Made by a program: the position numbers and the translations under genes. The notes under the pieces were generated by a model. That model was given only the letters and a program-made list of their open reading frames with translations, was not told the origin of the DNA and did no database searches. From positions 1,911,561-1,975,560 of the forward strand of contig NZ_KE159646.1 of NCBI RefSeq assembly GCF_000403355.2: 64,000 nt of DNA, in the 5' to 3' direction. Shown piece by piece: positions 1 to 64,000 of this stretch. Numbering within the stretch: the first letter of the stretch is position 1; each line of letters opens with the position of its first letter. The stretch comes from Adlercreutzia caecimuris B7. GTDB lineage: Bacteria > Actinomycetota > Coriobacteriia > Coriobacteriales > Eggerthellaceae.

Positions 1-299
1 ATTTCAATCCACGCTCCCCTTGCGGGGAGCGACGTGCGACGTACTGGACATCTTGGATGAAGTAATAATTTCAATCCACGCTCCCCTTGCGGGGAGCGAC
101 CAGACCTGAACTTGATAGTACTTCCCCATATTGATTTCAATCCACGCTCCCCTTGCGGGGAGCGACGAGAGACGCACTTACACTTGGTGACATTAGTTAC
201 ATTTCAATCCACGCTCCCCTTGCGGGGAGCGACGGCGGATTGCGTTGGTCTCGCGGAAGGCATAGGATTTCAATCCACGCTCCCCTTGCGGGGAGCGAC
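1..299 (-). CRISPR. Type I-C CRISPR array, leader-proximal end (5 repeats, 4 spacers visible)
   Basis: Five identical 33-bp repeats lie at 1-33, 68-100, 134-166, 201-233 and 267-299, separated by spacers of 34, 33, 34 and 33 bp. Read on the minus strand each repeat begins GTCGCTCCCC and ends GGATTGAAAT, with an internal GCTCCCC/GGGGAGC stem, which is the usual type I-C repeat. cas2 lies to the right on the minus strand, so 267-299 is the leader-proximal repeat and the array runs out of the window on the left. No repeat shows decay. I saw no match between any spacer and the rest of the window. Confidence 0.98.
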
Positions 300-507
300 C
301 GCTACATATTGCATTGTTAAGGTGCTTGATGTCAAGATATGCCGAACTGCATCCCGTATTGGGGGCATACCAACCTCTTGAAAACGTATATCACGCCTCA
401 AAGCGGTGCGAACCTCACGCAGTTATTCTGAACGCCCCATGTTCGCACCGTCCGCCCGATCTCGTCAGATAAGTCAGCGCCCACCAGGCCGTTACGCTCG
501 GAACGGG
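300..507 (-). promoter_or_regulatory. CRISPR leader with a 10-bp inverted repeat
   Basis: This 208-bp non-coding stretch separates the cas2 stop from the first repeat, so it is the array leader, read leftwards. It holds a perfect inverted repeat, CGGTGCGAAC at 404-413 and GTTCGCACCG at 441-450, with a 27-nt loop. Leaders carry the array promoter and the docking signals for new-spacer integration. Whether this hairpin serves either is not shown. Confidence 0.75.
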
Positions 508-795
508 TCATAACGAGAGAAAGCCCTCTGCCTCATAAGTTTCATGACTGCCGTAATGCTCGATCTTCCCAGCGTAATTGTTGCCCAAGTCATAGAAGCG
601 CAGGCTGTCATCCTCCCCCATCATGGCAATCAGATCTGCTTTTATCTTGACCATTGTGGCAGCATCTGCCACACATTCAAACACAGAGTTCTGGACACGC
701 TGCCCATAGTTGACGCAATGCCTGGCGACTTTCCTCAATCGCCTTCGACCCTCAGCGGTCTCTGTATTCACGTCGTAGGTAATAACCGTCAGCAT
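508..795 (-). CDS. cas2: Type I-C CRISPR-associated endonuclease Cas2
   Basis: The 95-aa protein begins MLTVITYDVNTET and carries the NYGQRVQNSVFEC segment typical of type I-C Cas2. Cas2 dimers bridge two Cas1 dimers to form the spacer-integration complex. The Asp in the first beta strand (TYDV) is the usual metal ligand. I chose the ATG at 795 because GGAAGTG lies just before it; an ATG five codons upstream would overlap cas1 and has no ribosome site. It is the last gene of the cas operon, 5 bp after cas1 and directly before the leader. Confidence 0.95.
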   Translation of the reverse strand: MLTVITYDVNTETAEGRRRLRKVARHCVNYGQRVQNSVFECVADAATMVKIKADLIAMMGEDDSLRFYDLGNNYAGKIEHYGSHETYEAEGFLSL

Positions 796-800
796 TTTGA

Positions 801-1832
801 TCACTTCCATAAAAAGGCCGGGTAATCGTCCAAATCTCCCCGCACATACTGCGCAAGGAGCAATGCCTGCACATGCGGAACCAGGCCCCTGTCAATCTTC
901 TCTTTCAAGTACGGATGAGTTATTTGCTCGCGTTTCCTCTCTTGCCATGCCTCAAAAAGTCTCTTTCTGCCCGCGTCGGCAAGACGCACCTCTCCTGTTT
1001 CCAGTTCGACGAAATCCTTGCGAGAGACCACCCGGTTGTTGATAGAGGTCACCACGAACCGATCAACCAGCACGGGACGCAGCTCTTCCATGAGATCCAG
1101 CGCCAGCGACTCTCGTCCCGGGCGATCGACATGCATGATCCCACAGTACGGATCTAGGCCAACCCCCTCTAACGCAGAAGCGCAATCTGTCACAAGGACG
1201 CTATAGAAGAGCGAGAGCATAGCGTTCACCCGGTCAGTGGGCGGCCTCCGATTACGGCCGACAAACCGAAACGACTCCTTGTCACGCAGGATCATCTCAT
1301 CAAATACAGAGAAATAGATCGACGCCGCATCGCCCTCAATCCCCCTGAGCGAGGCAGCATCCCCACACTCCCCTATCGCAGCAAGAGCCCTCACTAAACG
1401 CTCCGAAGCCCTGCGCACCGCATCAGCCTCGATTCTCAAACCATGGTCACGCACCACTCGCTCGAGCACCCACCGCGAGTTGTACACCTTTCCGGTCAGA
1501 AAACGCTTCGCAACACCGAGCGACCACGCCTCTTCATCGGCCAAACGATACTGCTGACGCCTCAGGTGTATGTTTCCCTGGCATTTCCCATACGATCGTG
1601 CCAGAAAACGCCCCTGCGGGCTGAAAAATGCCAATGACACCCCACGCTCGGAGCACACGCCCATAAACTGCGGGCTCGCTCCGGGATACGTGAAGCAAAA
1701 GATCGACTCAAGCGTATGGAGAGGAATCCGGCCTATCTCGTCGCCCGACACCCTCGCCACAACATTCTCTCCATCAAGTGTAAGGTAGGCATTTTCGGTA
1801 AAGATATAGAGCGTATTGCGAAGACGTCTCAT
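801..1832 (-). CDS. cas1: Type I-C CRISPR-associated integrase Cas1
   Basis: The 343-aa protein starts MRRLRNTLYIFTENAYLTL and has the normal type I-C Cas1 length. Cas1 is the metal-dependent integrase that inserts new spacers at the leader end together with Cas2 (and Cas4 in this subtype). The C-terminal helical catalytic domain contains 'CGIMHVDRPGRESLALDLMEE', with the conserved His and Glu/Asp metal ligands expected there. The start at 1832 overlaps the cas4 stop by 4 bp (ATGA), indicating translational coupling. The open frame extends 54 codons further upstream inside cas4, but that extension is not Cas1-like. Confidence 0.96.
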   Translation of the reverse strand: MRRLRNTLYIFTENAYLTLDGENVVARVSGDEIGRIPLHTLESIFCFTYPGASPQFMGVCSERGVSLAFFSPQGRFLARSYGKCQGNIHLRRQQYRLADEEAWSLGVAKRFLTGKVYNSRWVLERVVRDHGLRIEADAVRRASERLVRALAAIGECGDAASLRGIEGDAASIYFSVFDEMILRDKESFRFVGRNRRPPTDRVNAMLSLFYSVLVTDCASALEGVGLDPYCGIMHVDRPGRESLALDLMEELRPVLVDRFVVTSINNRVVSRKDFVELETGEVRLADAGRKRLFEAWQERKREQITHPYLKEKIDRGLVPHVQALLLAQYVRGDLDDYPAFLWK

Positions 1833-2491
1833 AGCACTTCCCCGATTCGTCGCTGGTAGTAGCCGCTCACACTTTCCCGCTTTGCCGTAGCAGGCAGGCA
1901 CACGTCCTTGATCGAGCACGATCGGCACGAGGGACGCGACCTTGCCCTGGGAATATGCTTCCGGGAGAAGAGCCGATGCATCTCTCGAGCGCATCGCCGC
2001 GTCTCCTCGCGCAACGCGCTATCGAGAATAACCCGTTCACGCGATCTCGTCTCATGGTAGTAAAGACACGCTTCACCTATCTCGCAGCACAACATTTCCT
2101 CAAGCGCCATTGCCTGCGCACACAGCTGCAACCGATCGGCATCGATCGACTTTCTGTGCCCACGCTTATACTCTATAGGGAAAACACTCCATAGCCCCTC
2201 CTCGCCGGCCAGGGTCACACCACTTTCCGTTTGAGTGAACTCGACAACGTCACATTGCCCGACAAGTCCTAGGCGGCGGGAGCAGACATTTACAGAGCGC
2301 AGCTCGATGGTATCGCCGCGCCGCTCCCGAAGGGAGGCATCGTGGGCACGCTTATGCACGATACCTCCCTGGACAGTCAGGGCATTCTCGGCCCACTCCT
2401 GAGCCACGTGAATGAGGGCCCACTGCCTCGGACAGAACGAATAGTGCTGGATGCCGGAAAGGGGCAGCAGCTCGTCATCGTCATAGGTCAT
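1829..2491 (-). CDS. cas4: CRISPR-associated exonuclease Cas4
   Basis: The 220-aa protein has the Cas4/RecB-like layout: an N-terminal FCPRQW motif with the first Fe-S cysteine (about residue 20), a nuclease core with 'GQCDVVEF' and 'FPIEYKRGHRKS', and a C-terminal CRSCSIKDVC cluster that completes the iron-sulfur site. In type I-C systems Cas4 trims pre-spacers so that they carry the right PAM and orientation. No obvious Shine-Dalgarno precedes the ATG; it starts 4 bp after the cas7 stop, so coupled translation is likely. Confidence 0.95.
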   Translation of the reverse strand: MTYDDDELLPLSGIQHYSFCPRQWALIHVAQEWAENALTVQGGIVHKRAHDASLRERRGDTIELRSVNVCSRRLGLVGQCDVVEFTQTESGVTLAGEEGLWSVFPIEYKRGHRKSIDADRLQLCAQAMALEEMLCCEIGEACLYYHETRSRERVILDSALREETRRCAREMHRLFSRKHIPRARSRPSCRSCSIKDVCLPATAKRESVSGYYQRRIGEVL

Positions 2492-2495
2492 GAGA

Positions 2496-3392
2496 CTAGG
2501 GGAGCTTTTTCTCTACCGTGATGCCAGCGGGAATGGACCCCTCGTCCACCGCCGCTCGCTCATAATCGGCAAAAGAGCGTGGCGTTTCCACTCCCTCCTT
2601 CTTTTTTATGGTCACCGCATCGAAGAGCTGGTAGGAAGGCGCGTTGCCAAACTCGCTATCGTGCCGAAAGACGATCAGCTCACGCACCGCCATCTTTCCA
2701 CGCGCTGCAGAGCGATCAAGGTCGAACATATTGATAATAGCCTCCCAGAGCAGCTGCAGATCCTCTTCGGAGAAGCCTGTCGTTTTCCGGGCAAGGTTGG
2801 CAGATACGAATCCCTCGCAACGGTAAAGCCCATAGGGCACGATATGCTTACGACCCATCTCGGTGTTCTTCTTCTCAGCATCGGCGTCCGTCGTAATGGC
2901 GACGCGCGTAATGGTCACCTCCTGGGGAATGATCGGCTCGACGCTGCGCGCGAATGTCAGCTGCACAGGACCGCGCACCTGGCCGCAATTGAGGTTGTCC
3001 TTGACAAAGGTGGTCATAACCGCACCGAATGTTCGAATGTCGTAGTAGTTCTCGCACATGAAATCGCGCACTTTGACATCGAGCTCGGGATCGTCCTTTC
3101 TCAGCTTCTTGATCTCCTTGCCGTCGATGCCAAGATGCTCATAGGCTTTGCGATCGCTCGCATTGAGAGGGACGCTGTCCTTGATGTAGATGTCGAATCC
3201 CGGCTCGCCTTCCTTGACAGCCTCAACGTAATTTCGGATCTTGCGCTTCAGGCAGACATCCGTCACCAGACCGTACCCCTCCTCGGGGTCGACACGCGGC
3301 ATATTTCCCGCATCGGGATCTCCGTTGGGATTGCCGTTCTCTACATCGAAGTAAACGACGAAATCGTAACGGTTCTTAATGGGCTCGCTCAT
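2496..3392 (-). CDS. cas7: Type I-C Cascade backbone protein Cas7 (Csd2)
   Basis: The 298-aa protein begins MSEPIKNRYDFVVYFDVENG and contains NGNPNGDPDAGNMPR, the hallmark of type I-C Cas7/Csd2. It forms the helical crRNA-binding filament of Cascade. The start at 3392 is set by GAGGAGGAA a few bases upstream; a longer open frame reads back into cas8c and lacks family similarity. It begins one base after the cas8c stop. The minus-strand order cas8c-cas7-cas4 is canonical for subtype I-C. Confidence 0.97.
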   Translation of the reverse strand: MSEPIKNRYDFVVYFDVENGNPNGDPDAGNMPRVDPEEGYGLVTDVCLKRKIRNYVEAVKEGEPGFDIYIKDSVPLNASDRKAYEHLGIDGKEIKKLRKDDPELDVKVRDFMCENYYDIRTFGAVMTTFVKDNLNCGQVRGPVQLTFARSVEPIIPQEVTITRVAITTDADAEKKNTEMGRKHIVPYGLYRCEGFVSANLARKTTGFSEEDLQLLWEAIINMFDLDRSAARGKMAVRELIVFRHDSEFGNAPSYQLFDAVTIKKKEGVETPRSFADYERAAVDEGSIPAGITVEKKLP

Positions 3393-3393
3393 G

Positions 3394-5217
3394 CTATTCC
3401 TCCTCGCCGGAATGATTGCTCTCGTTGTTTGCCGCAAAGCCGCTCTGCCGCTGGCACCAATACCCGATAATGAAATCGCCCTGCTCCTCGATGGTCAAAC
3501 GAGCGGGAAAAGAGGGTGTTTGCGCGCGTATCGCCTCCGTCAGCTCTCCGATGGTCCGGGCATGCCGTGAGCCCTTCGCCGTCCGCGACAGCTTATCGAG
3601 ATGCTTCATATTCAGCTTCATAATTTCCGGGAACGCCACCGCCGGCGTTGCGCAGGCAGCGTTGAAATACCGATTGACAATGGTGGCGTTCAGTTTTCGC
3701 CTATCTAAGTATGCCGCATCGGCTTGCGTCTGCTCCAACTCACTGAACAATCTGCCTAGCAGATAGGGAACACTCGCGTTTTCCTCATTCAAATCCACCG
3801 TGAGAACCTCCTCGCTTACTCCGTAGTTCTTGATGAGAACAGCTTTCATGATTGCCGCCCGACCGTAACTGACCTTTCTTATTTTCTTCTCATCATTATC
3901 CTGGGTCGCTCGGACGCGCAGAAGAGCATTTTGATAAAGTGCCGCAGGATAAGGGGCATCTGTCAAAATGGAACGCAGCAACGCGCCCGCCAGAATACTG
4001 GCAGCATCGCCTCTCTTTGCGTTGGAGTTCTGCGTTTCCATGACCAGGCGATAGGGGGAGAGGTAATTGCTCTGCTGCGGTCCATGCGCGATAGCAAGCC
4101 GCTTGTAATGCTCGGCTATGTTCGCCATGAAGGCCCCGAGCGAGTCCTGGAGGAAAAACCTGACGGAGACTCGAGCTGCATTCGGATCAAGGCCCAAAAC
4201 AAAGAACGGAACATCCAGCGATACGCCGTCGGAGGTCCTCCCCTTGGCAATCGAGGCCATAGTGGCATCGAGCGACGCATCCGCATCGCGAGCCTGCTGC
4301 TCTGGATTCTTCTTCGGGCTATCCCCCGCTCCGGGCAATCGCAGAGTGAACCCGGGGTCTATGCCCTCCCGAAATACCGACGCCGCCTCACGGTCGTTTT
4401 CGACGGACCAGAATACCACCGTCGTGTCCCCAATGCGCACACGGTGCATCGGATCAGAAAGCAAATAGTTCAGCGCCGTCGTGTAGGCAAAGGCCGCATA
4501 TTCGCTCACCGGAGCATTAAACCCCTGCGCTTCCTCACACCCATACGATTCAAAGGCAGCCGCGTTGAAACTCACTAACGAGGCTCCGCTTGACTGTGCG
4601 CCCAGGACACCCTTGATCTTAGGATGGAGTCGGGCAACAGGCGCCCTTTCCCCCGTCACCAGGCAGCGCATTTCCGCCGCAGCACCCGTATTTGATCTCT
4701 GAGCAGCACGGTTTACCGCTGCGACAACTTCGTCGTCTTCCAGAACTTCCTTGCCTTTGAAGTAGAAGGCAATGTTGCGACCACTCAGCACGACCTCTTT
4801 GTTGGAAGCTATCACCGGATGATCGGGTGCCTGGGAGGGCTCCCAGCGAGAAAAGAACGCCAGAACCGCTCGCGCCGCCGGAGAGTCGACGCCCTTGAGC
4901 AGCGCGGTGTTCTTCTCCTTCGCGTCGTTGAAGCACTTCACCGCCCTATCGGGCTTGCCCTTTGCGTCCACCCCAAACAAATAGGACGAGGTATCGCAGA
5001 GAAGATTGGCCGACACGCCCGAGGAACGTTCGACGCGCTGCGGCACCTGTCGCTTCCATCCCGCCTTATCCTCAGCAGGAATAATGCCGACAAGGTTTCC
5101 CGCCCCATCTACCTCGGCGAGAGCGCCCACGGGCACCGAGGACCAACCGGGACGTGCAACTCCTTCGACCTCGTTATCGAGAAGATACTCATAATAGTCG
5201 ACGAGAGACCTCAGCAT
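3394..5217 (-). CDS. cas8c: Type I-C Cascade large subunit Cas8c (Csd1)
   Basis: The 607-aa protein begins MLRSLVDYYEYLLDNEVEGV and has the size of Csd1/Cas8c. Typical segments include 'NYLLSDPMHRVRIGDTTVVFW' and 'LSPYRLVMETQNSNAKRGDA'. It recognises the PAM and opens target DNA. In I-C systems the small Cascade subunit (Cas11c) is made by internal initiation inside this gene; I did not locate that start. The chosen ATG (5217) overlaps the cas5 stop by one base (TGATG) and has GAGGTG upstream. Confidence 0.95.
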   Translation of the reverse strand: MLRSLVDYYEYLLDNEVEGVARPGWSSVPVGALAEVDGAGNLVGIIPAEDKAGWKRQVPQRVERSSGVSANLLCDTSSYLFGVDAKGKPDRAVKCFNDAKEKNTALLKGVDSPAARAVLAFFSRWEPSQAPDHPVIASNKEVVLSGRNIAFYFKGKEVLEDDEVVAAVNRAAQRSNTGAAAEMRCLVTGERAPVARLHPKIKGVLGAQSSGASLVSFNAAAFESYGCEEAQGFNAPVSEYAAFAYTTALNYLLSDPMHRVRIGDTTVVFWSVENDREAASVFREGIDPGFTLRLPGAGDSPKKNPEQQARDADASLDATMASIAKGRTSDGVSLDVPFFVLGLDPNAARVSVRFFLQDSLGAFMANIAEHYKRLAIAHGPQQSNYLSPYRLVMETQNSNAKRGDAASILAGALLRSILTDAPYPAALYQNALLRVRATQDNDEKKIRKVSYGRAAIMKAVLIKNYGVSEEVLTVDLNEENASVPYLLGRLFSELEQTQADAAYLDRRKLNATIVNRYFNAACATPAVAFPEIMKLNMKHLDKLSRTAKGSRHARTIGELTEAIRAQTPSFPARLTIEEQGDFIIGYWCQRQSGFAANNESNHSGEEE

Positions 5218-5882
5218 CAGCGCAGCACCTCGCTCCCAGCGACATCGATGACACCATTCTCCATAATGCACCGATAGTACATGGGAGAAATGGATCCTGG
5301 ATTGCTGTAATCCATGTCATAGAGGACAATGCCGAAGTCACGTCGTCCATCGTCGGAGTAGAACCCTCGCGGGGGCTCTACGGCATCCCATTCCCTAAAG
5401 TGACAGCTGCATTCGCGCGTCCCCAAATATGGTTGCGAATAACATGCCCCTTTTCTGAGCCTGCGCATGAGAATGTCCTTGAATTTACCCGGGTTGTCCC
5501 CCGGCTGCGCCTTGTCGGTCATATCGAAATGGGCCTCGATGACGTAGCGCACATCCCTCAGCATCATGGATGCCCGTTGTTGGATATCCTCGGACGTATA
5601 GATAGCGGGAAGATCGCCGCCGTTCGACATAACGGCGCGGAACGACGACGCCAGCGCCTTCGATTTCACCTCGTTGCGTCGAACATTGGTAAACCGAATC
5701 GGATTGAGCACGTGGATGCGATCGACCTGGTACTTCATACCGGGATGCCAATAGAGACTCTCCAGGATACCCCGAGCCGCCGACGGGGAAATGACATCGT
5801 AGGACACACGCTCGACCGATAGTTCGGGGCGCGTGAACAGCGCGTAGTCACCCCACACCTCAACCTTCACTCCATAGGACAT
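5217..5882 (-). CDS. cas5: Type I-C Cas5 (crRNA-processing endoribonuclease)
   Basis: The 221-aa protein begins MSYGVKVEVWGDYALFTRPE and includes 'ISPSAARGILESLYWHP', both typical of Cas5c/Cas5d. In type I-C there is no Cas6; Cas5 itself cuts the pre-crRNA at the base of the repeat stem and keeps the 5' handle. The start is fixed by a strong AAAGGAGGTG site before the ATG at 5882; a longer frame upstream is not family-like. A 114-bp gap separates it from cas3. Confidence 0.95.
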   Translation of the reverse strand: MSYGVKVEVWGDYALFTRPELSVERVSYDVISPSAARGILESLYWHPGMKYQVDRIHVLNPIRFTNVRRNEVKSKALASSFRAVMSNGGDLPAIYTSEDIQQRASMMLRDVRYVIEAHFDMTDKAQPGDNPGKFKDILMRRLRKGACYSQPYLGTRECSCHFREWDAVEPPRGFYSDDGRRDFGIVLYDMDYSNPGSISPMYYRCIMENGVIDVAGSEVLR

Positions 5883-5996
5883 ACCTGCACCTCCTTTCCT
5901 CATCTCACGTAAACCCTGCAAAACTAGCGCGAAGCGGGATCCTCGCTCCGCAGGAACTTCATGGGCCGGCACGAACCAAGATGTTCCCTCTATATC

Positions 5997-8261
5997 TCAC
6001 CACATCAGCCCCTCTCCATGGCGATCGGTCAAGTCGAGACCGCATGCCGAGGAGTACCGATCCGCGTTAACAAGCAGAAAAGCATCTTCGGCGACTTGCT
6101 CGACACTTCCGGCAAGCGATGGGAGATTCGCCCGATAAACGTTGACGGAATACTGCCGCAACCGCCTCATGGCGTTTCGGCCTGCAACCCCCTCACGCAG
6201 CAGCTCGATTTCCTCCTCGATGGCCTCACTTGGCACAATCACACTGCAATCGGCGCTCTCGATAAGCTTGAATTCTTCTGCTACGCTTTTGAAGGGGTAT
6301 GACCCCCAGCCACCACGATCATTGGCCAGCTTCTTGTAGGCGCCGCCCTTGTCCATCCCATCGCGTCTGATATCATACAGACGCGCAAAGTATTCCCTCA
6401 TGATTTCAGGCGATCCTAAGTCGATCTCGATGAGTCCACCGCCTCCGTCCGCATACCCAACGCTTCTCAGCACCGACCGTCCGACAGCCGCCCGTTGAGA
6501 AACCTCACGAGGCCTTCGGTACGAATCGTCAGGCTCAAATATATGCACCAGGCTCTCGGATGAAGATCGGCCGTCGTTCCTGTTGCACCTTCCTGCAGCC
6601 TGAACAATGCTGTCGAGCCCGCTCATTGCTCGATACACCACGGGAAAGTCAAGATCGACCCCCGCCTCCACCAAGCTAGTGGAAATCACCCGACAGGGCA
6701 GCCCTTCTTTAAGCCGCTGCCTAATTTCCGAAATCACGGTCCGACGATGCTCGGGGTGCATAAGGGTGCTCAGATGATAGGTACCGTCATCATCGAGCGA
6801 TTCAAAGACGACTCGCGTCTGCTTACGATTATCGAGAATGCAGAGGACCTGCTTTTCGTTGCGAAGTCGCTCAGCCAATCGCGCGTCATCAAGTTCGCCT
6901 TCCAGGCAATAGGTCACGCGTCTCAGCTTCTCGAATGAATCCAGTCCCGCCTGGCTTATTTCGACTGGCCGCGGCAGATCTTCGATGATCCCATCGAGAG
7001 CCGGCTGAGTGGCCGTACAGAACACTACGGTGCACCCATAATGCGCAACCAACTCCTCGAGGGCAGCCAAACATGGTTTGAGGTATTCCACTGGCAGCAT
7101 CTGCGCTTCGTCAAGCACAATGACACTCTTCGCAAGGTTATGCAGCTTCCGACACTTCGAAGTCCTGTTGGAATGAAGGGACTCGAAAAGCTGGACATTG
7201 GTAGTGACCACCACTGGAGCGTCCCAATTCTCAGCAGCAAGCCGCAGCGCATCTCCCAAACCAGTTGGTCGCTCCCTGTTATGGGCAACAACATGCTCTT
7301 GCCCTTCAGGTTTCTCATCCACAGAATCGAAGTCGAACCCCGAATGATGCTCAAGCACCTGCTCACGTCCGATCATCCCACGAATGACATCGGCATTCTG
7401 CTCAATAATGGACGTGTAGGGAACCGCGTATATCACCTTGGCCCCGAGATGGCCGCTAAGCGCAGCTTGATTCAAAGCAAAACGCAATGAGCCGAGTGTC
7501 TTGCCACCCCCGGTGGGAACAGTCAGCGCATAAAACCCCGGCTGACCAGTCGCCGCTGCTCGACAATCATCGAGAATGCGGCAGCGCAGTTCATTGAGCG
7601 GCGTACGCGGAGGGTAGAACATCGACAGCCTATCCTCCAACGTATCGCGCAACTCAGCAGCCGACGCCGAGGGAAGGCTTTTCCTTTCATGCCCTTGCAT
7701 GAATTCTTCCGTTGCCAGGAAGTCGGCGTCAACCAGGCACGAGAACATCATGCGCACCCAAAAGCCTGCACCGTAGCCGCCGCTTTTCTGCGCGCCGACA
7801 AGAGGCGTGGGCGTTCCTGGGGAGCCACGCAGTCCAAGCCGCTTAAAGGACGCGCGATTGAGCCAAGTCGCGCCCGACGAGTTCTCGGCCCTGAAACGCT
7901 CGAGTCGCTTTGTCAGCGTCGAGTCCTGCGTTTCCCTCTGAATATTTTCACCCGTGGGACATCCATCGGGCAGGCCCGCATGATGCCCGGCAATCGCATA
8001 GGCTAAAAGAGCGCCAAGATCGCCACTGTCAGCCATGATGCTCGCGCCCGCCGTCGAGTGATCAACCCTCGGCCCGTTCTCTTTAATGCGACGCTGAAAC
8101 GCATCAGTGTACTTACCGATGTCGTGGAGAACTCCCATGTTGTAGGCCCACCCTTCTGAGCCGAAGCGAGCGGCAAAATCGGCAGCCCGCTCCGCAACGG
8201 CACAAAGGTGATCCTCTACGGCCTCCTCCCGACCATCCTCTGCAATGTGAGCAAGAAACAT
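5997..8261 (-). CDS. cas3: Type I-C Cas3 nuclease-helicase
   Basis: The roughly 754-aa protein is the effector recruited by Cascade to unwind and shred target DNA. The N-terminal HD nuclease shows LHDIGKYTDAF, VDHSTAGA and IAGHHAGLPDG. The superfamily-2 helicase has Walker A TGGGKTLGS, a DEAQ box (VLDEAQML) and motif VI IVQAAGRCNRN. I prefer the start MFLAHIAEDGRE at 8261, which matches I-C Cas3 N-termini and has GTGAGGA upstream; an ATG at 8300 is possible. It is the first gene of the operon, and an insertion sequence begins 136 bp upstream. Confidence 0.96.
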   Translation of the reverse strand: MFLAHIAEDGREEAVEDHLCAVAERAADFAARFGSEGWAYNMGVLHDIGKYTDAFQRRIKENGPRVDHSTAGASIMADSGDLGALLAYAIAGHHAGLPDGCPTGENIQRETQDSTLTKRLERFRAENSSGATWLNRASFKRLGLRGSPGTPTPLVGAQKSGGYGAGFWVRMMFSCLVDADFLATEEFMQGHERKSLPSASAAELRDTLEDRLSMFYPPRTPLNELRCRILDDCRAAATGQPGFYALTVPTGGGKTLGSLRFALNQAALSGHLGAKVIYAVPYTSIIEQNADVIRGMIGREQVLEHHSGFDFDSVDEKPEGQEHVVAHNRERPTGLGDALRLAAENWDAPVVVTTNVQLFESLHSNRTSKCRKLHNLAKSVIVLDEAQMLPVEYLKPCLAALEELVAHYGCTVVFCTATQPALDGIIEDLPRPVEISQAGLDSFEKLRRVTYCLEGELDDARLAERLRNEKQVLCILDNRKQTRVVFESLDDDGTYHLSTLMHPEHRRTVISEIRQRLKEGLPCRVISTSLVEAGVDLDFPVVYRAMSGLDSIVQAAGRCNRNDGRSSSESLVHIFEPDDSYRRPREVSQRAAVGRSVLRSVGYADGGGGLIEIDLGSPEIMREYFARLYDIRRDGMDKGGAYKKLANDRGGWGSYPFKSVAEEFKLIESADCSVIVPSEAIEEEIELLREGVAGRNAMRRLRQYSVNVYRANLPSLAGSVEQVAEDAFLLVNADRYSSACGLDLTDRHGEGLMW

Positions 8262-8279
8262 CTTGGTCCTCACAATTCT

Positions 8280-8296
8280 CGACAACAAGATTGTCG
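8280..8296. promoter_or_regulatory. Inverted repeat upstream of cas3 (possible operator)
   Basis: CGACAA (8280-8285) and TTGTCG (8291-8296) form a perfect 6-bp palindrome around a 5-nt centre, 19 bp upstream of the chosen cas3 start. A possible minus-strand -10 (CATAAT) lies just upstream. The position suits a repressor site, but no regulator is identified. Confidence 0.3.
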
Positions 8297-8397
8297 TCAT
8301 TATGGCATGAATTTCACTGCTGGATGTCCCGACTCCAGTACACAGAAGGTCATTTCCGGCATTTTATAAAAAATGTTTGCCGAAGTATGTTGAATAT

Positions 8398-9852
8398 GAT
8401 CGTGTGCCCAATGTTGGTGTAACGGTCGTTTCTCCTGATGCATGAGGAACGGCCATCGCCTAGAATCTTCAATTGACTAGATTGACGGATTCAGCAGAAA
8501 GGCGACAGCCGCATATGGACAGTTTAGAGCACGGCACGGCCGCCATGGCCGAGATTCCCAGATTCGACGACGGCATGGTCAACATCCAGGAGCTGATTCG
8601 GATAATGGCCGAGTCGCTCGTCAACGAGATCATGGACGCGCAGGCCGAGGACGCCTGCGCCGACGGCAACCAGAGAAACGGCTACCGCGAGCGCACGCTC
8701 GTCACCAGTGTGGGTGCCATAAACCTTCGCATCCCCAAGCTGCGCCGCGGCAGCTACTTCCCGGAGGACCTGCTCGTGCGCTACTCGAGGGTCGACCGGG
8801 CGGTGATCGCGGCGGTGTCCGAGATGGTGACCAACGGCGTGTCCACGAGGAAGGTGGAGCGGGTGGCCGCGTCCCTGGGGATAGACCGCATGAGCGCATC
8901 CCAGGTATCCCGCATCTGCGAGTCGCTGGACGAAATCGTGGCCGACCTGCAGGGCCGCGACCTGTCCGACGTGGCCTTTCCCTATGTTTGGGTGGACGCC
9001 ACCTACGTCAAGTGCCGGGACGGCGGACATGTGTCGTCGTGCGCGCTCGTCACGGCCATCGGCGCGGGATCCGACGGCTACCGCCGGCTGCTCGGCCTCG
9101 ACGCCATCGACACCGAGTCGCACGCGGGCTGGCTCGCCTTCCTGCGCTCTTTGCGCGAGCGCGGGGTCGGGGGCGTCCTCTGCGTCACGTCCGACGCCCA
9201 CGAGGGCCTGCGCCGCGCCATCGAGGAGGTGTTCCCGGGAGCCGCGTGGCAGCGCTGCGTCGTGCACCTCATGCGCAACGCCGCCTCCTGCGCGCCCACG
9301 CGGCAGAAGAGGGCCGCGGTGCTGGCCATCCTGCACGCCGTCTTCGACGAGCGGGACCCGGCGCTGGTGCGCGAGCTGTACCACCTGGCCTGCGGGGAGA
9401 TGGCCGGTATCTGCCCCAGGGCGGCAGATCTACTGGAGGACGCCGAGGCCGACGCCCTGGCCTACCTCGACTTCCCGTACGCCCATCATCGCAGGCTGCG
9501 CACCAACAACGTGCAGGAGCGCGCCAACCGCGAGATCAAGCGCCGCAGCCGAGTGGTGCAGGTCTTCCCGTCCAGGAGGTCGCTGATACGGATGCTGGGC
9601 GCCGTGTTCTCCGAGATGGACGAGGACTGGGCGTCCAGGAGATGGTTCACGGAGGAGTCGATAGCGCTGGCGACATCGTCATCGAATACGCCGCTGCCGG
9701 CGCCGTCCTACGACGGCACTGCCGAGGAGCACGCCAAGCGCATCATAGAAGTAGTGGTTGCCGACAACCCGATCGGAAGGAGGGCGGCATAGGCGATGGG
9801 TTAGAATAGGGGCCAGGTTCTAGGCAATTACACCAACGTTCGGCACACTACC
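8398..9852 (+). mobile_element. IS256-family insertion sequence, 1455 bp, with 8-bp target duplication
   Basis: Terminal inverted repeats lie at about 8398-8422 and 9828-9852; the inner 20 bp (starting TGTGCC and ending GGTGTAA) match at 18 of 20 positions. The direct repeat TTGAATAT lies immediately outside at 8390-8397 and 9853-9860, the 8-bp target duplication usual for IS256 elements. One transposase gene fills the interior. Joining the flanks restores a continuous AT-rich intergenic region between cas3 and hicA. Confidence 0.93.
8515..9792 (+). CDS. IS256-family (mutator-type) transposase
   Basis: The 425-aa DDE transposase performs cut-and-paste or copy-paste movement of the surrounding IS. 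Candidate catalytic residues are Asp in VWVDATYVK, Asp in VTSDAHEGLRRA and Glu in NNVQERANREIKRR. 'GVSTRKVERVAASLGI' and 'MSASQVSRICESLD' belong to the N-terminal DNA-binding half. The frame is intact end to end and flanked by good terminal repeats, so the copy may be active. I chose the ATG at 8515, with GAAAGG upstream; a TTG at 8473 would add 14 residues. Confidence 0.95.
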   Translation: MDSLEHGTAAMAEIPRFDDGMVNIQELIRIMAESLVNEIMDAQAEDACADGNQRNGYRERTLVTSVGAINLRIPKLRRGSYFPEDLLVRYSRVDRAVIAAVSEMVTNGVSTRKVERVAASLGIDRMSASQVSRICESLDEIVADLQGRDLSDVAFPYVWVDATYVKCRDGGHVSSCALVTAIGAGSDGYRRLLGLDAIDTESHAGWLAFLRSLRERGVGGVLCVTSDAHEGLRRAIEEVFPGAAWQRCVVHLMRNAASCAPTRQKRAAVLAILHAVFDERDPALVRELYHLACGEMAGICPRAADLLEDAEADALAYLDFPYAHHRRLRTNNVQERANREIKRRSRVVQVFPSRRSLIRMLGAVFSEMDEDWASRRWFTEESIALATSSSNTPLPAPSYDGTAEEHAKRIIEVVVADNPIGRRAA

Positions 9853-9929
9853 TTGAATATCTATATCGATTCATATCTAATTCAATCAATCTCATCATAA
9901 AGCGGGAATTGCAAAGCAGCATCATTCTA

Positions 9930-9958
9930 TTGACTTAAAAATATCAATATTTTATATT
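9930..9958 (+). promoter_or_regulatory. hicAB promoter with overlapping palindromic operator
   Basis: TTGACT (9930-9935), a 17-bp spacer and TATATT (9953-9958) make a near-consensus sigma-70 promoter 22 bp upstream of hicA. The spacer holds a perfect palindrome, AAAATAT at 9938-9944 and ATATTTT at 9947-9953. A repressor bound there would block RNA polymerase, as expected for HicB autoregulation. Confidence 0.7.
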
Positions 9959-9979
9959 ATTATCGGACAGGGGGACGGC

Positions 9980-10168
9980 ATGCCAAAGGAGCAGGAGGTC
10001 AGAGAGGTTCTGAAGCGACTGAGGAAAGAGGGCTGGATTGAGGCAAGCGGCAAAGGCAGCCATAAGGTTTTTCGTAAAGACGGCATCATGATCGTTGTTC
10101 CCACCTCCAAAAGGGAGCTACCTCTCGGAACATACCGAAACATAGCAAAGACCGCAGGGTGGATTTAA
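9980..10168 (+). CDS. hicA: HicA-type mRNA interferase toxin
   Basis: The 62-aa protein has the HicA double-stranded RNA-binding fold signature: KRLRKEGWIEASGKGSHKVF with the conserved Gly-Ser-His catalytic triplet, then 'PLGTYRNIAKTAGW' at the C-terminus. HicA cleaves mRNA and stalls growth when its antitoxin is lost. GGGGGA precedes the ATG. It is followed after 26 bp by the HicB antitoxin gene and lies just beyond the IS. No truncation is seen. Confidence 0.93.
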   Translation: MPKEQEVREVLKRLRKEGWIEASGKGSHKVFRKDGIMIVVPTSKRELPLGTYRNIAKTAGWI

Positions 10169-10194
10169 ACCCCCTCCGACAGAATCGAGCAGAC

Positions 10195-10653
10195 ATGGGC
10201 AAGTACATCTTCCAGGCCTTTCTCACCCCCGAGGACGAGGGAGGCTATTCCGTCGAGTTCCCCGATCTTCCGGGGTGCTTCTCGTGCGGCGACACATTCC
10301 ACGACGCTGTGGCGATGGGCGCTGATGCCGCCAAAACCTATGTAGCATCGCTTCTCGGCCGCGGAGAAACAGTTCCCGAGCCCCAGCACCACTCGCACCC
10401 CTCCGGCACCGATAGCGTCATGGTGTTCTTCGAAGCCGATCCCACCTACATCGTGGAAGGCGCTGTGATAAGTGCCGCCGAAGCTTCACGGCGCCTCGGC
10501 GTATCGCCGGGCAGAATTACCCATATGCTCGATGCCGGCGTGCTGGACGGCTATCGCGAAGGCCGACGCACCTGGGTCAGCGTTGCGAGCATAGAGAAAC
10601 GCCTATCCGAAACTCCGAAAGTCGGACGCCCGAGAAAGGCTCAGATGGCCTGA
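10195..10653 (+). CDS. hicB: HicB-type antitoxin with C-terminal DNA-binding domain
   Basis: The 152-aa protein starts MGKYIFQAFLTPEDEGGYSV. Its N-terminal HicB partial-RNase-H fold (EFPDLPGCFSCGDT, DAVAMGADA) masks HicA. The C-terminal half, 'ISAAEASRRLGVSPGRITHMLDAG', is a helix-turn-helix of the excisionase/MerR-like kind rather than the more usual ribbon-helix-helix, and probably binds the palindrome in the hicAB promoter. I chose 10195 because the residues before it do not match the family; its ribosome site is weak (GAGCAG). Confidence 0.9.
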   Translation: MGKYIFQAFLTPEDEGGYSVEFPDLPGCFSCGDTFHDAVAMGADAAKTYVASLLGRGETVPEPQHHSHPSGTDSVMVFFEADPTYIVEGAVISAAEASRRLGVSPGRITHMLDAGVLDGYREGRRTWVSVASIEKRLSETPKVGRPRKAQMA

Positions 10654-10705
10654 CGTTCAACCTTAACCCGCCCCGAAAACCAGAGCTTCTCACGAGATTG
10701 GAAGA

Positions 10706-10748
10706 CGCCCGCCTGAAACGTTTGTCGCTTCGGGCGGGCGTTTCGTTT
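10706..10748 (+). terminator. Rho-independent terminator after hicAB
   Basis: A 12-bp stem with one mismatch pairs 10706-10717 with 10729-10740 (CGCCCGCC/GGCGGGCG core) and is followed by TTTCGTTT. It lies between hicB and the convergent citrate synthase gene. Confidence 0.75.
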
Positions 10749-10787
10749 GCGAAATGAAACGGGCGGAGGGCTTCAGCGCCCCCTCCC

Positions 10788-12215
10788 CTATCGTTCCTCA
10801 ATCGGCACGTAGGGCTTGGTGCCGCGGACGGTGTTCTTGTAGGCGGGGCGGATGATGCGCTTGCCGGCGGCGATCTCCTCGAAGCGGTGGGCGGCCCAGC
10901 CGGCCATGCGGGCGCAGGCGAACAGGGGCGTGAACAGGTCCTCGGGAATGCCCATCATGGAGTAGATGAAACCGGAGTACATATCCACATTCGCGCATAG
11001 GGCCTTGCTCGATCCCTTCTCGCGGGCGAACACCTCGGGCGTGAGGCGCTCGATGGACTTCAGCAGGTTCAGCTCGGCCTCGTACTCGGTGCCGGCGGCC
11101 AGTTGCTCGGCGAAGCGCTTCCCGATAATGGCGCGCGGGTCGGAGAGCGTGTAGACCGCATGCCCCATGCCGTACACCAGACCCGTCTTGTCGTAGGCCT
11201 GCTTGTTCACGATCTTCGCCAGATAGGCGGCCACCTCGTCGTCGTCTTCCCAGTTCCTCACGTTTTCCTTGATCTCGGCCTGCATGGCGCGCACCTGGTG
11301 GTTCGCGCCGCCGTGGCGATGGCCCTTGAGCGACCCGAACGCCGCCGCGTAGGTGGAATAGGGATCGGTGTCGGATGAAGACAGCACGCGCGTGGTGAAG
11401 GTGGAGTTGTTGCCGCCGCCGTGCTCGGCGTGCAGGCTCAGCATAATGTCGAGCATGCGGGCCTCTTCCGGCGTGAAGGCGCGGTCGGGGCGCAGCATGG
11501 AGAGGATCGTCTCGGCGGTGGACTGCCCGGGCACAAAGCGGTGCATGATCATGGAGTCGTGGTGGAAGGCCGCGCGCTTGGCGTAGTAGGCGAGCACCAT
11601 GATGCGCGGCAGGCGGCTGATGAGCGACAGCGCCGTATGAATCTCATGCTCCGGCGAGCGGTTCTCAGCGCACTCGTCGGCCGCGTACAGGCGCAGGATG
11701 GAGCGGGACATCATGTTCATGATGTCGGGAGAGGTGTCCACCATAAGGGTGCTGGCAGTGAAGCCGTCGGGCAGCTCGCGCTGGGAATCGATCACCTCCA
11801 CGAAGCGGGTCAGACGCTCGCGGGTGGGCAGCTCGCCCATGAGCAGCAGGTAGGCCACCTCCTCGTAGGCAAAGCGGCGCTCGGGATTCAAATCGCCCAG
11901 CAAATCATAGATATCGTAGCCGCGCAGGCGCAGGCTTCCCTCGGCCGGCATCTTCTCGCCGTCGGACACCACATAACCGTGCACGTTGGACACGTTGGTC
12001 ATGCCCGCCAGCACGCCGGTCCCATCGGCGTTGCGCAGACCGCGCTTCACGTCGTAGGTCTGATAATGCTCGGGGTCGATGGTGTTCACCTGGTAGAAGT
12101 TCTCGTACAGGCGCACGCGACGCGCCTCGTCCTCGCTGATCTCGATGGGCTCGGCGCCGTCGATATCGGCGCAGTTGTCCACGCGGATAACAGCTTCGTC
12201 GATTTCCATGGCCAT
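10788..12215 (-). CDS. gltA: Citrate synthase
   Basis: The 475-aa cytoplasmic enzyme condenses oxaloacetate and acetyl-CoA to citrate, feeding 2-oxoglutarate and glutamate synthesis in an anaerobe. Recognisable segments are LRLRGYDIYDLLGD, LHAEHGGGNNSTF with an active-site His, and GMGHAVYTLSDPRA with the second His. The N-terminal 60-70 residues extend beyond the short bacterial type. Start choice: ATG at 12215 with GGAGAGGAG upstream; a second ATG two codons later is also possible. It is monocistronic, converging on hicAB. Confidence 0.95.
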   Translation of the reverse strand: MAMEIDEAVIRVDNCADIDGAEPIEISEDEARRVRLYENFYQVNTIDPEHYQTYDVKRGLRNADGTGVLAGMTNVSNVHGYVVSDGEKMPAEGSLRLRGYDIYDLLGDLNPERRFAYEEVAYLLLMGELPTRERLTRFVEVIDSQRELPDGFTASTLMVDTSPDIMNMMSRSILRLYAADECAENRSPEHEIHTALSLISRLPRIMVLAYYAKRAAFHHDSMIMHRFVPGQSTAETILSMLRPDRAFTPEEARMLDIMLSLHAEHGGGNNSTFTTRVLSSSDTDPYSTYAAAFGSLKGHRHGGANHQVRAMQAEIKENVRNWEDDDEVAAYLAKIVNKQAYDKTGLVYGMGHAVYTLSDPRAIIGKRFAEQLAAGTEYEAELNLLKSIERLTPEVFAREKGSSKALCANVDMYSGFIYSMMGIPEDLFTPLFACARMAGWAAHRFEEIAAGKRIIRPAYKNTVRGTKPYVPIEER

Positions 12216-12364
12216 GGGGCTCTCCTCTCCCAGCGGGGCCGGCGATGCGGCCGCAGTGTATCAGTGTATTGTACCGTGCGAGCAAGACGCGCCCGCGCCC
12301 AGCCATAACCCCCACCCCGCTCCCACGGCGAACGGTGGCCTTTCAAAAAAGTTTGAAAAAGTCG

Positions 12365-12393
12365 TTGACAAGCCCCGAAGGAGATGGTTAAAT
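12365..12393 (+). promoter_or_regulatory. tRNA-Arg promoter
   Basis: TTGACA (12365-12370), a 17-bp spacer and TTAAAT (12388-12393) lie 20 bp upstream of the tRNA 5' end. The -35 is a perfect consensus. Confidence 0.8.
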
Positions 12394-12413
12394 AGTCGTT
12401 GCTGTTTTGAAGT

Positions 12414-12490
12414 GCGCCGTTACCTCAGCTGGATAGAGGGACTGACTACGAATCAGTACGTCGGGGGTTCGAATCCCTCACGGCGCACCA
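12414..12490 (+). tRNA. tRNA-Arg (anticodon ACG)
   Basis: A complete 77-nt cloverleaf with an encoded CCA. The acceptor stem GCGCCGT pairs with ACGGCGC. The anticodon stem ACTGA/TCAGT encloses loop CTACGAA, giving anticodon ACG, and the T loop is TTCGAAT. A promoter precedes it and a terminator follows. No integrated element is seen at its 3' end. Confidence 0.97.
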
Positions 12491-12504
12491 CTTTGCATCA
12501 TGAG

Positions 12505-12525
12505 CCGCTTTCGAGCGGTTTTTTT
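12505..12525 (+). terminator. Terminator after tRNA-Arg
   Basis: CCGCT-TTCG-AGCGG tetraloop hairpin followed by seven T residues, 15 bp after the tRNA. Confidence 0.92.
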
Positions 12526-12714
12526 GTAGGCCGACCAGAAAGGAACACCGTGAAGGTTCGAAAATCGAAACCTCACAGTATGTAACCTTCCGGCTCCTTC
12601 CCCGTGGCGGTAGTCGGAAGAAACGACTACTGTGCGCTGGGCCTCTGCAGCAGACAGCGCGATAAGCGCCCCGTTTGCCCATTCCTCCCAGCGTTCGCCA
12701 ACGGAGGAACACCT

Positions 12715-14082
12715 ATGCTCTATTTGTCCCAAATGATCGGGGAGCCCGTCGTCGATGCGACCGGCGAGCGCCTCGGCACCATTTCCGACCTGGCCATTTC
12801 CACGGGCGAGGTCTTCCCGCGCATCACGAGCCTGGCCTTCCAGGGCCCCGGGCGCGTGCCCTTCATGATCTCGTGGCGCAAATACGTCGACACCTTCGAC
12901 GAGGACGGCATCACGCTGTCCGTGGATGCCCACGACATCCGTTTCAGCTACCTGCAGCCCGACGAGGTGCTGCTGGCCCGCGACCTGATGGACCGCCAAA
13001 TCGTGGACACCCAGGGCATGAAGGTCGTGCGCGTGAACGACCTGAAGCTGTCCCAATCGGGCACCCAGCTGCGGCTGCTCGGTGCCGAGGTGGGCGTGCG
13101 CGGCATCCTGCGCGGGCTGCACCCCGTGATCGAGCGGGCCGTGGTAAACGTGGCAAAACTGTTCCATAAGAAGGTGGACGAGCAGCTCATCGCCTGGAAC
13201 TACATGGATCTGCTCGACCGCGACCTGTCGGAAGTGCAGCTGTCGGTGACCCACCGCCGCTTGGACGAGCTGCACCCCGCCGACGTGGCCGACATCTTAG
13301 AGCAGCTGGACCCCCAGCAGCGCGCGAGCGTCTTCGAGCATTTGGACGACGCCCGGGCCACCGAGGCCATCTCCGAGATGGAAGACGAGTACCAGGCCGA
13401 GTTCATCGACGATTTGCCCGATGCCAAGGCCGCCGAGCTTATCGGCAACATGGACCCGGATGATGCCGCCGACATCGTGCGCGACCTTCCCTACGAGAAG
13501 GCCGAGACGCTGCTGCGCCTCATGGGCGTGGAGGACGCTGCAGAGATTCGCCGTCTGCTCGGCTACAAGGACGGCACCGCCGGCGGCATGATGACCACTC
13601 AGTTCGTGGCCGTGCCCCGCACCTATACCGTGGGCGACACCATCGAGGTGCTGCGCGCCCTGCCCGACGACCACCCCACGGTGCACTATGTGTACGTCAC
13701 CGACGAGTACGGCAAGTTGCTCGGCGTGAATTCCCTGCGCACCCTCGTTCTCTTCAACGCCGACCGGCTCATGGGCGACATCATGTACGACGAGATCATC
13801 AGCTGCCTGCCCTCCGAAGAGGAGGAGGACGTGGCCGCCGACATCTTCAAGTACGACATTCCCGCCATGCCCGTGGTGGACGAGCACGGCACCCTGCTCG
13901 GCATCGTCACCACCGACGACGCCTGGGATGCCATCGAGGACGACGTGGCCAGCGACAAGACGAAGATGAGCGCCCTGTCCATCGCCGGCATTACCGTGGC
14001 GGTGCTGCTGGGGCTGTTCCTGTACTCGATCATCCTCCTGCAACTGGCCGGCTCGCTGCACATCGGCGGCCTGCACTACTAG
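12715..14082 (+). CDS. MgtE-N/CBS-domain protein with a single C-terminal membrane helix
   Basis: The 455-aa protein starts MLYLSQMIGEPVVDATGERLG, a PRC-barrel-like module (about 1-160). An MgtE N-terminal superhelical domain (ELHPADVADILEQLD, repeats to about 300) and a CBS pair (about 310-420, 'PAMPVVDEHGTLLGIVTTDDAWD') follow. Full MgtE magnesium channels then carry five membrane helices; here there is one ('AGITVAVLLGLFLYSIILLQ'). This is therefore the magnesium-sensing half without its channel. It lies 18 bp upstream of an Nramp-like transporter, so I infer that it gates or partners that transporter. GGAGGAAC precedes the ATG. Confidence 0.85.
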   Translation: MLYLSQMIGEPVVDATGERLGTISDLAISTGEVFPRITSLAFQGPGRVPFMISWRKYVDTFDEDGITLSVDAHDIRFSYLQPDEVLLARDLMDRQIVDTQGMKVVRVNDLKLSQSGTQLRLLGAEVGVRGILRGLHPVIERAVVNVAKLFHKKVDEQLIAWNYMDLLDRDLSEVQLSVTHRRLDELHPADVADILEQLDPQQRASVFEHLDDARATEAISEMEDEYQAEFIDDLPDAKAAELIGNMDPDDAADIVRDLPYEKAETLLRLMGVEDAAEIRRLLGYKDGTAGGMMTTQFVAVPRTYTVGDTIEVLRALPDDHPTVHYVYVTDEYGKLLGVNSLRTLVLFNADRLMGDIMYDEIISCLPSEEEEDVAADIFKYDIPAMPVVDEHGTLLGIVTTDDAWDAIEDDVASDKTKMSALSIAGITVAVLLGLFLYSIILLQLAGSLHIGGLHY

Positions 14083-14100
14083 GCAAGGGAGGCGATATCC

Positions 14101-15471
14101 GTGAATGCAAAGAAGCGTGAGACGACCAGCGCTGCGGCAGCCCCGTCCCTCACCGGCAGCGAGCGCGAGATGGCCCGGGCCGCCTCCGAGCTGGCCGAGA
14201 CCGGCATTCCCGCCAGCGAGCAGCCGGGCGTCGGCGCCAAGCGCGCGCCCAGCCGTTTGCTGCTCATCCTGGCGGCCATGGGTCCGGGCATCATTACGGC
14301 CATGGCCGGCAACGACGCCGGCGGCATCTCCACCTACTCCACGGCCGGCGCCAACTTCGGTTTCGGCACGCTGTGGGTCATCCCCATCATGTGCGTGCTG
14401 CTCATCGTGGTGGAGACCACGGCCGGGCGCATGGGAGCGGTCACCGGCAAGGGATTCGCGGCCCTCATCCGCGAGCGCTTCGGCATCCGGCTTGCGGCCT
14501 TCGCCATGCTGGCCCTGCTCATAGGCAACGTGGCCACCACCTTCTCGGAATTCGCCGGCATCGCCAGCGGTATGGAGATGTTCGGCGTGTCGAAGTACAT
14601 CTCGGTGCCCGTGGCGGCCCTGGCCGTGTGGCTGCTGGTGGTGGGCGGCTCCTACAAGCGGGTGCAGAACGTGTTTCTGGCCCTGTCGCTCGTGTTCATC
14701 ACCTATATCGTAGCGGCGTTTCTGGCCCAGCCGAACTGGGCCGAGGCGGCCCACGACACCGTGGTGCCCACCGTGGTGGGCGATGTGGGATTCATCTCGC
14801 TCGTCATCGCCATGATCGGCACCACCATCGCCCCCTGGATGATGTTCTTCACCCAGAGCAATGTGGTGGAGAAAGGCCTCACGACCAAGGATCTGTTCTC
14901 CCAGCGGGTGGATGCCGTCTCGGGCACTATCGCCGCTTGCATCGTGGCCTGGTTCATCATCGTGACCACGGGCGCAGTGCTCTTCCCCGCGGGCATCTCC
15001 ATCGACTCGGCCGCCGACGCCGCCGCGGCCCTGGCCCCCTTTGCCGGCCCCTACGCCGAGGCCCTGTTCGCCGTGGGCCTCATCGCCGCATCGTTTCTGG
15101 CAGCCTGCGTGCTGCCGCTGACCACGGCCTTCGTCATCTGCGAGGCCTTCGGCTGGGAAGCCGGCGTGTCGTTCAAGTGGCGCGAGGCCCCCACGTTCAA
15201 GTCCATCTTCACCTTCGTGATCGCGTTCTCGGCCATCGTGGTGCTCCTGCCCGATGTGAACCTCTTGGCCATGATGCTGACGGCCCAGTTCGTCAACGGC
15301 GTCATTTTGCCCATCCTGCTGGCGTTTATGGCCATCATCTCGGCCGACAAGCGCATCATGGGCGCGTACCGCTCACGCCGCGTGTCGAAGGTGCTGCTGT
15401 GGGCCACCGTGGGTGTGGTGGCCATCCTGACCGCGGTGCTCTTGGTCATGCAGGTGATGGGTCTGGCCTAG
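14101..15471 (+). CDS. Nramp-related divalent metal transporter, probably magnesium type
   Basis: The 456-aa membrane protein has about 11 hydrophobic helices and a 50-residue hydrophilic N-terminus. Canonical Nramp proteins carry DPGN in helix 1 and a Met-Pro-His segment in helix 6 for Mn/Fe. Here helix 1 reads 'AGNDAGGIS' and helix 6 'TIAPWMMFFTQSN', so the selectivity Met and the usual Asn are replaced. That pattern fits the Nramp-related magnesium transporters (NRMT), of which an Eggerthella example has been studied structurally. It starts with GTG at 14101, after GGGAGGCG, and forms an operon with the MgtE-N protein. Confidence 0.8.
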   Translation: MNAKKRETTSAAAAPSLTGSEREMARAASELAETGIPASEQPGVGAKRAPSRLLLILAAMGPGIITAMAGNDAGGISTYSTAGANFGFGTLWVIPIMCVLLIVVETTAGRMGAVTGKGFAALIRERFGIRLAAFAMLALLIGNVATTFSEFAGIASGMEMFGVSKYISVPVAALAVWLLVVGGSYKRVQNVFLALSLVFITYIVAAFLAQPNWAEAAHDTVVPTVVGDVGFISLVIAMIGTTIAPWMMFFTQSNVVEKGLTTKDLFSQRVDAVSGTIAACIVAWFIIVTTGAVLFPAGISIDSAADAAAALAPFAGPYAEALFAVGLIAASFLAACVLPLTTAFVICEAFGWEAGVSFKWREAPTFKSIFTFVIAFSAIVVLLPDVNLLAMMLTAQFVNGVILPILLAFMAIISADKRIMGAYRSRRVSKVLLWATVGVVAILTAVLLVMQVMGLA

Positions 15472-15811
15472 CGCCTGCCTGACGGAGCGCGGGCGCAGCA
15501 AAGCACCCCCTTCTTGGCGCGAACCCCGGCACGGCGCCCCTCCCGCGGCATCGTGCCGGCGCGAACTCCCTCTGCCTGCAAAATCGGCAGCGATTTCAAC
15601 GTGGCGGCAACGTATGCGAATCGGTGCGCTCATCGTTTGGTACATCCCTTGTATTAGCGGGCCGCCCATCGCATACTGCAAGTGTCGGAAGGCAAAAAAG
15701 GACCGCTTTCTGGCACACCTGGGGGCCATGTGCGCCGGCGATTCGCCGAGTGCTCCCGAGCACGCAACGCACGCTGCAAGCCCCGAGGTGTCGACCCGTT
15801 AGGAGGCTGCA
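15472..15811 (+). other. 340-bp intergenic region before the Rrf2 gene
   Basis: Holds an inverted repeat CCGGCACG (15526-15533)/CGTGCCGG (15552-15559), which could end the Nramp transcript although no T-run follows. The rest probably contains the promoter of the Rrf2-family gene. I see no convincing ORF. Confidence 0.45.
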
Positions 15812-16297
15812 GTGCAACTCAAAGCATCAACCGATTATGGACTGCGTGCCGTTTTGTATCTGGCCGCGCAGGGCCAAACCTGCTCGTCGAAGGATATCGC
15901 CCAGGATATGTCCATCCCCCGCGACTATCTCATTCAGCTCGCGCAGCTGCTGCGCAACGCCGGCATCATCGAGGCGCGCCCGGGCAAGCACGGCGGCTAC
16001 CGCCTGGCAAAGGAGCCCTCGAAGATCACGCTGCTGCAGGTGGTGAACGCCCTGGACGACGACGCCAAGGACACCACGCGCGCCCGCCGCAAGGATCGCG
16101 CCGGCGCTCCCATGGTCCAGGGCATCAAGCGCGCCTACGACCTGGTGCTCGACGGCTACGACGCCTACTTCGACAGCATCACCTTGGAGATGCTGCTCGA
16201 CTGCTCCCGCGACGAGAAGATGGGCAAGGAATTCCTGGCCGGGCGCCTCATCGCCGAGAGTCAGCGTCTGCTCGCCGAGGCCGCTGCCGCGGCCTAG
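15812..16297 (+). CDS. Rrf2-family transcriptional regulator
   Basis: The 161-aa protein begins MQLKASTDYGLRAVLYLAAQG, an Rrf2/IscR winged helix-turn-helix ('SSKDIAQDMSIPRDYLIQLAQLLRNAG', 'GKHGGYRLAK'). IscR and NsrR carry three closely spaced cysteines for an Fe-S cluster; this protein has only two, far apart (about residues 24 and 131), so it probably lacks a cluster or senses something else. The start is GTG, with AGGAGG upstream. It stands alone between terminator-like elements, so its target is unknown. Confidence 0.88.
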   Translation: MQLKASTDYGLRAVLYLAAQGQTCSSKDIAQDMSIPRDYLIQLAQLLRNAGIIEARPGKHGGYRLAKEPSKITLLQVVNALDDDAKDTTRARRKDRAGAPMVQGIKRAYDLVLDGYDAYFDSITLEMLLDCSRDEKMGKEFLAGRLIAESQRLLAEAAAAA

Positions 16298-16326
16298 GAC
16301 CGCGCCGCTTCCGTAATCACCCGCAG

Positions 16327-16352
16327 AAAAAGCCCCTGTTCAGGGGCTTTTT
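16327..16352 (+). terminator. Terminator after the Rrf2 gene
   Basis: AAAAAGCCCCTG/CAGGGGCTTTTT hairpin with a T-run, 30 bp after the Rrf2 stop. The A-run on the other side makes it potentially bidirectional. Confidence 0.9.
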
Positions 16353-16441
16353 CATGATTTGAGTCAGTGTCGGGAACGCAAGCCGCCCCCCCCAGGGCCG
16401 CCAACGACCGCCGCCCCCAGCTCAGTCCGAATCACTCCACG

Positions 16442-16468
16442 AAAAAGGCTCCCCGCAGGGAGCCTTTT
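16442..16468 (-). terminator. Terminator after the NhaC gene
   Basis: AAAAGGCTCCC/GGGAGCCTTTT hairpin, downstream of the minus-strand antiporter gene. It ends that transcript and faces the Rrf2 terminator. Confidence 0.85.
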
Positions 16469-16503
16469 CGCGTTCGCGGAAACGGGAAAACCCGCCAGGC
16501 AGC

Positions 16504-18153
16504 CTACTTCTCGGCAGCAGCCCGCTTCGCCTCCATCTTGGTGAGCACGAGCACGGCCACCACGATGAGCACGAGACCCAGACCCAGGGAGATCCACGGC
16601 GTCTTGGTGATACCGGCGATGATGTAGCCCACGAAGCAGATGACCATGACCAGGGTGGCGTAGGGAATCTGCGTGGCCACGTGGCGCAGGTGGTTGCACT
16701 TGGCACCGGCCGAGGACAGGATGGTGGTATCCGAGATGGGCGAGATGTGATCGCCGTACACCGCGCCGGCCAGAGCCGAGCCCACGGCCACGAGGAACAG
16801 CGGGTCGCTTGCATCGAACACGCCGATGATGATGGGCAGGATGAGCGCGATGGTGCCCCAGCTGGTGCCCATGGCGAACCCGATGAACGCCGCCACCAGG
16901 AAGATGACCGCGGGCAGAAGATCGAGGCCCACACCCAGGCCGTTCAGGAAGCCGGACACGAACTCGCCGGTGCCCAGCAGGTAGCGGCAGCAGCCGCCGA
17001 GGGACCAGGCCAGCACGAGGATCATGATGGCGCCGATCATGGAGCGCACGCCCTCGGACATGGCCTCCACAAATCCGCCGAGGTTCATGAGCTTGCGCGG
17101 CAGGAACATGGCAGCCGCCACGCACAGGGCCACCACCGCGCCGATGCACAGGCCCATGACCGGGTTCTCGCCCACAGCCGTGGCGAAGTCGACGCCGCTG
17201 AAGAAGCCGCCCATGTACATCATGCCCAGGATGGAGAACACGATGAGCACGAGGATGGGCACGATGAGGTCCCAAATGGTGCCGCGATCGGAGATGTTGA
17301 GGCCCTTGTACTCCTCGATGGCGCCGGCGGCCGCATCGTCGATATCGCCCTCCTCGGTCACCACCGTGGGGATATTGGGAGCGCCCTCCAGATCGACCTG
17401 GGCCTTATCGGCGATGCGGGCCAGCGACACGGCCTCCAGCTTCGAGCCGGCCGCCGGAATGCGATCGTCAGCCGCGGCCTGAGCAGCCGCCATGGGGCCG
17501 AAGTCCTTCTGGATGAACAGCATGAAGAACACGAAGAAGATGGTGAGCAGCGCGTAGAAGTTGTAGGGGATGGAAGCCACGAAGGTGTTGAAGCCGTCCT
17601 CGCCCATGTAGCCGCCCACGGCCACGGCCCACGAGGACACCGGCGCGATGATGCAGACCGGGGCCGCCGTGGAGTCGATGATCCAGGCGAGCTTCTCGTG
17701 GCTGACCTTGAACTTGTCGGTCACCGGGCGCATGACGGCACCCACGGTGAGGCAGTTGAAGTAGTCGTCCACGAAGATGATGATGCCCAGAAGCGCCGTG
17801 AGGATGGAGGCAGCCCGGGCGTTCTTCACGTGGGTGGTCACCCATTCCGCGTAGGCCCGGGAACCGCCGGCCGTGGCGATGACCACGGTGAGCGCCCCCA
17901 AAAGCGCAAGGAACAGCAACAGCGCCCCGTTGCCGGCAATTTGCTCGGCCATCATCTGGGGCACCATGGTGAACGAGGCCACCAGCTGCTCGCCACCGGC
18001 GCCGTTCAGCGTGAACTGGTAGATCACCATGCCCGTAAAGACGCCCACGGTCAGCGAGGAGTACACCTCCTTGGTGATAAGAGCCAGGACCAGTGCCAGA
18101 ATCGGCGGCACGATGGACCACAGCCCCGTGGCGATGAGATCGAATCCTTCCAT
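16504..18153 (-). CDS. nhaC: NhaC-family sodium:proton antiporter
   Basis: The 549-aa integral membrane protein starts MEGFDLIATGLWSIVPPILA and has 11 or more hydrophobic segments. Family-like stretches are 'ITKEVYSSLTVGVFTGM', 'IIIFVDDYFNCLTVGAVMRP' and 'FAMGTSWGTIALILPI'. It exchanges Na+ for H+ across the cytoplasmic membrane for pH and sodium homeostasis; related members swap organic acids or amino acids, so the substrate is not certain. A charged cytoplasmic loop (about 255-310) interrupts the helices. GGAAGGAGAG sets the start; a longer open frame upstream has no ribosome site. Confidence 0.88.
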   Translation of the reverse strand: MEGFDLIATGLWSIVPPILALVLALITKEVYSSLTVGVFTGMVIYQFTLNGAGGEQLVASFTMVPQMMAEQIAGNGALLLFLALLGALTVVIATAGGSRAYAEWVTTHVKNARAASILTALLGIIIFVDDYFNCLTVGAVMRPVTDKFKVSHEKLAWIIDSTAAPVCIIAPVSSWAVAVGGYMGEDGFNTFVASIPYNFYALLTIFFVFFMLFIQKDFGPMAAAQAAADDRIPAAGSKLEAVSLARIADKAQVDLEGAPNIPTVVTEEGDIDDAAAGAIEEYKGLNISDRGTIWDLIVPILVLIVFSILGMMYMGGFFSGVDFATAVGENPVMGLCIGAVVALCVAAAMFLPRKLMNLGGFVEAMSEGVRSMIGAIMILVLAWSLGGCCRYLLGTGEFVSGFLNGLGVGLDLLPAVIFLVAAFIGFAMGTSWGTIALILPIIIGVFDASDPLFLVAVGSALAGAVYGDHISPISDTTILSSAGAKCNHLRHVATQIPYATLVMVICFVGYIIAGITKTPWISLGLGLVLIVVAVLVLTKMEAKRAAAEK

Positions 18154-18261
18154 AACTCTCCTTCCGCTGGCGCCCTTCCCCGCTTCCCCCGGACGCTCGA
18201 TATGACAGATGGACATAAGTATATCCGAGTTGGTAAGGGAAAAGAGCCACGGAATGCGCAA

Positions 18262-18291
18262 AAAGCGCCGAGCCCGCGGGCTCGGCGCTTT
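18262..18291 (-). terminator. Hairpin after hypA
   Basis: A perfect 30-bp palindrome (AAAGCGCCGAGCCCG and its complement), 21 bp after the hypA stop on the minus strand. Confidence 0.8.
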
Positions 18292-18312
18292 CAGGGGAGA
18301 GTAAAACAGGTG

Positions 18313-18678
18313 TCACCACGTTCGCGGAATAGCCTCTATCTTGTTGATGCAGAGCTCGTTTCCGCTTATGAGCGTGTAGTCGCGGTCTGCCCCGCATCCG
18401 AGGCAGGTCTGCGAGAGTCGATCCTTGAAATCGAGGTGAAACTCCTCACCGCACCGATTGCAGCGCACTCGGTAGGGCACCGCGCTGATGACGACCCGCG
18501 CATTCTCAGCCACCGAGCCCCGGGCAAGGAATTGGAAGAGGCTCTCGAACAGGTCGATCACGATATCGCGGCCCTCGCCCACCTCGAGATGAACCGCCGT
18601 CACCTCAGCGGCCCCGGCGGCCTCGGCCTCCTCGATCACCACTTCCATGATGCTGCGCACCAGTGCCATCTCGTGCAT
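18313..18678 (-). CDS. hypA: Hydrogenase nickel-insertion protein HypA
   Basis: The 121-aa protein begins MHEMALVRSIMEVV, with the Met-His-Glu nickel-binding N-terminus of HypA. Its zinc site is built from two CxxC pairs (CNRCGEEF and CLGCGAD). HypA hands nickel to HypB and then to [NiFe]-hydrogenase or urease precursors. No hydrogenase or other hyp gene is in the window, so it acts on a distant locus. AGGAGGGG precedes the ATG. Confidence 0.92.
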   Translation of the reverse strand: MHEMALVRSIMEVVIEEAEAAGAAEVTAVHLEVGEGRDIVIDLFESLFQFLARGSVAENARVVISAVPYRVRCNRCGEEFHLDFKDRLSQTCLGCGADRDYTLISGNELCINKIEAIPRTW

Positions 18679-18880
18679 AGGTCCCCTCCTGTTAAACCTT
18701 CGGATCTCCCCCCCCCCAAATAAGACACGATAACTGCATTCTACGCACCGAGAATATCAAGCGTAAATAGACGGATTAGGCCAGATTGTCTATCGGCAAT
18801 ATGCCGCATTTTTCCAATACAGCGGTAGATTATTCTATACTTTATTCAGGGGACAGGAAGCTTCGGGGGTGGGAGCTGCC

Positions 18881-19444
18881 ATGGCAGAACACGAGAATAT
18901 ATCTGTTAAGACGCGCTACATGGAGGCTCTCTTTAAGCTGTGCGAACTGAAACCCCTGAACAAGGTTACCGTGAGTGACATCCTGCGAGAGACGGGCACA
19001 GCGCGGCAGACGTTCTACAACAACTTCCGCGACATCAACGACTTGATATCCTACGTCTTCATCTACCATTTCGAAAAGAACCTCGATGTCTTTAACACTC
19101 GGGAGGGGTCGCTTAAGTCACTCGAATTCGCCCGCGAGCACAGAGCGCTCTTCAGCCAGCTGCCACATCACACTGGGCAGAACTGCTACCGCGATACGCA
19201 TATGCGAACTTTGAAGCGAGGGTACTACAAGCTTGTCTTCCAAACCGAAGAGCCGCCCGAGGACGATCCACGCAAAGCATTTATCGACGCCTACGTATAC
19301 GGCTGCACCGACATCTTTCTCGAGTGGTGCGCTAGCAACATGACCTCTCCACCCGACGAGGTTGTCGTTGACGTGTATTACGGAACCAGACCCGACTTTT
19401 TACCGCCCTACGTTCCACTCTGCACTATGACGAATGAAATATAG
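18881..19444 (+). CDS. TetR/AcrR-family transcriptional regulator
   Basis: The 187-aa protein has an N-terminal TetR DNA-binding domain ('KVTVSDILRETGTARQTFYNNFRDINDLISYVF') and a divergent C-terminal ligand-binding half. It faces away from hypA and precedes an exported iron-sulfur protein on the same strand, which it probably controls. Start: MAEHENIS at 18881 after GGGAGC; an in-frame start four codons earlier is possible. The inducer is unknown. Confidence 0.85.
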   Translation: MAEHENISVKTRYMEALFKLCELKPLNKVTVSDILRETGTARQTFYNNFRDINDLISYVFIYHFEKNLDVFNTREGSLKSLEFAREHRALFSQLPHHTGQNCYRDTHMRTLKRGYYKLVFQTEEPPEDDPRKAFIDAYVYGCTDIFLEWCASNMTSPPDEVVVDVYYGTRPDFLPPYVPLCTMTNEI

Positions 19445-19511
19445 GGCAAACCGGTGAATCTCAACTTTTCGGCGCTCAATTAACCCCGAAGATCCGTGGA
19501 CGTTGCCTAGA

Positions 19512-19521
19512 CACATATGTG
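19512..19521. promoter_or_regulatory. CACATATGTG palindrome upstream of the exported Fe-S gene
   Basis: A perfect 10-bp palindrome flanked by weaker outer symmetry (AGACA ... TGTCT), about 105 bp before the Fe-S protein start and after the TetR gene. Candidate TetR operator. Confidence 0.3.
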
Positions 19522-19626
19522 CGCATTGTCTGTTGTACCGAGGATTTTCGGTTGATACTCTAGGCTCGTCAGGCCCCCTACGGGCAGACAGCTCCGAGGG
19601 GACAATTGGAGCAGGAGGAGATTTTT

Positions 19627-21108
19627 ATGACCGATCAGAGGGAAACTATGGAGGAAATGGTGACAGCGGGTGGATTTAGCCGTCGCGATTTCCTGAAGGG
19701 CGCAACGATGAGCACTCTGGGCGTTCCAGTCGCGCTCATGCTCGCCAGCTGCGCCGAACAAGCGAAGCCCGAAGAGAACCTGGCAAGCTCTGGAGAAGAG
19801 ACACCTGCCGCTCCCGAGCCAATCGCCCAGGCCACACCTGCGGGAGACCTGGCCGACGCAAACAAGTCCGATCCGTGGTTGCAGAAGCTTCTCGACGAGC
19901 CCCAGGACGTAGGCGACGCCATCCTGCCCGATGGCACCGTGGTGCCCGCGGTGTACGTGAAGCTGCGCAACCGAATCAATCGCATGGGCAAGGGCCTCGG
20001 CGGCGAGGTGGGCTCCACGTCCTACGAGATGATCATGTTCGCCTGGAGCGAGGAAGACGCCCAGCATGAGATTGAGATGCCGATGCTCGAGACCTTCACG
20101 GCTTACGACTACTCGAACGTGTCGGGCCGTTCTGAGGAAGAGTGCGCCGAAATTCTCAAAGACATGGCCAGCCGCTGCCTCATCTACCATATGAACCGCG
20201 CTGGATGCGACTATTACCAGCTGCTTCCCCACGTGAATGGCTGGTGGGAGTTCGTGGAACTGCGCGAGTTCTTCGCCCACGGCGGTGCTGAGGGCGGCGG
20301 TTATGAGGCCGTCGCCGAGTTCAACGCGAAGGGCGTCAACGGCATTGACGGCATGGCGCAAGAGTTCGACAACACGTTCCCGCTCTTCCGCACCTACCCC
20401 ATCGGCGAGGACGTTGTCGCCGAGGATAAGCTTGCACCGTACAACGATTGGCGTGCCATCATCCGCCGTCATAAGACCATCACCGTTTCGCCGTGCCAGT
20501 GCCGCATTATGTGGCAAGGCCTGGGCGTTCCCTATCCCGAAGAGCATCCGCAGCGCACGTGCCTGTCGCTGGGCGAGATGGCTGAGTACTTTATCGAAAA
20601 CGGCATTGGGGAGCAGATTACCCAGGAAGAGGCCATCGAGATTTACGAGGACATCATCGATCGCGGTATGGTTGTTGAGTCCATCTGCACGAAGGACGTT
20701 GACATCATGTGCAGCTGCCACGGCTCTAGCTGCGGCAATCTGATGGGCTTCAAGGACACTGTGGGCCAGAACAAGCCCGCCGGCAAGAACTTCAACGCCT
20801 ACAACCTCGACTACGACCCCGACAAGTGCATCGCCTGCGGCTCCTGCGTGACTCGCTGTCCCATGGAGGCCATCACCTTGGAAGACGGCGTATGCAACCA
20901 CAACGACGTATGCGTCCGTTGCGGCCAGTGCATCCGCGTGTGTCCTGCCGACGCCCGTATCCTGCGCGTGCGCGACGATTGGCCGGAGCTGCCCAACGAT
21001 TACCTCGAGTGCCACCGCTACCTTGCCAAAGAGCGAATGGCCCGTGGCGCTATCGTCGACTTCACCGGCGGCGAAGTGCAGGACACAGCAGGCGGAGCAG
21101 CACACTAA
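19627..21108 (+). CDS. Exported twin-arginine lipoprotein with two [4Fe-4S] ferredoxin motifs
   Basis: The 493-aa protein has a Tat signal, SRRDFLKG (about residues 19-26), then a hydrophobic stretch ending in lipobox LASC. The middle part (about 65-300) matches no family I recognise. Further on come SPCQCRIMW ... RTCLS and an unusual CTKDVDIMCSCHGSSC cluster (about 355-370). The C-terminus holds CIACGSCVTRCP and CVRCGQCIRVCP, a bacterial-type two-cluster ferredoxin. It is probably a membrane-anchored extracytoplasmic electron carrier or reductase. The start at 19627 follows GGAGGAG. Its likely regulator is the TetR gene upstream. Confidence 0.8.
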   Translation: MTDQRETMEEMVTAGGFSRRDFLKGATMSTLGVPVALMLASCAEQAKPEENLASSGEETPAAPEPIAQATPAGDLADANKSDPWLQKLLDEPQDVGDAILPDGTVVPAVYVKLRNRINRMGKGLGGEVGSTSYEMIMFAWSEEDAQHEIEMPMLETFTAYDYSNVSGRSEEECAEILKDMASRCLIYHMNRAGCDYYQLLPHVNGWWEFVELREFFAHGGAEGGGYEAVAEFNAKGVNGIDGMAQEFDNTFPLFRTYPIGEDVVAEDKLAPYNDWRAIIRRHKTITVSPCQCRIMWQGLGVPYPEEHPQRTCLSLGEMAEYFIENGIGEQITQEEAIEIYEDIIDRGMVVESICTKDVDIMCSCHGSSCGNLMGFKDTVGQNKPAGKNFNAYNLDYDPDKCIACGSCVTRCPMEAITLEDGVCNHNDVCVRCGQCIRVCPADARILRVRDDWPELPNDYLECHRYLAKERMARGAIVDFTGGEVQDTAGGAAH

Positions 21109-21414
21109 ATCCTTTAGGCTCGCTTCTTTTAACAACCGCCCTCCTATAGGGAAGGCCCCACAAGCTGCGGGACCTTCCCTATTCTGCACAGAAATCAACA
21201 ACTTTCGTAATTCGAAGCACCCCTCGCGTCGTTACAGAAAACTTCGACCTGGGAAAACTCTTACGCACGGTGTCTGTGAGCCGCGGGCAATTACGAAAGC
21301 CGTCGAAATCTGCGCAATCCGCGGCTCAAGAGTGAGAAAGGGGGCACCGAACCCGAAGATTCGGCGCCCTTGACGTTCCAACGCTTAGGCAAGCGCGCGG
21401 ATTGCACGCCGCTT
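21109..21414. other. 306-bp intergenic region between convergent genes
   Basis: A terminator hairpin ends the Fe-S gene (21146-21182). The remaining 230 bp has no convincing ORF or repeat. Confidence 0.5.
21146..21182 (+). terminator. Hairpin after the exported Fe-S gene
   Basis: ATAGGGAAGG (21146-21155) pairs with CCTTCCCTAT (21173-21182), with further inner pairing, 38 bp after the stop codon. Confidence 0.75.
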
Positions 21415-22995
21415 TTACACGTCGGCGGCGGCTCCGGCGTTGGCGCTGGCGAGCTCCTCCTGCGCGAGCTCGCGGTCGTACTCGCGGTCGATGGCGCCAT
21501 CCGGCGTGGGCGGCTTTATCTGGAAGGGCACCGCCGGGGTGACAAGGCTCACCAGTGGCACGATGGCCAGGGAGATGAGCATGCACAGGGCGCCGCAGTT
21601 GATGGGGCTCGCGATGAGCGGCACGCCGCCCGACAGCGCCAGGCCCATGTTCACGGCCGTCAGGCCCACACCCACGACAAACGAGCACCACACGCTCGCC
21701 TTGGAGATGCGGCCCGAGTACAGGCCCCACAGGAAAGGACCGAGGAACGACCCGGCCAGAGCGCCCCAGGAGTAGCCCATGAGCTGAGCGATGAACACCA
21801 CGCTGGAATGGTACTGGAACAGGGCGATGACCGCCGAGATGGCGATGAACACCACGAGCAGCCCGCGCATCCAGGTCAGCTGCCGCTTCTCGGACATGTC
21901 CTTGATGAGGTTGCCCTTGATGAAGTCGATGGTCAGGGTGGACGACGACGTAAGCACAAGCGACGACAGCGTGGACATGGACGCCGACAGCACGAGCACG
22001 ATCACCAGGCCGATGAGCACGTCGGGCAAGGTGGACAGCATGGTGGGAATGATGGAGTCGTACACCGGCGTGCCGTTGGCCGCGTACTCGATCTGGCCCT
22101 CGTAGAGGCGCCCGAAGCCGCCGAGGAAGTAGGAGCCGCCGGCCACCACGAAGGCGAACAGGGTGGAGATGATGGCGCCCTGCTTGATGGCGGGACCGGT
22201 CTTGATGGCGTAGAACTTCTGTACCATCTGGGGCAGGCCCCAGGTACCGAGCGACGTGAGGATGACCACGCCGAGCAAGTTGAACAGGTCGGGTCCGAAG
22301 AAGCTGACGAAGGGCCCCTGCATGGCGCTTCCCTCGGCGGGAATCTGGGAGAGGGACACGATGGCCTCGGAGAAGCCGCCGTTGTTCAGGATGACCGCCA
22401 CGATGACAGCGATGATGCCGAGTAGCATGACGATGCCCTGGATGAAGTCGTTCATGACCGTGGCCATGTAGCCGCCGAGCACCACGTAGATGCAGGTGAC
22501 CACCGCCATGCCGATGACGCAGGCGTCGTAGGGCAGCGCGAAGGCCATGCCGAACAGGCGCGATAGGCCGTTGTAGACGCTCGCGGTATAGGGAATGAGG
22601 AACACGAAGATGATGGCCGCCGCCGCAATGCGCAGGGCCCGGGAATCGTAGCGCTTCCCGAAGAACTCGGGCATGGTGGACGCGCCCAGCCGGTGCGTGA
22701 TCTCGCGGGTGCGCGGGCCTAAGACCCACCAGGCGAGCAGCGATCCCAGAATGGCGTTGCCGATGCCGGCCCAGGTGGCCGAGATGCCGTACTTGAAGCC
22801 GAACTGGCCCGCGTAGCCCACGAACACCACAGCCGAGAAGTAGCTGGTACCGTAGGCGAAGGCGCTCATCCACGGGCCCACGTTGCGGCCGCCCAGAATG
22901 AATCCGTCCACTGTACCGGTGTGCCTGCGACAGTAGATGCCCACCGCCACGGCCACGGCCACGAAGGCCACGACCAAAAGGATTTTCGCGATCAT
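21415..22995 (-). CDS. Sodium:solute symporter (SSS family)
   Basis: The 526-aa membrane protein has about 13 hydrophobic helices. 'GFILGGRNVGPWMSAFAYGTSYFSAVVFVGYAG' is the SSS helix 1-2 signature, and 'SASMSTLSSLVLTSSSTLT' lies in the sodium-site helix. SSS members import proline, pantothenate, acetate or sugars with sodium; the substrate cannot be read from sequence. A 70-residue charged tail ends the protein. The start at 22995 follows AGAGGAGA. It is transcribed alone. Confidence 0.88.
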   Translation of the reverse strand: MIAKILLVVAFVAVAVAVGIYCRRHTGTVDGFILGGRNVGPWMSAFAYGTSYFSAVVFVGYAGQFGFKYGISATWAGIGNAILGSLLAWWVLGPRTREITHRLGASTMPEFFGKRYDSRALRIAAAAIIFVFLIPYTASVYNGLSRLFGMAFALPYDACVIGMAVVTCIYVVLGGYMATVMNDFIQGIVMLLGIIAVIVAVILNNGGFSEAIVSLSQIPAEGSAMQGPFVSFFGPDLFNLLGVVILTSLGTWGLPQMVQKFYAIKTGPAIKQGAIISTLFAFVVAGGSYFLGGFGRLYEGQIEYAANGTPVYDSIIPTMLSTLPDVLIGLVIVLVLSASMSTLSSLVLTSSSTLTIDFIKGNLIKDMSEKRQLTWMRGLLVVFIAISAVIALFQYHSSVVFIAQLMGYSWGALAGSFLGPFLWGLYSGRISKASVWCSFVVGVGLTAVNMGLALSGGVPLIASPINCGALCMLISLAIVPLVSLVTPAVPFQIKPPTPDGAIDREYDRELAQEELASANAGAAADV

Positions 22996-23149
22996 GTCTC
23001 TCCTCTTTCTCAAACGCGCGAATATTGCCGGTCGCCCGCCTGTCCCCGCAGGTACGCGACCCGATGCGGCGACCGAGTGCCCCGGCCGCCCGCGACCCCT
23101 CTATGCGAGGCCGACACGCAAGGCGCACACGACTTTTCGCCCCCGGCTA

Positions 23150-23186
23150 CAAAAAAATAGCCACGGGCGAAAACCCGTGTGCTATT
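23150..23186 (-). terminator. Terminator after the small Ala-rich gene
   Basis: On the minus strand ATAGC-ACACGGG pairs with CCCGTGGCTAT and runs into TTTTTTT. The CDS stop codon lies inside the upstream arm. Confidence 0.88.
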
Positions 23187-23460
23187 GGTATCGGAACTCA
23201 AATTGTGGGGAGACCTCGCGCGGGGACTGCTGGGCCAAGTGCTGGCTGGCCACAGCGCGGGCAGCCTCGGCGATGCACTGGGCGGCCTTGTGCGCGCTGG
23301 CCAGCGCACGCTCGGCAGCGGCGGTGCAACACTGGGCGGCCTTGTGCGCGCTCATGAGAGCGCAGGCCACCACGCCGCACGACTGCTGGGCAATATGCTG
23401 GCTGGCCACGGCCAACGCCGCGTCGTCCATGCCTCCTTTATGTCCCTGCACGAAATTCAT
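23182..23460 (-). CDS. Small Ala/His/Gln-rich repeat protein, unknown function
   Basis: I do not recognise this family. The 92-aa frame ends inside a strong terminator stem, which supports it as a real transcript. It is mirror-like: AVASQHIAQQS near the N-terminus and AVASQHLAQQS near the C-terminus flank two copies of SAHKAAQC. There is no membrane segment or signal, and the composition suggests amphipathic helices. A second ATG at codon 11 has AAAGGAGG only one base away, so the true start is unclear. An inverted-repeat element lies immediately upstream. Confidence 0.5.
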   Translation of the reverse strand: MNFVQGHKGGMDDAALAVASQHIAQQSCGVVACALMSAHKAAQCCTAAAERALASAHKAAQCIAEAARAVASQHLAQQSPREVSPQFEFRYQ

Positions 23461-23527
23461 GGCCGCTACTTTAGCACAATAAAGAAGGTTCGGGGGTCAT
23501 TATTTCAGCGAAGGGCTCCCCCTGCGC

Positions 23528-23688
23528 TTTCTGGCTTGGAATTGACGACCTTGGTCCCTTCGGCAGCAGAAAAACAGCCGAAAGCAGCCCTACTGTATTA
23601 CAGCAGCGGCATTTTCCCTGTACGTGTCTTACAATGTGCGTCCTTTTGCTCCGTTTTGGGACCAAGGTCGTGAATTCCAAGCCAGAAA
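23528..23688. repeat. 31-bp inverted repeats around 99 bp (intergenic element A)
   Basis: The arm at 23528-23558 (TTTCTGGCTTGG ... CTTGGTCCC) is the reverse complement of 23658-23688 with one mismatch. The 99-bp centre has no ORF. No target duplication is visible, so insertion by a transposon is not proven. The element fills the gap between the small Ala-rich gene and menH. Confidence 0.8.
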
Positions 23689-23716
23689 ACAGCTCCAGTC
23701 CCGCCAGCGTCGCGCA

Positions 23717-24808
23717 CTACGAGGGCGAAGGACCCGAAGGGGGTGCCCCTGCAAGCTGCGCAACGGCCCTTGAGAATACCTCGGGCTTTTCCAAGTGAAC
23801 GTTATGACCAGCACCTTCCACGAGCATGGCAGGAAGACCGGCAGCGCGAACGCGGGCGGCAAGGGCAGCGTATTTCTCGTCGCGAGACCCCGCCAAATAG
23901 AGAACTGGACGATCGGCCACGCGCATTTGGGCGAGAGCAGCCACAGTCTCGCTTTCCGCCGCCTGATGGTGCGCACCCCAAGCCTCCAGGGAACGAGCGA
24001 GAGTCTCGGCACCATGGGCCTCGCGACCGATGCGGATGGCAGCGCGGGTGGCCGGGGGCAACTCCCGCTGAGAGGCGAACAAGGGCAGCGTCTCCCACCA
24101 GTCCATGAAGGCCGCCACGCCTCCCTCGCGCAGCCGTGCGGCCCATTCACCGTTGCGCCGTGCCAGCGCCGCGCGGGCCGCATCGTCGGCCGGACCGAGC
24201 CCGGCGCTTTCCAGCACGAGCCCTGCCAGGGGAAGGCCGGGGTGGCGCACCATCGTCTCGGCGGCGATGCGGCCGCCCATGGAGTAGCCGACGAGCACCG
24301 GGGCGCCCTCAGCCGCGGCCACCAGGCGCACAATAGCAGCCACACGGTCGCACACCGCCCCCATAGAAGCGAGGGGGTCGGCGACCGAATGGCTAGTCGG
24401 GTGGCTAGCCGGATCGCTGGTCGGCTTGTCTGCGATCGGATGGTTGATCGGATCGCTGGTCGGACTGTCGGCGACGTCACGAGCCGGGTCGGCGGCCAGA
24501 TCGCCCGTTGGGCCGCCGGCTCGGTCGTAAGCCGCATCACCAGGCGCCGTCAACGCTTCCCCGCAGTCGCATGCACGAAGGGCAAGGCCGCTCTCCGGCT
24601 CAAACAGGTTCGGGGCATAGGTGCGCCGACCCTGCCCTTGCAAAATCCGGGCCACCCCATCCCACGATGCGGGGGTTTGGGCGAATCCGTGCAGCAGGAT
24701 GACCGGGGCCTTCTCCGGCCGCCCCGCGACCGACTCCTTCCGCCAGCCCAGTCCAGCTGCCGGAGCCTTCCGCTGCCCTTCCGGCACAGCGTTCTCCTCC
24801 TCCCGCAT
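23717..24808 (-). CDS. menH: MenH-like alpha/beta hydrolase (menaquinone biosynthesis)
   Basis: The 363-aa alpha/beta hydrolase probably eliminates pyruvate from SEPHCHC to give SHCHC, the step after MenD. It shows VILLHGFAQTPASWDG (oxyanion loop), nucleophile elbow GYSMGGRIA (Ser) and GAGHNVHLEKPE (His). At about residues 97-147 a low-complexity insertion rich in SDP, HP and AD repeats, encoded by imperfect tandem DNA repeats, splits the fold; MenH proteins are normally near 260 aa. It follows menD by 9 bp in the operon menF-menD-menH. Confidence 0.85.
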   Translation of the reverse strand: MREEENAVPEGQRKAPAAGLGWRKESVAGRPEKAPVILLHGFAQTPASWDGVARILQGQGRRTYAPNLFEPESGLALRACDCGEALTAPGDAAYDRAGGPTGDLAADPARDVADSPTSDPINHPIADKPTSDPASHPTSHSVADPLASMGAVCDRVAAIVRLVAAAEGAPVLVGYSMGGRIAAETMVRHPGLPLAGLVLESAGLGPADDAARAALARRNGEWAARLREGGVAAFMDWWETLPLFASQRELPPATRAAIRIGREAHGAETLARSLEAWGAHHQAAESETVAALAQMRVADRPVLYLAGSRDEKYAALAARVRAAGLPAMLVEGAGHNVHLEKPEVFSRAVAQLAGAPPSGPSPS

Positions 24809-24817
24809 TGCGGCCGC

Positions 24818-26971
24818 CTAGGCCTGGTAGGGAGCGTAGCGATCCTTCACGCCGCGCAGGGGCAGCTGCACCTCGATGAGGCTGATGCCCGGGTGTCCCA
24901 GAAAGCCGGCGTAGGCCTCGCGGAAATCCTCCACGGAGCCCACGCGGGCCGAGGGCACCATGAAGGCATCGGCCGCGGCCTGGAAGTCCACATCCTGGGG
25001 CGCCAGAAACAGGCGCTCGAAGTAGGGGTCGTCGGAGGCCTGGGGCAGCATATCGAAGATGGCCCCGCCGTTGTTGTTCAGCAGCACGATCACGATGGAG
25101 GGCGCCGCTCCCTCGGCTCCCGCCTCCTCTTCCAGGAGGTCGTCGGCGCTCAGGGGCGCCTCTTCGTCGCCAGCTTCCGTCGCAAGGCAGTCCCCGCCGT
25201 AGGTTCCCAACGCAGCCGAACCATGCTCGATCAGTATCTCGCGCTGCAGGGCAAGGGCGTTCAGGTCGTGCAGCAGGGTGAAGTCGCCCGTAAGGAAGGT
25301 GGTCTGCCCGAAGTGCTGGGCGGCGCCGATGGCTGTGGAGGTCACCCCGTCGATGCCGTTCTGGCCCCGGTTCGCCATGACGGCGATGGGCTTGCCGTCT
25401 TTCAAGTAGAACGTATCCAGCGCGCGCACCGCCATGGAGTTGGCCGAGAACAGGCACGACCCCTCGGGAATAAGCTCCAGAAGGGCGCGCACATAGGCGC
25501 CTTCCACCGGCTCGGGCGCTGCCGGCGCTGGGGTGGCGGGGCTCACCGGGGTGCCACCGGGCAACGGCATGGCCACCGTATCCCCCGGCAGCGGCAGCGA
25601 CTCATCTGCGGCCAGAGCGCTCGCCACCGACGACTCCACAGCCAGGATGCGCAGGCGCGCCTCATCGTTGGCGCGGACCCACTCCGCCGCGAAGGCGCGC
25701 TGCACTTTGCGGCCCTCGCCGTGCCACACGCTGCGCACGAAACCGAGCGGCGTCGTGCCCACGAACACGTCGGTGGACACGTTGAAGTCGCGCGTCTCGG
25801 CCACATCCACCACGATGGACAGCGGCCTCACCCGCTCGAGGAAGGCCGCCGTGGCCTTGGAAACGGGATAGCGCCCGAAGCGGATGACCACCTCGGGTCG
25901 CGGGCAGCTGCCATGACGGCAGAGGTTGTCGTAGTTGTCGATGACAAGCGGGTCGTCCAGCGAGCGCAACCCCGAAAGCGGGTCGGCTAGAAGCGGGAAC
26001 GACCAGCGCCGCGCCCAAGCGGCAATTTCCTCCGCCTCGGCCAGCGTCTCGCAGGCCCCCTCGCCGACGAGCACCAAGGTCGGTCGCTTGCGCAGCGCCT
26101 CCTCAATGACGGCCACATGCGCGCTCGAAAGCTGCCCGGTCGATCCCAGCAAGGGGCCCAGCACCGGGCGTCCGTCCGCCTCCTCGGCATCGTCCTTGCG
26201 CCGGGCCACCGGCACCGAGCGCGCGCCCACGGCAAAGCAATCGCGCGCGCCATGGAACGCCGCCTGGATGTCGGCGTTGCCGAAATCGGGCTTCAAGGGG
26301 GCCTCCAACGGGAAGTTCAGATGCACGGGGCCGGCGAAATGCGCTGACGCCCGCGAGGCCACCTGCACGCTCGCGTCGTAGTTGGCCAGAGCCGCGAAAT
26401 CGTCCAAACCGGAACGCAGGGCCGAGGCCGCCGAGGGACCCGATCCCATGGTGGCCGAGGGGCCGAGGGCCGAAAGCACCGCCTCGCGGGCCGCCTGGCG
26501 CGCGAAGGCGATGTCACGGTCGCGTCCGCCGGGCAGCGGCATGGCGCGGAAGGAGCGCACATGGTCGCCGTAGGCTTTCAGCTGGTCGGTAGTCTGCGGG
26601 GCGCCGAGGCCCTGAAGCTGCGGCGGCCGATCAGCCGACAGCACGATAAGCGGCACCCGCGACGTTTCCGCCTCGATGACTGCCGGGTAGTAGTTGGCCA
26701 GCGCCGTGCCTGACGTGCACACGAGCACCGTCGGGCGCCCGCTCGCCTTCGCCATACCCAAGGCGAGGAAGGCCGCCCCGCGCTCGTCGATGTCCACGAA
26801 CACCCGCAAATCGTCGGGACGGCGGCGCGACAGCTCGTAGGCCGCCATAGCCAGGGCCGTCGAGCGCGAACCGGGGCTGATGACGGCGTCGCGCACACCC
26901 CAGCGGCACAGCTCGTCGAAAAAAGCCGCCACAAAGAGGGCCGTGTCGGTCTGATGGGTACTCGTCGTCAT
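24818..26971 (-). CDS. menD: MenD, SEPHCHC synthase (thiamine-diphosphate enzyme)
   Basis: The 717-aa enzyme joins isochorismate and 2-oxoglutarate in menaquinone synthesis. Clear segments are 'RWGVRDAVISPGSRSTALAMAAY', 'VCTSGTALANYYPAVIEA' and 'LSADRPPQLQGLGAPQTTDQ' near the N-terminus, then 'NRGQNGIDGVTSTAIGAA' and 'IVIVLLNNNGGAIFDMLP' (cofactor site) near the end. MenD is usually 550-580 aa; the excess is A/P/E-rich insertions around residues 505-535 and 610-630. The start MTTSTHQTD at 26971 follows GGAAGGA; the longer upstream frame lacks homology. Confidence 0.93.
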   Translation of the reverse strand: MTTSTHQTDTALFVAAFFDELCRWGVRDAVISPGSRSTALAMAAYELSRRRPDDLRVFVDIDERGAAFLALGMAKASGRPTVLVCTSGTALANYYPAVIEAETSRVPLIVLSADRPPQLQGLGAPQTTDQLKAYGDHVRSFRAMPLPGGRDRDIAFARQAAREAVLSALGPSATMGSGPSAASALRSGLDDFAALANYDASVQVASRASAHFAGPVHLNFPLEAPLKPDFGNADIQAAFHGARDCFAVGARSVPVARRKDDAEEADGRPVLGPLLGSTGQLSSAHVAVIEEALRKRPTLVLVGEGACETLAEAEEIAAWARRWSFPLLADPLSGLRSLDDPLVIDNYDNLCRHGSCPRPEVVIRFGRYPVSKATAAFLERVRPLSIVVDVAETRDFNVSTDVFVGTTPLGFVRSVWHGEGRKVQRAFAAEWVRANDEARLRILAVESSVASALAADESLPLPGDTVAMPLPGGTPVSPATPAPAAPEPVEGAYVRALLELIPEGSCLFSANSMAVRALDTFYLKDGKPIAVMANRGQNGIDGVTSTAIGAAQHFGQTTFLTGDFTLLHDLNALALQREILIEHGSAALGTYGGDCLATEAGDEEAPLSADDLLEEEAGAEGAAPSIVIVLLNNNGGAIFDMLPQASDDPYFERLFLAPQDVDFQAAADAFMVPSARVGSVEDFREAYAGFLGHPGISLIEVQLPLRGVKDRYAPYQA

Positions 26972-27158
26972 AGTGCGTCCTTCCGCCTGTCGTTGCGCAT
27001 TATGATAGCGCTCCGCGCCGTCATCGGGACAAGCATGCACCCAAACGCCACGGGCGAAAGGCGACAGGAAGGCGCAGTGCGCCGAAGGAGCGAACGGTCG
27101 CGGAGCATCATCCCCAAGGACGGCCCGGCGGCAACCAATCAAGGGGGGCGCTGCGAAC

Positions 27159-28490
27159 CTAGGCCCCGAAAGCCGACAGGATGGTGCGCAGCTTCAGGCC
27201 GATCTCGTCGTACTCGGCCGCCGCATCGCTGCCCTCCACGATGCCGCAGCCGCCGTAGACCCAGCCCATTTCCCCGTCGAAGACGCCCGTGCGCAGGGCC
27301 ACGGAGAACTCGCCATCGCCGGCGCCGTCCACGAAGCCGCAGGCTCCGGCGAAAAAGCCGCGGTTGTAGGGCTCGATGGACCGCAGGAGCATCTTCGCCT
27401 CGCCCACCGGCGTGCCGGCCACGGCCGGGGTGGGGTGCAGGTCTTCCATAAGATCGGCCAGCGTGACGCCCGCGAGCACCCGAGCAGCCGCCGGCGTGAA
27501 CAGGTGCTGCACGTGGGCCAGGCGCATGATCTGGGGCGTAGCGGGTACGTCCACGTCGTAGCACACCCGCTCGAGCACGCTGCGGATGAGCCGCACCACG
27601 TAATCGTGCTCGGCGCGGTTCTTCCCGTCGGCCATGAGGGCCGCCGCCAGCGCTTCCGATTCCGCATCCGTCGCGCCTGCGGGGCACGTGCCGGCCAAGC
27701 ACATGGATTCCACCCGGTCGCCCTGCTTGCGCACGAGCAGCTCCGGGGTGCAGCCGCAGAAGAACACATCGGCATAGCGGTACAAAAGCACCGTGCCGCG
27801 GGCGTCGCCGTCGATGAGATTCACGAGCAGGTCCTTCGACGAGAAGGGCCGCGCGGCCACCAGGCGCTGGCGGCGCGAGAGCACCACCTTCGACACGCGG
27901 CCTGCGGCGATGGCGGCCAGGGCCTCCTCCATCTCGGCATCCCACACGGCGCGGGAGTCGGGCTCCACTGTAAAGGGGATCGCCTCGGCCCGGCGGCGCG
28001 GCGCGGCGGCCACCATGCGCTGGAAGCGGGCGACGCGCCCCGGGTACACGGGCCCCAGCGAGTTCACCTGCAGAAAGCGCCCGCGCTCGTTCTCGATGAG
28101 CACGATTTCCGGCAACATGAAGCGCAGCCGGGGAAACGATGCCATCAGCTCGTCAGCCGGGGCGGGGTTGGTGGCGTCGAAGCGGTTGAACGAGAAGAAC
28201 ACCGGCGGCTGGGCTGCGCCTTCCAGGGCCGCGCCATCGGGAGCCGCGCCGGAACCCGCGCCGAAGCCGTCCCCGACCCCCCGAGGCGCACGCGCCTCCG
28301 CTCCTTCGCCGCTCTCGTATTCCACCTCGCGCAAACTCGGCAGCGCGATGCAGCGGCCCAGCCCCATGTAGCGGCAGGCGCGGGCCTTGTCGTAGTACAC
28401 GAACTGGTCGGTAAAGCCCTTCTGCAGCGCGCAGAACGCATCCACCACATCGGCCTCAATGGGAATGTTGCACGTATAGATTCGTGTCAT
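27159..28490 (-). CDS. menF: Isochorismate synthase MenF
   Basis: The 443-aa chorismate-binding enzyme converts chorismate to isochorismate, the entry to menaquinone. The C-terminal domain carries the family signatures 'AGRVSKVVLSRRQRLVA', 'FFCGCTPELLVRKQGDRVESMCLAGTCPAG', 'AEHDYVVRLIRSVLERVC' and 'PTPAVAGTPVGEA'. The variable N-terminus holds a Gly/Ala-rich insertion at about residues 58-93. It leads the men operon; the 187-bp gap to menD shows no ORF. The first ATG at 28490 gives the expected length. Confidence 0.92.
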   Translation of the reverse strand: MTRIYTCNIPIEADVVDAFCALQKGFTDQFVYYDKARACRYMGLGRCIALPSLREVEYESGEGAEARAPRGVGDGFGAGSGAAPDGAALEGAAQPPVFFSFNRFDATNPAPADELMASFPRLRFMLPEIVLIENERGRFLQVNSLGPVYPGRVARFQRMVAAAPRRRAEAIPFTVEPDSRAVWDAEMEEALAAIAAGRVSKVVLSRRQRLVAARPFSSKDLLVNLIDGDARGTVLLYRYADVFFCGCTPELLVRKQGDRVESMCLAGTCPAGATDAESEALAAALMADGKNRAEHDYVVRLIRSVLERVCYDVDVPATPQIMRLAHVQHLFTPAAARVLAGVTLADLMEDLHPTPAVAGTPVGEAKMLLRSIEPYNRGFFAGACGFVDGAGDGEFSVALRTGVFDGEMGWVYGGCGIVEGSDAAAEYDEIGLKLRTILSAFGA

Positions 28491-28579
28491 AGGTATATCT
28501 CGCTTGCCGTATCTCGCCTCTTGAAATCGCGGTTAGACGCAGGGCAGCGCAATCGCCGCCTGCGCATCGCGAGATTCTA

Positions 28580-29188
28580 TCACGCCATTACCTGGAAGTT
28601 ATGAACGGCCGGGATGGGGCTTGCCTTGCCGTCTTCGTTGACTGAGCGCACCTTCATGGCGAACATGCCCTCCTCCTGCGGCGTCCACTCGAAGGTCCAC
28701 CATACCCAGCGCACCGCATCGGCGCCCGTCGTCTCGTGGCGCGTCCAGCTTATGCCGTCGTCGAGCGAGAATTCCACGGCCACGATGCGCTTGTCAAAGT
28801 CGTCGGCCCAGCCCTCGAACACCATCGGCTCGCCCACGCGGCCCACGTACTCCGCCTTGCAGGAAACGTTGGGGCGGTTGGTGTAGTCGTGCCCGTCATC
28901 GGTGAAGTCGGGCAGCGGGGGCACCTCGTCCTCGCGCGTGAAATCGATCTTCGCGATGTCGCGAATGAAGTACTTAGCCGGGAAACCGGGAATCCACAGC
29001 TGGTTGGAGCACCCCATCACATCGGCGATGCTCTCGCCGTTGATCTTGTCGGCAATGATAGCGCCCCGCTCGATGAGGAAATCGAGCGGGAAGGAGACGA
29101 CCGTGCCATCCGTTGCCGTAAACGTCACGGTATTGCAGCCTTCAGCCGCATTCTGGGCGATGTTCTGCTTCTCGGTCGGCTGCGCCAT
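28580..29188 (-). CDS. Free-standing sulfite-oxidase-type tail: partial Moco domain plus dimerisation domain
   Basis: The 202-aa protein resembles only the C-terminal part of sulfite-oxidase-family enzymes. Residues about 22-115 ('SFPLDFLIERGAIIADKING' and 'QLWIPGFPAKYFIRDIAKID') match the end of the oxidoreductase molybdopterin domain. Residues about 130-202 ('PMVFEGWADDFDKRIVAVEFSLDDG', 'WWTFEWTPQEEGMFAMKVRS') match the Ig-like Mo-co dimerisation domain. The half holding the molybdenum-ligating Cys is absent, and no partner gene is adjacent. There is no export signal. It may be a scaffold or binding protein, or a decayed enzyme, but the frame is intact. Confidence 0.7.
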   Translation of the reverse strand: MAQPTEKQNIAQNAAEGCNTVTFTATDGTVVSFPLDFLIERGAIIADKINGESIADVMGCSNQLWIPGFPAKYFIRDIAKIDFTREDEVPPLPDFTDDGHDYTNRPNVSCKAEYVGRVGEPMVFEGWADDFDKRIVAVEFSLDDGISWTRHETTGADAVRWVWWTFEWTPQEEGMFAMKVRSVNEDGKASPIPAVHNFQVMA

Positions 29189-29613
29189 GTTTTCCCGCCT
29201 TGCGCTCGTGCTGTTCGGTGCCCCCATTGTACACGAGCGCGGCCCCGCCGGGAGGGCGCTGCAATGCCACCGCCCCCCCCATCCGGACATCTCATAGGCC
29301 ACGCTTGGAAATTGTGAAATAATGGGCAGAATTGAGCTCTTCAGAAATCTGGGCGTACAAAAAATCACATTTTCCAGAAAATGGCGCCCAAAAAAGCATG
29401 TTTTCCATTTCAGTCAGCGAAGAGCGATCGGGAAGGATCGTTGCATCCCTTACTGAACTGGCATTTCTTTAGAGGCAGGCTACCAACCAAGCAGCGAGCG
29501 CACAAAATAGCTTGGAAAATGTGATTTTTTGGTCGCACCTACCCAAAGCGAGAGCGCCCGTCGCGGAAACAGGCGCCCTCGCGAGGCAACAACACAGCGT
29601 GCCGCTGCGTCGA
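29189..29613. other. 425-bp intergenic region holding inverted-repeat element B
   Basis: AT-richer than its surroundings. It contains the 19-bp inverted repeat at 29358-29376/29513-29531. I see no ORF that looks real. Confidence 0.5.
29358..29531. repeat. 19-bp perfect inverted repeats around 136 bp (intergenic element B)
   Basis: The arm at 29358-29376 (CAAAAAATCACATTTTCCA) is exactly complementary to 29513-29531. A degenerate half-copy (AAAAAAGCATGTTTTCCA) follows the left arm at about 29391. No coding potential is seen between the arms. Confidence 0.8.
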
Positions 29614-30060
29614 CTACATCAGCGCGCGGCCGGCATCCCAGGCGCCGCCCACTTCCTCGCCAACGACACGGTAGATGCGGCGCGTGGAGTCGTACACAAT
29701 GGGACGCATGCGGTCGAAGTCCACTCGGCCCTCCTCGTCGAGGATCGCCTCGTCAACTCGTGTGTTCACCACTTCCCCGATGAAACGCTTCTCGCCACCC
29801 CAGTCCTGCACGTCGCGCACGATGCATTCCATGGTAAGAGGAAACTCCTCGATAACGGGCGCATCCACATGCGCCGACCGCACGAAGGTCAGCCCCGACT
29901 TCTCGGCTTTGTTCACCGTGCGCCCGGTGGCCATGCCGAAGTAGTCGGCTTCCACCACGTGGGCCGCATCGGCCGGCGCCACGGTGAAGGCGCCCTTGGC
30001 CAGGATGTTCTCGGTGGTCTTGTGGTTGCCGATGTTGATAGCGATCTCGTTGCGCGTGTA
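29614..30060 (-). pseudogene. Flavin reductase (FMN split-barrel) remnant, N-terminus deleted
   Basis: The minus-strand frame reads ...NEIAINIGNHKTTENILAKGAFTVAPAD, then ADYFGMATGRTVNKAEKSGL and 'IEEFPLTMECIVRDVQ', the core and tail of a flavoredoxin-like flavin reductase. About 40-50 N-terminal residues and the start are missing. The frame runs into position about 30060, where it abuts a plus-strand HxlR fragment that has also lost its N-terminus. A GTG at 29982 could start a shorter product of unlikely function. Confidence 0.75.
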
Positions 30061-30260
30061 TGCGCCGCTACCTGGGGCGCATTTCGGACAAGACGCTGTC
30101 GGTGAACCTGAAGGAGTTGGAGCGCGACGGCCTTATCGCGCGCGCCGAGTACCCCCAGATTCCCCCGAAGGTGGAGTACTCTCTCACCGAGCTGGGCGCC
30201 TCGCTCATGGAAGTGCTCGACCAAATGTGCACCTGGGGCGAAGTCCACCGCCCCCGCTAG
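30060..30260 (+). pseudogene. HxlR-family regulator remnant, N-terminus deleted
   Basis: 66 residues, RRYLGRISDKTLSVNLKELE through 'YPQIPPKVEYSLTELGASL' to 'MCTWGE', are the second half of an HxlR winged helix. About 40-45 N-terminal residues including the cysteine motif are absent. It is divergent to the truncated flavin reductase and begins exactly where that gene breaks off. HxlR genes often sit divergently beside the flavin enzyme they regulate. Confidence 0.75.
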
Positions 30261-30333
30261 CGCACCGTCAGCAGCGAGCCCTCGCGACCTGGTGCAGAGA
30301 TCGCGACCCGGCGCGCTGCGTGGTTCGTCGGCG

Positions 30334-30609
30334 CTAGATTTGGTACATGGCTTGGAAGACGTCCTCGCGCTGGATGAGGACTTGCATGCCGAGGCTCTCG
30401 CCGGTGGCGGTGAGGCGCTCCTGCACGGTATTGAAGTCGGCGGTGGCCACATCCAGCGACACCATCATGGTCATGGAGAACATGCGGCCCTCGCCGAGGA
30501 TGGTTTGGGAGATGTCGTCGATGTTGGCGCCGCAGTCAGCCAGCACGGTGGCGATGGCGGCAACGACGCCGGAGCGGTCCTTGCCCAGAACGGAGATGAC
30601 GCACTTCAT
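30334..30609 (-). CDS. ACT-domain protein (UPF0237 type)
   Basis: The 91-aa protein begins MKCVISVLGKDRSGVVAAIA, a single ACT-type ligand-binding domain of the UPF0237/GcvR-like group. Such proteins bind amino acids or small ligands and are often next to a UPF0210 gene, which is absent here. Two copies would pair to form the ligand site. GAGAGGAAC precedes the ATG. It is monocistronic between the gene scar and folE. Confidence 0.88.
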   Translation of the reverse strand: MKCVISVLGKDRSGVVAAIATVLADCGANIDDISQTILGEGRMFSMTMMVSLDVATADFNTVQERLTATGESLGMQVLIQREDVFQAMYQI

Positions 30610-30782
30610 AATGGTTCCTCTCTTTCAGGCGGCCCGAGGGCCGCGCGATTACCTTCGTGGGCGGCAAGGGCCCGGCCCTTGCCCTGCGGGGCATCCGAAA
30701 CGCCCGCAAGATCACCTCGGGGACAGAGGCGACAAGCACTCCCTTGAGGCTCTCCGCGCCCTGCAGCCCGCGCCCTTCGCCC

Positions 30783-31343
30783 CTAGCGGAAGATGAGCGC
30801 CAGGGCCTCGGAACGAGCGTCGGCGTCGGTCGTAAAGCAGCCACGCACGGCCCGGGTCGTCGTCTTCGCGCCTGGCTTCTTCACGCCGCGCATGGACATG
30901 CACAAATGCTCCGCCTCGATGACCACAATGACGCCGGCGGGGTTGAGCGCCTCCACCAGGGTGTCGGCGATCTGGCCGGTCAGGCGCTCCTGCACCTGGG
31001 GGCGCTTGGCGAAGCCGTCCACGAGCCGGGCCAGCTTCGAGATGCCGCAGATGCGGCCGTCCTCCCCGGGAATGTAAGCCACGTGCGCCCGCCCGAAGAA
31101 CGGCGCCAAGTGGTGCTCGCACATGCTGTAGAAGGGGATGTCGCCCACCAGCACGATCTCGCTGTGGCCCTCGTCGAAGGTCACGTCGAAATGGCGCGAC
31201 GGGTCTTCTTCCAGGCCCCCGAGCACTTCCTCGTACATACGGGCCACGCGCGCGGGCGTTTCCAGCAGGCCCTCGCGGTTGGGGTCTTCCCCGATACCTT
31301 CCAAAATCAGGCGCACGCCTGCTTCAATCTTCGCTGTATCCAC
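30783..31343 (-). CDS. folE: GTP cyclohydrolase I
   Basis: The 186-aa enzyme converts GTP to dihydroneopterin triphosphate, the first step of folate (and pterin) synthesis. Zinc ligands lie in [11 protein letters not shown] (Cys, His) and [11 protein letters not shown] (Cys), and '[15 protein letters not shown]' is conserved. The start is GTG at 31343, with AAGGAG somewhat far upstream. No other folate gene is adjacent. Confidence 0.95.
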
Positions 31344-31458
31344 GGTTGTCGTAACTCCTTGTAAACGGTTGGGGCCATGTTATCACGACGTTATAGACGC
31401 GCGGCGAAAGAGCGGGATAATACCAAGACGGAAGGCATCACACGAGAAGGGACTGCCC

Positions 31459-31938
31459 ATGAAAGGCCTCCTCGCCGAGTTCAAGGAATTCATCAACCGC
31501 GGCAATGTGATCGACATGGCCGTCGGCATCATCATCGGCGCGGCGTTCACCGCTATCGTCACGTCGCTGACCGAGGACATCATCAACCCGCTCATCAAGC
31601 TCATCACCGGGGGCAATGGCACCGACGTGGCCGGCCTCACCATCCCCGTGGCAGGTACCGCCAACGGCATCGACTTCGGGGCCTTCATCAGCGCCATCAT
31701 CAACTTCCTCATTGTGGCCTGGGTGGTGTTCATGATCGTGAAGGCCTTCAACAAGATGAAGGACGGCACGGCGAAGCTGCCCTTCCTCAGGAACGCCAAG
31801 GGCGAGGAGGTCATCGAGCACGCTCCCACCTGCCCCTTCTGCCTGGAGGAGATCAACGTGGGCGCCACCCGCTGCCCCCACTGCACCGCCGAGCTGTCCG
31901 CCCCGGCCGCGGTGACCGTGGAAGTGGTGGAGAAGTAG
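31459..31938 (+). CDS. mscL: Large-conductance mechanosensitive channel with zinc-ribbon tail
   Basis: The 159-aa protein begins [27 protein letters not shown], the MscL N-terminus and first pore helix; '[19 protein letters not shown]' is the second helix. The channel opens under hypo-osmotic shock. The C-terminus carries an added zinc ribbon, CPFCLEEI ... TRCPHC (about residues 131-148), seen in some actinobacterial MscL. The ribosome site is weak (GAAGGGAC). Confidence 0.95.
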
Positions 31939-32002
31939 GGCTGCAAAACGGTGATGCCATGGGCGAGGAGGGCTTCCTGGCAGAACCGCGGCCATCTCCT
32001 AT

Positions 32003-32122
32003 GGACAAAAAACGACGGTTCTCGTAGTCTGGCAAAGTACCCCGCGAGCGTTTTCCCTGGTCCCGCTCGACGATGGCGCCCCATCATGCCTTCTAAACTA
32101 CGAGAACCGTCGCTTTTTGTCC
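32003..32122. repeat. 26-bp inverted repeats around 68 bp (intergenic element C)
   Basis: The arm at 32003-32028 (GGACAAAAAACGACGG ...) is the reverse complement of 32097-32122 with one mismatch. It lies between the convergent mscL and rlmH genes, with no T-run on either side. No ORF is present. Confidence 0.82.
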
Positions 32123-32135
32123 AAACAAGCCTCCC

Positions 32136-32609
32136 CTACTTGTGGTAGGGCTCGCCGCGGGAGATTTTGAAGGCGCGGTAGATTTGCTCGAGCAGCACTA
32201 CTCGGGCCAGGTTGTGGGGCAGCGTGACGGGACCGAAGGAGAAGGTCTCGTCAGCCCGGGCGCGCACGGCATCGCTCACGCCGTCGGACCCGCCGATAAC
32301 AAAGGCCAAATCGCTCTCGCCGCGCAGGGCTAGCTCGTCCAGGTGCTGGGAGAAGCCCTCGCTTGAGCGCTGCTCCCCCTCGATGGCCATGAGAATGACC
32401 CGCGCCCCTTCCGGCACCGCTGCCAGAATGCCCTCGCCCTCGCGAACACGCGCCGCATCCACCCCGCCCGCGCGGGCCGGATCCACATCCGCGATCTCGA
32501 CCACGGCCGTCTTGGCGTAGGGTCGCAGCCGCTTCAGGTACTCGTCGCAGGCCGCCGTCCAGAACTTCTCCTTCAGCTTGCCCACGGCAATAACGGTAAT
32601 GCGCAGCAT
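32136..32609 (-). CDS. rlmH: 23S rRNA pseudouridine-1915 N3-methyltransferase
   Basis: The 157-aa SPOUT methyltransferase begins MLRITVIAVGKLKEKFW. It has the knotted SAM site 'LAFVIGGSDGVSDAVRARAD' and the C-terminal 'LPHNLARVVLLEQIYRAFKI ... PYHK' that ends almost every RlmH. It methylates helix 69 of the large ribosomal subunit. The ATG at 32609 gives the family length; an open frame of 91 codons upstream is not homologous. Confidence 0.96.
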   Translation of the reverse strand: MLRITVIAVGKLKEKFWTAACDEYLKRLRPYAKTAVVEIADVDPARAGGVDAARVREGEGILAAVPEGARVILMAIEGEQRSSEGFSQHLDELALRGESDLAFVIGGSDGVSDAVRARADETFSFGPVTLPHNLARVVLLEQIYRAFKISRGEPYHK

Positions 32610-32719
32610 GACGGTCCTTTCAAACGAGGTTCCACGCGGCCGGGACAGGGCGCGGTGGAGGGGGGCGCAGCGGGTGCCCCGGCGCCGTCCATCAGCAGCC
32701 GCGAGAGACGCAGACGGCC

Positions 32720-33508
32720 TTACGCAAGATCCAGATCGAGGCCCACGGGGCAGTGATCCGACCCCTCTACGTCGTCGTAGATGCTCGCGGCTACGACCGC
32801 CTCGCGCAGCGCATCGCTCACGAGGAAGTAGTCGATGCGCCATCCCGCGTTCGTGGACCGCGCGCGGAACCGATAGCTCCACCAGCTGTAGCGCCCCGTC
32901 TCATCGGGATGCAGCAGGCGGAACGTGTCAGTGAAGCCCGCATCCAAAAGCTCGGTGAACTTCCCGCGCTCCTCGTCGGAAAAACCCGAGGCGCCGCGGT
33001 TGGGGCCCGGGTTCTTCAGGTCGATCTCCTGGTGCGCCACGTTGAAGTCACCGCACATCACCACGGGCTTGGGCTCGCTCGCCTCGCCGCTTGGCAGCAT
33101 GCCGGCCTCGAGCCCCTTGCAGAAGTCGCGGAAGGCGTCGTCCCACTCCATGCGGTGGTCGATGCGCGCCAGTTCGTTCTGAGAGTTCGGCGTGTACACG
33201 TTCACGAACCAGAACTGGGGGAACTCGCAGGCCACGATGCGCCCCTCGGTATCTAGGTAGTCGTTGCCCAGGCCGTGCAGTACGCGCAGCGGCTCCTCGC
33301 GGGTGAACACCGCCGTGCCCGAGTAGCCCTTCTTCTCGGCGGCGCTCCAATACTGGTGGTAGCCGGGCAGGTCCAGCTCCACCTGGCCCACCTGGCACTT
33401 GGTTTCCTGCAGGGCGAAGATGTCGGCATCGAAGGCATCGAACACTTCCAGGAAGTTCTTCTTCAGCACGGCGCGGATGCCGTTCACGTTCCACGAAACG
33501 AATCGCAT
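32720..33508 (-). CDS. xth: Exodeoxyribonuclease III (AP endonuclease)
   Basis: The 262-aa enzyme cuts DNA at abasic sites and has 3'-5' exonuclease activity in base-excision repair. MRFVSWNVNGIRAVLKKNF, 'IFALQETKCQ' (metal Glu), 'VVMCGDFNVAHQEIDL' and 'GWRIDYFLVS' plus 'EGSDHCPVGLDL' (catalytic His) are all present. GTAAAGGAGACC precedes the ATG. It follows the LCP gene after a hairpin and is probably a separate transcript. Confidence 0.96.
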   Translation of the reverse strand: MRFVSWNVNGIRAVLKKNFLEVFDAFDADIFALQETKCQVGQVELDLPGYHQYWSAAEKKGYSGTAVFTREEPLRVLHGLGNDYLDTEGRIVACEFPQFWFVNVYTPNSQNELARIDHRMEWDDAFRDFCKGLEAGMLPSGEASEPKPVVMCGDFNVAHQEIDLKNPGPNRGASGFSDEERGKFTELLDAGFTDTFRLLHPDETGRYSWWSYRFRARSTNAGWRIDYFLVSDALREAVVAASIYDDVEGSDHCPVGLDLDLA

Positions 33509-33526
33509 GGGTCTCCTTTACCGACA

Positions 33527-33555
33527 AGAGGGTCCCGGGATTCCCGGGACCCTCT
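33527..33555 (-). terminator. Hairpin between the LCP gene and xth
   Basis: 14-bp perfect arms, AGAGGGTCCCGGGA (33527-33540) and TCCCGGGACCCTCT (33542-33555), 21 bp after the LCP stop on the minus strand. There is no long T-run. Confidence 0.6.
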
Positions 33556-33575
33556 CTTGCTTGCTCGCGAGGCTC

Positions 33576-35216
33576 CTATTTCCAGTCGGAGCCGATGAGG
33601 ATGAGGAAATCGCCCTCGTAGACATACTCGCCGTTCTTGTTCTGCACGGCGCGTCCGCAACCGAGCGCGTCGATGAGCTCCTCGGCATAGGCACGCTGGT
33701 CGGTGGTATCGAACACGACGACCGTCTCATCGTAGCTGAAGGAGTTGGCGTTGCTGGCATCGGCCGTATAGCCCAACGGCTTGATGCGCTCCAAGGCCTC
33801 GGCGCCCACGCCGTTCACTCCGTTGCCGTTCTTAATGGTCACAATGCCCGTGCGCGTCTCGCCGAAGGTCTTGCCCGTCGTGGAGGTGCCGTCGGCCGCC
33901 TGCACACCCGTTTCCTGGTCGCTCGTGCCGCCGGAGCCATCGCCCGCGCTCGCGAGCACCGTGCCGTTCAGCTCGTCCACCTGATCGGTCTCGGTCGGGG
34001 GCAGGCCCTGCTTCACGCGGTTCATCATGGTGTTCCATGCCTCGACGTCCAGCTGCTCGTACCAGGTCTCGTTGCGGTACTCGCTGATCGTCGGCTCCAT
34101 GGCCGAGTAAATGTCCTTCGAGGGGTCGAGCCCTTGCAGGGAGTTCGCCAACGCCAAAATATCGGCGATCTTGAAGTCGGTCGTCACATATTGGGACAGC
34201 GCCTCGATGGTGCTCGCCATGGTGGCCACGTCCGACGAGAGGATCTTCTTCGCGATGGCACCGAGCACCAGGCGCTGGTTCGCCGCGCGGTAGCGGTCGC
34301 CGTCGCCGTACTCGTCGTAGGCGTGGCGTGCGCGACACAGGATAAGCGCCTGGTCGCCGTTGAGCGTCTGCTTGCCCGCGTCCACGTGACCGCCGGCGCG
34401 CTTGTCGTCGATCTCCATGGGCACGTCCACCTCGATGCCGCCGAGCGCGTCCACCACGTCCTTGAAGCCGTCGAAGTTGATCTCGGCGTAATGGGAGATG
34501 GGCACGCCGGCCATCTGAGAGACGGCCTTAATAGCGCCGGCCGGACCACCGAAGGCGTAGGACGCATTCAGCTTCTGCATGCCGTAACCCTCAATTTCCG
34601 TCTCCGTATCGCGGTGGAGCGACACCATGGTGACCTTCTTGTTCTCCGGGTCAACGCGGGTGAGGATCATCGAGTCGGAGCGGAACGTATCGCCAGCATA
34701 TTCGCCTTTCTCGCGCTCCTTCGACTTATCGGTGCCCATAAGCAGCATGTAGAACGTGCCTCCGTCGTAGTCAGCCGGCTTCTCGAGAGCCTCCTGAACC
34801 TCCGGAGTAATATCCTCGCTGAAGTTGGACTCGATCTGGTTGATGTAGGCAAAGGCCATACCAACGCCGCCCAAAGCCAGCATGAGCACGGCGGCCAGCG
34901 CGCCGAGCGCGATGCGCTTGCGCTTCTTGCGGCGACGATCCTGGGCGTAATCGCCGCCCGCCGCCGCGCGAGAATAGGGATTGCCCTCCGGAAGCACGGG
35001 CACGACATTCGCAGGGACGTTCACGCTGTTGAGGGGCTGCGAAGATTGCGGCCCCACCGGCTGCGAGCGGCTCGCGCCCACCGGCTGGGAATGGCGGGGG
35101 TTGTTGGACGCGCCCACCGGCTGGGAAAGCCGCGGATTGTTCGTCTTGCCGACAGGCTGGGAGGCATGGCTGCCGCGCTGGGCGCGGGGGTTGTTGCTTC
35201 CTGACGTTTCGGTCAT
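33576..35216 (-). CDS. LytR-CpsA-Psr (LCP) family cell-wall polymer ligase
   Basis: The 546-aa protein attaches glycopolymers to peptidoglycan at the outer face of the membrane. A cytoplasmic tail of about 95 residues contains five SQPVG-type repeats, followed by a lysine/arginine-rich stretch and one membrane helix ('IALGALAAVLMLALGGVGMAFAY'). The LCP catalytic domain has RSDSMILTRVDPENKKVTMVSLHRD and the Arg-rich 'LCRARHAYDEYGDGDRYRAANQR'. A LytR C-terminal domain ('GIVTIKNGNGVNGVGAEA') ends the protein. Confidence 0.93.
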   Translation of the reverse strand: MTETSGSNNPRAQRGSHASQPVGKTNNPRLSQPVGASNNPRHSQPVGASRSQPVGPQSSQPLNSVNVPANVVPVLPEGNPYSRAAAGGDYAQDRRRKKRKRIALGALAAVLMLALGGVGMAFAYINQIESNFSEDITPEVQEALEKPADYDGGTFYMLLMGTDKSKEREKGEYAGDTFRSDSMILTRVDPENKKVTMVSLHRDTETEIEGYGMQKLNASYAFGGPAGAIKAVSQMAGVPISHYAEINFDGFKDVVDALGGIEVDVPMEIDDKRAGGHVDAGKQTLNGDQALILCRARHAYDEYGDGDRYRAANQRLVLGAIAKKILSSDVATMASTIEALSQYVTTDFKIADILALANSLQGLDPSKDIYSAMEPTISEYRNETWYEQLDVEAWNTMMNRVKQGLPPTETDQVDELNGTVLASAGDGSGGTSDQETGVQAADGTSTTGKTFGETRTGIVTIKNGNGVNGVGAEALERIKPLGYTADASNANSFSYDETVVVFDTTDQRAYAEELIDALGCGRAVQNKNGEYVYEGDFLILIGSDWK

Positions 35217-35447
35217 CTGTGGCGGTCTCGCTTTCCTGTTTCATGTGCTATGGCGCACGGCCATAGACCTCGTCGTCGCGGTTAGCGTAAATCAAGGTTA
35301 CATTTTGGTATAAAAGAAATACACGACGCAAGAAAATCGCCCTTTTTACCAGTGAAAAGCCATAGGACGCGGCTATTTTACCCACAATTCCCCCTTCGGC
35401 AAACACCGAGGGAAGCGGGCGAGACCTGTGACCGAGCAAAAGCGCCG

Positions 35448-37670
35448 CTACTTTGCGAGGCGCCTCACCATGACCTCGTTGGCCGCAAGCTCCACCGCAT
35501 CGTCCAGCGGGACGAGCTTCGGAGCCGCCTGTCCCGTGCGCCTGGCGCGACGATCCAAAGCGCGGGCAAGCATCCAGTCGGCCACCTCGGGGTTCTTGGA
35601 AAGCGCTGGGCCGTGGGAATAGGTGCCCACCACGTTCTTGTAGCGTGCCCCCTCGACCCGGTCGTCGTCGTTGTTGCCGCGGCCGCACGACGACACAACC
35701 CGGCCGAAGCCTTCCACGCCCGGGCCCAAGTAGGTGCGGCCGGCGTGGTTCTCGTAGCCCACCACCGGGTGCGTGGCCAGCGGCGATTCGAGCACCATGT
35801 TGTCGATGAGCCGGTCGGCCGAGGTTCCGGGGCGGCGCGTTTCCATGTCGATGATGCCGAGGCCGGGCACGAGCTCGTCGCCCCACAGCCACTGGCGGCC
35901 GAGAATTTGGTAGCCGCCGCAGATGGCGAGCAGGGGGCCGTCGGCTTCCACGTAGGCGGCCAGGTCGTCGCGCATGGCCAGCAGCTGCTCGCTCGCCAGC
36001 TTCTGCTCGCGGTCGGGGCCACCTCCCATGAAGACGAGGTCCACCTCGGAAAGCTCCACCGTTTCGCCATGGCCCACACGGCGCACTTCCACGGGAATGC
36101 CGCGCCAGCGCAGGCGCTGCTCCAAGATGCGCACGTTGCCGCCGTCGCCGTAGAGGTTCAGCAGGTCGGGCAGCATGTGAGCGATGACCACGGGGGGCTC
36201 GGCGGAGGACGAGTCGCCATCGCCAACGGAGGGAGCGGGACCCGCGGGGTCTGCGGGAGCCGCGGGAACTGTGGCCGTTGCGCCTGCGGGAGCCTCGGCG
36301 CTTGCGGCGGGGCGCAGAGCCTCGGCAGCTTCCATGGCGTTCAGGGCATCATGCACAGGGGGCAGCGCCGTGTAGTTCGCGATGGCGTACACGGCGGCAT
36401 CGGCCGGCATAACGTCTGCGGCTGTGAGCGCCCCGAGGCGCACGAAGGCGTCATCGATGGAATCGACGACAGGGGCTTCGATACCAGCGTACTTCAAGCG
36501 CACGGCCAAATCGTGGGCGCGCGAACCGCCGGCGAACACCACGGTATCGGGCCGGTCGGCCAGCTCCTCGAAGTCGATATCCCAAATCCACGAGATATCG
36601 CGGCCGTCGGCCACCTGGTCGTTGATGAAGAACGCCACCATCTTGGGGCCGCGGTCGGCCTCCACGATCTTCAGGTTCTGATTGAAGCCCGTCGGGTTCT
36701 TCGCCAGGTTCAGCAGCACGTCTCGGCCGCCGAGGCGGTAGCGCTGCAAGCGTCCGTTGCGCGGATCGAAAGCCTCGACCGCCCGCTGGAACGCAGCGGT
36801 GGGGATGCCCGTCTCGCGGCAGAGCGCGTAGGCGGCCACCAGGTTGTAGGCCGCATAGGGCGTCGGTTGCGGCGTGCGCACCCGCTCGCAGGCCGCAGGC
36901 CCGCAGACCTCCATGGTCACGCCGCCCGCGCCGAGGGAGATATCGCGGCCGGCATAGGCAAGCTCGGGTCGGGCGAAGTCGCAGCGCTCGCAGAAATAAT
37001 CACCGAGCTGGCCGTATTGGCGGTAGCGGTACTGGATCATGCCATCGCACTTCTGGCACATCTGCGCGTCGGCCACGGTATTCTGGGCCAGGTCCATGGA
37101 TTCGGCCAGCCCAAAGGGAATAGAGAGGTTGTCCACCGTATCGGCAATGCGGGCACACAGCGGGTCGTCGGCGTTGTAGATGAGCACCGTGTCGGGCGAG
37201 GCGGCGAGCGCGCCGGCAATGGAGGTTTGGATGCGGTCGATCTCGCCACAGCGATCCAGCTGGTCGCGGAACAGATTCAGCAGCAGCACATAATTCGAGC
37301 GCAGGCGCGGCAGCACGTGAGCAAGCCACAGCTCATCGCATTCGAACACACCCCACTGAGCCGCCGGCTGCTGGAGCAGCGCCGAGGCAATGCCCGCGGC
37401 CAGGTTTGCCCCGGTGCGGTTGCAGATGATGGTGCGACCAGCCGCTTCGAAGGCATCGGCCAACAGATTGTTCGTGGAAGTCTTCCCGTTGGTGCCCACG
37501 GTGACGACCGAGCCCTCGGCGCATTTGCCGCGCAACTCGTCCAGCAGCACCGGGTCCACCTTAAGCGCGATCTTCCCCGGCAAATTTGCCGCCGGACGGT
37601 GGGCCACATGACGCAGCCCCCAGGTGGAAACGGCCCCAGCCGCCTTCGCGAGCGTAAACCTCAAGCCCAT
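35448..37670 (-). CDS. murT-gatD: MurT-GatD fusion, lipid II isoglutaminyl synthase
   Basis: The 740-aa single chain joins two proteins that are usually separate. The N-terminal MurT part (about 1-445) has the Mur-ligase ATP loop VTVGTNGKTSTNN, the MurT zinc ribbon CQKCDG ... CERCD and 'NPRNGRLQRY'-like C-terminal motifs. An Ala/Pro-rich linker (about 450-485) leads to a GatD glutamine amidotransferase with nucleophile Cys in AICGGYQILG and His in GTYSHGPALSKNPEVAD. Together they amidate the D-Glu of lipid II to iso-Gln. The ATG at 37670 follows GAGGTG; a GTG three codons earlier is possible. Confidence 0.92.
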   Translation of the reverse strand: MGLRFTLAKAAGAVSTWGLRHVAHRPAANLPGKIALKVDPVLLDELRGKCAEGSVVTVGTNGKTSTNNLLADAFEAAGRTIICNRTGANLAAGIASALLQQPAAQWGVFECDELWLAHVLPRLRSNYVLLLNLFRDQLDRCGEIDRIQTSIAGALAASPDTVLIYNADDPLCARIADTVDNLSIPFGLAESMDLAQNTVADAQMCQKCDGMIQYRYRQYGQLGDYFCERCDFARPELAYAGRDISLGAGGVTMEVCGPAACERVRTPQPTPYAAYNLVAAYALCRETGIPTAAFQRAVEAFDPRNGRLQRYRLGGRDVLLNLAKNPTGFNQNLKIVEADRGPKMVAFFINDQVADGRDISWIWDIDFEELADRPDTVVFAGGSRAHDLAVRLKYAGIEAPVVDSIDDAFVRLGALTAADVMPADAAVYAIANYTALPPVHDALNAMEAAEALRPAASAEAPAGATATVPAAPADPAGPAPSVGDGDSSSAEPPVVIAHMLPDLLNLYGDGGNVRILEQRLRWRGIPVEVRRVGHGETVELSEVDLVFMGGGPDREQKLASEQLLAMRDDLAAYVEADGPLLAICGGYQILGRQWLWGDELVPGLGIIDMETRRPGTSADRLIDNMVLESPLATHPVVGYENHAGRTYLGPGVEGFGRVVSSCGRGNNDDDRVEGARYKNVVGTYSHGPALSKNPEVADWMLARALDRRARRTGQAAPKLVPLDDAVELAANEVMVRRLAK

Positions 37671-37939
37671 GATGCGCACCTCAACGTTTATCTGGAGGGT
37701 AACAATTTCCCCTCTGCGGTTTTTCTCATGACGCCCAGTATACCGTGGGGTGCGCGCGCCGCCCTATAATCCTTCCCAGATTCAAATGATGCCGGCGGCC
37801 GACCGCGCATGATGCCGTTCGCGGCCATCGCCGCGCTCTACCTCATGATTCGCTTCCCAGCCCAGGAGATGGGGCGGCGAGAAGGCAGCAGTCGCCCGCG
37901 GCCCGCTCGCCGCCCTGCGAAGACCTCGCGTTTTCTCCT

Positions 37940-37968
37940 TGCGAAACCCGTTCGCTTTCGCTATACTT
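37940..37968 (+). promoter_or_regulatory. tRNA-Thr promoter
   Basis: TTGCGA (37940-37945), a 17-bp spacer and TATACT (37963-37968), 28 bp before the tRNA 5' end. Confidence 0.75.
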
Positions 37969-37996
37969 TGCAGTCGCTTCTGAAAGAAGCGCGTAT

Positions 37997-38072
37997 GCCA
38001 ACGTGGCTCAGCTGGTAGAGCAACGCACTCGTAATGCGTAGGTCAGCGGTTCGAATCCGCTCGTTGGCTCCA
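37997..38072 (+). tRNA. tRNA-Thr (anticodon CGT)
   Basis: 76-nt cloverleaf with encoded CCA. The acceptor GCCAACG pairs with CGTTGGC; the anticodon loop CTCGTAA gives CGT; the T loop is TTCGAAT. Its 3' part from 38028 forms the left attachment site of a 6.2-kb integrative element, and the element keeps the tRNA intact by supplying the same bases. Confidence 0.97.
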
Positions 38073-38075
38073 GAA
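38028..38075 (+). repeat. attL, 48-bp core in tRNA-Thr
   Basis: The 48 bp from the anticodon loop through the CCA end plus GAA are identical to 44219-44266. Direct repeats of a tRNA 3' end on both sides of a tyrosine-integrase gene define the integration core. Confidence 0.95.
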
Positions 38076-38141
38076 TTTGTGCAGGTCAGCAGGCGAAAAT
38101 CTTGCTGGCCTGTTCTTTTTTCAACGTTCAAAAACTTGCCG

Positions 38142-38162
38142 CGTGTGCCAATCGTGTGCCAA
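38142..38162 (+). promoter_or_regulatory. Left arm-type integrase site (two GTGTGCCAA copies)
   Basis: Tandem GTGTGCCAA separated by TC, 67 bp inside attL. The same 21 bp occurs at 44093-44113 inside attR. Paired short repeats near both ends in an element with a lambda-type integrase are typical arm-binding sites. Confidence 0.75.
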
Positions 38163-38171
38163 TGGGCTAGA

Positions 38172-39449
38172 TTAGGCGCTCTTAAGCTCCACGATGCGGC
38201 ACGGCTTCGGTTCCTCGCGGAACAGCTCGCCCAGCCTGTCGGCGGCGGCGCGGTCGTTCTCCGGCACCGCATGGGCGTACCAGTTCAGCGTCAGCGAAGC
38301 GTCGGAGTGGCCGAGCCTCGCCTGAACCGTCTTCACGTCCACGCCCTGGGCGAGAAGCTGGGTCGCCTGGGTGTGCCTCAGCTCGTGGTAGCGGAGATCG
38401 GGGAAGCCCGCCTCGGCGCGGAACGACCTCCACCACCGCTCGAAGTTCGCGATGCCGAGGAAGCCGCCCGTGGCCGAGCACAGCACCGGGGAAGCCTCCC
38501 CCACGTCTACGCACAGCGTGTCCAGCGTCTCGGCCTGGAGGGCCTTCCACGCCTTGAGGTGCGCCATGGTGACCGCATCGACGGCCACGACGCGCTTCCC
38601 GGCCTCGGTCTTCGGCTCCTTCAAGGTGCCGTCGGCCTTGAGCGTCCGCGCCACCGACACCAGGCCGCGCCCGAAATCGACCGCGCCCCACGTGAGCCCC
38701 AGCACCTCGCCGAGCCTCATACCCGTCGCGATGCCCAGGCGCACGGCCAGCACGTGGCACACCTCGCGCATTCCCAGCAGGTAGCCGCGATCCTCCGCGA
38801 CGCCCCACTCGGCCTGGCGCCGCTCCTTGGCCGCCAGCGCCTCAAGGGCGCTCCTCTCCTCGGCATCGACCGCCGCCAGCAGCCGCCGCACCTCATCGAT
38901 GGACAGCGCCCGCCGCTGCGGCTTGTCGGCCTTCGGGGCCTCCACCCGGTTGCACGGGTTGCGGCCTATGAGGTCGTAGTCAACGGCCTTCTGGAAGAAC
39001 GACTTCAAAAGCACGTGGTAGCCGTGAAGGGTGGTGTTCCCGCACCGGAACCCCTGGGCCTCGCGCCGCTCGCGTATGGCGGGGTAAAGGGCCTCTATTG
39101 CCCTCGCGTCCACCTTGCACAGCGGCGGGTCGCCCAGAAGCTCGCCGCACAGCTTCAGGCTCTTCTCGTCCTTCGCTATGCGGTCTTCCGATGCCTTCCC
39201 GGCGGTGCGCCGCGCCTGGCTGAACGTGGTCACAAACTCCAGGAAGCGCACTTTCCCGCCGTCCGGCCTCAGGCCGTTGTCGAGTCCCCGGCGTATATCG
39301 TCGCGAACCTTGCGGGCCTCTGCCTTCGTGCCGTGCACTACGCGCGTCACGCGCTGGCGCTTGCCCGTCGCGGGATTGTTGCCAGCCGACACCGACACGC
39401 GCCAAACGCCGCGCCGGAGTTCCTGGATGCCGCCATCGCCTTTCGCCAT
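38172..39449 (-). CDS. int: Tyrosine recombinase integrase
   Basis: The 425-aa site-specific recombinase has an N-terminal arm-binding region ('GVWRVSVSAGNNPATGKRQR'), a SAM-like core-binding domain (about 65-170) and a catalytic domain. Catalytic residues are Arg in GIATGMRLGEVLGL, His-x-x-Arg in YHELRHTQATQLL, His in ARLGHSDASLT and Tyr in LNWYAHAV. It integrates and, with an excisionase, excises the surrounding element at tRNA-Thr. The start at 39449 follows AAAGGAGGTG. The gene ends 96 bp from attL, pointing toward it. Confidence 0.96.
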   Translation of the reverse strand: MAKGDGGIQELRRGVWRVSVSAGNNPATGKRQRVTRVVHGTKAEARKVRDDIRRGLDNGLRPDGGKVRFLEFVTTFSQARRTAGKASEDRIAKDEKSLKLCGELLGDPPLCKVDARAIEALYPAIRERREAQGFRCGNTTLHGYHVLLKSFFQKAVDYDLIGRNPCNRVEAPKADKPQRRALSIDEVRRLLAAVDAEERSALEALAAKERRQAEWGVAEDRGYLLGMREVCHVLAVRLGIATGMRLGEVLGLTWGAVDFGRGLVSVARTLKADGTLKEPKTEAGKRVVAVDAVTMAHLKAWKALQAETLDTLCVDVGEASPVLCSATGGFLGIANFERWWRSFRAEAGFPDLRYHELRHTQATQLLAQGVDVKTVQARLGHSDASLTLNWYAHAVPENDRAAADRLGELFREEPKPCRIVELKSA

Positions 39450-39499
39450 ATCAATTCACCTCCTTTGTCTGCTCTGCGCTCGCATCTATTCCAAACGCC

Positions 39500-40069
39500 C
39501 TAGCGGGCGGGTTTGGCCTCTTCGTATTCGTCGCTTTCAAGAATGCGGCCCACAAAAAGCCCGTCATCAGCGCAGCCGTACAGCTCGCAGGTATAAGCTC
39601 CGAACTCATTGGAAGCCCTCACGATCTCCGGACGTTCCAGCGGGACGAATCGGTCAAGGTCGTAAATCAAGGGGAAAACTCGGTTATCTATATCAATAAC
39701 GAATTTTCTTCCATCGTCGGATACTCTTTCGGGGGAGCCGCGCCACCAGGAAGACCGAGAGGGGTCAAGCAGCACCTTTCGCTTTTCCTCGTTATAGAAT
39801 CGCCAGGAAGAGCCAACGCAAGCGGAAAATTCCGGATAATCATCCGCCCAGATTTTCCCGAAAAGAAATAGGTTTATTGCCATGAACTGCGTTGCTGTTG
39901 GAACTTGGCGCCCCTGCTCAATGCGCGCGAGAACATCCTTGTTGACCTCGCAATGAGTAAAGCGGTAAATCGTCCGAGAAAAATCCGCGATGTTTTTAAT
40001 GCCCTTGCGCTTGCGCAAGTGGTGAACCATTGCCCCGTACAAAGACCAGTTAAACAGGGTGGAACTCAT
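39500..40069 (-). CDS. Helix-turn-helix regulator of the integrative element
   Basis: The 189-aa protein has a cryptic HTH in its first 70 residues ('MVHHLRKRKGIKNIADFSRTIY', 'VNKDVLARIEQGRQVPTATQFMA') and an unrecognised C-terminal domain ('FVIDIDNRVFPLIYDLDRFVPLERPEI'). It is transcribed divergently from the XRE/excisionase operon and stands just upstream of int, the place of a CI-like maintenance repressor. GAAAGGAGTG precedes the ATG. The C-terminal half could be a signal-sensing or dimerisation domain. Confidence 0.7.
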   Translation of the reverse strand: MSSTLFNWSLYGAMVHHLRKRKGIKNIADFSRTIYRFTHCEVNKDVLARIEQGRQVPTATQFMAINLFLFGKIWADDYPEFSACVGSSWRFYNEEKRKVLLDPSRSSWWRGSPERVSDDGRKFVIDIDNRVFPLIYDLDRFVPLERPEIVRASNEFGAYTCELYGCADDGLFVGRILESDEYEEAKPAR

Positions 40070-40084
40070 CCTAGCACTCCTTTC

Positions 40085-40099
40085 AAGTAAATTTTACTT
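40085..40099. promoter_or_regulatory. AAGTAAA/TTTACTT operator-like palindrome
   Basis: Perfect 7-bp arms around one base, in the 111-bp divergent region between the two HTH genes. A GTGTACAC palindrome lies further on, near 40118. These are candidate operators for the element's lysis/lysogeny-like switch. Confidence 0.5.
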
Positions 40100-40180
40100 A
40101 TTTAGGTTGATTTTGAGTGTACACGTACATTACCATTATCAATCATATGAGGTCAACCCCTAATGATTGGAGGAAGCAAA

Positions 40181-40381
40181 ATGCAACGATTGACCATGCT
40201 ACGAAAGGAAAAGGGGCTTTCCCAGCGGGCGCTCAGCCGAGAAAGCGGCGTTGACGCCAGCACGATATCGCGTGCAGAAAAGCAGGCGCTTATGTACCGC
40301 TCCCAGGCCCAGAACATCGCCGACGCCCTGGGCTGGGAAGGCGACCCTATGGAGCTGTTCGAAGAGGTGGAAGCCGCATGA
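40181..40381 (+). CDS. XRE-family HTH regulator
   Basis: The 66-aa protein MQRLTMLRKEKGLSQRALSR... is a minimal Cro/CI-type helix-turn-helix (GVDASTISRAEKQ recognition helix). It opens the plus-strand operon and faces the minus-strand HTH regulator, an arrangement like a phage cI/cro switch. The start is the ATG at 40181 because TTGGAGGAAGC lies ahead of it; the ATG at 40163 lacks a site. Its stop overlaps the next start by ATGA. Confidence 0.85.
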   Translation: MQRLTMLRKEKGLSQRALSRESGVDASTISRAEKQALMYRSQAQNIADALGWEGDPMELFEEVEAA

Positions 40382-40641
40382 GCGCCCCGGTAGTGCAGCT
40401 GCCGCCGGGCTGCAAGATCGTGGAGGCGCCCAGCGCCCCGCAAACGGCGGCGATGTTCGAGGGCTACCCCGACCTTCTGACGCCTGACGATATGGCCGAG
40501 ATCATCCGCCAGAGCGCGAAGACGGTGCGCAAGCTGATGAGGTCGGGCGAGATTCCCAACGCCTTCAAGATCGGGGCGTTCTGGTACGTGGCGAAGGCCG
40601 ACTTCGCCGAGTTCGTGGAGAGGGGCAAGCGTGAAAGGTAG
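40378..40641 (+). CDS. Excisionase-like MerR/HTH-17 protein
   Basis: The 87-aa protein has a winged-helix DNA-binding segment, 'LLTPDDMAEIIRQSAKTVRKLMRSGEIPNAFKIGAFWYVAKADFAEFV', the HTH_17/excisionase form. It probably binds the arm region and directs the integrase to excise. The ATGA overlap with the XRE gene suggests coupled expression. Confidence 0.8.
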   Translation: MSAPVVQLPPGCKIVEAPSAPQTAAMFEGYPDLLTPDDMAEIIRQSAKTVRKLMRSGEIPNAFKIGAFWYVAKADFAEFVERGKRER

Positions 40642-41185
40642 AGAAGGGGCCGACCGCGACACTTTGGCGAGCACAGCGGCCAGCCCCGCCCAGATCGGGC
40701 ATTGCCATAGTAGCACAGCCGGAGGCCAGCCGAACGCCAACCGAAGCGCAACCGAAGCCCAACCAGGGACACCGACAGCATTTGCAGCAGCATATGCGCC
40801 AGCAGATGCACGGGCACATGCACGGCGCACCCGCGCCGAGATCGAGCGCGACTTGGCCATGGCAACGGCGATGCAGGGCGAGTACCGCGCGGCACGCGGG
40901 GCCGAGCTTGCGGCCAAGTGCGCCGACTGGATGGACGCCAACCCCGACGCCCTATGCTACATCGAGCGCCGCGCCCTTGAGGAGGCGGGGGCCGAGCGCC
41001 GCTTCTCGGTGCGCCTCCTTCTGGAGGAGGCCCGGAGCAAGGACTTCACCGACCGCCGGGGGCGGGGCACCCGAATCAACAACGTGATAGCCCCGGCGCT
41101 CGCCCGCCGCATCGCTGACGACCACCCCGAGGTGCGCCCATACATGAGGCTGCGCCGCTCGATGGTGGACGAGATCGAGGGCTAG
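40631..41185 (+). CDS. Element protein, unknown function (replication or regulation)
   Basis: I do not recognise this family. The 184-aa protein has a low-complexity Ala/Thr-rich first third (about 1-60), then an Arg/Ala-rich helical region ('RTRAEIERDLAMATAMQGEYRAARGAELAAK') and a C-terminal part, 'FSVRLLLEEARSKDFTDRRG ... VIAPALARRIADDHPEVRPYMRLR', that looks like a small DNA-binding or core domain. It starts with GTG inside the end of the excisionase gene. No catalytic motif is visible. Confidence 0.6.
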   Translation: MKGREGADRDTLASTAASPAQIGHCHSSTAGGQPNANRSATEAQPGTPTAFAAAYAPADARAHARRTRAEIERDLAMATAMQGEYRAARGAELAAKCADWMDANPDALCYIERRALEEAGAERRFSVRLLLEEARSKDFTDRRGRGTRINNVIAPALARRIADDHPEVRPYMRLRRSMVDEIEG

Positions 41186-41187
41186 TC

Positions 41188-41607
41188 GTGCTTCGAACCG
41201 ATGAGCCATTCGGACTGGTGAGGGCGTCAACCGAGCGAATAGCGATGGAGGCCGCCATGGCCGGGAGGAAGAACGCGACCTGGCCCCAGCTGTGGCCGGA
41301 AGTCGTGGGCAAGATCAAGGACGGCGACTCCCTGCGGGGAACTGAGACTCGATGGCTGCACGACTACCTAGTGGCGAAGGGCCGCTTCGATCTGATAGAC
41401 GATGACGAGCAGACTGTGCAGACGGTGCAGCTTCCGAGGGACTGGGCGGCATCAGTGCTCGCCGCCGGAGACCGGGGGGCCGAGAGGGCCATTCGCGGGC
41501 TCCAGGAAGTCGGCCTAATCGAGAAGGTGCACGACGGAATCAAGGGCCACGCCGCGCTCTTCGCCGTGATGCCGCTACCGCCCGAGAGGCCCGACGAACC
41601 GCCCTAG
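41188..41607 (+). CDS. Element protein, probable winged-helix type, unknown function
   Basis: I do not recognise this family. The 139-aa frame starts with GTG two bases after the previous stop; an ATG at 41257 (116 aa) has its own GGAGG site and may be the true start. 'WAASVLAAGDRGAERAIRGLQEVGLIEKVHDG' reads as the second half of a winged helix. A tandem repeat array begins 45 bp after the stop, so a replication-initiator role is possible but unproven. Confidence 0.55.
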   Translation: MLRTDEPFGLVRASTERIAMEAAMAGRKNATWPQLWPEVVGKIKDGDSLRGTETRWLHDYLVAKGRFDLIDDDEQTVQTVQLPRDWAASVLAAGDRGAERAIRGLQEVGLIEKVHDGIKGHAALFAVMPLPPERPDEPP

Positions 41608-41651
41608 CGAAATTGTCATCCCCCGCGCTTCGTATGGGAAACGCGGGGGCA

Positions 41652-41712
41652 AATACCCCCGCACTTTTGGCAAATACCCCCGCACTTTGCCCGAAATGCC
41701 CCCGCACTTTTT
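41652..41712 (+). repeat. Three tandem 21-bp repeats (possible iterons)
   Basis: The unit CAAATACCCCCGCACTTTT appears twice with 21-bp spacing and a third time as CGAAATGCCCCCGCACTTTT, within the gap 41608-41867. Evenly phased repeats after a small DNA-binding-type gene suit iterons or a regulator array. Confidence 0.65.
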
Positions 41713-41867
41713 CCAATTTCCCTGGGGTTTCTGTCCGAAACCAGAATAAACCAGAGGCAGGAACCAGAAGGGGCCGCAGTGAAGGGGGAGGTGTTGGAGG
41801 ACACTGAAGAGTCAACCTTGCTAGTGAGTAGGCGGCGAGGAAGCCGCCACGAGAGAAAGGAGCCCGA

Positions 41868-42488
41868 ATGGGCACTTACCAGAACAGCCTGGAAGCCGTC
41901 GAGAACGAGATGAAGGGCACTGTCGATGCCCTCTACAGCGCGTACCTGGGGAAGCTGGAGGACAACCGCCAGTTCCTCCCCGACCTCAAGGCAAAGCGCG
42001 ACCACGAGGCCACATCTGAGTACATCGCCGCATCGACGGCGGCGAAGGAGCGGTGCCTGGCGAAGGAGGCGCCGCTGTTCGCCGACCTCCGGCGCGACGT
42101 GGAGAAGGCGCTGGCAGCCGCCCCCTCCCAGGGCCAGCTCGCCTACCTCCAGACGCTCTCCCTGCGCTCGACCCTCACCGAGTCGGACATAGTGACCGCC
42201 GCCGTCGCCGTCGCCGGGAACGCGGCAGCGGAGGCGAACGTGGCGGAGCTGGCCAAGCGCGAGGGCATCATCTCCGCGAAGGTCACGGCTCCCCCGGCCC
42301 TCCCCGACCTGCTGGCCAGCATCGACAAGTGGGAGGAGACGCGCCAGCAGCGCGTCATAAACTACCGCACCGTTCAGCAGGACGGCCAAGTGAGCGGCGA
42401 ACCCGAGTTCGGCTTCATCCCCGGCGGCGGCTGGTCTAAGACCATGGAGGAGGCCGAGGGCGCCATAGAGCGGTACGGCGCAAAGTAA
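41868..42488 (+). CDS. Element protein, helical, unknown function
   Basis: I do not recognise this family. The 206-aa protein is largely charged helix ('NSLEAVENEMKGTVDALYSAYLGKLEDNRQFLPDLKAKRD', 'AKERCLAKEAPLFADLRRDVEKALAA'), with a likely coiled coil over the first 100 residues. A Gly-rich tail, 'FGFIPGGGWSKTMEEAEGAIERYGAK', follows. There is no signal, membrane helix or catalytic motif. AAAGGAGCCCGA precedes the ATG. It could be a scaffold-like or structural accessory protein. Confidence 0.65.
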   Translation: MGTYQNSLEAVENEMKGTVDALYSAYLGKLEDNRQFLPDLKAKRDHEATSEYIAASTAAKERCLAKEAPLFADLRRDVEKALAAAPSQGQLAYLQTLSLRSTLTESDIVTAAVAVAGNAAAEANVAELAKREGIISAKVTAPPALPDLLASIDKWEETRQQRVINYRTVQQDGQVSGEPEFGFIPGGGWSKTMEEAEGAIERYGAK

Positions 42489-42502
42489 GCCGAGGGAACC
42501 AC

Positions 42503-42622
42503 CCAAGGTTTGCCCAAGGCTCGCCCTCTTTGCCTTGCCCAGGTTTTGCCCAGGCCCGCCCCTCCGGGCAGACAAGGTTTTGGCAAGGTTCGCCCCCGCA
42601 CTTCGCTAAGGTTTCGCCAAGG
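42503..42622 (+). repeat. Four 16-bp imperfect repeats (possible origin iterons)
   Basis: Copies at 42503-42519, 42539-42554, 42573-42588 and 42607-42622 follow the pattern CAAGGTTTTGCCCAAGG with changes, spaced about 34-36 bp, that is, near three helical turns apart. A GC-rich 10-bp hairpin follows at 42645-42669. The stretch is non-coding. Confidence 0.6.
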
Positions 42623-42644
42623 TGGCCCCTCCCCGGACACCAAA

Positions 42645-42669
42645 GGAGCCGCCCCCTTCGGGCGGCTCC
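42645..42669 (+). other. GC-rich perfect hairpin
   Basis: GGAGCCGCCC (42645-42654) and GGGCGGCTCC (42660-42669) around a 5-nt loop, with no T-run. It could be part of an origin or an attenuator before the zinc-ribbon gene. Confidence 0.55.
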
Positions 42670-42711
42670 CGCTGCGCAGCCGGAATGCTATCACAGATGG
42701 AGGTACGCGCC

Positions 42712-43269
42712 ATGTTCAGAGATTGGACGCTCGATGAAACGCTGTTCGTGAGGGACTACGCCGGGACGGTGCCGCTCTCCGACCTCGCCCGCCACCTTCG
42801 CCGCGACGCGCGGGACGTGGCCGGGGAGTGCGCCCGCCTGGGGGTGCCGTTCGTGTACGTGGGGACGCCGCTCTTCTGGTGCGACGAGTGCGCGAGCTGG
42901 GCGCGGAGGGTGGACAAGTCGGGCCGCTGCGACAAGTGCCGCTCGCGCCACTACCTCCAGCGCATCGAGGCGAAGACCGCCGCGCTCATGGAGCGCCTTC
43001 CCCTGGAGCAGCGCGAGACTTACGCGAGGTTCGAGTCCAAGCGGGGCGGCAGGGTGCGGGACGCCCCGCCGCTCGCCCCGGACACGTCGGGAATGCCCCC
43101 GAGGGAGGCCGTCGCAGCCGCTACGGCCTATTTGGCCGACCTGAGCGACTGGGAGGCGGGAAAGGAATACCGGGCCCGCAAATCGGCCCAGAAGCGCAAG
43201 GAGCGCGCGGCACGCAAGGTGCGGGAGATGGAGCAACTATGTCAAGCCAATAAAAAAGGCGTCGCGTGA
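42712..43269 (+). CDS. Element protein with HTH-like start and zinc ribbon
   Basis: The 185-aa protein starts MFRDWTLDETLFVRDYAGTV, an HTH-like 'PLSDLARHLRRDARDVAGECARLGVPF' (about 17-45). A zinc ribbon follows, 'CDECASWARRVDKSGRCDKCRSRHY' (about 57-80), then a lysine/arginine-rich helical tail. This suggests a nucleic-acid-binding protein. The start is set by GGAGGTACGC. I know of no defined function. A hairpin terminator follows. Confidence 0.65.
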   Translation: MFRDWTLDETLFVRDYAGTVPLSDLARHLRRDARDVAGECARLGVPFVYVGTPLFWCDECASWARRVDKSGRCDKCRSRHYLQRIEAKTAALMERLPLEQRETYARFESKRGGRVRDAPPLAPDTSGMPPREAVAAATAYLADLSDWEAGKEYRARKSAQKRKERAARKVREMEQLCQANKKGVA

Positions 43270-43274
43270 CGTAG

Positions 43275-43301
43275 GAAGGCCCGCCAGATCGGCGGGCCTT
43301 C
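43275..43301 (+). terminator. Hairpin ending the element's plus-strand operon
   Basis: GAAGGCCCGCC (43275-43285) pairs with GGCGGGCCTTC (43291-43301), just after the zinc-ribbon gene and facing the minus-strand cassette. Confidence 0.7.
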
Positions 43302-43331
43302 GCTATGGGGAGGTTTTGGGGAGGCGGCGCC

Positions 43332-43597
43332 CTACAGTTCGGCCAGGAGATCGTCCGCCACCCGGATGGCCTTCCGGGCCTCTACCAGAAGCCGCGAGCA
43401 CATCCGCGTCACCTCGCCGAGCACTTCCCCGTCATCGTCCGGGCCGTCGTATGCCGCGCTGTCCAGCGCCAGGGCGCACACGAGGGCGAGCCCGTCGGCC
43501 TGGTCCAGCATGGAGGCTGCGGAGAGTGCCCCCCCCCGTGCTCCAGTTCGTCGGTGAAATCCTCGCGGGTGTAGAGCCCCTCCTTAGTCGCCAGCAT
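43332..43597 (-). pseudogene. Third small protein of the right-end cassette, split by a frameshift in a 9-G run
   Basis: The minus-strand frame starts MLATKEGLYTREDFTDELEHG at 43597. At a run of nine G (plus-strand C at about 43529-43537) the reading frame must shift to continue into ALSAASMLDQADGLALV ... RKAIRVADDLLAEL, which ends at 43332. As written, the start frame reads on into an unlike sequence. One extra or two fewer G would restore a protein of about 87 aa. It overlaps the end of the upstream small gene by 14 bp. The function is unknown. Confidence 0.65.
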
Positions 43598-43826
43598 GGC
43601 TATTCGCCCCCTTCTCAAACTCTGCCTGGAGCCTCGCATTCAGCCCCCTAAGGTTCTCGATGCAGCCCCACAGCACCTCATCGGCCATCATGCCGCTAAC
43701 GTGGCTCTGCACGTCCTGGAGCGCCCGAACCTCCGCGAGGTCGGCCAGCGCCACGACGGTTGAGGCCACGACGCACCGGGCGGCAATGGCCATGTTCTCC
43801 AAATCGTTCTCGCGCATCGTCGCCAT
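43584..43826 (-). CDS. Small helical protein of the right-end cassette, unknown function
   Basis: The 80-aa protein MATMRENDLENMAIAARCVV... is predicted all-helical with no signal. GGGAAAGGAGAG precedes the ATG at 43826, a strong site that supports expression. It lies 2 bp after the stop of a 73-aa gene and overlaps the start of a third. I recognise no family. The three proteins share size, acidic character and repeated small-residue helices, and sit next to attR, where elements often carry cargo. Confidence 0.7.
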   Translation of the reverse strand: MATMRENDLENMAIAARCVVASTVVALADLAEVRALQDVQSHVSGMMADEVLWGCIENLRGLNARLQAEFEKGANSHAGD

Positions 43827-43828
43827 GG

Positions 43829-44050
43829 CTACTCTCCTTTCCCGAGCATCGCGGCCCGCAGGTTGTCCCGTACTCCTTCGAGCACATACGCGCACCCGAA
43901 CAGCTCATCACTAGTACCCCTGCCGCCCTGGGCGCCATTGCCGGAAGTTTCGCAGCAGTCGGCAATACCCCTGAGCACTGCCTCCACCACAGCCATAGAG
44001 CTTGCGGCCTTTTCCATCTGGAAAGTAAGCTCGTCTTCCCTGTCCATCAT
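43829..44050 (-). CDS. Small helical protein, first gene of the right-end cassette, unknown function
   Basis: The 73-aa protein MMDREDELTFQMEKAASSMA... has an acidic N-terminus, a Cys pair (DCCETSG, about residues 32-33), a Gly-rich loop and a C-terminal helix ('LEGVRDNLRAAML'). AAGGGATGA lies upstream. It is the first of three tightly packed minus-strand genes. No family is recognised. Its promoter should lie in 44051-44218. Confidence 0.65.
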   Translation of the reverse strand: MMDREDELTFQMEKAASSMAVVEAVLRGIADCCETSGNGAQGGRGTSDELFGCAYVLEGVRDNLRAAMLGKGE

Positions 44051-44092
44051 CTGGTATCATCCCTTCAGCTTTCAAGTTCTGGAGCCTCCGGG

Positions 44093-44113
44093 CGTGTGCC
44101 AATCGTGTGCCAA
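44093..44113 (+). promoter_or_regulatory. Right arm-type integrase site (two GTGTGCCAA copies)
   Basis: The identical 21 bp found at 38142-38162, in the same orientation, here 105 bp inside attR. Confidence 0.75.
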
Positions 44114-44218
44114 CGCGCGCGAACACGAAAGAACGCGAATGACCCTAAACGACCACGATAGGGCGCTGTGCGAGCGCAGATGGATACGAGAAACCCTATC
44201 TGATCTGGTCTTTTGCCT

Positions 44219-44266
44219 CTCGTAATGCGTAGGTCAGCGGTTCGAATCCGCTCGTTGGCTCCAGAA
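44219..44266 (+). repeat. attR, 48-bp duplicate of the tRNA-Thr 3' end
   Basis: Exact copy of 38028-38075 with no tRNA 5' half upstream, hence the partial tRNA at the far boundary of the element. Confidence 0.95.
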
Positions 44267-44325
44267 ACAACAGCGCCCCGCCTCGGTGGGGCGCTTTGCA
44301 TATCTCGCTAGAGAATCGAGCCCCC

Positions 44326-46941
44326 ATGACCTCCTTCGCCAATGCCCCCGCCACCTTCACCGAGCCCGACTGCATCGAGATACGCGGGGCGCGGGTGCAC
44401 AACTTGCGGAACCTCACGCTGGCCGTGCCGCTGCGCCAACTGGTGGGCATCGCCGGGGTGTCGGGCTCGGGGAAAAGCTCACTCGCGCTGGGCGTGCTGT
44501 ACGCCGAGGGCAGCCGCCGCTACTTGGAGGCCCTTTCCACCTACACCCGCCGGCGCATCTCGCAGACCGGCCGCGCCGCCGTGGACGAGGTGCTGCACGT
44601 GCCCGCCGCCCTCGCCCTGCGCCAGCGCCCGGGCGTGCCGGGCGTGCACTCCACCTTCGGCACCTCCACCGAGCTGTTGAACTACCTGCGCCTCATGTTC
44701 TCGCGCCTGGGCAGCCACCGCTGCCCCAACGGGCATGCGAACGCGCCCTCGCTGGCCGTGGCCGCCGAGCAGCCCATCACCTGCTCCACCTGTGGCGTGA
44801 AGTTCTACGGGCCCGGCGCCGAGGATCTGGCCTTCAACTCCGGCGGCGCGTGCCCCGAATGCGGCGGCACAGGCGTGGTGCGCGATATCGATGAGAGCAC
44901 CCTGGTGCCCGACCCCACCCTTTCCCTGGACGAGGGCGCAGTGGCCCCATGGCGCCAGCTCATGTGGTCGCTCATGAGCCAGGTGGCCGGCGAGATGGGC
45001 GTGCGCACCGACGTGCCCTTCCAAGACCTCACCCCCGCCGAGCAGGACATCGTTCTGCACGGCCCCATGGAGAAGAGGCACATCCTGTACGTGCCCAAGG
45101 GCAAGGACCACGCCACCGAACTCGATTTCACCTACTACAGCGCCGTGAACACTGTGAAGAACGCCCTGGCGAAAGTGAAGGACGAGAAGGGCATGGCCCG
45201 CGTGGCGAAGTTCCTCTGCGAGTCGGTCTGCCCCGCCTGCCACGGCACGCGTCTGTCGGAGAAGGCCCGCAGCAGCGAGATCGACGGACTGAACCTGGCC
45301 CAGGTGACGGCATTCACCCTGGATGATCTGCGCGACTGGCTGCCCACGGTGGCGCCCTGGCTGCCAGCTGACATGCGCCCCATGGCCGATGCCATCATCG
45401 GCGAGATGCGCGAGCCCATCGAGCGCCTGGGGCAGCTGGGTTTGGGGTATCTCACCCTCGACCGCGCCAGCGAGACCCTTTCCAACGGCGAGCGCCAGCG
45501 CGTGGCCCTAACCCGTGCCGTGCGCAGCCGCACCACTGGCGTGCTCTACGTGCTGGACGAGCCCTCCATCGGGCTGCATCCGGCCAACGTGGAGGGGCTG
45601 CTCGGCGTGATGGACGACCTTTTGTCCGACGGAAACTCGGTGGTGATGGTGGACCACGACGTGGCCGTGCTGCGCCACGCGAATCACCTCATCGAGATCG
45701 GACCCGGCTCGGGCGCCGAGGGCGGCCACGTAATCGCCCAGGGCTCGGTGGCGGCCGTGGAGGCGAACCCGGAAAGCCGCATCGGGCCGTTTCTGGCCGG
45801 CACGGCGAAGGTGCGCGTGCGCACGCCCGTCGCACCTGAGCACCTCTTCGCCGAGGGCGCGATCCGCCTGCAGACGGGGGCCATCCACACAGTGCAGCCG
45901 CTTGAAGCGCGCATTCCCCAGGGGCGTCTCACCTGTATCACCGGCGTATCCGGCTCGGGCAAGACCACCCTCGTGCTGGAAAGCCTCGTGGACGGCCTGA
46001 AGGCGCAGCTGGCGGGGCGGGCGCTACCCGGACACGTGGTGGAGGTCGATGCGCTGGGCATCGCGCGCGTCGATCTGGTGGACGCCACGCCTATCGGCGT
46101 GAACGTGCGCTCCACCGTGGCCACCTACTCCGGCGTGCTGGACGAGCTGCGCCGCGCCTTCGCGAAGCTACCCGAGGCGAAGGCGGCGGGGCTTAAGGCC
46201 GGCGATTTCTCCTACAACACCGGGTCGCTGCGCTGCCCCACCTGCGATGGCACCGGCCAGGTGTCGCTTGACGTGCAGTTCCTGCCCGATGTAGACATCC
46301 CCTGCCCCGATTGCCGCGGAAGCCGCTACGGGCACGAGGCCGAGGCCATTCAGATGGAAGTGGACGACTACCCCGGAGCGCCCAACCCGGCAGAAGGCGC
46401 GGAAGCCGCAGCAGCCGCGCTCCACGAAGGCGATCATGCCGCCGACTTCCACGGCGTGCGCACCCTCTCGCTGCCGGAAATGCTCTCGCTTACGGTGGAC
46501 CAGGCGCTTGCGGCCCTCGCACCCCTGAAGAAGGTGCACGGTAAGCTGGAGATCCTGCACAACCTGGGGCTCGGCTACCTCACCTTGGGCGAGGCCACCC
46601 CGGCCCTTTCCGGCGGCGAGGCCCAGCGCCTGAAGCTCGCCAGCGAGATGCGCCGCAACCAGGACGACACCCTCTTCGTCTTCGACGAGCCCACCATCGG
46701 GCTGCATCCGCTCGATGTGGAGACCCTCATCGGCGTGCTGCAGAACCTCATCGAGCACGGCGCCACCGTGGTGGTCATCGAGCACGACCTGGATATGATC
46801 GCCAACGCCGACTACCTCATCGACATGGGCCCGGGCGGCGGCGAGCAGGGCGGCCGCATCGTCGCGGAGGGCACGCCCGCCCAGGTGGCTGCCAACTCCG
46901 ACAGTCTCACCGGCCGCTACCTGGCAAGGGAGTTGGAATAA
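44326..46941 (+). CDS. UvrA paralogue (class II, excinuclease-ABC-A-like ATPase)
   Basis: The 871-aa protein has two ABC ATPase halves. The first has Walker A GVSGSGKSSLALG (about 50) and signature 'TLSNGERQRVALTRAV'; the second has GVSGSGKTTLVLE (about 545) and 'ALSGGEAQRLKLASEM'. Zinc cysteines occur as CSTCG/CPECGG, CPACHG and CPTCDG/CPDCRG. Housekeeping UvrA is about 940 aa with a fuller insertion domain; this shorter form matches UvrA2-like proteins linked to drug tolerance or DNA-adduct repair. I start at ATG 44326; a TTG at 44296 is less likely. It lies directly outside the integrative element. Confidence 0.9.
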   Translation: MTSFANAPATFTEPDCIEIRGARVHNLRNLTLAVPLRQLVGIAGVSGSGKSSLALGVLYAEGSRRYLEALSTYTRRRISQTGRAAVDEVLHVPAALALRQRPGVPGVHSTFGTSTELLNYLRLMFSRLGSHRCPNGHANAPSLAVAAEQPITCSTCGVKFYGPGAEDLAFNSGGACPECGGTGVVRDIDESTLVPDPTLSLDEGAVAPWRQLMWSLMSQVAGEMGVRTDVPFQDLTPAEQDIVLHGPMEKRHILYVPKGKDHATELDFTYYSAVNTVKNALAKVKDEKGMARVAKFLCESVCPACHGTRLSEKARSSEIDGLNLAQVTAFTLDDLRDWLPTVAPWLPADMRPMADAIIGEMREPIERLGQLGLGYLTLDRASETLSNGERQRVALTRAVRSRTTGVLYVLDEPSIGLHPANVEGLLGVMDDLLSDGNSVVMVDHDVAVLRHANHLIEIGPGSGAEGGHVIAQGSVAAVEANPESRIGPFLAGTAKVRVRTPVAPEHLFAEGAIRLQTGAIHTVQPLEARIPQGRLTCITGVSGSGKTTLVLESLVDGLKAQLAGRALPGHVVEVDALGIARVDLVDATPIGVNVRSTVATYSGVLDELRRAFAKLPEAKAAGLKAGDFSYNTGSLRCPTCDGTGQVSLDVQFLPDVDIPCPDCRGSRYGHEAEAIQMEVDDYPGAPNPAEGAEAAAAALHEGDHAADFHGVRTLSLPEMLSLTVDQALAALAPLKKVHGKLEILHNLGLGYLTLGEATPALSGGEAQRLKLASEMRRNQDDTLFVFDEPTIGLHPLDVETLIGVLQNLIEHGATVVVIEHDLDMIANADYLIDMGPGGGEQGGRIVAEGTPAQVAANSDSLTGRYLARELE

Positions 46942-47017
46942 TAGAATGCCGGCTAAACACCACTGGCACCTTCCAAACTATCGCACAAGGACATTCGGCG
47001 CACGGCCTTCATAGGCT

Positions 47018-47145
47018 TTTGTGCAGGATTTTGCGATTGGCAGCATCCCATGGCTCTAATTTGTGCAGGATTTTGCGATTGGAAGACTCATTCGAGTCCG
47101 ATTTGGCTTCAGGAGGTCTACCAATCGCAAAATTCTGCACACAAA
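47018..47145. repeat. Direct and inverted copies of a 23-bp repeat (intergenic element D)
   Basis: TTTGTGCAGGATTTTGCG... occurs at 47018-47040 and 47060-47082. An inverted, slightly altered copy lies at 47121-47145. The group fills the gap between the convergent UvrA-like gene and the DUF4405-type gene. There is no ORF and no T-run. Confidence 0.82.
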
Positions 47146-47163
47146 CTCAAGCTCCGCGCACAT

Positions 47164-47592
47164 TCAACCACTAACCCTTTTTTCCACCTGCGCTTCCCGA
47201 TGACGAAACACCGCCAGAGCCCCTGGTGCGCGCAGAACAACATGCACGAGCAGGGCGGCCAACAGCACCTTGGCGGATAAGGCATGCAATGGGCCCCAGA
47301 AATAGTAGCCCGTCGCATAGAAGCCCAAAGAAGGCAGCAGCGTCCCCGACACCATAGCTCCCGATACGACGCAGAACGCGAGCGCGACCAGCAACGCCCC
47401 GTTGAGCACGCGCTGCGCCCAACGACCGCGGCCGCCCAGGCCTTCACCGCTCGCCACAGCATGGGCAACCATGAGCACGAAGATGCCCGCCCCAAGATAT
47501 TCGTGAAAGGGCACTCCCGTCAACGCCGGGTTCGCCGCCACCAAATAGAGAGCCAGCAACACAATATCGAAAATGACCCTAGGCGCCCGCAT
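47164..47592 (-). CDS. Four-helix membrane protein, DUF4405/cytochrome-b-like
   Basis: The 142-aa protein has four hydrophobic helices. His residues placed within or beside the helices (FHEYLG, VAHAV, GPLHALSAK, LLVHVVL) could bind two b haems, as in small cytochrome-b-type or DUF4405 proteins. It overlaps the upstream gene by 14 bp, so the two form one unit. It probably passes electrons between menaquinol and the partner's extracytoplasmic cysteine motifs. Haem binding is inferred. Confidence 0.65.
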   Translation of the reverse strand: MRAPRVIFDIVLLALYLVAANPALTGVPFHEYLGAGIFVLMVAHAVASGEGLGGRGRWAQRVLNGALLVALAFCVVSGAMVSGTLLPSLGFYATGYYFWGPLHALSAKVLLAALLVHVVLRAPGALAVFRHREAQVEKRVSG

Positions 47593-48004
47593 GCCGCTCC
47601 CCTTTCGACAAACGACGCGATACCACCCAAAGGCCCAGCACCAGCACTACGGGCATGAGTATCCACAGATTCAAAGACATGTCGGAGGCCTGGTGGTAGC
47701 GCCCCGCGAGCGTCTCCCACCCATGACACTCAACCGATGTGCAGCCAGCCTCGGGGCAGCGCATCTCGCTGCGCCCGTCGGGCTCGGGAACGGCGTCGTA
47801 TCCGTGGCATGCGCCGTTCGTGCAACCCGCTACCGGACAAGCAGCGTCAGCCGTCAGGGGATGCAGCCCCGAATCCGGCGCAAGCGCAAACCCCACCCCC
47901 AGCGCACCGACCAGAACGGCACCTACGACCGCAGCGGCCAGCAGCCTCTTTCTCGCCGACCTTTGCCCCCGCGACCGCTTAGCTTCTTTCGAACTCAAAT
48001 TCAC
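47579..48004 (-). CDS. Two-helix membrane protein with two CPxxGCTxxxCHG motifs
   Basis: The 141-aa protein has a membrane helix near residues 23-41 and another near 110-128. Between them, probably outside the cell, are two motifs 14 residues long: CPVAGCTNGACHG (about 56) and CPEAGCTSVECHG (about 83). Each contains C-x4-C-H, a known though uncommon c-haem attachment spacing. The start is GTG at 48004, with AAAGGG upstream. It is encoded with a multi-His membrane protein, just after the molybdopterin oxidoreductase operon. Other metal binding is possible. Confidence 0.6.
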   Translation of the reverse strand: MNLSSKEAKRSRGQRSARKRLLAAAVVGAVLVGALGVGFALAPDSGLHPLTADAACPVAGCTNGACHGYDAVPEPDGRSEMRCPEAGCTSVECHGWETLAGRYHQASDMSLNLWILMPVVLVLGLWVVSRRLSKGERHAGA

Positions 48005-48039
48005 CGCGTACCCTTTCCTCTTCTTTTCCTTCCCAACAA

Positions 48040-48071
48040 AAGAGCCGCAAGCTGCGGGGCCTGCGGCTCTT
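48040..48071 (-). terminator. Hairpin after the nrfD-type gene
   Basis: AAGAGCCGCA (48040-48049) pairs with TGCGGCTCTT (48062-48071), 35 bp after the nrfD-type stop, separating that operon from the two-gene membrane unit. Confidence 0.75.
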
Positions 48072-48105
48072 CGAAGAGAGAGCTATCTTGTACCGGAGCA
48101 GCCGA

Positions 48106-49308
48106 TTAGGCGACCTTCTCCTTAAGGTGCAGGGGGAGGTACTTCAGACCCAGTAGCAGCAGGAAGCCGCCGAGGGCCACGACACCGGCCGCCACGCCGA
48201 ACTCCAGGGGCGTCGGCCAGTACACGAGGCCCTGGTAGCCGAGAAGCGACATGCCGGAGTCCCAGTTCGTGATAGTCATCTGGTTGGCCACGTCGGCGAA
48301 CTCGATGTTGGGAATCTGGAAGCCACCCACCAGAATCTCGCAGCGCTTGCAGAACACGCCGGCGATCACGAGCGCCGAGGCTACAACCACGCCGCCCTTG
48401 GTACGCAGACGAGGCACGAACAGGATGACGCAGGCCAGCACCATGCAGGCGATCTGCGTCCAGAAGAACGGCGCCAGAGGCTCGGTCACGAGCATGGCCA
48501 CCACATCGGCGCCCTCACCGCCGGGAAAGCCGCTCGTCAGCAGATCGCAGGCGAAGAAGTACAGATCAACGCAAGTGAACACCGCGAGCATCTTCGCAAG
48601 GTTCACCATGGAGGAGCGCTCGATGGAAAGCCGCCCGGCCTTCTGCAGGGCGATGACGACGACGAGCACGAGCGCCGTACCGCAATCCAGCGCAGAGGCC
48701 ACGAACCACGGGCCCATAAGGGCGGTGTGCCAGAACTCGTGGGCCGCCGACAGCGAGAAAATCCAAGCCGTCACTGTGTGCACGCCCACCGCCACCACCA
48801 GAGCAATGATGGAGATGACGCGGATGGCGGTGTGCGACATCTTCCCCTCATCCTCGCGCCGGTAGGCCCACAGGTACACGATGGAGAGAATGAGGTAGGT
48901 GGAAAGCACGATGATATCCCACATGAGCGGCGATGAAAGGTTGGAATAAACGAACAGCTCCCACAGGCGCAAGGGACCGCCCAAGTCAACCACCACAAAG
49001 CCGATGGCCACGCAGGTGCAGCAGATGCTCGTCCAAATGGCCACCCGCGAGATGTCCCCGAAGCCCTTCATGCCGAAGGCGTTGGGGATGGAGCTGATGA
49101 TAAGGCCGCCAGCGGACAAGCCCACGAAGAACATGAACAGGGTGATGTAAAAGCCCCAGGAATCAAGGTTGCGCATGCCGGTCTGAATCATGCCGCCGGA
49201 AAGCTGCACCATCCACAGGGCAACGCCGATAACCGCCACGACCGCGCAAGCGATGATCCCCACGGTCAGTCCGCGATGGGACGCGGCGCTTCCTTTCGCA
49301 TCGTTCAT
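48106..49308 (-). CDS. NrfD/PsrC-type membrane anchor subunit
   Basis: The 400-aa protein has about ten hydrophobic helices and begins MNDAKGSAASHRGLTVGI. It is an NrfD-like quinone-interacting subunit that links the exported molybdopterin enzyme to menaquinol. Family-like stretches are 'FVGLSAGGLIISSIPNAFG' and 'LSSPLMWDIIVLSTYLILS'. GGAAGGGAG precedes the ATG at 49308, 14 bp after the Fe-S subunit. It is the third gene of the complex. Confidence 0.9.
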   Translation of the reverse strand: MNDAKGSAASHRGLTVGIIACAVVAVIGVALWMVQLSGGMIQTGMRNLDSWGFYITLFMFFVGLSAGGLIISSIPNAFGMKGFGDISRVAIWTSICCTCVAIGFVVVDLGGPLRLWELFVYSNLSSPLMWDIIVLSTYLILSIVYLWAYRREDEGKMSHTAIRVISIIALVVAVGVHTVTAWIFSLSAAHEFWHTALMGPWFVASALDCGTALVLVVVIALQKAGRLSIERSSMVNLAKMLAVFTCVDLYFFACDLLTSGFPGGEGADVVAMLVTEPLAPFFWTQIACMVLACVILFVPRLRTKGGVVVASALVIAGVFCKRCEILVGGFQIPNIEFADVANQMTITNWDSGMSLLGYQGLVYWPTPLEFGVAAGVVALGGFLLLLGLKYLPLHLKEKVA

Positions 49309-49322
49309 AGCGTACTCCCTTC

Positions 49323-49943
49323 CTAGACGAGATAGTAGACAGAGGGCTTGGTGCCGAACTCGGTGTGCAGCTGCGTGTACTCGCGGCTGGCCAGAAGCCT
49401 GGACACCTCGGAGTTCGGATCGTCCAGGTCGCCGAAGTGGCGGGCACGACCGATGCAGTCGGCCACACAAGCCGGCTGCTCGCCGCGAGCCACGCGCTGG
49501 GTGCAGAAGATGCACTTCTCCACGGTGTGCTTCTCGTGTTTGGCGGCATCGGCGTCGCCCAGGGCGAAGTCGGCGTAGTAGGCCGGTTCCTCCCAGTTGA
49601 ACGAGCGGACGCCGGTGTAGGGGCAGGCGGCCACGCACATGCGGCAGCCGATGCACTTGTCGTAATCCTGGCGCACAATGCCCGTCTGCTCGTCCTTCCA
49701 GGTGGCGCCCACCGGGCACACCTTGGTGCAGGCCGGATTCTCGCAGTGCTGGCAGGCCACGGGCCAATGCTGCATCTCGGGGTTGTCCCAGGTGCCCCCG
49801 GCCGTATCCGGGGCATTGCCGCCCTCGGTGAGAACGCGATTCCAGATAATGTTGTTGGGAATGTTGTTGGCCACTTTGCACACGACCGAGCAGGTCTTGC
49901 AGCCAGAGCAACGCTTTAGGTCGATGACCATTCCGTATCTCAT
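49323..49943 (-). CDS. Four-cluster iron-sulfur subunit (DmsB/PsrB type)
   Basis: The 206-aa protein MRYGMVIDLKRCSGCKTCSVVC... carries four [4Fe-4S] motifs: CSGCKTCSVVC, CQHCENPACTKVCP, CIGCRMCVAACP and CIFCTQRVARGEQPAC. It carries electrons between the catalytic subunit and the NrfD anchor. It has no export signal of its own and is probably carried out with the Tat-exported catalytic subunit. GAGGAGGAAC sets the start at 49943, which is 16 bp after the catalytic gene. Confidence 0.94.
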   Translation of the reverse strand: MRYGMVIDLKRCSGCKTCSVVCKVANNIPNNIIWNRVLTEGGNAPDTAGGTWDNPEMQHWPVACQHCENPACTKVCPVGATWKDEQTGIVRQDYDKCIGCRMCVAACPYTGVRSFNWEEPAYYADFALGDADAAKHEKHTVEKCIFCTQRVARGEQPACVADCIGRARHFGDLDDPNSEVSRLLASREYTQLHTEFGTKPSVYYLV

Positions 49944-49959
49944 GGGGTTCCTCCTCCTC

Positions 49960-52446
49960 TTATTCCTGAGACTCCGCCACCACGCCGTCCCACGGCTCAA
50001 TTTCCACGAGGCAATCGTGGTAGGAGTAGGTGGGGCAGGTCCAGTCCACAATCTGCTTGCTCGTCAGGTCGTTATTGCAGCCGCTTATGTACTGGGAGCG
50101 CTGCCAGCCGCGGTCGATATCCAGACAGCCCGGGCGAATACCGGCGCTGAAGGTGGCCTTGGCCACCGCATGGCCACGGTCGTTGAACAGGCGCACGTAG
50201 CTGCCGTCCTCGATGCCGCGCGCCTCGGCATCGACGGAATTGATGCGCACGCAGGGCTCGTTGATCTCCATCTCGCGCAGCAACGGGTTCTGACCGTAGT
50301 AAGAATGCACGCGGAAGCGGCGGGTGCCGGCGGTCACGATGAGCGGATACTTCTCCGCCAGAGGATTGGTGTCGAAGCCGCCGGCCGTGACGGGCCACGC
50401 CTCCATGGGCGGTTCCCAATGGGGCAGCGCGATGCTCGCGGGATCCATGGGCTGGCCATAGTTCTCGATGGGGCCCGGGTTCTCCTGATAGAACTGCAGC
50501 TTGCCCGTCATAGTCATGTAGGCCGGCATAGGAACGGCGCCCACGTACATCACGCCGGCTTCCTTCAGCTTGTCGGCATCGATGCCCATAGCAGCTCCCA
50601 TGGCCGTGTTCACCACGTGCTTCATGCCCTCGTCGAACTCTTCCTGGAACCACTCGTCCAAGCCGAGCCCGCGCCCGATGAGGTTCGCCATGTCGTAGTC
50701 GGACTTGGCCTCGAACTTCGGCTCGATGGCCTTATCGGCCCACACGAGACAACCATTCATGCCGATGGGACCGCCTACCTCTTGAATGGTGGCCGCGGGC
50801 AGCACGATGTCGGAAATGTCGGCCGTATCACACCACTCGATGTTGGCAGTCACAAGGAAATCGAACTTCTTGTACGCCTCGATGGTCCTGTTACGGTCGG
50901 GAGCTGAGTTCACGATGTTCGCACCGAAAGAGATGAGCATCTTGAGCGGTTGTTCTACCGTGACATCGGGAAGCTCCATCACTTGCTCGCCCATGTGCGC
51001 GGTCACGCCCGGAAATGTGTATTCTCCCGTGTCGAGCAGGTCGTTGAACATAAAGGTACCCAGCGACTGGACGATGGCGGGATGCTCGGTTTCCGTCTCA
51101 TCGAAGCCGCTGGAATTAAGCGGGTAACTCATACGGGGCTCAGGCACCATACCGCGCATAATACGCAAAACGCTCACTGCCGCAATGGTATTGAAACCGT
51201 GCCCGTAATGGTCGATGCCATAGCCTTGGAAGATGTCGGCCATGCCAGGACGGCAAAGTAGGTCGGCGAAGGTGCGAATGGTTTCCTCGGGAACGGTGGT
51301 CACCTCGGACACCATCTCGATGGGATACTCGCTGATGCGGTCGATGAGCAGACTGTAGGCCGTATTGCAGCGCTGGCCGGCGACCTCGATGCCCTTCTTG
51401 CGCAGCACGGGGTTCTGCGCCGTGGAGGCGTAGCCCATGGCATTCGTGGCCTCGTCCCACACGGCAAAGTCGTCGGCATCGGCCGCCACGCCCTCTTCCA
51501 AGTCGCTCTTGCGCAGGAAGCGGCCGTCGGACTCCTTCACGAGGAACGGGGCGCAGGACTTCTGCTGCATGAAGGCATCATCCGTCTTGCCCTCTTCCTC
51601 GATGATCTTCGCCAAACCGAGAGCGAGCGCGGCATCGGTGCCGGGCTGCAGCGACACGAACAAGTCGGCCTTCTGTCCGATGGTGTTCTTGTTGGGGTCG
51701 ACGACGATGAGCTTGCAATCGTTATTCTCAATCGCGTCGGCGATGTAGTGCCAGGCGTTAGGCCAGGACACGATGGGGTTATGGCCCCACACGACAAAGG
51801 TGCTCATTTGGGAGACGAGATCCATGTCGGCGCCGCCCTGATAGTAGAAGCCGCCCGCCGTGTACATGGTACCCTGCGTGAGCGCGAAGTCGGTGGTGCG
51901 GTTCTGGTGCGAGAACTGGGCCACGTTCTCCAAACGGTTGAGATTGTACATGTTGCGAGGCTCGGTAGTGCCGTAGGTGAAGGAGCACACGCTGCCCGAG
52001 CCGAATTCTGCCTGGTACTCCTTGATCTTCGTACAGATGGTGTCGATGGCCTCGTCCCAGCTGATGCGCTCCCACTGACCGGCGCCACGCTCGGTGCCCT
52101 CGGCGCGCTTCATGGGGTACTGGATGCGCTTCTCCTGCACGATGAGCGTGGGGATGGAGGCGCCGCGGGCGCACATGCGCTTCTGGTCGATGGGCGCGCC
52201 CTCGATCTCCTTGGCGCGCGTGAGCACCACGTTGCCGTCGCGCACCACGGCCTCCAGCGGACAACCCATGCAGGCGTTGCAGTAGGTCGTGCAGATCTTC
52301 TCGTCGCTTTGGGCCGAAGCCGTCTTGGGCGTAAGGGCCGCGAACCCCGCAGCCGAAACGCCGCCCGCAACGAGCGCGGCCGCGGCCGTGGTCTTGAGGA
52401 ACCCTCTTCGCGTTAGAGCTCCCGTCGTGTTCTGAACAGGCTCCAA
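49960..52446 (-). CDS. Exported molybdopterin oxidoreductase catalytic subunit (DMSO reductase family)
   Basis: The 828-aa protein has Tat motif TRRGFLK and a signal ending in TASA-Q. The N-terminal Fe-S motif is CTTYCNACMGC ... MCARG. Moco-binding segments include 'SFTYGTTEPRNMYNLNR', 'WGHNPIVSWPN', 'LIVVDPNKNTIGQKADLFV', 'ANIEWCDTADISDIVLPAAT' and, at the C-terminal cap, 'TAGTRRFRVHSYYGQ'. With the Fe-S and NrfD subunits it forms a menaquinone-linked terminal reductase or dehydrogenase outside the membrane. The substrate is not readable; gut Eggerthellaceae use such enzymes for S/N-oxides and catechols. A LysR gene lies upstream. Confidence 0.92.
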   Translation of the reverse strand: MEPVQNTTGALTRRGFLKTTAAAALVAGGVSAAGFAALTPKTASAQSDEKICTTYCNACMGCPLEAVVRDGNVVLTRAKEIEGAPIDQKRMCARGASIPTLIVQEKRIQYPMKRAEGTERGAGQWERISWDEAIDTICTKIKEYQAEFGSGSVCSFTYGTTEPRNMYNLNRLENVAQFSHQNRTTDFALTQGTMYTAGGFYYQGGADMDLVSQMSTFVVWGHNPIVSWPNAWHYIADAIENNDCKLIVVDPNKNTIGQKADLFVSLQPGTDAALALGLAKIIEEEGKTDDAFMQQKSCAPFLVKESDGRFLRKSDLEEGVAADADDFAVWDEATNAMGYASTAQNPVLRKKGIEVAGQRCNTAYSLLIDRISEYPIEMVSEVTTVPEETIRTFADLLCRPGMADIFQGYGIDHYGHGFNTIAAVSVLRIMRGMVPEPRMSYPLNSSGFDETETEHPAIVQSLGTFMFNDLLDTGEYTFPGVTAHMGEQVMELPDVTVEQPLKMLISFGANIVNSAPDRNRTIEAYKKFDFLVTANIEWCDTADISDIVLPAATIQEVGGPIGMNGCLVWADKAIEPKFEAKSDYDMANLIGRGLGLDEWFQEEFDEGMKHVVNTAMGAAMGIDADKLKEAGVMYVGAVPMPAYMTMTGKLQFYQENPGPIENYGQPMDPASIALPHWEPPMEAWPVTAGGFDTNPLAEKYPLIVTAGTRRFRVHSYYGQNPLLREMEINEPCVRINSVDAEARGIEDGSYVRLFNDRGHAVAKATFSAGIRPGCLDIDRGWQRSQYISGCNNDLTSKQIVDWTCPTYSYHDCLVEIEPWDGVVAESQE

Positions 52447-52607
52447 GATATCCCCTTTCCTCGTCTCGTGTACCCGTCGCGTTATTGACGGGCATCTTCT
52501 GGCCTCATTCTGAAATCGCGCGAGGCTTGAGGGGAGAATCTTTAAGTTGTTCGCCGGGAGCTTTTGGTTTACGAAGGAGCTCGCTTAGATATGGAGACGA
52601 ACCGCCG

Positions 52608-53513
52608 TCAGTCCTTCCAGAGGACGAAATCTTCTTTGCCGCTGAAAAACCGCAGCAGATAGGGGTCGCCGAGCCCCTTCTTCGCAATGGTGCAGTAGAA
52701 CCATTTCATGGGAGCCTCTTCAAGAGGAATGCACACCACGTCCGGAGCAACACGGGGAAACTTCAGATCGCGGTAGGCGTAGGTGAGCGTCACCCCGGTT
52801 TGCACCATTTCGAGCCGATTGTGCAAACCCGAACGCGTGCACACAATGTTAAGCTTGACACCGCGCTCTTCGGTCGCCTCCACCAGGCGATCATGCACAT
52901 CGAATCCAGCTCCTTGAGAGGTGAAGGGGCGTCCTTCCAAATCCTCGAGACGTATGAAGCTTTTCTCAGCAAGGGGATCATCAGTACGGACGGCGATGTG
53001 GATGCGTCCCCCAATGGCCGTGTCGTAATCAAAGAGGGACTCGTTCACCACTGTGGCGATAAGACTCGCATAATCAAGATCGCCCTCAAGGATTTGTTGG
53101 CGCAGCTCCACGCAGTTTGCTTCGGTGAAGCGCATTCCCTTGGTCACGAGCTCGCTTGTCGAGGAAAAGTCGATGACCTGTCTCATCTCGCCCGAGGTCA
53201 TAACGTCGCTTGCCTCCACCGATTGACCGAAACGCACGATCCCTTGGCTCTTTAGCTTGCCGAGGTTCAGCTCGACCTCCATTTGTGCGAACGCACTCAA
53301 CACCGGACGCGAGGCGCTGAACAGAAGGTCGGCCGCGGCCGTGGGAAAAAGCACGTTGCCCCGATTCTCGAACAGCGGCTCCCCCATTTCCTGAGCCAGC
53401 CGCGCCACCGACTTGCGCAACGCTTGCCGTGAAATGAACAGAGAATCGGCCGCCTGCGTGAAGCTGCGCATCTCATAGACCCGAGAAAAGTACTTGATCT
53501 GCTGAATATCCAT
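52608..53513 (-). CDS. LysR-family regulator, probably of the molybdopterin operon
   Basis: The 301-aa protein begins MDIQQIKYFSRVYEMRSFTQ; its winged helix is 'AADSLFISRQALRKSVARLAQEMGEPLFEN'. The periplasmic-binding-like effector domain follows ('GIVRFGQSVEASDVM'). It lies in the same direction 161 bp upstream of the catalytic gene. GAGGAGGGG sets the start at 53513. The effector is unknown. Confidence 0.9.
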   Translation of the reverse strand: MDIQQIKYFSRVYEMRSFTQAADSLFISRQALRKSVARLAQEMGEPLFENRGNVLFPTAAADLLFSASRPVLSAFAQMEVELNLGKLKSQGIVRFGQSVEASDVMTSGEMRQVIDFSSTSELVTKGMRFTEANCVELRQQILEGDLDYASLIATVVNESLFDYDTAIGGRIHIAVRTDDPLAEKSFIRLEDLEGRPFTSQGAGFDVHDRLVEATEERGVKLNIVCTRSGLHNRLEMVQTGVTLTYAYRDLKFPRVAPDVVCIPLEEAPMKWFYCTIAKKGLGDPYLLRFFSGKEDFVLWKD

Positions 53514-53674
53514 AGCCCCTCCTCGTGCCGTGCGGCTCCGATCGGCCATCGCAGCCCGACGAGCCTTCCTCCGCAGCAATCCAATACGATGGAAGGCCCG
53601 CATGAGGACGGGCCTTCCATCGATGCCAGCTCGCTAAAGCTTAACATCCCAAACAGTATGCGCGCTACGACTTT

Positions 53675-54406
53675 TTAAGCACCGTAGGCGAGAGCGCCGT
53701 AGGACGGATCGGTCTCGTCGAAGGCGCAGCCGTAGGGAATTTGCAGCTTCTCCGACGTCAGGTGCCAACCGAAATCGTTAGTGACGATACGCTCGACGAT
53801 GACCCATTCCCCATCGCGATACTCCCATTTGTCGCAGTAGCGGGCCACCGTCTGGAGCACGTGCCAAGTGCCGTCCTCGTTGGGACTCATCACCGGTGCG
53901 TTCGCGTAGGTCTCGGAACCGGCCTTCGTGCCATTCACGGTAATAGCGATGTTGTACATCTGGTGCGCGTAGTAACCGCCATTAGCCGTAATGCCCTTAT
54001 CGATCGTGTTCGCGCAATATTCGGCCCACTCCTGGCCCGAGCCCTTGAACACTTCGCCGAATTCCGGGCTCGTGCCGAAATCAACGTAGCTGTCCTCGGC
54101 ATAGACAGGCTTGCCGATGGCGGCATCCTGCCGATCGTCGCCACGAGCGTACATGCACAACTTGTAGCGAATCTCTTCCTTGGCCTCGGCAACCCAGAGC
54201 CGATCCTCGAGCTCCTGCATCTTTTTCATCAGTTCATCCATGGAAGTTTGCTCCCCCGTATCGGCCATTGGCGTCGAACAGCCCGCAAGGCCCAAGGCGC
54301 TCGCGCCGCACAAAGCACCAGCGGCAACTGCGGCTCCCTTCAGCACCACGGTGCGTCGATCCATTTCGCGGTTATCCTGCCGTTCATTCGTCGAATTCTC
54401 CATCAT
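53675..54406 (-). CDS. SnoaL-like Tat lipoprotein
   Basis: The 243-aa protein has a signal with RR (DRRTVVLKG, about 16-24) and lipobox LAGC, so it is probably Tat-exported and lipid-anchored. The mature part is a SnoaL/NTF2-like alpha+beta domain ('MDELMKKMQELEDRLWVAEAKEEIRYKLCMYARGDDRQD', 'HQMYNIAITVNGTKAGSETYA', 'VARYCDKWEYRDGEWVIVERI'). SnoaL-like folds bind or isomerise small ring molecules. It lies 152 bp after an exported flavoprotein reductase and may share its substrate. GGGGAG precedes tandem ATGs at 54406 and 54403. Confidence 0.82.
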   Translation of the reverse strand: MMENSTNERQDNREMDRRTVVLKGAAVAAGALCGASALGLAGCSTPMADTGEQTSMDELMKKMQELEDRLWVAEAKEEIRYKLCMYARGDDRQDAAIGKPVYAEDSYVDFGTSPEFGEVFKGSGQEWAEYCANTIDKGITANGGYYAHQMYNIAITVNGTKAGSETYANAPVMSPNEDGTWHVLQTVARYCDKWEYRDGEWVIVERIVTNDFGWHLTSEKLQIPYGCAFDETDPSYGALAYGA

Positions 54407-54558
54407 GACACTCCCCTGTCTTTCGCTTGCGTTCCGACAATCCGCCCACTCCTGCCTTAGCCATACCGGCGAGGGCGCCCGACAGCCGGGCCGCCCTCGC
54501 CTCATTGGGTCGCGCCGCCGAGCGGGAGGGGAGGACTCGGCAGGCGACATCGAAATAG

Positions 54559-56139
54559 TTACGCAAGTGGCTCCAGCGTCACCACGTGCTGACCGGCGAT
54601 GCGTCCCGAGGTGTAGGTCCAGCCGAGCGCCTGGCCGCAGCCGGCGTTCACCTTGCCCTTGAAGCCGCCAACCATGTTGCCCACCGCGTACAAGCGCGGG
54701 ATAACCTCACCGAACACGTTGAGCACCTGGGTGTTGGTGTTCACGTCAACGCCACCGGCCGTATCGGGCGAGACGGCGATAACGCGACCAGCGAAGAACG
54801 GGGGCTGCGTCAGGGGCATTGCGTTCTGGCGACCCAGGGCATCGGCTCCGGAGGCCGCACCCTCGTTGAAGTCGTCAATAGTCTTCTTAAGAGCGTCCGT
54901 GTCCAAATCAAGGGCTGCCGCCAACTCTTCCACGGTGTCGGCCTTGACGACATAGCCGCCGGAAAGCTCTTCCTCGAACCCGTCACTACAGTACATGATC
55001 GGCCCTCCGAAATCAGCGGTCGCATCCGCGAGACCCTGATCCCAGATGTTCCACACATAACCGTTCGGCTGCTTCCAAACATCGCCCACCACGTTCTCGG
55101 TGGGACGACCGCTCTCCAGAACGTGGCGCTGGCCGTCAGTAGAAACAAATATACCCGGCATGGAAATGTAGCCTGCGGAATTATCCTCAACCTTGCGCTC
55201 CAGACCAGGGGCCACATTGTAGGCGCACCAAGGATTCACCAGCTTGGCACCGAGCGCACAGGCCATCATAATGCCGTCGCCCTGCTGCCACGGCGAGCCA
55301 TAGGAGCCCATGACGGGGCGGTCGTTAAACATGCCCGGCATGGCCGGCGACATGAAGCTACGCACCATGTCGGCGTTGCGGGAGAAACCGCCCGTGTTCA
55401 GGATGACGCCCAGACGCGCCTTGATGCGCTGCTCCTTGCCGCCATCTGCGACGATAACGCCCTCCACCTCGCCGTCAGCGTTGGTCAGCAAACGCGTGAC
55501 CTGGGTATCGAACATGAATTCCGCACCTTGCTCCTCAGCCTTTTTGCGCAGCGGCTCGGTGAAACCAGCGCCGCTGCCATCGGCGTTCTGGTGCATGCGG
55601 GCCACGGCGGGCGTCACATCGGTGTAGTAGTCCACCATGGTACCCTGGGTCGACAGGCGCTCAGTGGAAAGAGCCGCGCCCTGCTCGGCTAGCCAATCGA
55701 TGGTCTCGCCGGACTTCTCGGCGTACAGACGGCGCAGCTCGGGATTCTCGAAGCCCTCGGCCACAGCCGTCAGGTACTTGTCGAACTCCTCGACCGAATC
55801 ATCGATGCCGGCCTCTTTCTGCAGCTTCGTGCAAGCACCCTGAATCATACCGGCGCACAGGGCTGAATTGGACATGGTGGCGCTGCTCATCACTTCGCAC
55901 ACGACAACTTCCTTGCCCGCCGCAGAGACCTCAACAGCCGCAGCCAGGCCACCGCCGCCGGCGCCGGCGATCACAACGTCCACTTCTTTGTCCCACGCCG
56001 AATCGCTCGTGGAGCTCAGTTCCTGAGAAGCGGACGTTTGGGGCGCGCAACCAACCATGCCGGCAAAAGCGGCGGCTCCACCCATGAGAGCCGCGCCCTT
56101 CAAAAAGCTGCGACGATTGAGCCCTTCGTTCAGATTCAT
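54559..56139 (-). CDS. Exported FAD-dependent reductase (fumarate-reductase/flavocytochrome-c flavoprotein type), Tat lipoprotein
   Basis: The 526-aa protein has Tat motif NRRSFLKG and lipobox MVGC. The dinucleotide fold DVVIAGAGGGGLAAAVEVSAAG binds FAD. The C-terminal segment 'VIAVSPDTAGGVDVNTNTQVLN ... GRIAGQHVV' is the FAD/substrate region of the fumarate-reductase flavoprotein family. No FMN-binding or haem domain is attached, so an outside electron donor is needed. A LysR gene is divergent upstream and a SnoaL-like lipoprotein lies downstream. Substrates may be unsaturated acids or other electron acceptors. AAAGGGGA sets the start. Confidence 0.9.
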   Translation of the reverse strand: MNLNEGLNRRSFLKGAALMGGAAAFAGMVGCAPQTSASQELSSTSDSAWDKEVDVVIAGAGGGGLAAAVEVSAAGKEVVVCEVMSSATMSNSALCAGMIQGACTKLQKEAGIDDSVEEFDKYLTAVAEGFENPELRRLYAEKSGETIDWLAEQGAALSTERLSTQGTMVDYYTDVTPAVARMHQNADGSGAGFTEPLRKKAEEQGAEFMFDTQVTRLLTNADGEVEGVIVADGGKEQRIKARLGVILNTGGFSRNADMVRSFMSPAMPGMFNDRPVMGSYGSPWQQGDGIMMACALGAKLVNPWCAYNVAPGLERKVEDNSAGYISMPGIFVSTDGQRHVLESGRPTENVVGDVWKQPNGYVWNIWDQGLADATADFGGPIMYCSDGFEEELSGGYVVKADTVEELAAALDLDTDALKKTIDDFNEGAASGADALGRQNAMPLTQPPFFAGRVIAVSPDTAGGVDVNTNTQVLNVFGEVIPRLYAVGNMVGGFKGKVNAGCGQALGWTYTSGRIAGQHVVTLEPLA

Positions 56140-56239
56140 GATTGTCCCCTTTCCTTACATTAGTTGCCCTTCGGCACGACTCCATAGTGCGCTGGCGCCA
56201 GGCCGATAGCTAAATGCAAATGCGCGATCCGCTATCACG

Positions 56240-56262
56240 TTTCATGATGGCTTTTCGTGAAA
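56240..56262. promoter_or_regulatory. LysR-box candidate between divergent genes
   Basis: TTTCA (56240-56244) and TGAAA (56258-56262) form an interrupted palindrome in the 204-bp divergent region between the flavoprotein gene and its LysR. The form and place suit a LysR site. Confidence 0.35.
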
Positions 56263-56343
56263 TCCGATATCGCCGTCTCGGACGTCGTGCTCTTGCTTTG
56301 CGCAACATGCGATAATGCAAAAAAGCAAGGGAGGAGGTTCGCT

Positions 56344-57279
56344 ATGAGAACCGAGTACTTGCGAGAGTTCGTCGTTTTCTCTCGCTACTTAAGCTTCACC
56401 GATGCCGCCAAAGAGCTGTTCATCGCCCAATCAACGCTAAGCACCCATATTGCTGCGCTCGAGAGCGACGTGGGCTTTTCGCTCATCGACCGGAAAGCGG
56501 GCAACCGACTCACCGATAAAGGGGCCGTTTTTCTCGACGGAGCCCGAACACTGCTGGATGAACTCGACGAGACACTGGCACGGTGCCGAGAGATGGGCGA
56601 TCCTGACGCCACTCTTCGCATCGCTGTTCAATATCCAACTCCTCTTTTTGCGACCAAACTTAAAGAGCGGCTGCCCATGCCCTTTGCTTTCGTCGATCAC
56701 GATTACCGAGATCCCATCTTCCAGCCCATCGCCAATGGCGCGGCCGACATCGTGCTCGATTACGACTACACGCCTTTTGCCTCACTCGTAAAGGAGGCGA
56801 GCGCTCTCGATCTGGTAACAAAAACGTGTTTGGCCTTCCGCATGAGTATCAGCATGATGGCGTCGAATCCCCTGGCAAGCAAGTCCGCGCTTTCGCGCAA
56901 TGACCTTCGCGGCGCATCCATCATCATCAACGATGCCCACAATTACGACCGCATCCGCTATCTTTACGAGCGCATGTTAGGCGACAATCTGAATCTGCGC
57001 TTCAGCCTTCAGCCCATCAACGGCATGAGCGGCCTGGCCTTCGCCACCTACGGCGATAGCCTCCACATCTGCGGGCTATCGGAAAATCGCCACTGGTTCG
57101 CCGACCGCGCCGACGTGGCGCTCTTCGAAGAACTGGACGGAAAGCCTTTCGGCATGCCCACCTCGCTCACGTATTCAGCTGACGCCAGCGATTGGGTGCG
57201 TGAAGGTGCAGCCATCATTCTCGAGTGCATGGAGGCTTGCAGAAAGGAAAACGGACTCGCAGCTACAGGAATCGCTTAG
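56344..57279 (+). CDS. LysR-family regulator, divergent to an exported flavoprotein gene
   Basis: The 311-aa protein begins MRTEYLREFVVFSRYLSFTD, with winged helix 'AAKELFIAQSTLSTHIAALESDVGFSLIDR'. The effector domain 'ATLRIAVQYPTPLFATKLKERL' is divergent from better known members. It lies back to back with the 54559-56139 gene, the classical LysR arrangement, and upstream of a second flavoprotein gene. GGGAGGAGGT sets the start; a 29-codon upstream extension is not conserved. Confidence 0.9.
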   Translation: MRTEYLREFVVFSRYLSFTDAAKELFIAQSTLSTHIAALESDVGFSLIDRKAGNRLTDKGAVFLDGARTLLDELDETLARCREMGDPDATLRIAVQYPTPLFATKLKERLPMPFAFVDHDYRDPIFQPIANGAADIVLDYDYTPFASLVKEASALDLVTKTCLAFRMSISMMASNPLASKSALSRNDLRGASIIINDAHNYDRIRYLYERMLGDNLNLRFSLQPINGMSGLAFATYGDSLHICGLSENRHWFADRADVALFEELDGKPFGMPTSLTYSADASDWVREGAAIILECMEACRKENGLAATGIA

Positions 57280-57585
57280 ACGATGCGCCATCGTTTTCTG
57301 AAAATGTCGTAATAAACTCCCCATTTATTACGACATTTCACTCCTCAAAAGGGCATTACCATCATTTCATTGCGACATCGCAAAGCTGCTCGTGCGCATC
57401 GTTTTGCTCCCCAATGATGCGTATTGTCGTAGTCACGCTGATCGCTCGCTGACAGCCTCAGCTCCCTTGAGGTATTCCATTTCCGACTACCGGGTTGCAG
57501 CATTTGAATTTTTAGTATTCTCGGCCAACTTCCTAAACTGCTCGCCACGGCAAAAGCCGCAGTTCTACGTTTAGGAGGAGGACCA
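57280..57585 (+). other. 306-bp intergenic region before the second flavoprotein gene
   Basis: Contains the 15-bp perfect hairpin at 57302-57338 and a smaller palindrome, TTGCGA/TCGCAA at 57370-57383. The promoter of the downstream flavoprotein gene should lie in the last 150 bp; I could not fix it. Confidence 0.45.
57302..57338. repeat. 15-bp perfect inverted repeat (intergenic element E)
   Basis: AAATGTCGTAATAAA (57302-57316) and its exact complement (57324-57338) around a 7-nt loop, 22 bp after the LysR stop. There is no T-run; it could be a weak terminator or the short form of the other intergenic elements. Confidence 0.75.
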
Positions 57586-59175
57586 ATGGAACAGAATTCT
57601 CTGCAGCAGGTTTCGCGCAGGAACTTCATGAAGGGCGCCCTGGTCGCCGGTGCGGCCACGGCCGCCATGGGGCTGGCCGCCTGCAGCCCCAGCAGCCCTA
57701 GCGACGCCGGCAACCTGGCAGACACAGGCTCTGCCTCGTCGGTCGATTGGGATCAGGAAGCCGACATCGTCATCGTAGGCGGCGGCACCGGCGGCTCGTG
57801 CGCAGCCCTGGCCGCTGCGGAAGCCGGCGCCTCGGTTATCGTCATTGAAGCCAACAATTCCATCGGCGGCAGCGGCGCGCTCTGCGGTGGCGCCATCGTA
57901 GGCGCCGGCACAAAGATGCAGGCCGAAGCTGGCATCGAGGGCGACAACGGCGACGCGCTTCTCCGCGACACCCAAGCTTCCCTGGAGGCTATGTTCGGCC
58001 CCGACCACGTAGAGCATGTCGGCGATGACTGGTGCATCACCGAGCTTCATTGCGCCGAGGCGGGTAATACGGTCGACTGGCTGGTGGAGCACGGCGTAGA
58101 CATCGTCGGCCCCTCCCAGCAGCCGGGTCAGCCTGTCGCTCGACTGCACATGCTTTACCCCGATGCATCGGCATGGCCCTCCGTAATTCAACCTCAGCTG
58201 GAAGAGGCCGGAGTCGATCTCAAGTTCAACACGAAGGGCGCCGAGCTTATTGTCGAAAGCGGCCGTGTCGTTGACGTGAAAACCGAAGGTGCCAGTGGAT
58301 CATACTACAAGGCCAATAAGGGCGTCGTCATGGCGACAGGATCCATCGAGGCCTCGAAAGAGTGGCGCAAAAAGATCTACACCCTCGCCCAGTCCAATGT
58401 CGAAGCCTCCAATAAGCTCAACGACGGCACCGGTATCCGCATGATGTGCAAAGTGGGCGCCGACACCACTGAGTATACGGCCATGGCAGCCGCGCCGGCT
58501 CTGTTCTGCACGGCCGGCAACGCTTCGCATTGGTACGAGCTGCTCATGAACCAGATGGGTGCCATTCTCGTCGATTCTCAGGGCAAGCGCTTTGCCAGTG
58601 AGAACACGCCCTCCGGCGAGATGCTTCTTACCGTTGACGCGCTGACCGACCGCCAGGCTTTCCTCGTGTACGACGCGGCCATCGCCGAGACTCCTGAAAT
58701 GAGCACGCAGCCGATGCTCACCATCCGCGGCTCCGGCTATGGCCCGTTCTCCGAGCTTGAAGGTCAGGAGGGCAAGGTCTTCTTCGGCGACACCATCGAA
58801 GAGGTGGCCGAAGCCGCCGGCGTGGATCCAGCGGGCCTCGCGGCGGAAATCGAGAAGTACAACGCGAATGCCGCCGCAGGAAGCGATCCAGACTTCGGGC
58901 GCACCAACTTTGGCATCGCAACGGCCGGCCTCACCAAGCCTCCCTACCGCATTATCGGCCCGGTATACGCAACGGTCATGTCGGGCGCCTTCGGTGTGGG
59001 CGTCACCGACAAGCTTGAGGTGCTGGACACCCTGGGCGAGGTCATTCCCGGCCTCTATGCCACGGGCGAAGGCGCTCATGGCCTTGCGAAGGACTTCCTC
59101 ACGGGGGCAGGCGGCAAGTTCTCTTGGGCGCTGACCTCCGGTCGCCTCGTGGGGAGCTACCTCGCTTCGCTCTAA
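57586..59175 (+). CDS. Second exported FAD-dependent reductase, Tat lipoprotein
   Basis: The 529-aa protein has Tat motif SRRNFMKG and lipobox LAAC. The FAD fold is DIVIVGGGTGGSCAALAAAEAG. The C-terminal segment 'YATVMSGAFGVGVTDKLEVLDTLGEVIPGLYATGE ... TSGRLVG' is of the fumarate-reductase flavoprotein type. Like its neighbour it lacks haem and FMN domains. The two are clearly different in sequence and likely use different acceptors. TTTAGGAGGAGG precedes the ATG. A broken LysR gene lies convergently downstream. Confidence 0.9.
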   Translation: MEQNSLQQVSRRNFMKGALVAGAATAAMGLAACSPSSPSDAGNLADTGSASSVDWDQEADIVIVGGGTGGSCAALAAAEAGASVIVIEANNSIGGSGALCGGAIVGAGTKMQAEAGIEGDNGDALLRDTQASLEAMFGPDHVEHVGDDWCITELHCAEAGNTVDWLVEHGVDIVGPSQQPGQPVARLHMLYPDASAWPSVIQPQLEEAGVDLKFNTKGAELIVESGRVVDVKTEGASGSYYKANKGVVMATGSIEASKEWRKKIYTLAQSNVEASNKLNDGTGIRMMCKVGADTTEYTAMAAAPALFCTAGNASHWYELLMNQMGAILVDSQGKRFASENTPSGEMLLTVDALTDRQAFLVYDAAIAETPEMSTQPMLTIRGSGYGPFSELEGQEGKVFFGDTIEEVAEAAGVDPAGLAAEIEKYNANAAAGSDPDFGRTNFGIATAGLTKPPYRIIGPVYATVMSGAFGVGVTDKLEVLDTLGEVIPGLYATGEGAHGLAKDFLTGAGGKFSWALTSGRLVGSYLASL

Positions 59176-59197
59176 ATCCCTAGCTTTCCCTCCCCTT

Positions 59198-59236
59198 CGA
59201 AAGAGCATCGCAGCGATCGCTTGCGATGCTCTTTCG
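59198..59236. terminator. Bidirectional hairpin between flavoprotein and LysR genes
   Basis: CGAAAGAGCATCGC (59198-59211) and GCGATGCTCTTTCG (59223-59236), 14-bp perfect arms in the gap between convergent genes. Confidence 0.8.
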
Positions 59237-59238
59237 CT

Positions 59239-60144
59239 CTAGGACGCCAGAGAGAAAAACTGACGAGCGCACGCAATGAGCCGCAAGGTATCGGGGTCCG
59301 ACTCATCCTTGCGGTAGTACAGCGCCATAGGCGCTTCAAGCGGCACGCCATCCAAAGACGAATACCTAGCTAAATCATCCCTATGCTCACAAAGAGCTTC
59401 TAAGATTTCTCGACTGTAGAGAAGTAGCTTATCCCCCAGGTCCAGATAATCGATGTTTGCCAAACTCCCCGAGATCGGTACGATAGAGAATCGCAAACCA
59501 AGATCCTGACCAAAGAAAGTACTGGCAAACGCGCTAGTCTCATCGAAAAAGGCCCCGTCGAGTACGACAAAAGTTCGATCCTGCAAATCCTCGCGCGATA
59601 GCGCTTTGCGTCGCGCAAGCTCGTGATTGCGCGACATGAGAATGCCCATGGGAATCGAGGCAAGGTGCATCGTCTCGATTCCTTTCCCAGCAGCGCTCGC
59701 CTTCATATGAGGGCTAATTGAGAAATCGAGACCGCATCCAATATCCATCCGCCCTTTCTCCATACCCCCAATGACCGACTCGCCCGCCCGCATCTCAACA
59801 AACGTGATTGGAATATCACTGACCGAATCGAGGAATTTCGTCCAGCGAGCCATCCCTTCGTAAAGCCGCACGGGTCCTTTATTTGACGCAAAACTCTCCT
59901 TCAGGGAGGAGAGCTCGGCGTCGTAGAGGTGCACGACTTTCTGGGCGCTTTCGAGGAAGGCTTTTCCCTGGGCGGTAAATTACAGCTCGCGACCGCGGGT
60001 CACCACGGGAAAGCCCAACTCCTTTTCGAGTGCGGCAATGTGCTTGCTTAGGGTCGATTGCGTCAGGTTAAGTTCCAGTGCCGCATGGCTGAAATTCAAG
60101 TGCTTCGCAAAGACGATGTATTCTCGCATTAGATCCAGAGTCAT
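59239..60144 (-). pseudogene. LysR-family regulator interrupted by an in-frame stop
   Basis: Reading from ATG 60144: MTLDLMREYIVFAKHLNFSH..., winged helix 'LNLTQSTLSKHIAALEKELGFPVVTRGREL', then TAA at 59980-59982, then the same frame continues FTAQGKAFLESAQKVVHLYD to a normal LysR effector domain ending at 59239. The stop replaces one residue in the linker after the DNA-binding domain; everything else is intact. Either the gene was lost recently or the base is a sequencing error. A GTG at 59934 could restart only the effector half. It is convergent to the 57586-59175 reductase. Confidence 0.85.
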
Positions 60145-60457
60145 CGGGACATCCTCGCATAGGGCAACATAGGTCAGGACGCACACAGTGTACCACCAGA
60201 AGACCGCTGACCGTACGACCTTGCATTTGCAACGATACGTATGATTTCGCTTTTTCGTCACAGGTGCTTGGAGCGCAAATAGTTTGCGTTCCACAATGCT
60301 TGCAACGATGCAACGAAAAGGTGGACGCCGATAGATAGATCTACAATGAGTTCCGGGGGCGATAGCGAGGGATGCATTATGCCATCTCGAGGGTATCGCG
60401 CACCGATGGCGTAATCGTCGGGCGCGACCGAGGTGGCCGCGTTATGATTCGCTCGTT
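60145..60457. other. 313-bp region between the broken LysR gene and the MATE gene
   Basis: AT-richer divergent region with no convincing ORF. It should hold promoters in both directions; I could not fix them. Confidence 0.4.
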
Positions 60458-61867
60458 ATGGGATTTTCGCAGCGAGACATATCGAACGAGAAGGGTGCGC
60501 GCCGCCCCAAACGCGATAGCGGTATCGACATGCTCAACGGCCCCTTGCCGGGCAAGATTCTGCGGTTCGCCATTCCCCTGGCGCTGAGCAGCATCCTCCA
60601 GCAGTTGCTGAACTCGGCGGATGCCTCCATTGCCGGACAGTTCGTCAGCAGCTTCTCGCTCGCGGGCATCGGCGGCGTGAACCCGGTGACGGCTATGTTC
60701 GTGAACCTGTTTGTGGGACTTTCCATCGGCGCCAACGTGGTCGTGGCCATGCATGTGGGTGCCGGCGAGTTCCACAGCATCAAGAAGAGCGTCCACACGG
60801 CCATGGCGCTCTCCCTCATCGCCGGGGTGGCGCTGGGAGCGGCGGGGCTCGCCTTGGCCCCCTGGGTGCTGGACGCCATTGGCATGCCCGAAGACTCCCT
60901 CGCCGACGCGCTCACCTACGTGCGGCTTTACTTCTGCGCCATTCCATTTCTCACCATCTACAACTTCGGTTCGGCACTTCTGCGAGCCCACGGCGATGCG
61001 AAACGACCGCTGTACGCCCTCGCTGCCGCCGTTGTGGTGAACTTCGTGCTCGACCTCGCCTTCGTGCGCCTGTTCGGTTGGGGCACAGCGGGCATCGGCA
61101 TCGCCACCGTCATCGCCGCCGCCCTGAGCGCCGTCATCGTGGTGGCGTTCCTTATGCGCGAGGAAGGCCCCTTCCGCCTGCACCTACGCGAGCTGCGCAT
61201 CTCCGGCCCCGAGCTGGCCGGCATTCTGCGCATCGGCGTTCCCGCCGGCATCCAGGGTGCCGTGTTCTCGCTTTCCAACACCGTTGTGCAGGCGACTATC
61301 AACGGCTTCGGCTCGGCGGCCATCGCGGGGTCGGCGGCCACGCTGAACTTCGAGTACTACACCTACTTCTTTGTGAACGCCTTCGGCCAGACCGCCGTCA
61401 CCTTTACCGGCCAGAACTTCGCCGCGAAGAACGCCGACCGCTGCCGGGCCATCTTCCGCTGGTGTGTGCTGTTCGGGTTCGCCTCGTCGCTCATTTTGGG
61501 CGTGACGTTCACGGCGTTGGGCACCCGGGCGCTAGGGCTGTTCACCACAGACGCGGCCGCCCTCGGCTTCGGTCTCGTGCGACTGTGGTTCGTGGAGCTG
61601 CCTGACTGCCTGACCACCTTCTACGAAGTGCCCGCCGGCGCCATGCGGGGCATGGGCTGGTCCACCCTGCCGGCGGTCATCACCATCCTCGGTTCCTGCG
61701 TGCTGCGCGTGGCGCTCGTGACCTGGGTGTTCCCGCTTTCGGGCACCTGGGACACCCTTATGGTGATTTATCCGGTCACCTGGTCGTTCATGATCGTGGC
61801 CATGCTCGTCTCCTATTTCATCGTGCGCCGCCGCTGCTACCGGTCTATTGAGCCTGCGGCTGCGTAG
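60458..61867 (+). CDS. MATE-family multidrug/toxin exporter
   Basis: The 469-aa membrane protein has 12 hydrophobic helices in two pseudo-repeats ('PLALSSILQQLLNSADASIAGQF' in the first, 'IGVPAGIQGAVFSLSNTVVQATING' in the second). It is a MATE/DinF-like exporter driven by Na+ or H+. The divergent position to a LysR remnant suggests it may once have been controlled by it. The start is uncertain: no ribosome site precedes 60458, and an ATG at 60530 is possible. Confidence 0.9.
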   Translation: MGFSQRDISNEKGARRPKRDSGIDMLNGPLPGKILRFAIPLALSSILQQLLNSADASIAGQFVSSFSLAGIGGVNPVTAMFVNLFVGLSIGANVVVAMHVGAGEFHSIKKSVHTAMALSLIAGVALGAAGLALAPWVLDAIGMPEDSLADALTYVRLYFCAIPFLTIYNFGSALLRAHGDAKRPLYALAAAVVVNFVLDLAFVRLFGWGTAGIGIATVIAAALSAVIVVAFLMREEGPFRLHLRELRISGPELAGILRIGVPAGIQGAVFSLSNTVVQATINGFGSAAIAGSAATLNFEYYTYFFVNAFGQTAVTFTGQNFAAKNADRCRAIFRWCVLFGFASSLILGVTFTALGTRALGLFTTDAAALGFGLVRLWFVELPDCLTTFYEVPAGAMRGMGWSTLPAVITILGSCVLRVALVTWVFPLSGTWDTLMVIYPVTWSFMIVAMLVSYFIVRRRCYRSIEPAAA

Positions 61868-62012
61868 GACGGCGTGCCCCATCGAACCCGCAGCGGCGTA
61901 GGTCGGCATAGGTCGACGGTTTCCCGTATAATGGGCTCAACGCCGAACCCTCAGTCCCGACGTCCCGCGTCCCAAGTCGCGGCGCCCCATGCTCCGAAAG
62001 GCGGTGAACCTC

Positions 62013-63215
62013 GTGACCCTTGCCCATTACGTGCTCATGAACAAAAACACGCCCGTGCTGTCGTTCGACTACGACCTGGGTGACCACAAGGCCGTGCGCA
62101 TCCGCGAGGTGTTCGCCCCCGAAGCGGCGCCATTCGGACTCGTCGACCGCCGAGGCGACCTCTCCGAAGCCGAGCTGAATTACTGGTGGCGCCACCGCGC
62201 CATTCCCTCCTCGCGCGCGCAGATCAAGCGCCTTCTGGAGAACCTGCAGCTGGAAAGCACGCTGGTGCTCGCCGAGAAGAGCTTCGGGCTGTCGCTTTCC
62301 GACCGCTACTGGCTGAACGACGAGGACGATCCCGCCTCGTGGGACGCCGTCGACTTCTTCGACAACGACTTCTCTGATGACCTGGGATTTCTCACCTTGG
62401 GCCAGGACTTAGCGGGGTCTTCCCCCGATGCGCCGGACTACCGCACGGTAAACCTGTCCTCCCCCAACAGCACCTTGGGAGGCGACCTTCTGAAGAAGTG
62501 GAAGATCGTAAACGGCGAGCGCGTGCTGCTGAAGTCAGGAGTGGGCTTCGTGAATCAGGAGCCCTACAACGAGGTGGCCGCTACGGCGTTGCACCGTCGG
62601 TTGATGGAGCCCGGCGAGTTCACTCCCTATACGCTGTTCGAGGACGGACGCCGGGTGTACTCTGCCTGCCCGAACCTGCTGGGGCCCGACGAGGAACTGG
62701 TGGCCGCCTGGGACGCCATCCGCAACGTGAAGCAGCCGAACAACTTGTCCGATCTGCGCTTCTACGTGAAGCGCCTGGAGGATCTGGGGCTTGACGCCGA
62801 CGCCACCATGACCTCGCTGGCCAAGATGTTCGCCGGCGACTTCGTGCTGGCCAACCGCGACCGTCACTACCGCAACTTCGGCATCATCCGCAACGTGGAG
62901 ACACTTGAGGTGACGGGCATCGCGCCAGTGTTCGATTCCGGCTCGTGCTTGTGGTCCGACACGGAATTCCTGGAAGTGCCCGGCGATTTCCTGTATATGG
63001 CCAAGCCCTTCAAAATGAACGGCATGAAGCCGGTCGACCAGCTGCGCCTGTTCGACGGCTATTTCGACTGGTTCGACCCGGTCATGCTGGACGGCTACCC
63101 CGAGGAAGTGGGCGCGATCCTCTCCCAGAATCCCAATATTCCCGAGCGACGCGTGGCCACTATCGTCGACGCCGTGCGTGAGAAGGTGGAACTACTCACC
63201 CGCATCGCGCGATAG
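62013..63215 (+). CDS. HipA-like serine/threonine kinase
   Basis: The roughly 400-aa protein has an N-terminal 'LMNKNTPVLSFDYDL' and the C-terminal HipA-type kinase core: 'ERVLLKSG' (ATP Lys), 'LANRDRHYRNFGIIRN' (catalytic Asp/Asn) and 'APVFDSGSCLW' (metal Asp). HipA kinases phosphorylate tRNA synthetases or other targets and are normally held by a HipB antitoxin encoded just upstream. None is present here; the upstream gene is the MATE exporter. The GTG at 62013 has AAAGGCGGTG ahead of it; an ATG at 61989 or 62037 is also possible. Confidence 0.8.
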   Translation: MTLAHYVLMNKNTPVLSFDYDLGDHKAVRIREVFAPEAAPFGLVDRRGDLSEAELNYWWRHRAIPSSRAQIKRLLENLQLESTLVLAEKSFGLSLSDRYWLNDEDDPASWDAVDFFDNDFSDDLGFLTLGQDLAGSSPDAPDYRTVNLSSPNSTLGGDLLKKWKIVNGERVLLKSGVGFVNQEPYNEVAATALHRRLMEPGEFTPYTLFEDGRRVYSACPNLLGPDEELVAAWDAIRNVKQPNNLSDLRFYVKRLEDLGLDADATMTSLAKMFAGDFVLANRDRHYRNFGIIRNVETLEVTGIAPVFDSGSCLWSDTEFLEVPGDFLYMAKPFKMNGMKPVDQLRLFDGYFDWFDPVMLDGYPEEVGAILSQNPNIPERRVATIVDAVREKVELLTRIAR

Positions 63216-63225
63216 CGCCTCTTCC

Positions 63226-63795
63226 CTACCGCGTCGCCTTCAGACGGCTGAGCACCTTGCGAGCCTCATTCAGGTTCGCCTCGATGTCGGCGCCTACCAC
63301 GTCCAGGTTCTCGGCGGCTGCGAAGCGGGTCTCGGGGATGCCGAACATGCCGGCGATGCCGCAGAGATACTCGTAACCGTAGTTCATGGCGCTCACCTCG
63401 CCGCCGCCCGTGGTGATGTAGGTGAGGTGCTTCGCGCGGCACAGCCCCTCGCAGCGGCCCTCTTCGGTGTAGTGGAAGGTCATGCCCATAACGGCCACGT
63501 GCTCGATGTAGATCTTCAGCGCCGCGGGAAACGACAAGTCCCAATACGGCGCGCCAATGACGATCTCATCGGCCTCGGCGAACTGCCGACCCAAATCGAA
63601 CATCGGGTCATCGAACTGGCCGTCCTTCTCCAACTGGGCGCGGTAGGCCGCCGACGGACCGTAGTAGGGCTCAAGCTTCAGCTCGGCGAGATTCACCTCC
63701 TCCACGTCGTCGACGCCCTCCAGGTACTCGCGGCACAACGTGAGCGTGCGCGACTGCTCGCCGCGCAGACAGGCATTCACAAACAAAACGGTCAT
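63226..63795 (-). CDS. Flavodoxin-fold NAD(P)H oxidoreductase (azoreductase/quinone-reductase type)
   Basis: The 189-aa protein begins MTVLFVNACLRGEQSRTLTL, an FMN-binding start of the Flavodoxin_2 family. 'EADEIVIGAPYWDLSFPAALKIYIEHVAVMGMTF' and 'YITTGGGEVSAMNYGYEYL' are the further FMN-loop segments of FMN-dependent NADH azoreductases. It reduces quinones or azo compounds in the cytoplasm. GGAAAAGGAGACG sets the start at 63795; an ATG six codons earlier is less likely. Confidence 0.9.
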   Translation of the reverse strand: MTVLFVNACLRGEQSRTLTLCREYLEGVDDVEEVNLAELKLEPYYGPSAAYRAQLEKDGQFDDPMFDLGRQFAEADEIVIGAPYWDLSFPAALKIYIEHVAVMGMTFHYTEEGRCEGLCRAKHLTYITTGGGEVSAMNYGYEYLCGIAGMFGIPETRFAAAENLDVVGADIEANLNEARKVLSRLKATR

Positions 63796-63916
63796 GAGCG
63801 TCTCCTTTTCCATGGACGATTATCTTTCCCTACCAGTATACTGGGCCCTAGGCGTCTCGCGCGTGGGGCTGCACCCTAGCGGCCGGTGCGGGCGCTCTCT
63901 GATGGAAAGGATCCTC

Positions 63917-64000
63917 ATGGAGAACTTCGAATTCGTTTCCCCCACTCATTTCGTGTTCGGCCGCGGCGCCGAGGAGCAGGTCGGTGCCAAGCTGGCCGAA
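63917..64000 (+). CDS. Iron-containing alcohol dehydrogenase, 5' end only
   Basis: The first 28 codons read MENFEFVSPTHFVFGRGAEE... and match the start of BdhA/YqhD-like iron-type alcohol dehydrogenases, where 'P T x x x F G x G' leads to the NAD(P) site. GGAAAGG precedes the ATG. The window ends within the gene, so its length and specificity cannot be judged. Confidence 0.8.
   Translation, partial: MENFEFVSPTHFVFGRGAEEQVGAKLAE

Follow-up and report, generated by a model that had tools for sequence, protein, structure and literature searches.

Membrane complexes with an NrfD-type subunit usually work without haem b, and anchors of this type are reportedly treated as haem-b-free, going by the title of a 2008 review listed among the references of PMC13059093. 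How such gut-bacterial reductases draw their electrons from the membrane is, to our knowledge, little described. Alternative complex III and QrcABCD resemble the operon described here in combining NrfD, FeS, and c haems; we know of no haem-b subunit in alternative complex III. Reductases of the PsrABC, DmsABC, and TtrABC type, as well as the catechol dehydroxylases of Eggerthella, share with it a molybdenum subunit, a ferredoxin, and an NrfD-type anchor within one operon, and Tat export. Unlike the present operon, QrcABCD has six c haems but lacks haem b according to a table in the available part of PMC8076601, which lists no haem subunits for PsrABC, DmsABC, and ArrABC. For the catechol dehydroxylases, the available part of PMC7028382 describes ferredoxin and membrane-anchor partners and contains the word 'cytochrome' once, in a reference, and the available part of a review of gut molybdenum enzymes holds nothing on haem-b partners.

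The same kinds of parts as in the present operon are found in DsrMKJOP, which in the available part of PMC8076601 comprises the NrfD subunit DsrP, the ferredoxin DsrO, the membrane subunit DsrM with two b haems, and the outward-facing trihaem cytochrome c DsrJ. A further described relative concerns one subunit only: according to the available part of Huang et al. 2024 (PMC11334425), a DUF4405 protein of another bacterium is a haem-b cytochrome, as judged by its colour and absorption spectrum.

The operon in the window and its two terminal genes

The window, i.e., the whole stretch of 64,000 nucleotides from Adlercreutzia caecimuris B7, carries on its reverse strand five genes in the order Tat-exported molybdoenzyme (A), ferredoxin (B), NrfD, doubled-motif protein (CH), and DUF4405 protein. 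A sequence-only reading had taken the last two for a stand-alone module serving nearby reductases; this view has to be given up, the pair being genes 4 and 5 of an operon that itself encodes a reductase. Gene A (49960..52446) encodes a DmsA-like catalytic molybdopterin subunit of the DMSO-reductase superfamily (PF00384, PF01568, PF04879) with a twin-arginine leader, read by eye; among the 25 of 29 NCBIfam models listed for it, all lie far below their cut-offs, and no known substrate subfamily is indicated. Gene B (49323..49943; 206 aa) encodes a DmsB/PsrB-like 4Fe-4S ferredoxin subunit with several Fer4 models over the cut-off (best PF13247, 72.8 bits), which we take to hold four clusters, as in its family. 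The third gene (48106..49308; 400 aa) encodes the NrfD-type quinone-reactive membrane subunit (PF03916, E=4e-46), whose best match among solved sequences is subunit C of alternative complex III (6btm_C), three others being titled polysulphide reductase NrfD. Its best NCBIfam match is DsrP (NF045798), at 152 bits against a cut-off of 350. The genome contains this five-gene operon three times, each time with A, B, and NrfD: there are three CH genes, the two extra copies being 64 and 61% identical to that of the window, and four DUF4405 matches, three of them over the cut-off, each beside a CH gene. The CH motif occurs at three of the 12 NrfD loci of the genome, in a stretch of about 3.8 kb around each.

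Despite the general likeness to DsrMKJOP, including a DsrM/DsrJ-like layout, there are differences: the operon possesses a molybdenum subunit instead of DsrK, no gene for which is among its five genes (the other loci were judged by the profiles of A, B, NrfD, CH, and DUF4405 only), and DUF4405 stands in place of DsrM. DsrJ has three haems, whereas CH has two Cx4CH motifs, and the likening of CH to DsrJ and of DUF4405 to DsrM is one of description only.

The CH gene (47579..48004, reverse strand) starts with GTG and encodes a putative dihaem c-type subunit of 141 aa. Its hydrophobic segments comprise residues 21-39 and 111-129, and in between are motif 1, CPVAGCTNGACHG (47801..47839; C56, C61, C66, H67), and motif 2, CPEAGCTSVECHG (47720..47758; C83, C88, C93, H94), both on the reverse strand. 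The loop holds ten D/E and three K/R residues, the two ends eight and four K/R; because of this acidic loop and these K/R-rich ends, the loop is predicted to lie outside, which gives a predicted layout of cytoplasmic N-terminus, membrane helix, outward loop with two CPxxGCxxxxCHG motifs, and second membrane helix. Two cysteine motifs of the same pattern between two membrane helices, as first noticed in the window sequence, are thus seen in CH, and they are kept among its relatives: 79 of 83 CH proteins possess both, which argues against a chance pattern, and the four with one motif comprise two cut at contig ends, one with an internal deletion, and one true single-motif protein. Among the 158 motifs of the 79 proteins, the spacing between the second cysteine and the third with its histidine is x4 in 151, x6 in six, and x5 in one, and that between the first two cysteines is 4 or 5. 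In an alignment of 63 CH rows, including two partial ones and one with a deletion, the six cysteines and two motif histidines show no substitution and are gapped in at most three rows. Met81 is kept in 60 of 62 rows but His104 in only 35 of 63, and no further histidine is conserved as a distal ligand in the 63 rows. Each motif thereby has, in CP, a third unvarying cysteine; classical c-haem motifs do not possess one. One CH protein (L113, 7432-7710) carries a single motif of hybrid form, which looks like the product of an in-frame deletion joining motif 1 with motif 2 but could also be an assembly collapse.

CH has no match in Pfam up to E=1 and nothing above the cut-off in NCBIfam, where its matches lie far below; a profile search of solved structures was empty as well, so that CH belongs to no known cytochrome c family of these two collections. 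The AlphaFold2 model of CH, built from the rows of the window, L013, and L014, was unusable (pLDDT 52.7, pTM 0.28).

The partner gene (47164..47592, reverse strand), overlapping CH by 14 bp, encodes a protein of 142 aa with about four membrane helices that matches PF14358 (DUF4405) with 30.1 bits at a cut-off of 26.7, a match to Ni_hydr_CYTB lying below the cut-off. His30, His44, and His103 are present in 63 of 63 rows and His117 in 62. They form the pairs His30/His44 and His103/His117, the members of a pair being 14 residues apart, the spacing known from cytochrome b of complex III, and are predicted to constitute two sites for haem b, located close to opposite membrane faces. Concerning the suggestion of four helices with well-placed histidines, the histidines are borne out by at least 62 of 63 rows, whereas the helix count is less uniform: a crude hydropathy rule finds four segments in 61 of 82 relatives but three in 19, and three also in the protein of the window, and an AlphaFold2 model of low confidence (pLDDT 63.1, pTM 0.43) has four long helices. 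A Foldseek search of the PDB with this low-confidence model gave nothing at E<=0.001, and a profile search of solved structures no matches. As far as the available part of Huang et al. (PMC11334425) goes, the published DUF4405 cytochromes belong to the same Pfam family, share the four conserved histidines, and are likewise encoded beside outward redox proteins; unlike the window's protein, with about four helices, a CH partner, and a molybdoenzyme, they are described as having six helices and are associated with ApbE and flavinylated carriers.

Regarding haem attachment, the genome possesses a Ccm system I cluster, in which CcmE (PF03100), CcmF, and CcmB are encoded together with an ABC ATPase and another protein of the Cytochrom_C_asm family (PF01578); an NrfA-type cytochrome c552 adjoins it. 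Within the family, PF01578 is matched in 48 of 49 CH-positive and in 68 of 89 CH-negative genomes (Fisher p 0.0005, a value that ignores kinship). The sole CH-positive exception (G017) concerns a stretch of 10.0 kb that partly matches another genus: three pieces, of 4.2 kb (92% identity), 1.3 kb (97%), and 0.3 kb (86%), align within one stretch of a single genome; judging from these matches, a misbinned contig or a recent transfer would explain it. With a pair of Cx4CH motifs in the loop predicted to face outward and a haem-attachment system in the same cell, CH is a putative c-type cytochrome. The Cx4CH spacing had been called rare, which is fair in general but less so here, where three multihaem cytochromes of the same genome, with five CxnCH sites each, contain one Cx4CH apiece; one is also present in the six-site multihaem cytochrome of the operon at L131 (see below).

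Occurrence, gene order, and divergence

A profile built from five CH proteins matched 49 of 138 genomes of the window's family, in 20 of 48 genera. In a sample of the phylum it matched ten of 396 genomes, seven of them in this family; the three matches outside it had E-values of about 5e-4 to 7e-4 and looked like chance matches. With a profile of 58 CH proteins, 49 matching genomes were obtained among 396 drawn from the class, of which 44 belong to the family, three to a second family of the order, and two to other parts of the class, and a search of genome contigs with one protein alone yielded two Adlercreutzia loci only (Adlercreutzia hattorii and Adlercreutzia sp. ZJ176). The family search gave 86 matches, from which 60 stretches were taken first and 13 later, together with the three of the window's genome, nine matches being left out; the counts of 63 and 83 loci exclude L013 and L014, which duplicate L059 and L060.

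CH and DUF4405 occur together in all 63 first loci. In 57 of these they are preceded, on the same strand, by A, B, and NrfD, with all five genes in order; conservation of the pair beside reductase operons had been proposed as a check. The six loci without the full set (L061, L073, L087, L111, L112, and L115) end at a contig edge. Among the 83 loci, A, B, and NrfD are all upstream in 71; the contigs of L135, L136, L139, and L142 leave less than 1.4 kb ahead of CH; L131 and L132, without A, B, and NrfD, represent another gene context. DUF4405 is matched at E<=1e-5 in 82 loci and by a looser cut-off only in L144, at a contig end. It follows CH in 81 loci, at a distance between the matches of at most 20 nt in 64 of 82, and precedes it in L132. 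Between NrfD and CH, eight of the 79 loci with NrfD show a wide gap of 0.9-1.6 kb; six of these gaps contain a radical-SAM gene, that of L133 a TorD-like gene, and that of L090 nothing clearly recognisable as a gene.

Genes of this radical-SAM family (PF04055 in two members tested) accompany the operon in 18 of the 83 loci, on the same strand as CH: between NrfD and CH in six (L072, L078, L081, L082, L096, and L097), behind DUF4405 in seven, and upstream in five. One of those outside the gap between NrfD and CH is situated at 1433-3211 of L005.

In distant relatives, the arrangement differs. In L131, from another order of the class, the pair follows genes for a Tat-exported flavoprotein (FAD_binding_2), a multihaem cytochrome, and NuoL/antiporter-like and NuoH-like proteins; all genes of this operon (7143-13560) share a strand and are separated by no more than about 250 bp, and within the stretch examined the profiles found no A, B, or NrfD and no other complex I genes were recognised. 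In the order of G533, four of 69 genomes matched. L132 has DUF4405 followed by a one-motif protein of 74 aa, L168 DUF4405 followed by a two-motif protein, L169 DUF4405 fused to two motifs that are separated by a K/T/A-rich linker of about 75 residues, and L170, cut by a contig end, DUF4405 fused to one motif; no profile match to A, B, and NrfD was obtained in the stretch examined of these four loci. The fusions, which come from another order of the class, suggest joint action of DUF4405 with the motif protein, and the single-motif versions suggest that each motif is a unit.

Over 67 complete sets, pairwise identities have medians of 0.36 for A, 0.67 for B, 0.69 for NrfD, 0.58 for CH, and 0.46 for DUF4405, and the rank correlation of identities amounts to 0.66 between NrfD and CH, 0.64 between CH and DUF4405, and 0.34 between A and CH. 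Since the catalytic subunits have diverged and the electron-transfer genes are better kept, these sequence comparisons suggest that one electron-transfer module may serve enzymes for different substrates. In a tree of 73 NrfD proteins with CH and six without, the smallest clade containing all 73 (support 0.88) also holds four of the six, such that the CH-associated clade is not exclusive; two of these four are from the CH-bearing loci L078 and L080, and two are NrfD genes of the window's own genome.

Role of the pair in the operon

We consider it probable that CH and DUF4405 form the cytochrome arm of a respiratory oxidoreductase of the DMSO-reductase type, an enzyme that would have five subunits, be bound to the membrane, and be linked to menaquinone. 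Gene order, unvarying cysteines and histidines, the DUF4405 match, topology by charge, and the fusions all point to this, the cofactors being deduced from sequence features. In such a complex, DUF4405 would hold two b haems, one near each membrane face, and CH would carry two c haems at the outer face, one per Cx4CH motif, attached by Ccm; as an electron path, the two would connect the menaquinone pool with the outside face. This is also where the molybdenum subunit and the ferredoxin would be located, with NrfD binding menaquinone near the outer face, in line with family knowledge and with the available part of PMC8076601 on NrfD-type complexes. Counting the quinone site that NrfD itself possesses, electrons would enter the complex at two places in the membrane, as proposed for DsrMKJOP. 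The least certain step is the direction, which we suppose to be more commonly outward, with different acceptors reduced by different catalytic subunits. A menaquinol-to-outside electron path, as proposed initially, is accordingly in agreement with the operon context as the likeliest role, though as part of this complex rather than as an independent module.

The system had also been thought undescribed, which applies to one half of it: DUF4405 is already known as a haem-b family, whereas CH is without a family match, and no paper on the doubled-motif family was found in the open-licence literature, where none joining Eggerthella and DUF4405 was found either. If catalytic subunits only about 36% identical share a cytochrome arm, this would indicate a respiratory chassis common to them and would help to predict which reductases feed the proton-motive force. 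Moreover, an NrfD operon with a likely haem-b subunit of its own makes the question of two quinone sites testable outside sulfate reducers.

Some observations do not fit this cytochrome arm equally well. Among them are the wide gap between NrfD and CH in eight loci, the hairpin between these genes in the window (see below), and the usual lack of haem b in NrfD complexes. The pair occurs without A, B, and NrfD, in the stretches examined, in L131, L132, and L168-L170, which for L132 and L168-L170 is also what would be seen if CH and DUF4405 were co-expressed with the reductase as a side-branch that passes electrons to soluble or wall-bound acceptors outside, like the flavinylated partners elsewhere. 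The association of DUF4405 with flavinylated outside carriers in other bacteria (PMC11334425, available part) and the tether-like design of the K/T/A-rich linker of L169 would suit such a branch; the linkage to A, B, and NrfD in loci of the Eggerthellaceae type and the divergence shared with NrfD favour a subunit instead, and we regard the side-branch as unlikely.

Other counterpoints to the cytochrome arm concern the motifs themselves, namely the third cysteine, the lack of a conserved distal ligand, and the x5 or x6 spacing in seven of 158 motifs. With three cysteines and one histidine each, all unvarying, of which the third cysteine is superfluous for haem c, and with a spacing that tolerates insertions, the CPxxGCxxxxCH motifs might be sites for zinc or another metal, or redox disulfides passing electrons or oxidising equivalents to DUF4405. 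The context is, however, that of cytochromes throughout (the haem-b partner, the multihaem cytochrome of L131, and the co-occurrence with Ccm), the fusions with DUF4405 speak against such sites as well, and the single-motif proteins of L132 and L170 do not suit a disulfide between the motifs; motifs free of haem thus seem quite unlikely. The sequence-only reading had named zinc or an empty motif as what would overturn it.

As a rival view, the pair might be an energy-converting arm: NrfD and DUF4405 would provide quinone sites on opposite faces, and part of the quinol electrons would cross back via the b haems, making the reductase electrogenic in a manner like a Q cycle. The two histidine pairs 14 residues apart, the presence of NrfD in the same operon, the NuoL- and NuoH-like subunits standing in L131 where NrfD would, and the quinone cycle proposed between DsrMK and DsrJOP (PMC8076601, available part) are consistent with this, but both the quinone site of DUF4405 and the coupling to charge are hypothetical, and we hold the proposal to be decidedly unlikely. 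The same low standing applies to its extension, a speculative one, in which CH and DUF4405 would be a transferable energy-conserving arm (dihaem-b/three-cysteine dihaem-c) that couples different exported reductases to charge movement. Its partners would be of a molybdenum type with NrfD or of a flavin type with NuoL/NuoH-like subunits, as in L131; gut and other Coriobacteriia would gain proton-motive force from the reduction of many organic compounds, and CPxxGCxxxxCH would constitute a new class of c-haem motif with a functional third cysteine. That CH and DUF4405 are assembly or redox-sensing factors of the molybdoenzyme and carry no electrons might be suggested by the TorD-like and radical-SAM genes, possibly maturation genes, that some of these operons contain; it is hardly credible in view of the four near-invariant histidines and the demonstrated haem-b relative, which argue for electron transfer.

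Sequences within and around the operon

The gap between NrfD and CH in the window contains a 10-bp inverted repeat (48040..48071, reverse strand) followed by TTTTGTT on the coding strand, a possible attenuator; judging from the sequence, this hairpin may uncouple the expression of the two genes. A terminator-like match of five pairs lies at 48045-48057, and such sites, four in number against a mean of 4.8 in shuffled sequence, are not in excess. Upstream of the operon, FAD_binding_2 proteins are encoded at 54562-56139 (reverse strand) and 57586-59172 (forward strand), the second with a Tat signal match, and genes for LysR regulators (52611-53603 and 56257-57276) are their neighbours; these flavoproteins are probably the nearby exported reductases that the pair had been supposed to serve. 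Convergent with the operon, a large UvrA-like protein is encoded at 44296-46941 on the forward strand (UvrA_DNA-bind, PF17755, over the cut-off), and a gene of the phage-integrase family (PF00589; 38175-39449, reverse strand) is situated less than 10 kb from the operon. Downstream of DUF4405, at 47018-47143 of the window, the sequence TTTGTGCAGGATTTTGCGATTGG is present in three copies, two direct and one inverted; none is expected by chance, and none occurs elsewhere in the window at up to three mismatches.
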